From positions 1 to 35,102 of the forward strand of contig JBCCIM010000045.1 in assembly GCA_039111535.1 (NCBI GenBank): a stretch of DNA of 35,102 bases, read 5' to 3'. Positions 1-35,102 of the stretch are shown here, piece by piece (the stretch's first letter is position 1; each line of letters starts with the position of its first letter). The notes under the pieces were generated by a model, which saw only the letters and a list, made by a program, of their open reading frames with translations, had not been told where the DNA came from and did no database searches. Source of the DNA: Bacteroidota bacterium. GTDB taxonomy: Bacteria; Bacteroidota; Rhodothermia; Rhodothermales; JAHQVL01. The position numbers and the translations under genes are program-made.

Positions 1-428
1 CGGGCGTAACCGATGATGCGGTAAAGATTCAGGCTGCAATAGAAGGTGCGCATGCAGTAATCCTGGCGACTCCGGAATATCACGGCAGCTATTCCAGTGT
101 CATGAAGCTTGTAATCGAAAATATGGGTTTCCCATCCCGGCTTTCCAGAAAACCTGTTGCATTGCTTGGGGTGGCTGCAGGCCGCATTGGCGCCATTAAA
201 GCGTTAGAGCATCTCCGCAGCGTTGCCTCCCATGTGGGCGCAATAGTGCTACCGGGGCCGGTCTCTATTGCAAACGTGCAAGCAGTTTTTGATGAATCGG
301 GTACGCTGAATGATGCAGGGGTTGAAAAGCTTATCCGCAAACTGGTGACCGGGTTGATCGACTATCTGCGTGACACAACGTGTCCGGAGGAAGCATTTGA
401 GGCTTTTACGCGCGCCAATACAGCTTGA
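1..428 (+). CDS. NADPH-dependent FMN reductase (5'-truncated by window edge)
   Basis: The reading frame is open from the first bases of the window and ends at TGA 426-428, so only the C-terminal ~140 residues are seen. They carry the flavodoxin-fold FMN-binding loop of the NADPH-dependent FMN reductase family (T-P-E-Y-H-G-S-Y, encoded near 70-100) followed by a segment rich in the G-V-A-A-G-R-I-G type typical of the second flavin-contacting loop. Such enzymes reduce free FMN, quinones or azo compounds in the cytosol with NAD(P)H. The cupin gene starts 27 bp downstream on the same strand, so the two are probably co-transcribed. The physiological substrate cannot be inferred from sequence. Confidence 0.85.
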   Translation, partial: GVTDDAVKIQAAIEGAHAVILATPEYHGSYSSVMKLVIENMGFPSRLSRKPVALLGVAAGRIGAIKALEHLRSVASHVGAIVLPGPVSIANVQAVFDESGTLNDAGVEKLIRKLVTGLIDYLRDTTCPEEAFEAFTRANTA

Positions 429-455
429 ACTAATCACAGAACAACAGAGAAAACA

Positions 456-920
456 ATGTCAGAAAGAAAAGTCAGGGTTGTGCGACCGGGAGATAAAAAG
501 CACACCATTTTTGGTGCCGGCGATGAATACCGGTATTTTGCAACAGCTAAAGAGACTGATGGTCACTACTTTTTTCTTGAGGGTATAGTACCTCCCGGTG
601 GTGGACCGCCGCCACACATACAGACGCGGGAAGAGGAAGCATTCTATATTTTGGAAGGGACTGTTACGTTTTACGCACACGAGAAGGCTATAGATGCTGG
701 CCCAGGCACTTACCTTAATATCCCCAAAGGGGCAAAACACAGTTTTAAGAATAACACGGAAGAAACAGCCCGTATGCTCATATTTTTTGCGCCGGCAGGT
801 GTAGAAGGCTTATTTGATGAGATGGCTGGAGATACAAAAAGTGCTGCGCAGCCTGAGCAGGCACTGGATATTATGAACGAGGTGGGAGAGAAGTACGGAT
901 TACAGTTCTTTACTGAATGA
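456..920 (+). CDS. Cupin-domain protein, 154 aa
   Basis: This is a single-domain cupin. Cupin motif 1 lies at residues 48-68 (a Gly/Pro-rich turn, His54, acidic residues 59-61, then LEG), and motif 2 at 84-99 has the G-x5-P-x-G-x2-H-x3-N pattern with His95 and Asn99. In motif 1 the usual second histidine of H-x-H is Gln56, so the metal site may be three-ligand or altered. The length fits small stand-alone cupins such as quercetinase-like or sugar-binding proteins. It has no signal peptide and is therefore probably cytosolic. It sits between a flavin reductase and an ABC exporter, with 27 bp before it and 19 bp after it, so all three may be one transcript. A specific substrate cannot be named. 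Confidence 0.85.
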   Translation: MSERKVRVVRPGDKKHTIFGAGDEYRYFATAKETDGHYFFLEGIVPPGGGPPPHIQTREEEAFYILEGTVTFYAHEKAIDAGPGTYLNIPKGAKHSFKNNTEETARMLIFFAPAGVEGLFDEMAGDTKSAAQPEQALDIMNEVGEKYGLQFFTE

Positions 921-939
921 ATAAATAAAACACAATTGA

Positions 940-2697
940 ATGGATACACCGCAGCGGTTTGAAAGTGTTCGCAAACTCTGGTACCTCTTGAAGCCTTACA
1001 GGGCGCAGGTACTTGGGCTGTCTCTATTGATCAGTGCTTCTGCTGCATTGGGGACGATAGGTCCGCAGTTTATACGGTATGCGTTTGACACAGTAATACC
1101 GAGTGGCGAAATGCAGCTGTTCATTTGGCTTGGGGGCGCATTCATGGCCTTCTACCTCATACGTGCGTGTGTTAACTACGCCGGCATGTATTACAGCTTT
1201 GCTTTCACCCAGAATATCATCAGCGATATACGGATGCGATCGTACACGCGCCTGCTTCGTTTACCGGTTGAGCGGTTCACAGCTGAGCGCTCGGGTTCGA
1301 TGGTATCGCGTGTGGTATCCGATGTCAACGCCCTGCAAGGCATGATCCAGGCCGGCTCCACGCGCCTGGCGGGACAACTCTTCAGTATCCTGGTGATCCT
1401 TGCGATCGTAATCTCAATGAACTGGCAACTTGCGCTCGTCAATCTTGTGATTGTGCCGGCATTGGCCTACATCACACGTCATTACCAGGAGCCTATGCGA
1501 CAGGCTTCCCGGCTCATTCGAGCCCGTGTCGGGGAAATGACGGCTGTTGCAAGCGAAGTAATCAGCAATATTCAGGTTGTGAAATCATTTGCCAGTGAGC
1601 AGAATGAAACGCAGAAGTTTGGCACCGAGAACAACGCCTACGTCCAGTTTAACCTGGACCGCCGCAAAGATGTCGGGATGATGGAAAGCCTCGTTACCGT
1701 TACAGCAGAATACGGTATCGGCGCGATCTTGCTTTTTGGTGGATGGCAAATAGTTCAGGGGGCATTGAGTGTTGGTGAGCTTACTGCGTTCTTGCTGTAT
1801 CAACGGATGCTGCAGCGCCCCGTGATGTCCGTCATGTTTTTTAACAACCAGTTGCAGTCGGGGATGGCGGCCCTCGAGCGGGTGTCGGCCCTATTGGATA
1901 CGGAAACAGAACAAGATGGAGATGTACAGGAACGCCCCAAGGGCAACGTTTCTTTTGATGCAGTTACGTTTACGTATCCGGGTACACAAGAGCCTGTGCT
2001 GAAGTCACTATCATTTGACATCACGCCCGGACAGACCGTGGCTTTTGTTGGTCCATCAGGTGCGGGTAAAAGTACAGTTACCCGCTTGCTGGCGCGCTTT
2101 TTTGACCCACAGGCCGGCACGATCACCATCGGTGAGCGCAATATCCAGGCCTTCGCCCTTGAGACCTTGCGGCAAGCCATTGCAATTGTGCCGCAAGAGC
2201 CCACCTTGTTCTCAGGTACGGTCCGCGAGAATATAGGCTATGCACGTCCGGATGCAACAACCGCAGATATTGAAGAAGCAGCGCGTATCGCAAATGCGCA
2301 CCATTTTATCCTTGACCTGGAAGAAGGATATGAGACTAAAATTGGTGAGCGCGGGGTGAAGCTCTCGGGTGGACAAAAGCAGCGGATTGCCATCGCGCGC
2401 GCAATCTTGAAGAAAGCCAATATGCTGATTTTAGACGAAGCAACGGCTAGCCTCGATAGCGAGTCTGAAGCGATCATCCAGGATGCACTCGCCGGCGCTT
2501 TTTCAACAAACAACAACCTGATGACCCTCGTGATTGCGCATCGATTGTCTACCATTCAGGATGCTGACCGTATTCTGGTGCTGGAAGCCGGCAAACTCAG
2601 TGAATCGGGTACACACCAGGCGCTGATGGCGCAGAAAGGCTTGTACAGTCATTTGTATGAACTACAGTTTAGAGCTGAGTCTATGGATGTTAGTTAG
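940..2697 (+). CDS. ABC exporter, fused transmembrane and ATPase domains (MsbA/lipid-drug type)
   Basis: This is a 585-aa half-transporter of type IV ABC exporter architecture. Residues ~20-300 form the six-helix membrane domain. Residues ~335-575 form the nucleotide-binding domain with Walker A GPSGAGKST at 371-379, the Q-loop around Gln419, the LSGGQ signature at 475-479, Walker B MLILDE ending at Glu500, the D-loop SLD, and His534 in the H-loop. All catalytic residues are present, so it should be an active homodimeric ATP-driven exporter in the inner membrane. Lipids, drugs or peptides are possible substrates and none is indicated by the sequence. The ATG at 940 lies 19 bp after the cupin stop, which is consistent with an operon. 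Confidence 0.95.
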   Translation: MDTPQRFESVRKLWYLLKPYRAQVLGLSLLISASAALGTIGPQFIRYAFDTVIPSGEMQLFIWLGGAFMAFYLIRACVNYAGMYYSFAFTQNIISDIRMRSYTRLLRLPVERFTAERSGSMVSRVVSDVNALQGMIQAGSTRLAGQLFSILVILAIVISMNWQLALVNLVIVPALAYITRHYQEPMRQASRLIRARVGEMTAVASEVISNIQVVKSFASEQNETQKFGTENNAYVQFNLDRRKDVGMMESLVTVTAEYGIGAILLFGGWQIVQGALSVGELTAFLLYQRMLQRPVMSVMFFNNQLQSGMAALERVSALLDTETEQDGDVQERPKGNVSFDAVTFTYPGTQEPVLKSLSFDITPGQTVAFVGPSGAGKSTVTRLLARFFDPQAGTITIGERNIQAFALETLRQAIAIVPQEPTLFSGTVRENIGYARPDATTADIEEAARIANAHHFILDLEEGYETKIGERGVKLSGGQKQRIAIARAILKKANMLILDEATASLDSESEAIIQDALAGAFSTNNNLMTLVIAHRLSTIQDADRILVLEAGKLSESGTHQALMAQKGLYSHLYELQFRAESMDVS

Positions 2698-2752
2698 CCG
2701 GTTGACTTATTTTACCCCGCGACATCAATATAACCTGTGAAGCTAGAACGAT

Positions 2753-3928
2753 ATGAGTACTTTGAAAACGCATGTGCGACCAATGGTTGGCCGCGACAAA
2801 GATGAGACACATCGGGCAGCAACGCCGCTAGAGCTGTTCTTTGACCTGATATCTGTTATTGCCATTGCCGCAGCTGCTACAGAGTTGCACCATGCAATTG
2901 CTGAGGATCACCTGGGCGAGGGGCTGATCGGATTTGTGCTTACCTTCTTCGGAATCTGGTGGGCCTGGATGAATTTTACCTGGTTTGCCTCTGCGTATGA
3001 TACCGATGATGTACCTTATCGCATTGCGGTGATGGTAATGATGGTTGGTGCACTTCTTTTTGCCGCCGGCGTCCCGGTCTTGTTTACGGGAAGCACGCTG
3101 TTGGGCCTTGGCGGTTACATCATCATGCGACTTGCCCTCGTAAGTTTATGGTTGCGCGCCGCAAAACATGATAAAGACCGCAGAACAACGGCCATGCGCT
3201 ACGCTATTGGTATTACCATCGTTCAGATAGCCTGGGTTGTTATGTTTTTTACAGCCCCCCCTGAGCTCTTTATGCCGTTGTATTTTCTTCTGATTGGTTG
3301 CGAGTTGGCTGTGCCGGTTTACGCGGAGCGCGCCGGCTCTACCACGTGGCACCGTCATCATATTGTCGAACGGTATGGGCTATTGACCATCATCGTGTTG
3401 GGGGAGTCTTTTGTCGCATTGGTCGCGGCCGTAGCTGCGACTTCAGACTTTTCGCTGCAGCACACTGAATTGAGCCTGTGGATTCTGGCCGGCCTCATCA
3501 TTGTTTTTACTATGTGGTGGATCTACTTCAGCGAAAATGACTACGCTGCGCTGAATTCCATGGCTTCGGGCTTTCTCTGGGGATATGGACACTTTCTCGT
3601 TTTTGCAGCTGTGACGGCTGTGGGGGCAGGTCTTGCTGTAGGTGTCGACGTAATCACAGACCATGCAGCCGTTGGCAAAGGGATGGCAGTGGCTGCGGTG
3701 AACGTACCGCTTGCCATATTTATCCTTAGCGTGTGGATGGTCCATGAACGGTACGCAGCAAATGGATTTGTCCAGACGATGCTGATGCCGTTAGTTGCGG
3801 TGCTGATCCTTGTTAGCAGCTTTCTGGAAAGCGGGGTGCTCATTGCTGCAGTACTGATGATCGTATGCCTTACCCTGAAGTTGCGCTACCAATCTCACCG
3901 TGTCATGCAGGTTTCGGCTGCCGGTTAG
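2753..3928 (+). CDS. ltrA: Low temperature requirement A (LtrA) family membrane protein
   Basis: This 391-aa protein is strongly hydrophobic with about ten membrane segments. The N-terminus carries the family hallmark E-L-F-F-D-L (around residues 27-32), followed by acidic and His residues (E-L-H-H) and a W-W-A-W-M-N-F-T-W segment in the second helix. A later W-W-I-Y-F motif occurs near residue 255. LtrA was first named in Listeria for growth at low temperature, but its biochemical role is unknown. The gene is 55 bp downstream of the ABC exporter and ends just before a strong bidirectional terminator at 3948-3985, so it is the last gene of this plus-strand group. Confidence 0.9.
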   Translation: MSTLKTHVRPMVGRDKDETHRAATPLELFFDLISVIAIAAAATELHHAIAEDHLGEGLIGFVLTFFGIWWAWMNFTWFASAYDTDDVPYRIAVMVMMVGALLFAAGVPVLFTGSTLLGLGGYIIMRLALVSLWLRAAKHDKDRRTTAMRYAIGITIVQIAWVVMFFTAPPELFMPLYFLLIGCELAVPVYAERAGSTTWHRHHIVERYGLLTIIVLGESFVALVAAVAATSDFSLQHTELSLWILAGLIIVFTMWWIYFSENDYAALNSMASGFLWGYGHFLVFAAVTAVGAGLAVGVDVITDHAAVGKGMAVAAVNVPLAIFILSVWMVHERYAANGFVQTMLMPLVAVLILVSSFLESGVLIAAVLMIVCLTLKLRYQSHRVMQVSAAG

Positions 3929-3947
3929 CGACAAGCTGCTTGAAAAG

Positions 3948-3985
3948 AAAAAGCCACATCAGCGCATATGCTGATGTGGCTTTTT
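3948..3985. terminator. Bidirectional rho-independent terminator between ltrA and FG-GAP gene
   Basis: A perfect 16-bp inverted repeat spans 3948-3963 and 3970-3985 with a 6-nt loop. The arms have an A-tract at the outer left and a T-tract at the outer right, so the same hairpin works as a terminator on both strands. It lies between the convergent ltrA (+) and propeller gene (-). Confidence 0.9.
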
Positions 3986-4004
3986 CACTATTGGTAGTGC
4001 TGTA

Positions 4005-5816
4005 CTATTTAATCCGCGAAAGTACGCCGGAATATACTTTGTTTTCCCAGATGAGGCGGTAGATATACATGCCGCTCGTAGCAAAGGCTGCGCTACGCAA
4101 AGGGAGGTCGTGTTTGCCGGCAGTCAATGAAGTTTTTGTGCTATAGACTTCCTGGCCAAGGATGTTGTAAACAGCTAAATCAACGTCGCCTGCGTGGGGT
4201 AGGTTGAAAGAAACATGGGTGTTTTCGCTAAACGGGTTGGGATATGCACGAAAGAGGGTAAAGTCTTCTCCTGGAAGTTGTCCTCCATCTTCAGTGCTTG
4301 TCGCTGAAAGTCCATGGCCTTCTACAACTTTGATCGTTTGGTTTGTTGGAATATTGTAGAGGGTTTCTTCTGTACCGTTGGGCCAACGAATGACTAACTC
4401 ATCAATCATGTTTGCATACGAGACGCCAAAATGTACCGGTTGCACACTTTGTCCCAGGAAATCCACGCCATCGTGGTATCTATGATATGTTTGCCCATTT
4501 GCGTGTACTGTTAATGTAGCGCCAAACGCGTCGCGGTTCGAGACTGTGCCTTCCAGATCAACTTTAAGCCAATTTAGGGATGGCGATTCATTCGTGTACA
4601 GATAGGGCGTTTCTCTCCAGTTGGCAACGAGCAGGTCGAGGTCGCCATCGTTGTCAGAATCAAAGACGACCAGTCCCCTGGCTTCTGCTTCGCCATTTGC
4701 ACCAGATTTTTCAGATACGTTTGTGTATTCAAGCAGGTTGGTACCCACCAGTTGGTTTGTGAAAAAGACATTACTGAATGGCTCAATCAGAAAGCCATTG
4801 GCAACGTAGAGGTCGAGATCGCCATCGTGGTCACAATCAAAAAACTCAGTACCCCATGCCCAACCGGCACCGCTTACACCCCGCTCGACCGCCTGATTTT
4901 CAAAGCTGCCATTCCCAGTATTTACAAAAAGCGGATTAAGATAATATTCTTCGATGTTAGTGAGATAAATATCAAAGAATCCATCATTGTTATAATCCCC
5001 GACTGTTACCCCCATTCCATGCCCTTCGTCTTCAAGTCCATATGCCGCGGTTGCTTCTGTAAAACTCTTGTCTCCGTTGTTGACATAAAATTTGTTAGGG
5101 CCAAAATCATTAACCACGTAGAGGTCTGGCAGGCCATCGTTATTGGCGTCTATAGGAATAGACGTCCAGGTTAGCCCTCCGTCCTGCAGTCCTGAACCCA
5201 GGGATATATCTTTGAATGTGCCATCTCCCAGGTTTTCGTATAACCGATTGGGGGAATCGGAGTCAGCCCATACGCTAACATACAAGTCGAGATCACCATC
5301 AAGGTCTAAATCCCACCACACTGAGCTGGACGTCGCACTTCCATCGCTGTGCGACAGCCCGGCGGCTTCTGTAACGTCTGTAAAGGTACCGTTACCTTCA
5401 TTCTTGAAGAGAATTTCTGGACCCACATTGGTGAGGAAAAGGTCCGGGTCGCCGTCGTTGTCATAATCAGCCCAAGAGGCACCAAATTTATTACCCATGC
5501 CACCGCGCGCAAATCCGTTCACTTTACTTAACACGCCGGCTTCTGCCGTCACATCAGTAAACTGACCGTTTCCATCGTTTTGATAGAGGCGGTTCCAGGT
5601 TTTGGGGCGATCTGGGTCGTACTGAAAGTAAGCAACCATATAGATGTCGAGATCGCCATCCATATCGTAATCGGCAACAGCGACACCGTTGTGGTCCTGG
5701 GCATCATTGATATCGAGGCCGGCGGTTTGGGTAGAAAGCTGGAAGTTTTGTGCAAGCAGTGGAGCTGGAATGCACAAGACGCAAAACAACACAGCTATAT
5801 AAGCAGTGTAGCGCAT
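4005..5816 (-). CDS. Secreted seven-bladed FG-GAP/VCBS propeller with ASPIC/UnbV domain and T9SS C-terminal signal
   Basis: The 603-aa product begins with a signal peptide (cleavage likely after the A-Q around residue 23). Seven calcium-loop motifs of the D-x-D-x-D-G type start near residues 49, 117, 169, 223, 274, 327 and 386, at a spacing of 51-68 residues, which fits a seven-bladed beta-propeller. Residues ~415-498 resemble the ASPIC/UnbV domain. The last ~80 residues (from A-Y-P-N-P-F at ~524 to the basic end S-R-I-K) match a type A T9SS sorting domain, so the protein should be exported and possibly anchored at the cell surface. It lies 197 bp downstream of the Ser/Thr kinase on the same strand. 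Its ligand is unknown; binding of extracellular polymer or a role in adhesion is inference only. Confidence 0.92.
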   Translation of the reverse strand: MRYTAYIAVLFCVLCIPAPLLAQNFQLSTQTAGLDINDAQDHNGVAVADYDMDGDLDIYMVAYFQYDPDRPKTWNRLYQNDGNGQFTDVTAEAGVLSKVNGFARGGMGNKFGASWADYDNDGDPDLFLTNVGPEILFKNEGNGTFTDVTEAAGLSHSDGSATSSSVWWDLDLDGDLDLYVSVWADSDSPNRLYENLGDGTFKDISLGSGLQDGGLTWTSIPIDANNDGLPDLYVVNDFGPNKFYVNNGDKSFTEATAAYGLEDEGHGMGVTVGDYNNDGFFDIYLTNIEEYYLNPLFVNTGNGSFENQAVERGVSGAGWAWGTEFFDCDHDGDLDLYVANGFLIEPFSNVFFTNQLVGTNLLEYTNVSEKSGANGEAEARGLVVFDSDNDGDLDLLVANWRETPYLYTNESPSLNWLKVDLEGTVSNRDAFGATLTVHANGQTYHRYHDGVDFLGQSVQPVHFGVSYANMIDELVIRWPNGTEETLYNIPTNQTIKVVEGHGLSATSTEDGGQLPGEDFTLFRAYPNPFSENTHVSFNLPHAGDVDLAVYNILGQEVYSTKTSLTAGKHDLPLRSAAFATSGMYIYRLIWENKVYSGVLSRIK

Positions 5817-6013
5817 GGCTAAAAATACGTTGATGGTAGTCTTTTGGTGCGTGAGCTATTCTGGTGGTGGGTCTGCTCCGCGGGTATGGGATCAGAATTT
5901 AGGCAATCCGAGGCCTTAAAGAAAGCTGCTTTAGCCGTTTTTTGGTCAATTTGGTGTGTAGTTGTACCCTTTGCAACACATTGTTAGTCTATAGAAAAGG
6001 CTTTCTGTGTGCA

Positions 6014-8611
6014 CTAATGTATCGTGTTTTGGATCAGCTCATTGAATGCATCGCGTTCACGGAGGGGGTCCCAGCGGGGGTCGACAGCAATCGAGGGCGG
6101 CAAGTCGCCGGCAGCGGCTGCGCGCTTGATCCATATCATGGCCTCGTCTAGTTCTCCCAGGTTTATGTAGATCAGAGAGATGCTCGTTGCGCCGTTTTTA
6201 CGGGTTGAGGTAAGGTATGCTTTTAGTTCATTCAGTTTTTCTTTGGCATCGGCGATATTGCCAGTTTTTGCATCCAGCTCGGCAAAGAAGCTTTCATTGT
6301 CGATACGATTCTCAGAACGGTCTAGCTGAATAGCTTTTGTAAATGCATTCTGAGCCAGCTCGTATTGATCCGATTGCAAGTACGCAAAAGCGAGGAGTTT
6401 ATACGCCCGCACAAAGTCCGGCTGTAGCGCCAACAAGGCATTTAACTCATCGATTGCTTTGTCGTATTCCCGGTTGTAGTAATAGGCGCGGCCTACGTCG
6501 CGGCGAATTTGCAGGGAAGTGGGCAGCAATTCCAGCGCTCGTTCGAGCGACAGGAGGCCTTCTTGAATTTTACCTTGCCGAAGCAAAAGTAATCCGTATT
6601 CGCGGTGGGCTTCGCTGTTGCCAGGGTTCAATTCCAGAGCGCGCAGAAAGGAGCGTGCGGCGCCATTATAATCGTTGTCGATGAGTTCGCGAACAACACC
6701 CATCGCAATGTGGGCTTCAGGGAGCGATTCATCGAGCTCGAGTGCATTGCCGGCTGAGCGCTTTGCCAACGCGTTGGCTGCCTCGGGGTGCATACGTTCG
6801 TATTTCTCACCCAGGAGGTACTGCGGTACAACGAGGCTAGCGTGCGCGCGGGCAAAACTGGGTTCCAGCAAAATGGCCCGGTTAAACAATGCGATTGCTT
6901 GCTCCAGGTGGTCCGGCGTTTCCCGCTCAAAATGGAATCTGCCCCGCAGGTACAGTTCAAAAGCTTCAGGATTGATAGCACTGATGTCTTCCGTTAACAC
7001 TTCGTTGCTCAGCGGAATGTCGAGTTTGTCTATGATATCCAGTGCAACATCATGAATAAGTATCTGGAGGTCTTCCTCGTCTTCCACGTGTGAGAGGGCC
7101 GTTACAACCCGCTCCGTCTCTGTTTCGAAGACATTGATGGCAATATGGATTTTGCCGTCTTGTCTGAAGACGTTGCCATTCAACTTCCAGGTCAGATCCA
7201 GGTTTTTAGCCAGATTATCCGACCCATCTGCTGTTTCGCTGTTTTGCACCAATGAAACAACCTTGAGCGCGTCAAAGCGGGTCAGTTCGTGGATTAATTC
7301 CTGCGTGACGCCGCTGTAGAAATAGATATCTTCATTGTTGATGTTAATGTCCTGCAACAACTCAATACCGATGGATTCAGGGCGCGCAGCCATTGAACTG
7401 CCCAATGGGTCCAGTTTGCTGATAAAGAACCCCGTGAGAATCAGCAGCATGATCACGGCCAACGTCGAAATTGGGCGTGTTACAACGGTAGTCTTGGCAA
7501 TTTGCAAGAAAGAGGACGATGGAAACGGCCCTGGCAGCAGCTGCCGCATCTCCCGAAGGAAAGCCGACATCGAGGGATAGCGATCATTTGGGTCGTTGCG
7601 TAAAGCCATCGCGGCGACCCGATGGAGGTGGGAAAATATTGCGGAGCCAGACGAAGAGCTTGTTGACCGGGAAATAGAGTCGTCAAGCGAAAGCCCGCCA
7701 TTGCTGGAACGATCGGGTTTTCTGCCATAAAGCATTTCATGCAATACAATACCTGTAGACCAGATATCTGCACGGAAGTCTGTCTTTTCACCACGTAGCT
7801 GCTCTGGAGGCATGTAGCCAACGGTGCCCATGATGCGCCCGGTGTCGTTTGGCAGTGGCCTGTCTATAAACGTGGCAAGGCCAAAGTCCACAATCTTGAC
7901 AATATCATCTTCGGTAATGATGATATTGCTCGGCTTGATATCGCGGTGCAAAACACCACGTTTGTGGGAAAACTCCAGTCCTTCAGCGATTTGCAAGGAA
8001 TAGCGCAATACCGTTTCAACGGGTAGCAAACCTTCAGAAAGCTTCGATTTGAGCGTTTGACCTTCATAAAAGGTCATGGCAATGAACAATTGCCCGTTCG
8101 AAGTTTCCCCAATTTCGTGGATAATGCCAATGTTAGGGTGGTCAAGAATGGACGCAGCTTTGGCTTCATGCACAAAGCGTTCGCGTGTTGCCGGATCTTC
8201 AACCAGGTTGGGCGACAGAAACTTGAGGGCAACGAACCGATCCAGTTGCAGGTCTTTGCCTTTATAGACAATTCCCATGCCGCCGCCGCCAATAACTTCC
8301 AGAATTTTGAAATTGGATACGGTTTTGCCAACGAGGCCAAACGGGTCTTTGGGCAGGCGTTTGTCGGTACTTATGTACTTGCCGTTGGGAATGGTAGGCT
8401 CGATCAGGGAATCGTAGTGCCCCGAGAATGCGTCGAGAATACTGTCGATGTCGTCGCCACTTTCAAGTAGCAACTGAACCTCCTGGCAAAGCGCAGGATC
8501 TTCATCGTTCATTGCATCCAGATAGGATTGCCGCTTGTTTGGCGGTAAATCCAGCACTGTTGACAGTAGCTCGTCAAGCCGCCTTAAATATTCAAGGCTT
8601 TGATCCGGCAT
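6014..8611 (-). CDS. Transmembrane Ser/Thr protein kinase with TPR repeats
   Basis: The 865-aa protein has a ~95-residue N-terminal helical region and a eukaryotic-like kinase domain (~99-360) with a Gly-rich loop at 108-113, Lys130 in V-A-L-K, H222-R-D224, Asn229, D242-F-G, and M-P-P-E at 267-270. All catalytic residues are intact. A Ser-rich stretch at 302-323 is a possible phosphorylation segment. One membrane helix lies at ~381-400. Beyond it, ~412-535 resembles the TolB-N/FlgO-like domain often seen in these kinases, and ~545-865 contains TPR repeats, probably extracytoplasmic. It is 272 bp downstream of an ECF sigma gene and upstream of the secreted propeller gene. The arrangement suggests a sensor that links an external signal to phosphorylation, possibly of the sigma factor; this is inference. 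Confidence 0.93.
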   Translation of the reverse strand: MPDQSLEYLRRLDELLSTVLDLPPNKRQSYLDAMNDEDPALCQEVQLLLESGDDIDSILDAFSGHYDSLIEPTIPNGKYISTDKRLPKDPFGLVGKTVSNFKILEVIGGGGMGIVYKGKDLQLDRFVALKFLSPNLVEDPATRERFVHEAKAASILDHPNIGIIHEIGETSNGQLFIAMTFYEGQTLKSKLSEGLLPVETVLRYSLQIAEGLEFSHKRGVLHRDIKPSNIIITEDDIVKIVDFGLATFIDRPLPNDTGRIMGTVGYMPPEQLRGEKTDFRADIWSTGIVLHEMLYGRKPDRSSNGGLSLDDSISRSTSSSSGSAIFSHLHRVAAMALRNDPNDRYPSMSAFLREMRQLLPGPFPSSSFLQIAKTTVVTRPISTLAVIMLLILTGFFISKLDPLGSSMAARPESIGIELLQDININNEDIYFYSGVTQELIHELTRFDALKVVSLVQNSETADGSDNLAKNLDLTWKLNGNVFRQDGKIHIAINVFETETERVVTALSHVEDEEDLQILIHDVALDIIDKLDIPLSNEVLTEDISAINPEAFELYLRGRFHFERETPDHLEQAIALFNRAILLEPSFARAHASLVVPQYLLGEKYERMHPEAANALAKRSAGNALELDESLPEAHIAMGVVRELIDNDYNGAARSFLRALELNPGNSEAHREYGLLLLRQGKIQEGLLSLERALELLPTSLQIRRDVGRAYYYNREYDKAIDELNALLALQPDFVRAYKLLAFAYLQSDQYELAQNAFTKAIQLDRSENRIDNESFFAELDAKTGNIADAKEKLNELKAYLTSTRKNGATSISLIYINLGELDEAMIWIKRAAAAGDLPPSIAVDPRWDPLRERDAFNELIQNTIH

Positions 8612-8770
8612 AAGTCGGCACGCGTTTAGGACAGCATGAAGCAGGACGGGGCCATCCTGATTCCCAAGGGAAGAGGGTTACAAAGCAGTCAACTGAAGGG
8701 TCCGTACAGGGTTGCCCACGAGTGGCAGAGGAGGTAGAGACGGGGTACAGTTAAATCAGGCGATAGCATA

Positions 8771-8786
8771 GTAACCCAGTGGTTAC
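8771..8786. promoter_or_regulatory. Small palindrome between sigma and kinase genes
   Basis: GTAACC-CAGT-GGTTAC is a perfect 6-bp inverted repeat with a 4-nt spacer in the 272-bp gap upstream of the kinase. It could be an operator or a short hairpin. Nothing else in this gap looks like a gene or terminator. Confidence 0.3.
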
Positions 8787-8883
8787 ATCTATCTTTAGTA
8801 TAAGTAATCCTGAGATTTTATTCTGCTTTACACCACTTATTCGTTCCAGAAAGGTGCTGAACCGCAACAACGCGTATAAAATG

Positions 8884-9489
8884 CTACGAATTATAGGTTT
8901 TTTCTATAGGGAGGGCGGGAATATGCTCTGCGATTAATGACCTGAACAGTAAAAGTTTGGCCCGGTTCAAATCTCTGTCTATTGTTCGGGTTGAAACGTC
9001 CATGTGTTTGGCAATTTCTTGAATAGACATTTGTTTGAAGAATCGCATTTCAATGACCTGGGCGAGGCGTGCATCGAAGGCGGCGAGTTGTTCAACGGCA
9101 AGTTTTAGCTCCATCGCCGGCGTTTCTGGCTCGCTGGCTACCTGTACAGCATCTCCGATGGGCAGCTTGTTCTTTCTGCCTTCTCGCTTGAGTGAATTCC
9201 GGTTACGGGCGTAATCAATCAGTGTGCGCTTCATGGTGCGTGAGAAGCTGCGGTAAAAATGCTCCCGGTTTTGCCACGAAGCAGAAGAAGAGAAAAGACG
9301 AAGATACGTTTCGTGTATCAGCCCATTAACAGAAAGTGTATGGTCATTACGCTCAGAAAGCATCATACGATCAGCGATCATATGAAGCTTTCTATAGATC
9401 AACGGCCAACGGCTATCATTTGGTGTTGCAGCGCCGTCTTGGGCTTTTTTGAGGAAGAGCGTAAGGTTATTTCCGTCTGAATACTGCAC
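8884..9489 (-). CDS. ECF sigma factor of the kinase-linked subgroup
   Basis: The 201-aa protein has region 2 at ~27-100, including the conserved L-I-H-E-T-Y-L-R-L helix at 57-65 and the R-T-L-I-D-Y-A-R-N segment, and region 4 at ~130-185 with a helix-turn-helix around 154-175 (S-I-Q-E-I-A then V-S-T-R-T-I-D-R-D). It matches the ECF subgroup common in Rhodothermota, Planctomycetota and Acidobacteriota that is encoded beside Ser/Thr kinases and usually has no classical anti-sigma gene. The start is a GTG with no clear Shine-Dalgarno sequence, so the exact N-terminus is uncertain. The neighbouring membrane kinase is the natural candidate for its regulator. Confidence 0.9.
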   Translation of the reverse strand: MQYSDGNNLTLFLKKAQDGAATPNDSRWPLIYRKLHMIADRMMLSERNDHTLSVNGLIHETYLRLFSSSASWQNREHFYRSFSRTMKRTLIDYARNRNSLKREGRKNKLPIGDAVQVASEPETPAMELKLAVEQLAAFDARLAQVIEMRFFKQMSIQEIAKHMDVSTRTIDRDLNRAKLLLFRSLIAEHIPALPIEKTYNS

Positions 9490-9790
9490 AACAGTCTGGG
9501 TTTTCTGGGTGATACCCTGGGGCGTGGGAGGCTTTGGGGAGCCGGTATATAAACGATAGCAGGAATCCGTTTTAAACGCCAGTACTTTTTATGTAATAAA
9601 CTACTACCTAAGGACTATTCTGGGGCGACAATACATGCTTTTGGCCCGTTGGTCTCAGGTGCCGGCTTGTTGTGACAAGTCCGCGTTTCAGCTTCAAAAG
9701 TTGTGACAACTATTCCATTAATGTGTGATGTGGTGGCTGCACCTGTTGCGTACTGTATAGGTGATTCCTTGAAGCAACGTGAGAACTATC
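9490..9790. other. Intergenic region between divergent sigma gene and 79-aa ORF
   Basis: No convincing gene is seen. It must hold the promoters for the sigma gene (-) and possibly for the small ORF (+). The only clear structure is a pair of GTTGTGACAA palindromes described separately. Confidence 0.6.
9669..9710. promoter_or_regulatory. Paired operator-like palindromes GTTGTGACAA(G/C)
   Basis: GTTGTGACAAG at 9669-9679 and GTTGTGACAAC at 9700-9710 are near-identical 11-mers. The second is an odd-centred palindrome (GTTGT-G-ACAAC). Their starts are 31 bp apart, about three helical turns, which would place two bound dimers on the same face of DNA. They lie in the divergent region between the ECF sigma gene and the small ORF. 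The binding protein is unknown. Confidence 0.45.
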
Positions 9791-10030
9791 ATGGAAAATG
9801 CCCTGATGATTGAAAAAGGGAACGCACTCGTGATAGAGGGAGAGGATTTTACTGTGTTGAGTGTGACAGACCTGGGTACTGCAGATATGCACCTTACTGG
9901 ACTCTACCAGTGGGGCACGCACATACTTAAACTTGAGCGGTTGCGTGATGGCAAATGTTACGCTGCCACACGGTATGCATCGGGTGAAATAGGTCATCCT
10001 TTTCCGTTCCGTATCGACCAGTCCGGCTAA
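9791..10030 (+). CDS. Small protein of unknown function, 79 aa
   Basis: I do not recognise this protein. The ATG at 9791 gives 79 residues; an in-frame GTG at 9779 would add four. The sequence looks like a real small folded protein, with alternating hydrophobic residues suggesting beta strands (A-L-V-I-E-G-E-D-F-T-V-L-S-V), a central L-Y-Q-W-G-T-H-I-L-K-L, one Cys and a polar C-terminus, and no membrane helix. There is no strong ribosome binding site. It is flanked by copies of the GTTGTGACAAC palindrome on both sides. The overlapping reverse-strand ORF at 9710-9997 has a less protein-like composition. Alternatively this could be a chance ORF. Confidence 0.45.
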   Translation: MENALMIEKGNALVIEGEDFTVLSVTDLGTADMHLTGLYQWGTHILKLERLRDGKCYAATRYASGEIGHPFPFRIDQSG

Positions 10031-10163
10031 CAGCCATTCTTGCCGGCGCCTTCATTTTGATGTGTTTTTATGGGGATTTTGCAGCATATGGTACCTGTAT
10101 TTTACCTACATGGCTTGCCTTGAATTGCCTGATATTTGGTCATTGTGCGCGTTTTCCCGTCGA

Positions 10164-10174
10164 GTTGTGACAAC
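10164..10174. promoter_or_regulatory. Third GTTGTGACAAC palindrome
   Basis: This is an exact copy of the 11-mer at 9700-9710, placed about 18 bp upstream of the candidate -35 box of the 32-aa membrane protein promoter. That is a typical position for an activator site. Confidence 0.45.
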
Positions 10175-10192
10175 ATTGCGATCATTACGTGA

Positions 10193-10220
10193 TGGACGGC
10201 CTCAAATCATGTAGTATAAT
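10193..10220 (+). promoter_or_regulatory. Sigma-70-like promoter for the 32-aa ORF / RNA
   Basis: TATAAT at 10215-10220 is a consensus -10 box. TGGACG at 10193-10198 matches 4 of 6 bases of TTGACA, with 16 bp between them. The predicted transcript starts near 10227, before the ATG at 10256. Confidence 0.55.
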
Positions 10221-10255
10221 CCGGGGTGCAATCATCAACCAAGTACCATCCCGAT

Positions 10256-10354
10256 ATGAAGTACAACCCCAAAGACCCTTGGGATCGCGCTGCTATGGGT
10301 CTGTTGTTGGGGATCATCGTGCTACTTTTAGTGAGCATTTTTGCGGTGTTGTAA
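10256..10354 (+). CDS. Tiny single-helix membrane protein, 32 aa
   Basis: ATG 10256 to TAA 10352-10354 encodes 32 residues. The N-terminus is M-K-Y-N-P-K-D-P-W-D-R-A, followed by one continuous hydrophobic helix (from G-L-L-L-G-I-I-V to the end I-F-A-V-L). It sits just downstream of a consensus -10 box but lacks an obvious Shine-Dalgarno sequence. The second tiny gene in this window (19072-19161) also encodes N-P-x-D-x3-R followed by one helix, which supports both being real and related. Such mini-proteins often bind and tune larger membrane complexes; no partner is evident here. Confidence 0.55.
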   Translation: MKYNPKDPWDRAAMGLLLGIIVLLLVSIFAVL

Positions 10355-10404
10355 GGAGTGATTGTGAGAGATGCCTGGCGCGAAGCGAGTAGTTCTTACA
10401 AGAT

Positions 10405-10640
10405 CTGACACCGGCTGTGCAGTAGTTAGTACTAGGTACTGATCGGTTTGCTGAGACCGTCCTTGTTCCTCCTGGGGCGCAAGCGTAAGAGTCTGAAGAT
10501 TCTTTGGTTACGCTCGGCAACTGAATTTTTACCCGGTGCTATGGCAGTCGGTACTTCAATACTGGAAAGTGATCCTGGGTTCAGGGTGGTATTTAACCCG
10601 TTCTTGTTACAATCATGGCTGTAACAGGGACGGGTTTTTT
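10405..10640 (+). ncRNA. Candidate structured RNA ending in an intrinsic terminator
   Basis: No protein-coding frame is convincing here, but several helices can be drawn: an outer stem CACCGG 10409-10414 with CCGGTG 10533-10538; hairpin AGTAC/GTACT at 10428-10440; CGGTTT/AGACCG at 10444-10459 with loop GCTG; and AGCGTAA 10482-10488 with TTACGCT 10508-10514, enclosing AGTCT/AGATT. The region ends in the strong terminator at 10595-10643. It may be an independent small RNA or the long 3' UTR of the 32-aa gene. I could not match it to 6S, tmRNA, SRP RNA or RNase P by eye. Confidence 0.35.
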
Positions 10641-10643
10641 TGT
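10595..10643 (+). terminator. Strong rho-independent terminator
   Basis: A 16-bp stem (10595-10610 with 10621-10636, including two G-T wobbles) carries a 10-nt loop and is followed by a T-rich run. It ends whatever is transcribed from the 10.2-10.6 kb region. Confidence 0.85.
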
Positions 10644-10698
10644 TTAGCAAATCCGAAGCCGGCCCATCGAAAATACTGGCTATTTGTTGGCAAACACA

Positions 10699-10828
10699 GT
10701 ACTGGCAAGTACCTGCGTTTGCGCGAACTTTAAACGACTCTTACGGAGTGCGCCAACCTGCCTTCAGGGCGCATCCGAAGGCGCAAACGGATGGGTGAAA
10801 AAAAGCACACCAATTCGCTTTTTTACCC
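10699..10828 (+). promoter_or_regulatory. Structured leader upstream of phosphoglycosyl transferase gene
   Basis: Four consecutive foldable elements precede the gene: GTACT/AGTAC at 10699-10712; GCGC(C)/(G)GCGC with inner CCTG/CAGG at 10750-10772; CATCCG/CGGATG at 10772-10793 with loop AAGGCGCAAA; and a long A/T-rich hairpin at 10793-10828. CGTTTGCGC at 10716-10724 is perfectly complementary to GCGCAAACG at 10781-10789, which overlaps the third hairpin, so two mutually exclusive folds are possible. Another ~150 nt without a gene lies before the start codon. It may be a cis-regulatory RNA; I do not recognise a known riboswitch class. Confidence 0.35.
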
Positions 10829-10980
10829 AGCTGGATGAGGCGGAAGGCTGATAAATCTGGCCTTGCGGCAGGCTACCTTGGTAACACGTTATCAAAGCTA
10901 ACCTAAAGCATTTGCCTCCCGACATGCCGAACAGCTTCGCTCTCCCAACGCCAACTACCTGCATCCCAAGCCACTCTAAA

Positions 10981-11595
10981 ATGCAGCTTGGCCTCAAGCA
11001 GCTCATCGAAGTAGGAATTGTACTGCTGGCTTTCCCACTCTGGTTTCCAATTTGCGCCATCATCTACCTCCTCATCTGGCTGGAAGACGGTAAGAACCCA
11101 CTCTTTATTCAGGAGCGCCTCGGGAAAGAGGGCAAAGGGTTTCGCACGTTCAAATTCAGAACGATGGTGCCGAATGCTGAAGAAGTCCTCAAAAAAGTAC
11201 TCGCCGAAGACGAAGAACTCCGTACCGAATGGGAAACCTTCTACAAGCTCCGCAAAGACCCTCGCGTAACACGCATTGGCAAATTCCTTCGCCGTACGAG
11301 CCTCGACGAGCTGCCGCAGCTCTTCAACGTACTGCTGGGCGACATGGGCATGGTTGGTCCGCGGCCACTCACTGCCTACCACCAGGATGTGCTGCCTGCA
11401 GATGTACGGGCACTCCGTGAGTCAGTAAAGCCGGGTATCACGGGTCTCTGGCAGGTTTCGGGCAGAAGCGACTCTGGCACCGAAGGCATGAAAAAATGGG
11501 ATCCTTACTACGTACGCAACTGGTCCATCAAGCTCGACGTGAGCATCCTTGTACGGACAGCCTTTGTCGTCATCGCTTGCAAAGGCGCTTACTAG
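10981..11595 (+). CDS. Monotopic phosphoglycosyl transferase (WbaP/PglC-type bacterial sugar transferase)
   Basis: The enzyme transfers a sugar-1-phosphate from a nucleotide sugar to undecaprenyl phosphate, starting glycan assembly at the inner membrane. The ATG at 10981 (204 aa) is chosen because the protein then aligns from its first residue with the paralogue at 26969-27586 (M-x-L-x-L-K...). Upstream starts at 10912 and 10924 would add a non-homologous tail. Residues ~6-30 form the re-entrant membrane helix. The core has F-K-F-R-T-M near 57-62, the catalytic dyad Asp109-Glu110 in [16 protein letters not shown], and P-G-I-T-G-L-W-Q. The C-terminal K-G-A-Y recalls WbaP-like enzymes, but the N-terminal domains of WbaP are absent. 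It stands alone, behind an unusual folded leader and before a strong terminator. Confidence 0.9.
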
Positions 11596-11754
11596 GCAAC
11601 AACGGATGAGGCGGCAAAAATTTCCTGAGCCGGCAAAAAGTACGGGAGATACAGCTGGAAAACTGACAATTTAGACGAGAAAACGCGATAGGGGAAGTGG
11701 AACGGGGATTGATGAAGAAGAGGATGGCTTAATCATGCGAACTCCTGTTTGGTA

Positions 11755-11784
11755 AAAACCCGGTCTTTTCGAAGACCGGGTTTT
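11755..11784. terminator. Bidirectional terminator with TTCG tetraloop
   Basis: A perfect 13-bp stem (11755-11767 with 11772-11784) is closed by TTCG, with A-tract and T-tract ends. It separates the convergent sugar transferase (+) and accD (-). Confidence 0.92.
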
Positions 11785-11822
11785 CGCTTTTATACCAAAA
11801 AAAGGACCCATCCTGAGGCGGC

Positions 11823-12671
11823 TCAGGCAGCCATGACCGTGGAGAGCAGGTTGCTGAGCTTGTCCCGCAAGTCTCTGCGGTCTACAATAAAGTCGATAAA
11901 GCCGTGGTCTTTGAGGAATTCAGCCCGTTGGAAGCCTTTAGGGAGGTCCTGGCCGATGGTCTCGCGGATAACGCGGGGGCCGGCAAAGCCGATCAGGGCT
12001 TCCGGTTCTGCCAGGTTGAAATCGCCCAGCATGGCAAACGATGCTGTAACACCCCCTGTTGTGGGGTTTGTCATGAGCGAGATGAAGGGCAGGCCGGCTT
12101 CATGCAACTGCGCAAGGTGCGCGCTGGTCTTTGCCATCTGCATCAGGCTCAGGGCACCTTCCATCATGCGGGCGCCGCCACTCTGCGAGATAATCATCAG
12201 CGCCATTTTCTCGGTATAGGCGCGTTTGATGGCACGTGCAATCACTTCTCCTACAACCGAGCCCATCGATCCGCCAACAAAAGCGAAGTCCATTGCCGCA
12301 ATCGACAGCGGATGGCCATTTATGGTACCGGATGCTGCGCTGGCTGCATCATGCAATCCTGATTTGTTTTGCGCAGCAGTGATACGGGATTCATAAGATT
12401 TACGGTCGACAAACTCGAGGGCATCAACTGCCATCAATTGCTCATCGTGCAGGGTGTATTCGCCTTCGTCAAAGATCAGCGAGAAGTAGCCGCGGCTATT
12501 CATGCGCATGTGGTAACCCGAACCCGGGAATACCAGCGCATTTTCTTCGAGCACACGGTAGTTGATAATTTCACCCGTTTCCGGACATTTGGCCCACTGG
12601 CCTTCCGGGACGTCGATTTGGTCGCTTCGCTTTGTATTGATGCCGGCTTTCTGCCGTTTAAACCAACTCAT
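11823..12671 (-). CDS. accD: Acetyl-CoA carboxylase carboxyltransferase subunit beta
   Basis: The 282-aa protein is AccD, which with AccA transfers the carboxyl group from biotin to acetyl-CoA in the first committed step of fatty acid synthesis. The start M-S-W-F-K, the crotonase-fold signatures G-G-S-M-G-S-V-V-G (~133-141), S-G-G-A-R-M (~164-169), P-T-T-G-G-V-T-A-S-F-A-M-L-G-D and G-F-A-G-P-R-V-I are all present. The N-terminal zinc ribbon is degenerate. Cys29 remains, but the positions of the other three cysteines are Thr32, Phe48 and Ser51, while flanking residues (K-C-P, Y-H-M-R-M) are kept. The protein therefore probably does not bind zinc there. It follows tsaB by 82 bp and is likely co-transcribed with it. 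Confidence 0.97.
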   Translation of the reverse strand: MSWFKRQKAGINTKRSDQIDVPEGQWAKCPETGEIINYRVLEENALVFPGSGYHMRMNSRGYFSLIFDEGEYTLHDEQLMAVDALEFVDRKSYESRITAAQNKSGLHDAASAASGTINGHPLSIAAMDFAFVGGSMGSVVGEVIARAIKRAYTEKMALMIISQSGGARMMEGALSLMQMAKTSAHLAQLHEAGLPFISLMTNPTTGGVTASFAMLGDFNLAEPEALIGFAGPRVIRETIGQDLPKGFQRAEFLKDHGFIDFIVDRRDLRDKLSNLLSTVMAA

Positions 12672-12753
12672 GAAACCCTGGGGTTTATGTTTGTGCGTAG
12701 GGGTAGTTGCAGGTGCGGTGGGATACCTGTGTTAACCACAAGATACCTTTTTC

Positions 12754-13518
12754 CTAAAAGGGTAGTCGATCAAAAATTGATTTTTTTCGCGCCTTCGGAA
12801 TAAACGCATTCAGATAGTAAGGCTCAAATGACCCTGTATCATCTTGCAGCCCCGTTTTATGACGTGCTGCCCCCATTGTTGCAACAACGCTCGCAGACGG
12901 CAACAGCATGGGTATAGGGACTATAACTGGCGTGTTATCACCCGCGTCTTCATCCACAGAACCCTCCGACATGGCACTTGACAGGCATGCTGCCACGAAG
13001 GCTGCACCTTCTCCCACGATCAAAGGGCTTTTATCGCCTCGACTGTGCGCTGCGATAAACGGGCCTATTTCATCTTTTTGTAAAGATGTTACCGGGGCAA
13101 GCGGTACTACGGCTTGCTCGCCAGCCTCAAAAAGGCCGAGGTACACTTCGTTTCTGCGTGAATTGAATGCAGCGATAATGGGGGCACCTGGTTCCGCGCA
13201 GGGCAGGGCGCCTGTGGCAAGCGCATCAAGAGAAGGGACCCCAATCAGGCTGATGTTGTGGGAAAATGCCAGGCCTTTTGCAACGCTTACGCCAATACGC
13301 AGGCCCGTGTAGGAGCCCGGTCCTTTTGATACTGCAATTCCAGACAGGTCTTTTACCTTGATGCCGGCATAAGTCAATGCCTGCTGAATCATCACCACCA
13401 GGTGCTCGGAATGGGAGCGTCGTGCCGTCAGCGTGTGTTCGAAAACCACAATATCACCCGACAACACGGCAACACTGCACACATCAGTTGCTGTTTCTAT
13501 GGCAAGATAATGCGTCAC
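12754..13518 (-). CDS. tsaB: tRNA threonylcarbamoyladenosine biosynthesis protein TsaB
   Basis: The 254-aa protein has the ASKHA-fold N-terminus (L-A-I-E-T-A-T at 5-11), the R-R-S-H-S-E-H-L segment at 33-40, and the signature S-K-G-P-G-S-Y-T-G-L-R-I-G near 64-76. These are diagnostic for TsaB, which scaffolds TsaD and TsaE in making the t6A37 modification of ANN-decoding tRNAs. The start is GTG at 13518, preceded by an AAGGA ribosome binding site about 5 nt upstream. It is divergent from the EF-G-like gene, and accD follows downstream. Confidence 0.95.
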   Translation of the reverse strand: MTHYLAIETATDVCSVAVLSGDIVVFEHTLTARRSHSEHLVVMIQQALTYAGIKVKDLSGIAVSKGPGSYTGLRIGVSVAKGLAFSHNISLIGVPSLDALATGALPCAEPGAPIIAAFNSRRNEVYLGLFEAGEQAVVPLAPVTSLQKDEIGPFIAAHSRGDKSPLIVGEGAAFVAACLSSAMSEGSVDEDAGDNTPVIVPIPMLLPSASVVATMGAARHKTGLQDDTGSFEPYYLNAFIPKARKKSIFDRLPF

Positions 13519-13629
13519 GATATCCTTGGGATACTAATAAAAAGAGCCGTTTTAATGGCTTTACGGTGCTTCTGCTTCTTGCAGTGGAGCAAAAAGAGAA
13601 ACGTGAACGAACCGGATCTCATTCAGTTC

Positions 13630-13657
13630 TTGATTTTTAATTCGACGTTTGTATACT
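13630..13657 (+). promoter_or_regulatory. Candidate promoter of the EF-G-like gene
   Basis: TTGATT at 13630-13635 and TATACT at 13652-13657 are separated by 16 bp and match sigma-70 boxes at 4 of 6 and 5 of 6 positions. The predicted leader is about 140 nt. Confidence 0.4.
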
Positions 13658-13803
13658 TTGAATCCCGGAATATTAATAAATTGTGAAGGCGTGTATGGTG
13701 TAGCGTGCTCCGGATCGACCATAAGGATCCCTTTCCCTTGGCCGAATAGGTATCGAATTCAATTTCTTAAGCGACTTGTGCGCAATAAAAAAGGAGGGTG
13801 TCT

Positions 13804-15927
13804 ATGAAAGTCTATGATGCAGATCACATCCGCAATGTCACCCTGGTAGGACACCAGGGCAGTGGCAAAACGATGTTGGCTGAAGCCATGTTGTTTAACG
13901 CGGGCGGACTTAATCGAATGGGAAATATTGCTGATGGGAATACGGTGAGTGATTACCATTCAAGCGAAATCGAACGGCAAATGTCGGTATTTTCTTCGCT
14001 CCTGCACGTAGAAAAAGATGGGCACAAAATTAACCTGCTCGATACTCCGGGGTATCCTGATTTTGTGGGGGAGGTTGTAACTTCCATGAAGGTTGCCGAT
14101 ACAGCTGCATTTGTTATCAATGCATCGGAAGGTGTACAGGTAGGTACCGAGTTGGCCTGGGCAACCGCAAACGCAGCTCAAATTCCGAGTATGTTTGTGC
14201 TCAACCATCTCGACAAGCCTGAAACCAACTTCGAAGAGCTTATTGATCAAATCCAGGGGCGTTTTGGGCGCGGCGCTACCGTTGTTCAAATCGCCGGCGG
14301 AAGCGGTTCCAGGTCGATCATCGACGTCCTGATCATGAAGCAAATTTCGTATCCGGATGACTCTGGCAAGCCGCAGTTTAACGACATCGATCCAGCCTTT
14401 CTGGAGCGGGCAGAGCAACTTCACAACGAACTCATCGAAAACATAGCTGAAAATGATGAGTCGCTGATGGAGCTGTACTTTGAAAAAGGCTCCTTGACTG
14501 AAGAAGAAATGCGGCAGGGACTTCATGAGGCAATGCTGAAGCGCCAGCTCTTCCCCATCTTCCTTACGAGTGCTACCGAAAATATTGGTGTATCTCGCCT
14601 GACAGATTTTATCTCGAATGTTTGTCCGTCTCCAGCTGAAATGCCAATGGCAGCAGTATCGGAAGGTGATCCGGTTGCGGCTGATGAGCATGGTAAGCCT
14701 GTTGCTTTTATTTACCGCACGATGGCTGAGCAGCACGTGGGTGAATATTCTTTCTTTCGGGTGTATTCGGGCACGCTTGAACCCGGGCTTGATCTGGAAA
14801 ATGCGCAGACCGGTTCAACGGAGCGTTTGGGGCAATTATTTGGCATCAACGGACGGGAGCGCGAGCCTGCCGCAAAAATGGTAGCCGGCGACATCGGCGC
14901 CCTTGTTAAATTGAAAAACTCGCATTCAAACAACACGCTGCGCAAGAAAGGAGAAAAAACGTCGATCAAACCGATCGTATTTCCAGAGCCGCGGTACACA
15001 ACAGCCATCCATGTTGTCAAGCAGGGGGAAGAAGACAAGTTGGCCCAGGGCTTACATGCACTCGCCAACGAAGACCCTTCGCTGATCCTTACCCAGGACC
15101 CACATCTTAATCAAATGCTGTTGGGTGGGCAAGGGGAGATGCATCTCGCAATTGCCAAGTACAGGCTGTCTAACCGATTTGGTGTAGATGTCGCTTATGG
15201 CAAACCCAAAATTTCATACCGCGAAACCATACAGGGTAAAGCCCGCTCTTCGTATCGACATAAAAAACAATCGGGTGGATCGGGGCAGTTTGCTGATATT
15301 TCGATGATGGTGGAAGCCCTTGATGGTCCGTTTAAGCCCCCCTCAGATATTACCGTGCGCGGGACAACAGAACTTACAACGGATTGGGGTGCGCGGGTCG
15401 AGTTTATCGACGGCATTGTTGGTGGGGTGATTGACATGCGCCGCTTTGCCGGCTCCATCCAGAAAGGTGTTATGGAGGCCATGCAAAAAGGGCCGATTGC
15501 CGGCTACCCGGTTGGTAATCTCCGCGTCATTGTGTTTGATGGCGGCATGCATCCCGTAGATTCGAATGATGCTGCGTTCAAGAGCGCCGGCCGCATGTGT
15601 TTCCGGGACGCATTCAAGCAGGCTTCCCCTGTGATTCTGGAGCCGGTGTGTAATGTGGAAGTGATGGTGCCAGACTCTTATACCGGTGATGTAATGGGCG
15701 ATCTCAACACGCGCCGTTCGAGAATCCAGGGCATCGAGTCTGAAGGATTGCTTCAGAAAATTCTGGCGCAGGTGCCCGAGGCCGAGCTCTACAGGTATTC
15801 AACGTCGCTACGCTCAATGACGCAGGGACGCGGTCTACATACGGCTTCTTTCTACCAGTATGAGGCTATGCCGCGGAATATTCAGGAGCAGCTGCAGAAA
15901 GAAAACGAAGAGGCTGTTGAAGCGTAA
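13804..15927 (+). CDS. Elongation factor G-like GTPase (EF-G paralogue, Bacteroidota type)
   Basis: ATG 13804 is chosen because a strong GGAGG lies at 13793-13797; an in-frame GTG at 13798 overlaps that site. The 707-aa product has EF-G domains I-V, but its G-domain differs from canonical EF-G. The P-loop is G-H-Q-G-S-G-K-T (16-23), G3 is D-T-P-G-Y-P-D-F (80-87) where canonical EF-G has D-T-P-G-H-V-D-F, and G4 is N-H-L-D (134-137) rather than N-K-x-D. The catalytic His is thus replaced by Tyr. The family matches the second EF-G of Bacteroidota, not the housekeeping FusA. I recall that a Bacteroides EF-G paralogue supports translation without GTPase activity; whether this is its orthologue is inference. 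A terminator follows. Confidence 0.92.
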   Translation: MKVYDADHIRNVTLVGHQGSGKTMLAEAMLFNAGGLNRMGNIADGNTVSDYHSSEIERQMSVFSSLLHVEKDGHKINLLDTPGYPDFVGEVVTSMKVADTAAFVINASEGVQVGTELAWATANAAQIPSMFVLNHLDKPETNFEELIDQIQGRFGRGATVVQIAGGSGSRSIIDVLIMKQISYPDDSGKPQFNDIDPAFLERAEQLHNELIENIAENDESLMELYFEKGSLTEEEMRQGLHEAMLKRQLFPIFLTSATENIGVSRLTDFISNVCPSPAEMPMAAVSEGDPVAADEHGKPVAFIYRTMAEQHVGEYSFFRVYSGTLEPGLDLENAQTGSTERLGQLFGINGREREPAAKMVAGDIGALVKLKNSHSNNTLRKKGEKTSIKPIVFPEPRYTTAIHVVKQGEEDKLAQGLHALANEDPSLILTQDPHLNQMLLGGQGEMHLAIAKYRLSNRFGVDVAYGKPKISYRETIQGKARSSYRHKKQSGGSGQFADISMMVEALDGPFKPPSDITVRGTTELTTDWGARVEFIDGIVGGVIDMRRFAGSIQKGVMEAMQKGPIAGYPVGNLRVIVFDGGMHPVDSNDAAFKSAGRMCFRDAFKQASPVILEPVCNVEVMVPDSYTGDVMGDLNTRRSRIQGIESEGLLQKILAQVPEAELYRYSTSLRSMTQGRGLHTASFYQYEAMPRNIQEQLQKENEEAVEA

Positions 15928-15968
15928 TATCCTGTGAGATAGAACGGTCCGCAACAGAACGAAATACA

Positions 15969-16003
15969 AAAGCCCTTCTCGATCTCCTCGAGAAGGGCTT
16001 TGC
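15969..16003 (+). terminator. Rho-independent terminator after EF-G-like gene
   Basis: A perfect 13-bp stem (15970-15982 with 15988-16000) with a TCTCC loop lies 42 bp after the stop codon. The T-run after it is short, and A-rich sequence on the left may also serve the minus-strand tRNA. Confidence 0.85.
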
Positions 16004-16043
16004 TGTACAGATTAGTACAGAAGTAGGGTACTGAATTTTAATG

Positions 16044-16117
16044 TGGCGAGAGAGGGATTTGAACCCTCGACCTCCGGGTTATGAATCCGACGCTCTAACC
16101 ACCTGAGCTACCTCGCC
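16044..16117 (-). tRNA. tRNA-Met (anticodon CAT)
   Basis: The minus strand folds as a complete cloverleaf: acceptor GGCGAGG with TCTCGCC (one G-T pair), D-stem GCTC/GAGC, anticodon loop TTCATAA, T-stem GAGGG/CCCTC with loop TTCAAAT, and discriminator A. The CCA end is not encoded. The normally paired 1-72 position (G-C) and the overall sequence fit an elongator tRNA-Met rather than the initiator. A tRNA-Ile with a lysidine-modified CAT anticodon cannot be fully excluded by eye. Confidence 0.93.
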
Positions 16118-16239
16118 GAACATTGCGTATACCTGAAGCTTTATACTGCGCCACAGGAAACGAACAGGCTAGTAATCGCTTTTGTACCTGCTTTTGTTTC
16201 TTTGTACACTAGAATCTTTATAGAAAATCCGGCAACCTG

Positions 16240-17433
16240 ATGGTTTGGAGTGAAATAATCAGCCAAAATCGTGTCGTAGAAGCTTTGCGGCGAGAAATGG
16301 AGCAAGAAAGGATTGCCCATGCTTACCTGTTTCACGGTCCAGATGGTGTGGGGAAGCGGGCCGTTGCGCTTGCGCTGGGGCAGGCCTTGCAGTGCGGCAC
16401 CCTGCTTGAAGCGCGCCGGGCGGGTAATGCGAATGAGACCACACAAGAAGCCTGCGGTACGTGCGCTGCTTGTATGAAAGCCAGCCGGATGATGCACCCG
16501 GACATTCAAGTGCTCTTTCCTTATCCCTCAGACACAAAACCTGAAGACGTCGCCGAGCGCTTACGTGCATTTGCCGGCAACCCCTACGCGCCGTTCGACT
16601 ATGTGCGCCGGCCTTCGCTCAATGACCCCAAAAAAGTATCCAACAAACAGGCCATCTACACAGTGGCCCGGGTAAACCAAGAACTACGCCGATCCATGAG
16701 CTTCAAGCCGGTGGAAGGCCAGTATAAAGTTGTGCTGTTGACCGATGTGGAAGCGATGCGGCTGGAAGCAGCCAATGCTTTCTTGAAACTTCTGGAAGAA
16801 CCATCGGGCGCTACCATCTTTATCCTCATTACAACGCGGCCTGACCGTTTGCTGCCCACCATCATATCCCGCTGTCAACGGATGCGATTTGACACGTTGC
16901 ACGCAGATGATATCCAGCATGCGCTTGTTCAGCGCGCTGGCCTGGAGGCAGACCGGGCAACAATGCTTGCGCGCATGGCCAACGGCTCCTACAGCCGGGC
17001 CCTCGAACTCTCAGAAAACGAAGAGCTCCTTGGCAACAGGCAAATGGTGCTCGATTTCTTCCGACTTTCCTACACCCAGCATACCGACAAAATTGCCGAC
17101 ATCATTCAGCAAATGAATGGCCTCGGGCGCGAAAGACTAAAAGGATTGCTGACCCTGATGTTAAGCTGGGTGCGTGACCTGATGTTGTACAAAGTTACCG
17201 GGGAAGAAGCGCTCCTTGTAAATATCGATCAGTTTCAAACCATCAAGGCGTTCTGCGATAAAGTACCAAATGCGCAGATAGAAGCCATGGTGTCACTGGT
17301 TGAAGAAGCCATTGAGCTGGTAGGGCGGAATGTGCAGAACAACCTGATCCTGACCGTACTCGCAAATAACCTGTTTCTTGCCATGCACGGTGCACCGGAT
17401 GACCGGCTTTACGTTCCTTTACATGAAGCATAA
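16240..17433 (+). CDS. holB: DNA polymerase III subunit delta' (clamp loader)
   Basis: The 397-aa protein has the AAA+ clamp-loader fold. A P-loop-like G-P-D-G-V-G-K-R occupies 33-40, with Arg in place of Ser/Thr as expected for the non-ATP-binding delta' subunit. Zinc-binding cysteines are Cys52, Cys72, Cys75 and Cys78. Also present are the N-A-F-L-K-L-L-E-E-P-S motif (~178-188) and the sensor segment I-I-S-R-C-Q. The region between the zinc module and N-A-F-L-K is longer than in E. coli HolB and includes a P-S-L-N-D-P-K-K insertion. The protein is part of the replicative clamp loader. PSP1 follows 76 bp downstream, the holB-PSP1 neighbourhood known in Bacteroidota. Confidence 0.93.
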   Translation: MVWSEIISQNRVVEALRREMEQERIAHAYLFHGPDGVGKRAVALALGQALQCGTLLEARRAGNANETTQEACGTCAACMKASRMMHPDIQVLFPYPSDTKPEDVAERLRAFAGNPYAPFDYVRRPSLNDPKKVSNKQAIYTVARVNQELRRSMSFKPVEGQYKVVLLTDVEAMRLEAANAFLKLLEEPSGATIFILITTRPDRLLPTIISRCQRMRFDTLHADDIQHALVQRAGLEADRATMLARMANGSYSRALELSENEELLGNRQMVLDFFRLSYTQHTDKIADIIQQMNGLGRERLKGLLTLMLSWVRDLMLYKVTGEEALLVNIDQFQTIKAFCDKVPNAQIEAMVSLVEEAIELVGRNVQNNLILTVLANNLFLAMHGAPDDRLYVPLHEA

Positions 17434-17509
17434 CAGGCTGCAAGGTATTGCACAAATGCGGGTCTTTTTAGTATAGTTACAGGGTTCGACGATTAAATTA
17501 GGAAAGCTC

Positions 17510-18508
17510 ATGGGATGTGGATCATGTGGTACGGGAGGCGGGTGTGGTGGTGCCGGTTGTGGAGGAAATGGAGGGTGCTCGTCCAAGCGGGCTGGAACGG
17601 CAGCCTGTCCGTCTATGCATGCTTATGACTGGCTAAACGATCAGGCATTGGGCGCAGTACCTATTGTGTATGATGTCTTTGAAGTGGTTTTCAAAGGAGG
17701 ACGTAAAGGCTTCTACAGAAATGACGAGCTCGACGTACAAACCGGTGACTTCGTTATTGTTGAGGCGGATCGGGGGCAAGATTTTGGGACCATCCATATG
17801 GTTGGTGAGATGGTGCGGCTTCGTATTCGCTCCAAAGGGATCCAGGATGATTCTAGTTTCCCCAAGATATTGCGCAAAGCTACCCTGAAAGATATTGAGC
17901 GTTGGGAAGCCAACAAGGAAAAAGAGACCGAGACCTTCCTGATTGGCCGGCGCTCTATTGATCGGATGAACCTGCCCATGAAGCTTGTCGATACGGAATG
18001 GCAGTTCGACCACAAGAAAGTAACGTTCTATTTCACTGCAGACCACCGCGTGGATTTTCGTGAACTTGTGCGTGATCTTGCGCGACGCTTCAGAACCCGC
18101 GTTGAACTGCGTCAGATCGGTGCGCGCGACGAAGCAGCGCGTATTGGCGGCATTGGGTCTTGTGGCCGAGAATTGTGTTGCTCTACGTGGTTGCAAGAGT
18201 TCAAACCGGTATCTACCCAGGCTGCCAAAGCGCAGAACCTGCCATTGAATCCCGTGCGTTTGAGTGGGCAGTGTGGCCGGCTCAAATGCTGTCTGAACTA
18301 CGAGCTTGAGCAATACATGCAGGCCCTGAAGGCCTTTCCCAAGGTGGATACCCTTGTTACTTCTCAAGATGGAAAGCGTGGCACCGTCCGCAAAATCGAT
18401 ATTTTCAAGAAGCGGATATGGGTACACTACCCGGATGGCGCGTGGGAAGACCTGGACCTTGAAGCTTTCAATGCCGGGAGAGTGGGCGAAAACACAGCTG
18501 CAAGTTAA
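17510..18508 (+). CDS. PSP1 domain protein (RicT/YaaT-like) with Cys/Gly-rich N-terminus
   Basis: This 332-aa protein has a PSP1 C-terminal domain (~80-275). The conserved cysteine pairs C-G-R-E-L-C-C (218-224) and C-G-R-L-K-C-C (255-261) correspond to those that hold iron-sulfur clusters in Bacillus RicT. The first 33 residues contain six cysteines in Gly-rich sequence (C3, C6, C12, C17, C23, C33), as in Bacteroidota homologues; this tail may bind metal. In Bacillus, RicT acts with RicA and RicF on RNase Y and RNA processing; the Bacteroidota role is not established. An AGGA site lies just before the ATG. The gene ends only 6 bp from the convergent GroES-like gene, with no terminator between them. 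Confidence 0.92.
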   Translation: MGCGSCGTGGGCGGAGCGGNGGCSSKRAGTAACPSMHAYDWLNDQALGAVPIVYDVFEVVFKGGRKGFYRNDELDVQTGDFVIVEADRGQDFGTIHMVGEMVRLRIRSKGIQDDSSFPKILRKATLKDIERWEANKEKETETFLIGRRSIDRMNLPMKLVDTEWQFDHKKVTFYFTADHRVDFRELVRDLARRFRTRVELRQIGARDEAARIGGIGSCGRELCCSTWLQEFKPVSTQAAKAQNLPLNPVRLSGQCGRLKCCLNYELEQYMQALKAFPKVDTLVTSQDGKRGTVRKIDIFKKRIWVHYPDGAWEDLDLEAFNAGRVGENTAAS

Positions 18509-18514
18509 AACTAT

Positions 18515-18919
18515 CTAGCCCAGTAGATCGTCCAGGTTGTCGATGCCCTCAATGTCATCCAGAATGTCGTCGGCTGAGGGACGAACCAGCGCGAGAATGG
18601 CGCTATGCGGGACAATCACGTATTCCTTTTCCCGGAATGTTACCTCAATCATTTCTTTGCGCAGGAAGAACGCAAGATCCCCAGGTTGTGCCTGTAGCGG
18701 CAGATAACGCGCTGCACTGCGCGACGTAGCCCATGGCTCTCCATCCGAATATTCGGGATTGGGCATAACATAACCAGGTCCTACCCGCACAATTCTGCCG
18801 ATACTGACTCGCTCGCGGTCAACAACTGTAGCCGGCAGGTAAAGTCCGGACTTGGTTTGTTTTTCTCCCCCTTCCTGTTCGATCAGTACACGATCACCAA
18901 TGATGATGATTTCTTCCAT
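18515..18919 (-). CDS. GroES-like co-chaperonin family protein, orphan and enlarged
   Basis: I choose ATG 18919 (134 aa); a TTG at 18949 would add ten residues without similarity to the family. The start I-I-I-I-G-D-R-V-L-I matches the Cpn10 first strand, and T-K-S-G-L-Y-L-P (around 23-30) matches the mobile loop that binds GroEL. The next strands (I-G-R-I-V-R-V-G-P-G) and the end (V-P-H-S-A-I-L-A-L-V) also fit. Between them is a ~30-residue insertion (N-P-E-Y-S-D-G-E-P-W...), and the C-terminus is an acidic tail (D-D-I-L-D-D-I-E-G-I-D-N-L-D-D). It is not next to a groEL gene, so it is a paralogue rather than the main GroES. Confidence 0.85.
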   Translation of the reverse strand: MEEIIIIGDRVLIEQEGGEKQTKSGLYLPATVVDRERVSIGRIVRVGPGYVMPNPEYSDGEPWATSRSAARYLPLQAQPGDLAFFLRKEMIEVTFREKEYVIVPHSAILALVRPSADDILDDIEGIDNLDDLLG

Positions 18920-18963
18920 GATGCAGCGGTCAAATTTGCTAGACGACAATACTTTAAAATAAC

Positions 18964-18996
18964 AAAAAACGCACTGCCAGGTTCGCAGTGCGTTTT
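18964..18996 (-). terminator. Rho-independent terminator for the 29-aa gene
   Basis: A 12-bp perfect stem (18966-18977 with 18985-18996) with a CAGGTTC loop is followed on the minus strand by a T-run. It lies ~75 bp downstream of the tiny membrane protein gene and upstream of the GroES-like gene. Confidence 0.88.
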
Positions 18997-19071
18997 GAAA
19001 AAGATGTGGCGCGTAAAGCGGTGGTAGTTACATACGGCTTTACGGTGCAAGTGTAATGATATGGACTCCAG

Positions 19072-19161
19072 TTATAGCTGGAATACTGCGAAGAGCAGCA
19101 AACCTACTACACCGACTCCAACTACCATGACACGGATCAATCGATCAACAGGGTTTCTCAT
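19072..19161 (-). CDS. Tiny single-helix membrane protein, 29 aa
   Basis: The minus-strand ATG (19161-19159) to TAA (19074-19072) encodes 29 residues starting M-R-N-P-V-D-R-L-I-R, followed by one hydrophobic helix (V-M-V-V-G-V-G-V-V-G-L-L-L-F). A GGAG Shine-Dalgarno sequence lies ~8 nt before the ATG, and a dedicated intrinsic terminator follows. This makes a small monocistronic gene very likely. The N-P-x-D-x3-R plus single-helix layout is shared with the 32-aa ORF at 10256-10354. No function is known to me; membrane complex regulation is a guess. Confidence 0.65.
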   Translation of the reverse strand: MRNPVDRLIRVMVVGVGVVGLLLFAVFQL

Positions 19162-19746
19162 GTTTGTCTCCGTTTGTGGTGGGTAGTAAATATGGCTGGA
19201 TCGTAGTGAGGTAATACTTCAATAAATAAAGAGTCAAAGCATATAGTCAACAATATACCCAATAAAAATAAGGACAAAGGCCCTTTTTAACCTTTTCTTA
19301 GTCAAACTAAACTTGTAAGACGCGTGCGCCAACGGCATTTTGACTGTGCGTTTTTGGCGCATAAGGCTGTGCTGAAAGTCACCTCTACAAAAGTCGTTAG
19401 ATTGGGTAATGATTACCGGGGGAAATATCCCAACTTCCACTCATTTATCTATTTCAAAAAACAACGCACGCGTTGCTTCACGATAACCCCTCGTGATCCA
19501 AGTGTTTGTACGTTTATTAGATATTCTTCAGCGGCACACTTTTTTGCCGGCTACTTAAAAAATTATGCTGGATTTGGGGGAGTAGAGGGCGAAAGAGTAG
19601 CATATGGAAATGTTGCTCAGCGGGTTTATCGCAGGGTATATTGATCCCATGCCGAGTGTGAGGTTGCTGCAATTCGGATGGATACCCAATCTAGTTGGGC
19701 ATGACGATCAGGTAGAACAGCTTGCGTGATAGATTGGCATTGTAAC
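19162..19746. other. Gene-poor AT-rich region
   Basis: No convincing gene is visible. A weak minus-strand promoter for the 29-aa gene may be TTGACT (19237-19232) with TATTAC (19216-19211), at a short 15-bp spacing. A 106-codon plus ORF (19324-19644) and a 41-codon ORF (19604-19729) have no ribosome binding site and no family resemblance. Confidence 0.55.
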
Positions 19747-19883
19747 TAAGTGCAAACAAATAAATATTGAGGGTTTTCGTAAATCCTATTCCGTATAACA
19801 GAACGGTAAAGGCCAAAAACCTTCAACCTGTAACCTTTAACAGCAAACAGATCAATCCTTCAGGATTTATTTGTTTGCACTTA
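19747..19883. repeat. MITE-like element with 19-bp terminal inverted repeats, overlapping the purF stop codon
   Basis: TAAGTGCAAACAAATAAAT at 19747-19765 recurs as its exact reverse complement at 19865-19883. The 137-bp interval contains three heptamers AACCTTC-AACCTGT-AACCTTT (19818-19838) and a near-perfect palindrome at 19844-19877. The right terminus includes the TAA stop of purF. A diverged half-copy lies at 27624-27690. There is no coding capacity, so it would need a transposase in trans. Confidence 0.6.
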
Positions 19884-21377
19884 CCACTCGTTTTCTTCTT
19901 TGGTCACGCCCATCTCTACTGGCGTTGGATAGTCCTTGGTAAAGCAGGCATTGCAGTAGCCGTGTTTGGACTCATTGGCGGCTTTCACAGCTTTCATCAT
20001 ACCATCTGCTGTGATGTAAGCAACGGAATCTACACCCAGCCATTTCGCCATTTCGTCAATACTGCCAAACTGGTTGGCAAAGAGCTCTTCTTTGCTGGGG
20101 AAGTCCATGCCATAGAAGCAGGGGCTGATAACAGGGGGGGAAGAGACGCGGAAATGCACCGCTTTTGCGCCGGCTTCCCTGATCATGTTAACCAGGAAGC
20201 GGGCTGTGGTGCCGCGTACAATGGAGTCGTCGACTATAACCACTACGCGGTCTTTGAGCACGCCATCTACGGTATTGAATTTTAAGCGGACACGCGTTTC
20301 CCGCGTATCCTGACCGGGGGCGATGAATGTCCTGCCGATGTAGTGGTTGCGGATGAGACCAATTTCGTATTTACAGTCGAAGCCAAGCTTTTGGCACTCG
20401 GATACATAGCCCAGGGTAGCTGTATTGGATGAATCAGGCACTGAAATCACAATAGGCGGTTTTTCGCCTTCTTTGATTTTCGGGACCGGCGCATCGTGTG
20501 CCAGTTCTTTGCCAATTTTACGGCGGACCTTGTCTACCATTTCGCCAAACACCATTGAGTCAGGGCGGGCGAAATAGATGTATTCAAAAATACACTGACT
20601 GACCCGGTACTTCGAGGGCAAATTGTAGCTTGTAAATGTGGTTTCGCCCCGCTCATCACGCGAGATAACCAGAATTTCGCCGGGTTCAATATCGCGTACA
20701 TACTCTGCGCCAATCAGGTCGAACGTGCACGTCTCGCTGGAAACGAGGTATGTTGGGCCTTCCGTGTTTGGCGTTTGCAATTTGCCCAAAGCCAGGGGCC
20801 TGAAACCGTTCGGGTCGCGGACGGCAATCATGCTGGTGTCCGTCAACATCAGCAAAGAGAACGCGCCTTCCAGTTGGGAGAGCGCGTCGAGAATCTGGTC
20901 AGTTTGTTTGCGCCGGCGGCTCTGGGCGATCAGGTGGAGGATGATCTCGCTGTCGCTGGACGTTTGGAAGATGGTACCACGCTCGCTAAAAGAGCGCCAT
21001 AATTCGCGCGCATTCGAGATGTTGCCATTGTGCGCCAATGCGAGGTTGCCGTCGCGGTAGTGCACTTTGAAGGGCTGAATGTTGGCCCGGTTGTCAGAGG
21101 CACCGCTGGTGGAATATCTGTTGTGCCCAATCGCGGAGAGGCCAAGCAGATGGGTGTCAAAGATGGTGGGGTCGTTAAATACGTCAAGGACCAGGCCGTG
21201 GTCCTTGTGTACGGGCATAACCCATTTCTTTTTGTGCTCGTCGAAGGTGGACGTAACGATACCGGATCCTTCCTGGCCCCGGTGCTGCAAACCATGGAGA
21301 CCCAGGTACGTGAGCTTGGCTGCGTTCGACGCGTTAAAAACGCCAAAAATACCGCAATGCTCTTTAATCTGTTTCAT
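19881..21377 (-). CDS. purF: Amidophosphoribosyltransferase
   Basis: The 498-aa enzyme makes 5-phosphoribosylamine from PRPP and glutamine, the first step of purine synthesis. The N-terminal glutaminase nucleophile is Cys8 after a seven-residue propeptide (M-K-Q-I-K-E-H), followed by G-I-F-G-V and H-G-L-Q-H-R-G-Q-E-G. The PRPP loop V-V-V-I-V-D-D-S-I-V-R-G-T-T lies at ~378-391. Cys262, Cys420, Cys475 and Cys478 (Y-C-N-A-C-F) fit the Bacillus-type PurF with a [4Fe-4S] cluster. The start ATG overlaps the stop of the upstream gldE-like gene by 4 bp (ATGA), so translation is probably coupled. The stop codon lies in a repeat element. Confidence 0.97.
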   Translation of the reverse strand: MKQIKEHCGIFGVFNASNAAKLTYLGLHGLQHRGQEGSGIVTSTFDEHKKKWVMPVHKDHGLVLDVFNDPTIFDTHLLGLSAIGHNRYSTSGASDNRANIQPFKVHYRDGNLALAHNGNISNARELWRSFSERGTIFQTSSDSEIILHLIAQSRRRKQTDQILDALSQLEGAFSLLMLTDTSMIAVRDPNGFRPLALGKLQTPNTEGPTYLVSSETCTFDLIGAEYVRDIEPGEILVISRDERGETTFTSYNLPSKYRVSQCIFEYIYFARPDSMVFGEMVDKVRRKIGKELAHDAPVPKIKEGEKPPIVISVPDSSNTATLGYVSECQKLGFDCKYEIGLIRNHYIGRTFIAPGQDTRETRVRLKFNTVDGVLKDRVVVIVDDSIVRGTTARFLVNMIREAGAKAVHFRVSSPPVISPCFYGMDFPSKEELFANQFGSIDEMAKWLGVDSVAYITADGMMKAVKAANESKHGYCNACFTKDYPTPVEMGVTKEENEW

Positions 21378-22750
21378 GCGACCAGCGATTTGTCGGCTGT
21401 AGGTGGATGTATTTGGATAAACACACGACCAATGCGATGGTTTTCGACAGACTCGATCCGCATGGTCATGGCTTCATATTCCACGAGATCCCCTTCCCCT
21501 GGAATTTCCCCTTTCAGATGAAATATAAGGCCTCCAAGTGTTTCAAAGTCGTAACTTTCGAAATCCAACTCAATCTTCAAAAGATCGCGGAGGTCATCCA
21601 GATTGATTCGGGCATCGAAGCGATGGGAAAACTCATCGATTTGCTCATGCATTTCTGCTTCTGCCTGATCGTATTCGTCGCGGATATCACCGACAATTTC
21701 TTCGAGCACATCTTCCATTGTGACGAGGCCGGCAGTGCCACCGTACTCATCGAGCACAATCGCAATGTGCATTTTCATTGCCTGAAACTCTCGCAGGAGA
21801 TCGTCGAGTGGTTTACTGGCCGGCACAAAAAATGGTTTTCGGACCGTTTCGCGCCAGTTCGGCTCATGCGGGCCACTCGATGACGAAATGTACGGAAGCA
21901 GGTCTTTTACATAGACAAAACCCACAATATTGTCGATGTGGTTCTCGTACAGCGGCACGCGCGAATGACCGCTGCTCCGAATCATATAAAGCACGTCATC
22001 GAGGCTGGCTGTAATGGGCAATGCGTCCATGTCGAGCCGGCTAATCATGATTTCGCGTACGGTGGTGTCGCCAAAATCCATTATCGAGTGGATAAACTCG
22101 CGCTCATCTTCTTCAATTGTGCCCTGGGCTTCGCCAATATCAGCCATGGCTTTGAGGTCATCGCCCGATAAATACTGGATCCTTGGCGAGCCATATCCCA
22201 TAGCCGCTGCAAACCAGCGGGTAATTGGGCGCGATATCGGGTAGGCAATTCGATGAATGATCATTACCGGCATCGAGACGCGCCGGCCAAACGTCAGAAA
22301 ACTCCAGGTTGCGATTATACGCGGGATAACTTTGTTGGCAAGCAGTAATACAAGCGTGCAAGCCACAATACATAGCAACAGGCGCCGATTAAGCGAGAGC
22401 GCCGTATTGGCTTCGAGGTAGTTGTTGGTGACCAGGTAGAAGAAGAGGGTAAAGGAGACCGTTGCCACTACCAGTAATGCGTTGAGTGTAAGCAAAACCT
22501 GGTTTTTTTGGGCAATCAGCTTGCGCAACCGCTTGCTTGCTGTATCTCCTTTTTCTCTCAGTAGATCGCTTGATGAGCTATTGAGAAAAGAGAAGGAGCG
22601 TACGCAACTGGCAAGAAACGCCACAAGCAGCCACAGCACAATCGTTGTGCCTATAAATGCTGCCATTGCATCGGTAACTACAAGTGCAACAGATTCAACG
22701 TCTAGAAAAGCTACGTTGGGGTATAAAGAAGGATCAGGGTCAGCTTCCAC
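21374..22750 (-). CDS. GldE-like / HlyC-CorC family CBS-domain membrane protein
   Basis: The 458-aa protein has N-terminal hydrophobic segments (~24-48, 85-107 and 122-145, the DUF21/CNNM-like domain), two CBS domains (~233-287 and ~303-356, with D-E-Y-G-G-T-A-G-L-V-T-M-E-D at 334-347), and a CorC/HlyC C-terminal domain (~373-449). The N-terminal D-P-D-P and overall layout match GldE, a gliding-motility-associated paralogue in Bacteroidota, but the family also includes Mg/Co efflux proteins. The start is a GTG without a well-placed ribosome binding site, so the N-terminus is not certain. It overlaps purF by 4 bp. Confidence 0.9.
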   Translation of the reverse strand: MEADPDPSLYPNVAFLDVESVALVVTDAMAAFIGTTIVLWLLVAFLASCVRSFSFLNSSSSDLLREKGDTASKRLRKLIAQKNQVLLTLNALLVVATVSFTLFFYLVTNNYLEANTALSLNRRLLLCIVACTLVLLLANKVIPRIIATWSFLTFGRRVSMPVMIIHRIAYPISRPITRWFAAAMGYGSPRIQYLSGDDLKAMADIGEAQGTIEEDEREFIHSIMDFGDTTVREIMISRLDMDALPITASLDDVLYMIRSSGHSRVPLYENHIDNIVGFVYVKDLLPYISSSSGPHEPNWRETVRKPFFVPASKPLDDLLREFQAMKMHIAIVLDEYGGTAGLVTMEDVLEEIVGDIRDEYDQAEAEMHEQIDEFSHRFDARINLDDLRDLLKIELDFESYDFETLGGLIFHLKGEIPGEGDLVEYEAMTMRIESVENHRIGRVFIQIHPPTADKSLVA

Positions 22751-22845
22751 TGCTGGGAGGATGCAACTCCTGGTTAGTTAAGGATAGCTAGAAGTACAGT
22801 ACTTAAAGTGTGTATATCGACAAGGATGTCGCAGTTGATAAAAAC

Positions 22846-22880
22846 GAAGCCCCGGGGTTAGGGTTTCCCCGGGGCCTTGC
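22846..22880 (-). terminator. GC-rich terminator after the sodium symporter gene
   Basis: GCCCCGGGG (22849-22857) pairs with CCCCGGGGC (22867-22875) across a 9-nt loop. On the minus strand it is followed by a run of five T. It lies just downstream of the symporter stop codon. Confidence 0.88.
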
Positions 22881-22896
22881 TTCTCAATTGCTGTAA

Positions 22897-24258
22897 TTAC
22901 CCAATGATATTCAGGAGGGTAACAACAAAGACGACCAAAATCAGCAATGGGCAAATATAGCGGACAAAGAACGGCCATACTTTGCTAAACCAGTGGTCAT
23001 TGATGCCTGGGAATCCACTGCTAATTTCATCAAGGGCGTTGTGTGTTTTCCATACATAACCCAGGAAAATACAGATCATAAATCCGCCGAGGGGCAGGCC
23101 AATGTCATTAAAGAGGGTAGCCAGGACACCAATCAGGTTCAGGTTGAACGAGATGATCACAGAGAAAAATGCGATCGCTGAACCAATAATGAGGGCTGAT
23201 TTCTTTCTGGACCAGTTCAATTCGTCAATCGCGTATGACGTTGGTACTTCAAGGAGTGAAATGGTAGACGTCAGGGCTGCCATTGAAAGGAGGACGAAAA
23301 ACGTGATGCCAAAGATGGCGCCGACGCTTGAGGCCATCTGATGAAACATGGCTGGTAATACGTTGAATACCAACGTGTCACTGGAAATAAGCGCGCCGGC
23401 TTCATTTAAGATTTCAATACCGTTTGCCTGGGCAACATACATTGACGGAATGATGAGCAAGCCTGCGATAAACGCGATGCCCACATCTGCCAGGGTTACA
23501 TAAGCTGCAACTTCAGGGATATTCTGTTTTTTGCTCAGGTAAGAACCGTAGGTAATCAAAGCCCCCATCCCAAGGGAGAGGGAGAAGAAGGCTTGTCCCA
23601 TGGCCTGGAAAATGAGTCCGACACTGAGCTTGCTGAAGTCTGGCTGCAGGTATGCTGCAAAACCTGCACCGCTGCCTTCCTGGGTTTCAACGTAAACGAT
23701 CATCAAGATCAGAATACCAATCAGCAAAGGCATCATGGTTTTTGTGGCGCGCTCAATACCGCCGCTGATGCCGCCGGTTACCACCGAAATGGTAAGCCCC
23801 ATAAAGAGGACACAGAATAAGGCGGACACCGCACCCCCGCCGAGGCTCCCGCTAAACCAGGCGGACAACTCGGCATTTCCGGTGAAATGGAAGATCTCGG
23901 CAAATACAAAACTGAATGCCCAGCCGGCAATCACATTGTAGAATGCCAGAATCATGATGCCGCAAATGAGGCCCCAGAATCCAATAAGGGGGGCAAAACT
24001 GCCGCTGCTCAGGGCGCGAAAGGCCCCTACCGGGTTTTTGCTGGTTTTTCGCCCAATAACAAGTTCTGCCGTCATGACGGGGAAGCCGACGAGGAAACAG
24101 CAAAGCAGGTAAATAATCAGAAATGCCGCGCCGCCATTTTCAGCAACTTCGCTTGGGAATTTCCAGATGTTGCCCAGTCCGACAGCTGAGCCGGCTGCTG
24201 CCAGTACAAATCCTAGTTTAGAGCTCCACTGCCCTCTTTCTTGCGATGTAGGCGCCAT
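22897..24258 (-). CDS. Sodium-dependent symporter, neurotransmitter:sodium symporter (SNF) family
   Basis: ATG 24258 is chosen (453 aa, M-A-P-T-S-Q-E-R-G-Q-W). The frame is open 28 codons further upstream, but that part is not family-like. The LeuT-fold signature V-G-L-G-N-I-W-K-F-P in the first helix, with the unwound Na-binding segment, the following E-N-G-G-A-A-F, and about eleven or twelve membrane helices are evident. Bacterial members import amino acids with Na+. The substrate is not deducible. It is a single gene with its own terminator, which suits a marine or salt-adapted cell. Confidence 0.93.
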   Translation of the reverse strand: MAPTSQERGQWSSKLGFVLAAAGSAVGLGNIWKFPSEVAENGGAAFLIIYLLCCFLVGFPVMTAELVIGRKTSKNPVGAFRALSSGSFAPLIGFWGLICGIMILAFYNVIAGWAFSFVFAEIFHFTGNAELSAWFSGSLGGGAVSALFCVLFMGLTISVVTGGISGGIERATKTMMPLLIGILILMIVYVETQEGSGAGFAAYLQPDFSKLSVGLIFQAMGQAFFSLSLGMGALITYGSYLSKKQNIPEVAAYVTLADVGIAFIAGLLIIPSMYVAQANGIEILNEAGALISSDTLVFNVLPAMFHQMASSVGAIFGITFFVLLSMAALTSTISLLEVPTSYAIDELNWSRKKSALIIGSAIAFFSVIISFNLNLIGVLATLFNDIGLPLGGFMICIFLGYVWKTHNALDEISSGFPGINDHWFSKVWPFFVRYICPLLILVVFVVTLLNIIG

Positions 24259-24381
24259 GAACGCTACCTGTATGTTGGTGGGTTGAATACGTAAGGGTAA
24301 TTCTTCGGCACATCCCATCCCTATGCCCCATATTACCAGCACGTTACGGTAAAATCAAGAGACGAAGGAGGAGGAATATTG

Positions 24382-24451
24382 AATAACGAAGAAGGAATGC
24401 TGAATATCGAAGCACCATCACTTCGTCATTCAGCATTCCTTCTTCGTTATT
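24382..24451. repeat. Long perfect hairpin (24-bp stem)
   Basis: 24382-24405 is the exact reverse complement of 24428-24451. Within the 22-nt loop CGAAG (24408-24412) pairs with CTTCG (24421-24425), which extends the stem after two mismatches. It lies in the 235-bp gap between the symporter start and the dehydratase end. It is not followed by a T-run, so it is not a clear terminator. The flanks carry further GAA/GAAT-rich related sequence. Confidence 0.8.
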
Positions 24452-24493
24452 CTGCGGTTCAATTGCCGCGGTAGAAAGGGCCGTACGCTTTTA

Positions 24494-25591
24494 TCAGCTG
24501 GTCTGTGCTACAAAATCGGCTTCAAACAGCGCAGTTTTGAGGCGCTCCTGCGCTTGGGCTGCTGCAAGGGCTTGCAGGAAATCGATGCGTTCATCCAGTT
24601 CGAGCCGGCTGAAAATGGCCGGTCCATTCAGGCCCAGGATATCGCGATGTGGGGTAGTTAACGGTGTTTCATTGGCTGACCAGAGCTGTTCACGCATCTT
24701 TTCGCCAGCCCGCACGCCGATAAATTTAATGGGGATGTCTTTCTGCGGTGCCAGTACATCAATCATGCGCTGGGCAAGCGTCAGAATTTTCACAGCAGGA
24801 TCCATCCGCAAGGTAAACACGGGCGCAGTACTGTAAAGCAATGTCTGCAGAATCAAACAGCAGGCGTCGTCAACGCCCATGAAAAAGCGTTCCATGTCAG
24901 CATGGGTTACCGTAACCGGACCACCCTCCAGTATCTGCTCGATAAACGTTGGTACGACACTGCCCAGGCTCCCGAACACATTACCAAAACGGACGGTTTT
25001 GGTTCGCATGGTGCCATTGGCAGCTCGAACATACCATTCCGTGAGGCGCTTGGTTGTACCCATTACGCTGCTTGGGTCGACCGCTTTATCTGTCGAGATA
25101 AAAATGAACTGCTCAACGCTGTGTTGTTCAGCAGCCCTGAGCAGGTTTACAGACGCGAGGGTGTTGTTTTCAAAAGCCTGCACGGGATGGAATTCCATCA
25201 TCGGTACGTGTTTGTAGGCTGCTGCGTGGAAAATCACCTGGGGTGCGTGTTCATCGAGCAGTTGATCAACGGCAGTGGTGTGGCGAACATCAACCAGTTT
25301 GAAAACGAGTTCAATATCGGGATTGTGTTTACGGAGCGACTGTTCAAGGCGGAAAAGATGGAATTCGCTAAAATCAACAAGGATCAGTTTGGTCGGCTTC
25401 AGGTCTAGCAGTTTTTTTGCTAAGACGCGGCCAATTGACCCTCCTGCACCGGTAAGCATCACACACTGCTTGCGCAAATGTGCGCGCAATGCATCAACAT
25501 CAACCTGCGCCGGCGCACGGTCCAGCAGGTGCTCGATGCGCAAAGCCGACGGGGCCAATGGGTGAAATGAAGAGCCTTCGTGATGTAACAT
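24494..25591 (-). CDS. CapD/FlaA1-like NDP-sugar 4,6-dehydratase (soluble short form)
   Basis: The 365-aa protein is an extended SDR. NAD(P)-binding T-G-A-G-G-S-I-G lies at 47-54, H-A-A-A-Y-K-H-V-P-M-M-E at 122-133, I-S-T-D-K-A-V-D-P around 165-173, and catalytic-type Met177-x3-Lys181 in V-M-G-T-T-K-R. These match the UDP-GlcNAc 4,6-dehydratase/polysaccharide biosynthesis family, which uses M-x3-K instead of Y-x3-K. The N-terminal membrane domain of full-length CapD is missing, so it is a cytosolic form. It would supply a 4-keto-6-deoxy amino sugar, a substrate for the DegT-type aminotransferase encoded upstream in the same gene set. Confidence 0.9.
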   Translation of the reverse strand: MLHHEGSSFHPLAPSALRIEHLLDRAPAQVDVDALRAHLRKQCVMLTGAGGSIGRVLAKKLLDLKPTKLILVDFSEFHLFRLEQSLRKHNPDIELVFKLVDVRHTTAVDQLLDEHAPQVIFHAAAYKHVPMMEFHPVQAFENNTLASVNLLRAAEQHSVEQFIFISTDKAVDPSSVMGTTKRLTEWYVRAANGTMRTKTVRFGNVFGSLGSVVPTFIEQILEGGPVTVTHADMERFFMGVDDACCLILQTLLYSTAPVFTLRMDPAVKILTLAQRMIDVLAPQKDIPIKFIGVRAGEKMREQLWSANETPLTTPHRDILGLNGPAIFSRLELDERIDFLQALAAAQAQERLKTALFEADFVAQTS

Positions 25592-25718
25592 CAGTGCTTC
25601 CGGGAGTCGAACAATAAAAAATGAATGGAAAAACGCACAGGTAAAACGCCCTGCGTCTTCTCTTTTTATTACGTCAGGTTTTTACGACGTCAGAAAATGA
25701 ATCAAAACCCATACCGAA

Positions 25719-26933
25719 CTATGTCAACTCTCCTTGCGGCAGTGCACATTGACGAAGAATGGTTTCCAGTTGAAGGGCCATTTTCGAGCGGTCAAACAGC
25801 TCGGCAGCGATTGTAGATCCGTTTTTGCCGGCTGTAGAAAGCAACCCGGGATCGTCTATCACATTTTCTATACAACGAACAAGTGCTTCAGGTTCTTCCC
25901 AAGGTGCGTACCACCCGCAGTTGTGTTTTGCGACAAATGCCCGTGTCCATCCCGGATTGGTGACAATAACCGGTGTACCTGCTGCGAGGCTATCAAAAAA
26001 CTTCGCTGGCGAGTTGGTTGCAAGAACCGGCAGATTGATAAAGGATACCAGCGATACCGTAGCTGCACGAAACCAGTCGAAAACCTGGTGTCGGGGCGCT
26101 GCTTCTATCAAACTCAAGTTCTGTTGTGCCGCAACAGCCCTGCGTATATGCGCCTCAAAGAAGCCACTGCCCAGCAATACAAAATGTATGTCTTCTCGGT
26201 GTTGCAGGGCGCTGCTGGTTTCAAGTATCTGCGGTATTGCATTGGCGCGTCCGAGGGTGCCGGCATACAGCACTATTTTTTTGCCGGCAAGGCCATGGGC
26301 CTGGCGTAACGCATCTCCGGCAGTGGTATCTGTGGTGTTGGCAAAGTTCAGGTCCGTACCGTTAAGCAAGACCGAGATTTTGTCATCGCCGACCCCTTTC
26401 TCTGCGATGTGTGACGCCATGTCTGGCGAGAGGGCAATATTATGTGCGGCACCACTGTACAGATTTTCTTCAATTTTGTAGAGGCGCCGGCGCAACCAAC
26501 CGTGTTTGATGGCTCCCATTTGAATGGGGAAATCCGGCCAGAGGTCACGGACTTCGAAAACCCACGGAATGCGGCGAAAACGGGCAACTTTTGCAGCGGC
26601 CCATGCTGCAGTGAGCGGAGTTGAGCTACCGATGATGACATCAGGTCGGTCAATTTTAAGCCCTTGCCAGAAGGCTTTCCACATGTAGCCGGCGTAAGCT
26701 TTTAACCGGGCAGCGTTGCCCATGGCATTTTCGTATGGCACGGCAAGTTGATGCACTTCTACCCCGGGTGGTGCCCACGCAAAGTTGTTTGTTTGCCTTT
26801 TCTTCTGCCAGATATCCGATGTAATGATGCTGACGCGGTGATTTTTACTCAACGCCTTTACAAACTGGAAATGCCGGCCACTGGCTGCACAATCAGGATT
26901 ATGGTAATACTGATAAAAAAGCAGAATATGCAT
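25719..26933 (-). CDS. Glycosyltransferase family 4 (WbuB-like)
   Basis: The 404-aa protein has a GT-B fold. The N-terminal domain begins M-H-I-L-L-F-Y-Q-Y-Y and carries the T-P-L-T-A-A segment and F-E-V-R-D-L-W-P-D (126-134), typical of WbuB-like fucosamine/GlcNAc transferases. The C-terminal domain has V-L-Y-A-G-T-L-G-R (~219-228), S-P-A-K-F-F-D-S-L-A-A-G-T-P-V-I, and a conserved acidic region. It should add a sugar to the lipid-linked glycan at the cytosolic face. The phosphoglycosyl transferase that would make its acceptor ends 35 bp upstream, so the two are probably co-transcribed. Confidence 0.92.
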   Translation of the reverse strand: MHILLFYQYYHNPDCAASGRHFQFVKALSKNHRVSIITSDIWQKKRQTNNFAWAPPGVEVHQLAVPYENAMGNAARLKAYAGYMWKAFWQGLKIDRPDVIIGSSTPLTAAWAAAKVARFRRIPWVFEVRDLWPDFPIQMGAIKHGWLRRRLYKIEENLYSGAAHNIALSPDMASHIAEKGVGDDKISVLLNGTDLNFANTTDTTAGDALRQAHGLAGKKIVLYAGTLGRANAIPQILETSSALQHREDIHFVLLGSGFFEAHIRRAVAAQQNLSLIEAAPRHQVFDWFRAATVSLVSFINLPVLATNSPAKFFDSLAAGTPVIVTNPGWTRAFVAKHNCGWYAPWEEPEALVRCIENVIDDPGLLSTAGKNGSTIAAELFDRSKMALQLETILRQCALPQGELT

Positions 26934-26968
26934 TGGGTGCTGGCTGGAAATCCGGGCGATGGTTGGAA

Positions 26969-27586
26969 TCAGATCGGCGACTCAACAGGCAACTCTTCAG
27001 CGCCCACAAAATCAACATTTTGACCACGGGGGCCGTAGGTGTTCTCTTTGCCGTTCAACAGGCTAAACGGCGTGCGCAATAAGATGCTGGTGTCCTTAAT
27101 CAGGTTGGCCTGTTCGATATATTCAACATCCAATTGAATGCGTTGCGGCCAGTCGATGGCGTTTCTGCCATGGATTTGGGCCCAGCCTGTAATGCCGGGG
27201 CGCATGTCGAGTCGCTGCTTTTCAAAGGGGCCATACTGTGCCACTTGTTCGGGAATTGTTGGACGCGGCCCTACGATACTCATGTCTTTTTTGAGCACGT
27301 TAAACAACTGCGGCAACTCATCGATGCCCCAACGCCGCATGAAGCTGCCAAATGGGGTGACCATGGCTTGCGGATTTGTTACTTCGTGTGCGCCCTGGTA
27401 TAAGGTCCTGAATTTGTAAATCCAGAATCGCTGTCCCTTAAGGCCAACGCGTTCCTGTTTGAAGAAAATGGGCCGGCCGCTTTCAAGCAGGATAGCCAGC
27501 ATGATCACCAAAAATAACGGGGAAAAAAGGATGAGAAGCGCAAGGGCCAGAAGTACATCAGCAGTTCTTTTCAGTATGAGATACAT
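26969..27586 (-). CDS. Monotopic phosphoglycosyl transferase (PglC/WcaJ-type)
   Basis: The 205-aa enzyme should transfer a sugar phosphate to undecaprenyl phosphate to start the glycan. It has a re-entrant helix at ~6-32, I-Y-K-F-R-T-L at 56-62, the Asp-Glu dyad at 89-90 (R-W-G-I-D-E-L-P-Q-L, with Gly-Ile replacing the usual Ser-Leu), V-G-P-R-P, and P-G-I-T-G-W-A-Q. It is a paralogue of the enzyme at 10981-11595 but has a longer acidic C-terminus. It sits between the aminotransferase and the GT4, as expected for the initiating enzyme of this locus. Confidence 0.93.
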   Translation of the reverse strand: MYLILKRTADVLLALALLILFSPLFLVIMLAILLESGRPIFFKQERVGLKGQRFWIYKFRTLYQGAHEVTNPQAMVTPFGSFMRRWGIDELPQLFNVLKKDMSIVGPRPTIPEQVAQYGPFEKQRLDMRPGITGWAQIHGRNAIDWPQRIQLDVEYIEQANLIKDTSILLRTPFSLLNGKENTYGPRGQNVDFVGAEELPVESPI

Positions 27587-27623
27587 AGACTTGAGAATAG
27601 AAGTGCAGTAGAGAGGGTACGTA

Positions 27624-27690
27624 CAAACAAATCAATCCTCCGGGAATTATTTGTTTGTTGTTAAAGGTTACAAGTTCAAGGTTGCAGGTT
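27624..27690. repeat. Partial copy of the purF-end repeat (palindrome plus heptamer array)
   Basis: CAAACAAATCAATCCT (27624-27639) and AATTATTTGTTTG (27645-27657) form a palindrome. It is followed by TTAAAGGTTACAAGTTCAAG and another ~10 nt that read as AACCTTN-type heptamers on the minus strand. About 80% of positions match the element at 19747-19883, in reverse orientation, but the second terminus is missing. Confidence 0.6.
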
Positions 27691-27835
27691 TTTCTTATGC
27701 TAGACGCACAGATGCGGTATTGCCTCGCAAAAGGCTTGCCGTATAATGCTGGTTCACACGGTAAAGTGCCAATGACTCAACCGTTTATAGCGGTCTTGTA
27801 CCATAAAAAGCCGGTCATTTCAACGTTCCCAATCA

Positions 27836-29026
27836 TCAGAAAGTCTTTACTTTTTTAGGGAGTTGCGGAAGTATATCACCCAGGATGTCGCCTATCGTAA
27901 AGATCTGTCCGGGCAGCAAAGCGGGATAAAAAGGAAGCGCCAGGCTTCGATTCGAAATAGACTCGCAAACAGGGAAATCGCCTGTTTTGTATCCAAATCG
28001 CTCCCGATAATAAGGTTGCAAATGTATGCTGGGGAAATAGGATGCACACCCTATGCCTCTTTCACGCAGAAGTTTCAGGGCAAGGTCCCGGGCATCGTCT
28101 GTAAAGTCTTCTCTTAATCGGATCACGTACACAAACCAGCTACGCGTTACGGGTAGCTGGTTTTTTCCCGTTACGTTGGGCATGGTTGTGGGCGTCGCCG
28201 GCAATATGAGACTTTCAACGTAAGGTTCGAGCGCTTCCGTATATGCTGTTGCAACGCGTTCCCTCGCGGCCAGTAATCCAGGCAATCGCTCTAGCTGCGC
28301 ACAGCCCAGTGCTGCTGCCAGTTCATCCATTCTGTAGTTGTAGCCGAGGCGTACGTGCTCCATGCGCTCGCGAACAGCGCGGCCCTGGTTGCGCATCGAG
28401 CGGCACAGTTCGGCAAGGGTGTCGCTGTTTGTGGTGATGCACCCGCCTTCGCCGGTTGTCATTTGTTTGTTCGGATAAAAACCAAAGGCAGCCGCATCGC
28501 CCCAGGCCCCAATTGGGGTGTCTCCAATACGTGCGCCAGGCGCCTCACAGGCGTCGTCGATCAGGTGCAATCCGTGTTGCGTTGCCAACTCCTGGAGAGC
28601 CGGCCAGGGGGCAGGTGCCCCGAAAACATCTATCCCCAGAATCCCTTTTGTAGCAGGCGAGATCGCTGTCTGAAGCTGCTCCATATTAAAAGAAAGGGTA
28701 GCCGGGTCAATATCAACAAACCTGGGGTGGGCATTTTCAAAAAGCAGGCAGTTGCTCGATGCTATAAAACTAAACGGTGTGGTAACTACTTCATCGCCGG
28801 CGCCTATACCCAGGCTCTTTACAATTAGGTGCAATGCAGATGTGCCACTGTTAACCGCTACGGCGTGCTTGACTCCACAAAATGCCGCCATCTGGGCCTC
28901 AAACTGATCAAGCATTGGCCCCAGTGCCAGCCGAGATGAGTTGAGCACGCGCATGACATATTCCCGCTCTTTGGTGCCGATATTGGGTTTCGACAAAGGG
29001 ATAGATTCAGGGGAGCTTTTTGACAT
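27836..29026 (-). CDS. DegT/DnrJ/EryC1/StrS PLP-dependent sugar aminotransferase
   Basis: Starting at ATG 29026 the protein has 396 aa; ATG 29032 and an upstream start at 29062 are also open. The family signatures are S-K-P-N-I-G near the start, H-A-V-A-V-N-S-G-T-S-A-L-H-L, T-P-F-S-F-I-A-S-S-N, I-D-D-A-C-E-A-P-G, and the PLP Lys187 in F-Y-P-N-K-Q-M-T-T-G-E-G-G. Such enzymes aminate 4-keto or 3-keto nucleotide sugars. With the CapD-like dehydratase in the same cluster it would make a 4-amino-6-deoxy sugar. It lies 249 bp upstream of the phosphoglycosyl transferase, a gap that contains a repeat. Confidence 0.93.
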   Translation of the reverse strand: MSKSSPESIPLSKPNIGTKEREYVMRVLNSSRLALGPMLDQFEAQMAAFCGVKHAVAVNSGTSALHLIVKSLGIGAGDEVVTTPFSFIASSNCLLFENAHPRFVDIDPATLSFNMEQLQTAISPATKGILGIDVFGAPAPWPALQELATQHGLHLIDDACEAPGARIGDTPIGAWGDAAAFGFYPNKQMTTGEGGCITTNSDTLAELCRSMRNQGRAVRERMEHVRLGYNYRMDELAAALGCAQLERLPGLLAARERVATAYTEALEPYVESLILPATPTTMPNVTGKNQLPVTRSWFVYVIRLREDFTDDARDLALKLLRERGIGCASYFPSIHLQPYYRERFGYKTGDFPVCESISNRSLALPFYPALLPGQIFTIGDILGDILPQLPKKVKTF

Positions 29027-29297
29027 ATGCATCACGATAAAGGGGGGCTGGGTAAGCACCACCTGTTAAGATGTGAGAAATCGCACGAATAAAAGAACAG
29101 TTGCGGGCATTGTTTCGTATCAGACCGCATTGATAAAAGATTTGAACCAGGATTATCGCTGTTCTTCCAAAATATGGGTCCACATTTCTCTGTTTGATCT
29201 TTGTATGCCTGATTTCTGTTTGTCTGATTATTGTTTGAAGGTCCGTTGCCGCCAGATATCCAGATTGATGCTTTATGCCTTGTAAATCGTCCGGTTG
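29027..29297. other. Divergent intergenic region between aminotransferase and SLBB gene
   Basis: No gene is seen. The stretch near 29190-29240 holds two imperfect ~15-bp direct repeats (GTATGCCTGATTTCT and GTTTGTCTGATTATT, 11 of 15 matches). Promoters for both divergent polysaccharide units must lie here or just to the right. Confidence 0.5.
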
Positions 29298-29326
29298 TTG
29301 CCGGCACATGATATTTATCCTATAAG
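29298..29326 (+). promoter_or_regulatory. Candidate promoter for the SLBB export gene
   Basis: TTGCCG at 29298-29303 and TATAAG at 29321-29326 are separated by 17 bp and match 4 of 6 and 5 of 6 consensus bases. The predicted start is near 29333, giving a leader of about 140 nt. Confidence 0.45.
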
Positions 29327-29435
29327 AAACGCTATTCAGAAGAAACACCATCCGTGACGAACATAATTTAGCGTTTCTCACATCATACAATGCGCCAAAA
29401 ACTGATGACAACACACTGATAGCATTTGGCGCATT
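29325..29435. promoter_or_regulatory. Two consecutive inverted repeats in the SLBB leader
   Basis: AGAAACGCTA (29325-29334) pairs with TAGCGTTTCT (29369-29378), and AATGCGCCAAA (29389-29399) pairs with TTTGGCGCATT (29425-29435). Both are perfect. The first overlaps the predicted -10 box and transcript start, and the second lies wholly in the leader, 35 bp before the ATG. They may be operators or RNA hairpins controlling export gene expression. Confidence 0.4.
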
Positions 29436-29470
29436 GGCTTAGCATTGCTCGCAATACTTCATTTTTATTG

Positions 29471-32400
29471 ATGCATAACGTAAAATTTTCTCAAGCCTGT
29501 CCATTGTTCATTGTATTTGCCTGCCTGGTATTGGTTAGCAGTTTTTCTGCAGCCACCGCCCAGGCCCAGGAGATTCCCGAATCGATCCAGCAGCAACTTC
29601 GCCAAAACGGTATGAGTGCCGACGAAGCCCGGCGGGAAGCGCTGCGACTCGGTATAGATCTGTCTGACCCGGAAGCAGCAACAGCGCGTGCGCGGCAGCT
29701 AGGTGTACCGGAATCGTTAATCCAGCAAATGCTCACCGCTATCGCTGACGAAGAGGAAATGGGGCGAACGGTCCCAACTGATGGCATCGTAGATCGCGAA
29801 GTGCCAAGCCTGGCCGGCCGGCCTATCATTTCTCCCGAAGTACTCTACGTCCCTGACCAGGACCCGCTCTTGTTGCCAACTCCCGATCTTGATGCTGAAC
29901 TTGGCTTCCAGAACATTGTCGGTGATACCGTGCTGGTTCGCGTGCCGTTAAAAGATGACCTTTCTGGCATCAATGTAGCCGATTTCTTTTTTGTTGATGC
30001 CGCCCAGGAAGACACCCTGTATGCCTTTAGCGTGCGCCGCGTGCTTGGGAGTAAATACGAAGGCATGTGGCAAGCTTTGTTCATCGTATCACCCGACACT
30101 AAATCAGATGATTGGCTGCTGCTGGTTAATGCAATTGATGAAAGTGGGAACGACAACATCATCGACACCGAAGAAGTGTTGCGCGTGCGCAGGGAAGGTG
30201 AAGAACTGGTAGACGCTGATACGGCAGCGGTGGCTGATAGCCTGATTCACTTTGGGTATGATCTGTTCTTTATTCGTCCGGAAATGTTTGAGCAGGCGCC
30301 CGTAGGCCCTGTTGATGAGGGGTACGTAGTTGGGCCCGGCGATGAACTGCGGCTTATTGTGTTTGGTGCAGCAGAATTCCAGCACGACCTTGAAGTGGAT
30401 CCTGAAGGACGCATTTTTGTGCCAAATGTGGGCCAGCGGGTAGTGGCCGGCAGCCGGCTTTCGTCGCTGCGAGAAGACATTCGCATCTGGTTAGGGCGTA
30501 GTTACGCCGGTCTCCTCACCGAGCCACCTGAGGTGCTGATGGACCTGACCGTCAAGCGGTTGAAACCGGTCAATGTGTTTGTGCTTGGCGAGGTTGGAAA
30601 GCCTGGCCGTTTTCCGCTGGCAAGCAATTCTACCGTATTCAATGCATTGTACTCTGTTGGGGGCCCACAAACATCAGGGAGCTTGCGTGATGTACAGGTC
30701 ATCCGCCGTGGCCGCGTCACCTATTCCGTTGACCTTTACGAGTACCTGTTGAAAGGATATTCTTCGGGTGATGTACAACTTCGCTCGAATGATAACGTGT
30801 TTATCCCGCCCCGCGGCAAGACGGTTACTATAAAGGGTGAAGTACATCGGCCGGCTATTTATGAGTTGAAAGGCCGGGAGACATTCCAGGATTTACTCTC
30901 TTTTGCCGGCGGGCTAAAAGCTGAAGCATACACCCGTCGTTTCCAGATTGAACGCGTGGTGCCTTTTGAAGACCGCGCTGATCCGTTGCAAGTGCGCACC
31001 GTACTCGACTTTAATCTCGCCGAGATCCTCCGCGGAGACGCCGGCGTTGCAATTGAAGACGGTGACGTTGTAACCATTTTTTCTATTCCCGAATCATCAA
31101 ACCTGGCAGCGTTAAGCAAGGTGCGCGCAGCCAGTGTGAATGGCGCTGTTTTTAGTCCGGGTACCTATGAGTTGACCGGACAGGTACGCACGCTGCGAGA
31201 ACTCATCCAGCAGGCAAATGGCCTCACCGGAGACGCTTTTCTCGGCAAGGTGGAGCTGTATCGGTTGACGGAAGACCTGAAAAAACAGGTGGTCTCGCTC
31301 AACCTCGATGAAATCATGCAGGATGTGCCGACCCAGAATCTGGTACTACAGCCACAAGATAGCCTCTATATCTATTCAACCCAGGTGCTCCAGCAAATCC
31401 CCGTTGTAAACATCTCGGGACAGGTTCGGACACCCGGACAGTTTGACCTGCTCGAGAATATGTCGGTGGTCAACCTGCTCTATAAAGGTGGAGGCTTACG
31501 CGATCCGGAGTATCTGAAAAATGTCTTTAAAGATCGGGCCGATCTATTTCGTAAAAGTGCAGACGGACGGTCAGAAGAAATTATACCGTTTCATCTTGGC
31601 GAGGCCCTTGAAGGCCGTGGTTACGGTGCTGAGCTGCTACAGCCCGGTGATGAAATTCGCATCTACCCACTGGAAGTAGAAGTATTACGAGAGCCCTACG
31701 TCGAGATTTCAGGTGCGGTTAAAAAGGAAGGCCAGTTTCGCTTCCGGGAAGGCATGACGCTGGAAGACCTGATCTTGCAAGCCGGCGGATTTGAAGAAGG
31801 CGCTTACCTGCAGGAAGTAGAAGTGACGCGGTTGGATTCTACTCGAAGTATCAATGAGCTGGCAACCAGTATTCAGGTGCCGTTTGTGGCACTAGACCAA
31901 AATTCAAATCCTTCTTTTGGCGTAGTCGAGGGGCTCCCTGATCGCTCGAGACCTGCTCGTCAATTTCAGTTGCAGCATCTCGACAGGGTATACGTCCGAC
32001 TGGATCCGGGCTTTCGCGAGCAGCAGATTGTCACCATTAATGGGGAAGTCCAATTCCCGGGTACCTATACATTGCTCCGCGAGAACGAGACGCTGACTGA
32101 AATTATTCGACGCGCAGGAGGCGTGTTGCCAACCGGATACCCGAAAGGGGGGCGGCTATTACGCGAGAATTTGCAGGTGATTGTGGAGATGGATAAAGCA
32201 CTCGCCGGCAACTATGACGCAGACATGATTATGCTACCGGGGGATGAAGTTGTGATTCCTTTGCAGCCCAATACGGTAGCTGTCCGTGGTAACGTTGCCA
32301 ACGAAGGGCTGATCAAATATGAGCCTGGTCGGCGATTGACGTATTACCTGGATCGGGCAGGGGGGCGCCGGCCTGAAAGCGAAGCGGTACTGCTCACACA

Positions 32401-32608
32401 GGCGTCCGGCGCAACCTTTAGCGTCCGCCGCAGAGGATTGTTCAAGAAAAACCCTGTTGTAGACGAAGGCGCCCGTATCCTCGTAACCCGGCAACAACCC
32501 AAAGAGCCCGGAGAACGGGTTGATGTAGGCCGGACCATTATCGAAAGCGTAGGCATCATTTCGAGCGCCTTGACAATTGTCGTCCTCGCCAGGCAGGCGT
32601 TTAATTAG
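29471..32608 (+). CDS. Large SLBB-domain polysaccharide export outer-membrane protein (OPX/Wza-like)
   Basis: ATG 29471 (1045 aa) is chosen because it gives a typical signal peptide ending A-A-T-A-Q-A-Q near residue 33; an open frame from 29426 would mask it. After a helical segment (~36-97) and an immunoglobulin-like insert (~145-245), the polysaccharide export domain begins at ~285 (Y-V-V-G-P-G-D-E-L-R-L). Seven SLBB-like units follow, each opening with a G-x-V-x3-G pattern near residues 369, 451, 553, 645, 743, 852 and 936. A hydrophobic C-terminal helix (~1022-1040) precedes the end. The size is nearly three times that of E. coli Wza (about 380 aa). It should form the outer exit channel for the polysaccharide made by this locus. 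The stop codon overlaps a MITE-like repeat. Confidence 0.93.
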   Translation: MHNVKFSQACPLFIVFACLVLVSSFSAATAQAQEIPESIQQQLRQNGMSADEARREALRLGIDLSDPEAATARARQLGVPESLIQQMLTAIADEEEMGRTVPTDGIVDREVPSLAGRPIISPEVLYVPDQDPLLLPTPDLDAELGFQNIVGDTVLVRVPLKDDLSGINVADFFFVDAAQEDTLYAFSVRRVLGSKYEGMWQALFIVSPDTKSDDWLLLVNAIDESGNDNIIDTEEVLRVRREGEELVDADTAAVADSLIHFGYDLFFIRPEMFEQAPVGPVDEGYVVGPGDELRLIVFGAAEFQHDLEVDPEGRIFVPNVGQRVVAGSRLSSLREDIRIWLGRSYAGLLTEPPEVLMDLTVKRLKPVNVFVLGEVGKPGRFPLASNSTVFNALYSVGGPQTSGSLRDVQVIRRGRVTYSVDLYEYLLKGYSSGDVQLRSNDNVFIPPRGKTVTIKGEVHRPAIYELKGRETFQDLLSFAGGLKAEAYTRRFQIERVVPFEDRADPLQVRTVLDFNLAEILRGDAGVAIEDGDVVTIFSIPESSNLAALSKVRAASVNGAVFSPGTYELTGQVRTLRELIQQANGLTGDAFLGKVELYRLTEDLKKQVVSLNLDEIMQDVPTQNLVLQPQDSLYIYSTQVLQQIPVVNISGQVRTPGQFDLLENMSVVNLLYKGGGLRDPEYLKNVFKDRADLFRKSADGRSEEIIPFHLGEALEGRGYGAELLQPGDEIRIYPLEVEVLREPYVEISGAVKKEGQFRFREGMTLEDLILQAGGFEEGAYLQEVEVTRLDSTRSINELATSIQVPFVALDQNSNPSFGVVEGLPDRSRPARQFQLQHLDRVYVRLDPGFREQQIVTINGEVQFPGTYTLLRENETLTEIIRRAGGVLPTGYPKGGRLLRENLQVIVEMDKALAGNYDADMIMLPGDEVVIPLQPNTVAVRGNVANEGLIKYEPGRRLTYYLDRAGGRRPESEAVLLTQASGATFSVRRRGLFKKNPVVDEGARILVTRQQPKEPGERVDVGRTIIESVGIISSALTIVVLARQAFN

Positions 32609-32706
32609 GCTTTGTCTGAAAAATCCGCAATTAACGCAGACAAAGCCGTATCCTGAGCGAATGCGAAGGATCTAACAAAGCAGAACTGGATTTTCAGACA
32701 AAGCCT
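32607..32706. repeat. MITE-like 100-bp element with ~20-bp terminal inverted repeats
   Basis: AGGCTTTGTCTGAAAAATCC (32607-32626) and GGATTTTCAGACAAAGCCT (32688-32706) are reverse complements apart from one extra A. An inner GCAGACAAAGCC copy and a hairpin ATCCT...AAGGAT (32650-32672) lie between. The left end overlaps the TAG stop of the SLBB gene. It could also act as a terminator-like hairpin. Confidence 0.65.
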
Positions 32707-32739
32707 GGTCTAAGGTTTAAAGTTGGGCGCGCTCACCTA

Positions 32740-32760
32740 AACCTTCAACTTGTAACCTAT
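32740..32760. repeat. Third heptamer array at a gene end
   Basis: AACCTTC-AACTTGT-AACCTAT is a three-unit heptamer run of the same type as at 19818-19838 and 27660-27690. Its last unit contains the stop codon of the GT2 gene (minus). AAGGTTTA at 32712-32719 is an inverted partner of TAAACCTT at 32738-32745. Confidence 0.5.
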
Positions 32761-33572
32761 TTCGTGTAATTGCCGACGAGTTCGAAGGCCATCTTCGCGA
32801 TGTCCATACCGATGCCGTAAGGGACGAGAAAAAATTTCGATACGCCTTCTGCGTTTTTCCAGACTACGCGTGGGCGGTGGAACGTGGTTTTATACCGGAA
32901 GCGTAGCCTGTTTTTGATAGAGGTTCTGTGTTTGCGGTATCGGTAGACAATAGCCGGCGCTGCTGTGATGTTATCTGTCTGTTTGAGGCAGCGCAGCGAA
33001 TAGTCAATGTCCTGGCAGCGGGTGAGCCGCACATCAAAGTCGCCGGCCCGTTCTACAAGTGCACGGGAGAGTAGGCAGGTGTTCAGCGAGAATGGCGTTT
33101 TGTAGGCCATCAGAATGCTACGCTTCAACTGCTCGGGGTTCTCGCTAGAGGGTTCATTCCTGACGCCCAATACACCCCTTGTGTCAAATACCTCAAAGCC
33201 ACCGATAATCATGTCTGGCTGGCTGCCATTGGTCGGATACCGCGATGACAGGCTGTGCGGTGTAAACTCATCATCCGCATCCAGAATGGTTACGTAGCTG
33301 CCCCGTGCCATTTTTAGGCCTTTGTTCACGGCTGAGGCTTTCCCTTTGTTTTCCTGATGCACGTAGTGTACCCGCGCGTCGTAAGCAGCATGTTTGGGAT
33401 TGACAAACGATGCCAATACCTCGGTCGTTCGATCGGTAGAACCATCATCAATCACAAGCACCTCAAGCTCCTTAAAGTTACCCTCAAGGATCGAAGCAAC
33501 TGCCCGGCCGACATAATCACCCATGTTATAGGCCGGTATGATTACGCTAACTTTAGGAATACCGTTTTCCAT
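32757..33572 (-). CDS. Glycosyltransferase family 2
   Basis: The 271-aa protein has a GT-A fold beginning V-S-V-I-I-P-A-Y-N, with nucleotide-binding I-D-D-G-S (41-45), the metal-binding D-A-D-D (98-101), and the acceptor-side Q-D-I-D-Y region near 195, close to the usual E-D-x-D motif. There is no long membrane segment, so it acts at the cytosolic face. Its start overlaps the end of the preceding GT2 gene by 20 bp, so the two are translated from one message. The sugar it transfers cannot be named. Confidence 0.92.
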   Translation of the reverse strand: MENGIPKVSVIIPAYNMGDYVGRAVASILEGNFKELEVLVIDDGSTDRTTEVLASFVNPKHAAYDARVHYVHQENKGKASAVNKGLKMARGSYVTILDADDEFTPHSLSSRYPTNGSQPDMIIGGFEVFDTRGVLGVRNEPSSENPEQLKRSILMAYKTPFSLNTCLLSRALVERAGDFDVRLTRCQDIDYSLRCLKQTDNITAAPAIVYRYRKHRTSIKNRLRFRYKTTFHRPRVVWKNAEGVSKFFLVPYGIGMDIAKMAFELVGNYTK

Positions 33573-34443
33573 GTAGTTCGCCAGGGGTTGTTGTCAGATA
33601 AAAGTGTTCATAGAGGTACGTGCGGGCATCATGAATGATGCTCACCATCTTGCCGCTTTTGAGTAGACCAGTTGTTGCGTGCTCCTCGTGTGTCACCTGG
33701 AGTTTCGGATCATACAAAACCGGCAGATCCATTTGCATCGCAAGCTCGGCAACATAGTTTTCTTCGCCATATAAAAATGGCTCATACTTGAGTGTGCCGC
33801 CGCCGGCAAAATAGGCTTTGTTGAATACAATGAAAGATCCGTGTGGCGCATAGATGCGGGAAACATCTCCTGGTGTAGCAGCAAGCATGCGTTTGGAACG
33901 CTTGAACAATCCTCGCAAGCCTCGCTTGGCATGGGATAACAGTTCATACGCATTGAATACCAATACATTGCTTGCGATATGTTTGCGGAAGCTGGTAATC
34001 GACTTCCCTGGTCGCTGCTTCATGTACGGGTTCTGATTATCACCCGTAAGGCTCGACATAATACCCGGCGCTACCATTGCACAGTGTGTTTGCCCGTGCA
34101 AACTGTGAAGCTTCTGAAAGAAAGCTGTGTCGTGCAAGAGGATGTCTGGGTTGGAGACAATTACCCAATCGGGGAAAGGCGCTGATTTTGTGAAATGGTC
34201 GAACCCGTATGCGGCACCGCCGAAGTATCCCAGGTTTTCAGGGGGGACGACAACTTCAAATCCTTTTTCGTTTGTCAGTGCTTCAAAGCCAGCATGTGTC
34301 GTCGGTGGTTGGCTGTTGTCGATGACTACTGTATGGATATGACCGTCAAATTGCTGTGACCGCACCGTATCCATACAACGAAGCACCGCGTCTTCGCTGT
34401 GATAATTCACACATAGGATGAGTATGGTAGGCTGCTTGGTCAA
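33553..34443 (-). CDS. Glycosyltransferase family 2 (rhamnosyltransferase-like)
   Basis: The 296-aa protein begins with T-I-L-I-L-C-V-N-Y-H-S and carries V-I-D-N-S (40-44), E-N-L-G-Y-F-G-G (69-76) and S-N-P-D-I (97-101), the pattern of WbbL/RfbF-like rhamnosyl or related transferases. Y-G-E-E-N-Y-V near 225 fits the catalytic base region. The start is TTG at 34443 with no strong ribosome binding site. It lies between the polymerase/ligase gene and the second GT2 in a minus-strand polysaccharide unit. Confidence 0.92.
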   Translation of the reverse strand: MTKQPTILILCVNYHSEDAVLRCMDTVRSQQFDGHIHTVVIDNSQPPTTHAGFEALTNEKGFEVVVPPENLGYFGGAAYGFDHFTKSAPFPDWVIVSNPDILLHDTAFFQKLHSLHGQTHCAMVAPGIMSSLTGDNQNPYMKQRPGKSITSFRKHIASNVLVFNAYELLSHAKRGLRGLFKRSKRMLAATPGDVSRIYAPHGSFIVFNKAYFAGGGTLKYEPFLYGEENYVAELAMQMDLPVLYDPKLQVTHEEHATTGLLKSGKMVSIIHDARTYLYEHFYLTTTPGELHGKRYS

Positions 34444-34484
34444 TTACTTGTGTTGTCTATCGAGATACGAATACTGGATGTGGA

Positions 34485-35102
34485 TCAGGCCGGCACAGAT
34501 TGTTTTTCTTCGTGGAGCCGGCGTGTGTTGGCATACGCGATAGCAATGAAGGTAATAAAGATCACATAGTTATTGCGCGAAAACAGGTCCATGTTCAGTG
34601 CAATAATCATCGTTACGCCAACCACGAGTAGCATGAATTTTCGGAAGCGCTCCAGGGGCCAGGAATCTGACTTCGGGCCCAATAACTTGAGCAATTGATA
34701 CAGAAAGCCCAGCAAAATGATCAGTCCAATCACACCAAAAGGCAGCATAAAAGAGAGGTACGAATTGTCGACGGTGTAAAACGCGCCGCGGTCTGGCAAC
34801 ACTGCATAAGGTTTGCCCAGGCCTTGTCCGAACGGGAGTCCGTTTACCAGCCGCTCCATGTATTGCTCATACAAGATATCCCTGTTGCCGGTAATTGCAC
34901 TGTCGACTACTTCGCTTACGCCCACATTTACAGCAAACCGTAGCGCAAGGCTCTTGCCAAACCGCTCATTGATAAGGCTTAGTCCGAGGATTCCTACGAT
35001 CATGAAAAACACTACAAAGCCCATCCTGAAGTAATAGGTCAGTTTCTGGGACTTTTTGGTGTAGTATACAAGCGGTGCAAGAAAGGCAATCATGGCAAGG
35101 CC
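34485..35102 (-). CDS. O-antigen ligase/polymerase family protein (3' part only)
   Basis: The frame is open to the window edge, so the N-terminal part is missing; ~205 residues are visible. They contain at least four membrane helices and a periplasmic loop (around G-N-R-D-I-L-Y-E-Q-Y and F-G-Q-G-L-G-K-P-Y) followed by D-N-S-Y-L, the pattern of the Wzy/WaaL-type domain. The protein would polymerise or ligate the lipid-linked repeat units in the periplasm. It is the first gene, within the window, of the minus-strand group containing the two GT2 enzymes; the next start is 41 bp away. Confidence 0.88.
   Translation of the reverse strand, partial: GLAMIAFLAPLVYYTKKSQKLTYYFRMGFVVFFMIVGILGLSLINERFGKSLALRFAVNVGVSEVVDSAITGNRDILYEQYMERLVNGLPFGQGLGKPYAVLPDRGAFYTVDNSYLSFMLPFGVIGLIILLGFLYQLLKLLGPKSDSWPLERFRKFMLLVVGVTMIIALNMDLFSRNNYVIFITFIAIAYANTRRLHEEKQSVPA

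Follow-up and report, generated by a model that had tools for sequence, protein, structure and literature searches.

A Rhodothermales EF-G paralogue placed by sequence and phylogeny with Bacteroides EF-G2, with which it shares a domain IV insertion

The stretch of Rhodothermales DNA analysed here over its whole length of 35,102 nucleotides (the window) contains a gene that sequence comparison and phylogeny identify as the Rhodothermales orthologue of Bacteroides EF-G2. By profile match, diagnostic residues and tree position, its product belongs to the known subfamily EFG II and is not a new family. As judged from the alignments, it is an insertion in domain IV, more than the tyrosine at the site of the catalytic histidine, that ties the protein to the GTPase-less Bacteroides factor. 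It is proposed, with confidence about evenly divided, that the window protein is an EFG II auxiliary translocase whose ribosome-stimulated GTP hydrolysis would probably be weak or absent, a biochemistry that we infer from sequence. GTP hydrolysis by EF-G is a main cost of translation, and we know of no EF-G other than Bacteroides EF-G2 that has been reported to work without it. PMC10294740, citing Han et al. 2023, states that this factor “enables GTP-independent translation”.

A continuous open reading frame with zero internal stops runs on the plus strand from 13798 or 13804 to 15927, and its product is EF-G-like, with EF-G domains I–V all present according to Pfam. The ATG at 13804 is the likely start and is preferred over the GTG at 13798, because AAAGGAGG lies 6 nt upstream of it and the N-terminus that it gives, MKVYDADHIRN, matches the start of Bacteroides EF-G2 in the alignment. 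Residue numbers are counted from GTG 13798 (709 aa) unless stated otherwise. The features are as follows, all on the plus strand.

13790..13797, plus strand: putative ribosome-binding site AAAGGAGG, read in the sequence
13804..15927, plus strand: EFG II gene (fusA2-like), 707 aa from ATG (open reading frame; NCBIfam NF009381)
13849..13872, plus strand: G1 / P-loop, GHQGSGKT (EF-G I: AHIDAGKT), from the alignment
13972..13989, plus strand: G2 / switch I, ERQMSV (EF-G I: ERGITI), from the alignment (Margus 2011, PMC3150367)
14041..14064, plus strand: G3 / switch II, DTPGYPDF, with Tyr86 (14053-14055) at the catalytic His site, from the alignment
14203..14214, plus strand: G4, NHLD, from the alignment
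15253..15291, plus strand: domain IV tip loop I (YRHKKQSGGSGQF), carrying the pair of Lys that EFG II conserves, from the alignment
15328..15387, plus strand: 20-residue domain IV insertion PFKPPSDITVRGTTELTTDW, residues 511-530, found also in Bacteroides EF-G2 but in neither EF-G I nor other EFG II, from the alignment
15550..15576, plus strand: domain IV tip loop II, HPVDSNDAA, containing the His that translocating EF-Gs conserve (His585), from alignments
15970..16001, plus strand: inverted repeat AAGCCCTTCTCGA..TCGAGAAGGGCTT 3' of the stop codon, putative terminator, read in the sequence

The inverted repeat is, from its sequence, likely a terminator. Just past it and the EFG II gene lies a tRNA-Met (CAT) on the minus strand (16043-16117), ahead of holB and ricT; this tRNA is the sole match in an Rfam scan of the window. 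The G3 sequence D-T-P-G-Y-P-D-F, the G4 sequence N-H-L-D and the switch segment R-Q-M-S-V all read as the original prediction had given them. Additionally, the P-loop has Gly where EF-G I has Asp, and Ser63 takes the place of the Mg-coordinating Thr, as across EFG II. As shown by the alignments, the predicted protein is a complete five-domain EF-G in which the nucleotide-binding motifs and the tip loops are intact and the P-loop Asp and the switch II His are lost. These motifs are neither a product of chance nor a sequencing error, because 29 of the 30 genomes compared from this order, among them that of the window, have an orthologue, Tyr occupies the switch II site in every Rhodothermales orthologue examined, and an intact canonical EF-G is present in the same genome.

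This canonical EF-G has RGITI, DTPGHVDF, NKMD and the P-loop Asp and is located in an rpsL-rpsG-fusA (str) operon. It resembles the window protein in its five-domain build, with 36% identity, but RGITI, DTPGHVDF and the str-operon location are all missing from the window gene, which is therefore a true second EF-G and not the housekeeping copy. The sole genome of the order in which the orthologue was not found is an 83%-complete assembly. Taking a best match better than 1e-150 as the criterion, about 111 of 148 Bacteroidota genomes have an EFG II. The named relatives at 62–69% identity come from Rhodothermales or from unclassified Bacteroidota metagenome assemblies. In most Rhodothermales loci having enough flank, tsaB-accD adjoin the gene, and this fixed position indicates vertical inheritance; recent horizontal gain, which was also considered, is unsupported, as the gene follows Rhodothermales. 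One contig from the comparison, JAJCYR010000091.1 (233570 bases), appears as a whole to be a self-inverted duplication, in which EFG II, fusA and a further match recur at mirrored positions whose coordinates sum to about 233571; it is probably an assembly artefact.

Several lines of evidence place the window protein in EFG II. It scores 839 bits against NCBIfam NF009381 (cut-off 583), and the trees separate the EFG II clade from EF-G I with support of 100/100, or 99/99 when Tet proteins are added. The change of G2 from RGITI to xxxSx, a hallmark of the subfamily (Margus et al. 2011), is present as RQMSV with Ser63. Among the diagnostic residues described in that work (PMC3150367), all six type I positions carry the expected Gly, Leu, Ser, Thr, Gly and Lys/Arg (G18, L27, S63, T308, G352, K371). 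The type II positions (D, V, L, K, K, E, G), which are majority and not absolute features, agree in five of seven cases, I254 standing in place of V and Q555 in place of E; at one of the seven, Bacteroides EF-G2 departs from the pattern as well.

The original prediction took the Tyr in place of His as an argument for the loss of GTPase activity, and this argument fails. In a survey of about 150 EFG II sequences from Bacteroidota, Acidobacteriota, Actinomycetota and a few others, whose rows are not all independent, the switch II site holds Tyr in 105, Thr in 19, Phe in 14, Leu in 7, Ser in 4, Met in 2, Pro in 1, Ala in 1 and His in none, vs. His in 21 of 21 EF-G I. A residue other than His is the rule throughout EFG II, and Tyr is ordinary there. 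The Thr occurs in several EFG II branches and Phe or Leu elsewhere, so the residue changed several times within the subfamily. A Sinorhizobium EFG II sequence in the tree with Tet proteins likewise has no His; its branch is very long.

Two characterised factors of the subfamily carry the same Tyr. T. thermophilus EF-G2 (PDB 1wdt/2dy1) has DAPGYGDF, as checked over the whole chain, and has also lost the P-loop Asp, but it has no domain IV insertion and sits on a distant branch outside the insertion-bearing clade. According to PMC3832671 its GTPase is ribosome-dependent and it has some poly(U) activity, whereas PMC3150367 reports a higher intrinsic GTPase activity instead. M. smegmatis EF-G2 (PDB 9k0z, ribosome-bound) has DTPGYADF, likewise without the insertion, and in PMC3832671 its ribosome-dependent GTPase is reported absent. 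Since of these two Tyr-bearing factors one is reported active and the other inactive, Tyr is not diagnostic, and it was rejected as proof of GTPase loss. In IF2, the exchange of His for Tyr at the equivalent switch II site abolished ribosome-dependent hydrolysis and left alcohol-stimulated, ribosome-independent hydrolysis in place (PMC7037019). The Tyr therefore makes a weak GTPase plausible in the window protein without showing it.

The domain IV insertion is distributed differently. The stretch that contains it is 42 residues long in the window protein, 42–44 in all Rhodothermales orthologues examined, 42 in many other Bacteroidota EFG II and 51 in the EF-G2 of Bacteroides, Parabacteroides and Prevotella (the insertion being 29 residues in Bacteroides). 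In every other EFG II seen, T. thermophilus EF-G2 included, it measures 20–22 residues, and in EF-G I usually 22, apart from a few loops that are longer (up to 35) but unrelated. Among 84 insertion-bearing sequences, Trp530 is invariant (84/84) and Arg521 nearly so (83/84), from which it follows that the insertion is under constraint. In the AlphaFold prediction it forms an extra beta strand (residues 517-525 of the 707-aa protein), and the confidence is good, with a pLDDT of 84–89 for the block. A careful tree, built without the insertion columns and without the G3 columns, unites the bearers in one clade (100/98, bootstrap / SH-aLRT), with one change in 100% of the bootstrap trees. Bacteroides EF-G2 is nested among other Bacteroidota and Rhodothermales form another branch; a larger quick tree agrees.

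A 26-residue region unique to Bacteroides EF-G2 is said, in the 2023 work of Han et al., to cause the absence of GTPase activity and to be needed for function. In a pairwise comparison with T. thermophilus EF-G, the sole large insertion of Bacteroides EF-G2 is the one in domain IV, split into stretches of 9 and 20 residues. Being the only large insertion over EF-G I, it is, by elimination, probably the 26-residue region. The literature search found no paper that names this 26-residue region, and none that names 9k0z. GTPase loss can also come about without the insertion, because M. smegmatis EF-G2 is reported to have no ribosome-dependent GTPase and has no insertion.

The B. thetaiotaomicron EF-G2 is the product of fusA2 (BT2167) and the protein of PDB 7uvp and 8dmf. 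The top sequence match of the window protein in the PDB is 7uvp (620 bits vs. 459 for EF-G I), and the top fold match is 8dmf, the ribosome-bound B. thetaiotaomicron EF-G2, with a TM of 0.93, ahead of all EF-G I structures. In the phylogeny with Bacteroides EF-G2 and FusA, which had been suggested as a check, the window gene falls in one clade with Bacteroides EF-G2, apart from EF-G I. The kinship with a Bacteroides paralogue that was suggested in the original prediction is thus borne out by common family, by the single insertion-bearing clade (bootstrap 100 / SH-aLRT 98) and by the closest structure, while the reasoning from Tyr that led to it is not. The score against NCBIfam NF058620 EFG2_Bacteroid is 807.6 bits, below the cut-off of 1000, so that the gene is an orthologue by descent that stands outside the narrow Bacteroides EF-G2 group. 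The two proteins share 44% identity, the insertion site, the conserved Arg and Trp within it and the lack of a catalytic His. Nevertheless, the Bacteroides insertion is 9 residues longer, and Bacteroides EF-G2 has a private DCPGSDDF (with Ser at the His site) and EYGYSV, seen among the sequences compared only in Bacteroidales members and both missing from the window protein.

Bacteroides EF-G2 is induced in starvation via a BT4338 site of the TATGTT-N4-AACATA type. No BT4338-type site with up to three mismatches was found in the window, and none upstream of the gene in 26 sequences, window included; nor was a CRP-like site found upstream. The starvation link is therefore without support here, and control by a BT4338 or CRP-type site was dropped as a candidate; another regulator is possible.

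In the proposed mechanism, the GTP-bound window protein would enter the A site, stabilise the translocated state by binding and catalyse tRNA-mRNA translocation. GTP hydrolysis on the ribosome would be weak or absent, and the release of the protein would be independent of it. Working beside the housekeeping EF-G, the protein could sustain translation that is slow but costs less energy, as has been reported of Bacteroides EF-G2. A translocase is favoured because the tip loops and the conserved His585 are kept. The GTPase-less part of this proposal has evidence against it: T. thermophilus EF-G2, which shares the Tyr and the loss of the P-loop Asp, is reported active, though it has no insertion, and the window insertion is shorter by 9 residues and is accompanied by neither DCPGS nor EYGYSV. 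That no BT4338-like or CRP-like site was found upstream also weighs against the preferred reading.

In a neighbouring explanation, ribosome-dependent hydrolysis is slow, as in T. thermophilus EF-G2, and the window protein is a low-activity translocase whose insertion alters ribosome contact and not hydrolysis. It is possible, but it is entertained only tentatively. The Thermus factor, which has the same Tyr and P-loop change and is reported GTPase-active in PMC3832671, speaks for it, as do the nucleotide-binding motifs, which are all kept, with Ser63 for Mg, and the variation of activity between EFG II lineages. However, that factor lies outside the insertion-bearing clade and has no insertion, and the IF2 exchange of His for Tyr abolishes ribosome-dependent hydrolysis (PMC7037019). 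An unlikely explanation is that of a regulatory or stress factor which binds, protects or stalls ribosomes and does not translocate. M. smegmatis EF-G2, with its Tyr, provides the precedent, since PMC3832671 gives it no ribosome-dependent GTPase and yet it is seen bound to the ribosome in 9k0z. Against this, the window protein retains both tip loops as well as the His that translocating EF-Gs conserve, and it is far closer to the translocating Bacteroides EF-G2 than to actinobacterial EF-G2.

Paralogues of EF-G may also sub-functionalise into dedicated ribosome-recycling factors of the spdEFG2 or mitochondrial EF-G2 kind, as noted in PMC3832671. For the window protein this is very improbable. 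In the PDB sequence comparison, mitochondrial EF-G2 (7l20) matches at 272 bits vs. 620 for Bacteroides EF-G2, and spdEFG2 is a subfamily distinct from EFG II (PMC3150367, PMC4342817). A ribosomal protection protein of the tetracycline-resistance type, EF-G-like in itself, can for practical purposes be discounted and was rejected by model score (273 bits vs. a cut-off of 775) and by the tree, where Tet(36) and Tet(S), which retain RGIT and DTPGH, stand in a clade of their own. The grouping with a tetracycline-resistance clade that had been named beforehand as evidence against the Bacteroides link was accordingly not seen. The label of PDB 7uvp, which has the Bacteroides EF-G2 sequence, could be taken in favour of a Tet protein, but it is contradicted by 8dmf, an identical sequence deposited as EF-G2. 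The 7uvp label reads “Tetracycline resistance protein TetQ” and would mislead if annotation were transferred from this entry.

The sequences compared here separate two candidate causes of GTPase loss: the loss of the switch II His, which is general in EFG II and extends to a factor with reported activity, and the domain IV insertion, which is confined to one clade. This separation makes the GTPase-off switch testable with a few purified proteins, one of them from outside the gut (Rhodothermales). The shared insertion also sharpens the hypothesis of energy-sparing translation beyond gut Bacteroides. It may be, though we regard it as rather doubtful, that the insertion has a single origin, in the ancestor of those Bacteroidota that bear it (Rhodothermales and the Bacteroides lineage), and marks a clade of non-hydrolysing translocases. 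If true, energy-sparing translation would be an old and widespread trait of the phylum and not an invention of gut Bacteroides.

Other parts of the window contain further features. An ECF-type sigma factor (TIGR02999) adjoins a Ser/Thr kinase with a TPR tail at 6014-9489, and this pairing suggests phosphorylation-controlled sigma activity. A second bacterial sugar transferase (PF02397) stands alone at 10912-11595, with the sigma factor on one side and accD on the other. Next to ricT, positions 18515-18949 encode a 144-aa protein that matches Cpn10 in part; a homologue lies between holB and purF in locus L061. Positions 24494-34443 hold a polysaccharide export/synthesis cluster with an epimerase, glycosyltransferases, a sugar transferase, a DegT aminotransferase and a 1060-aa SLBB-repeat export protein.
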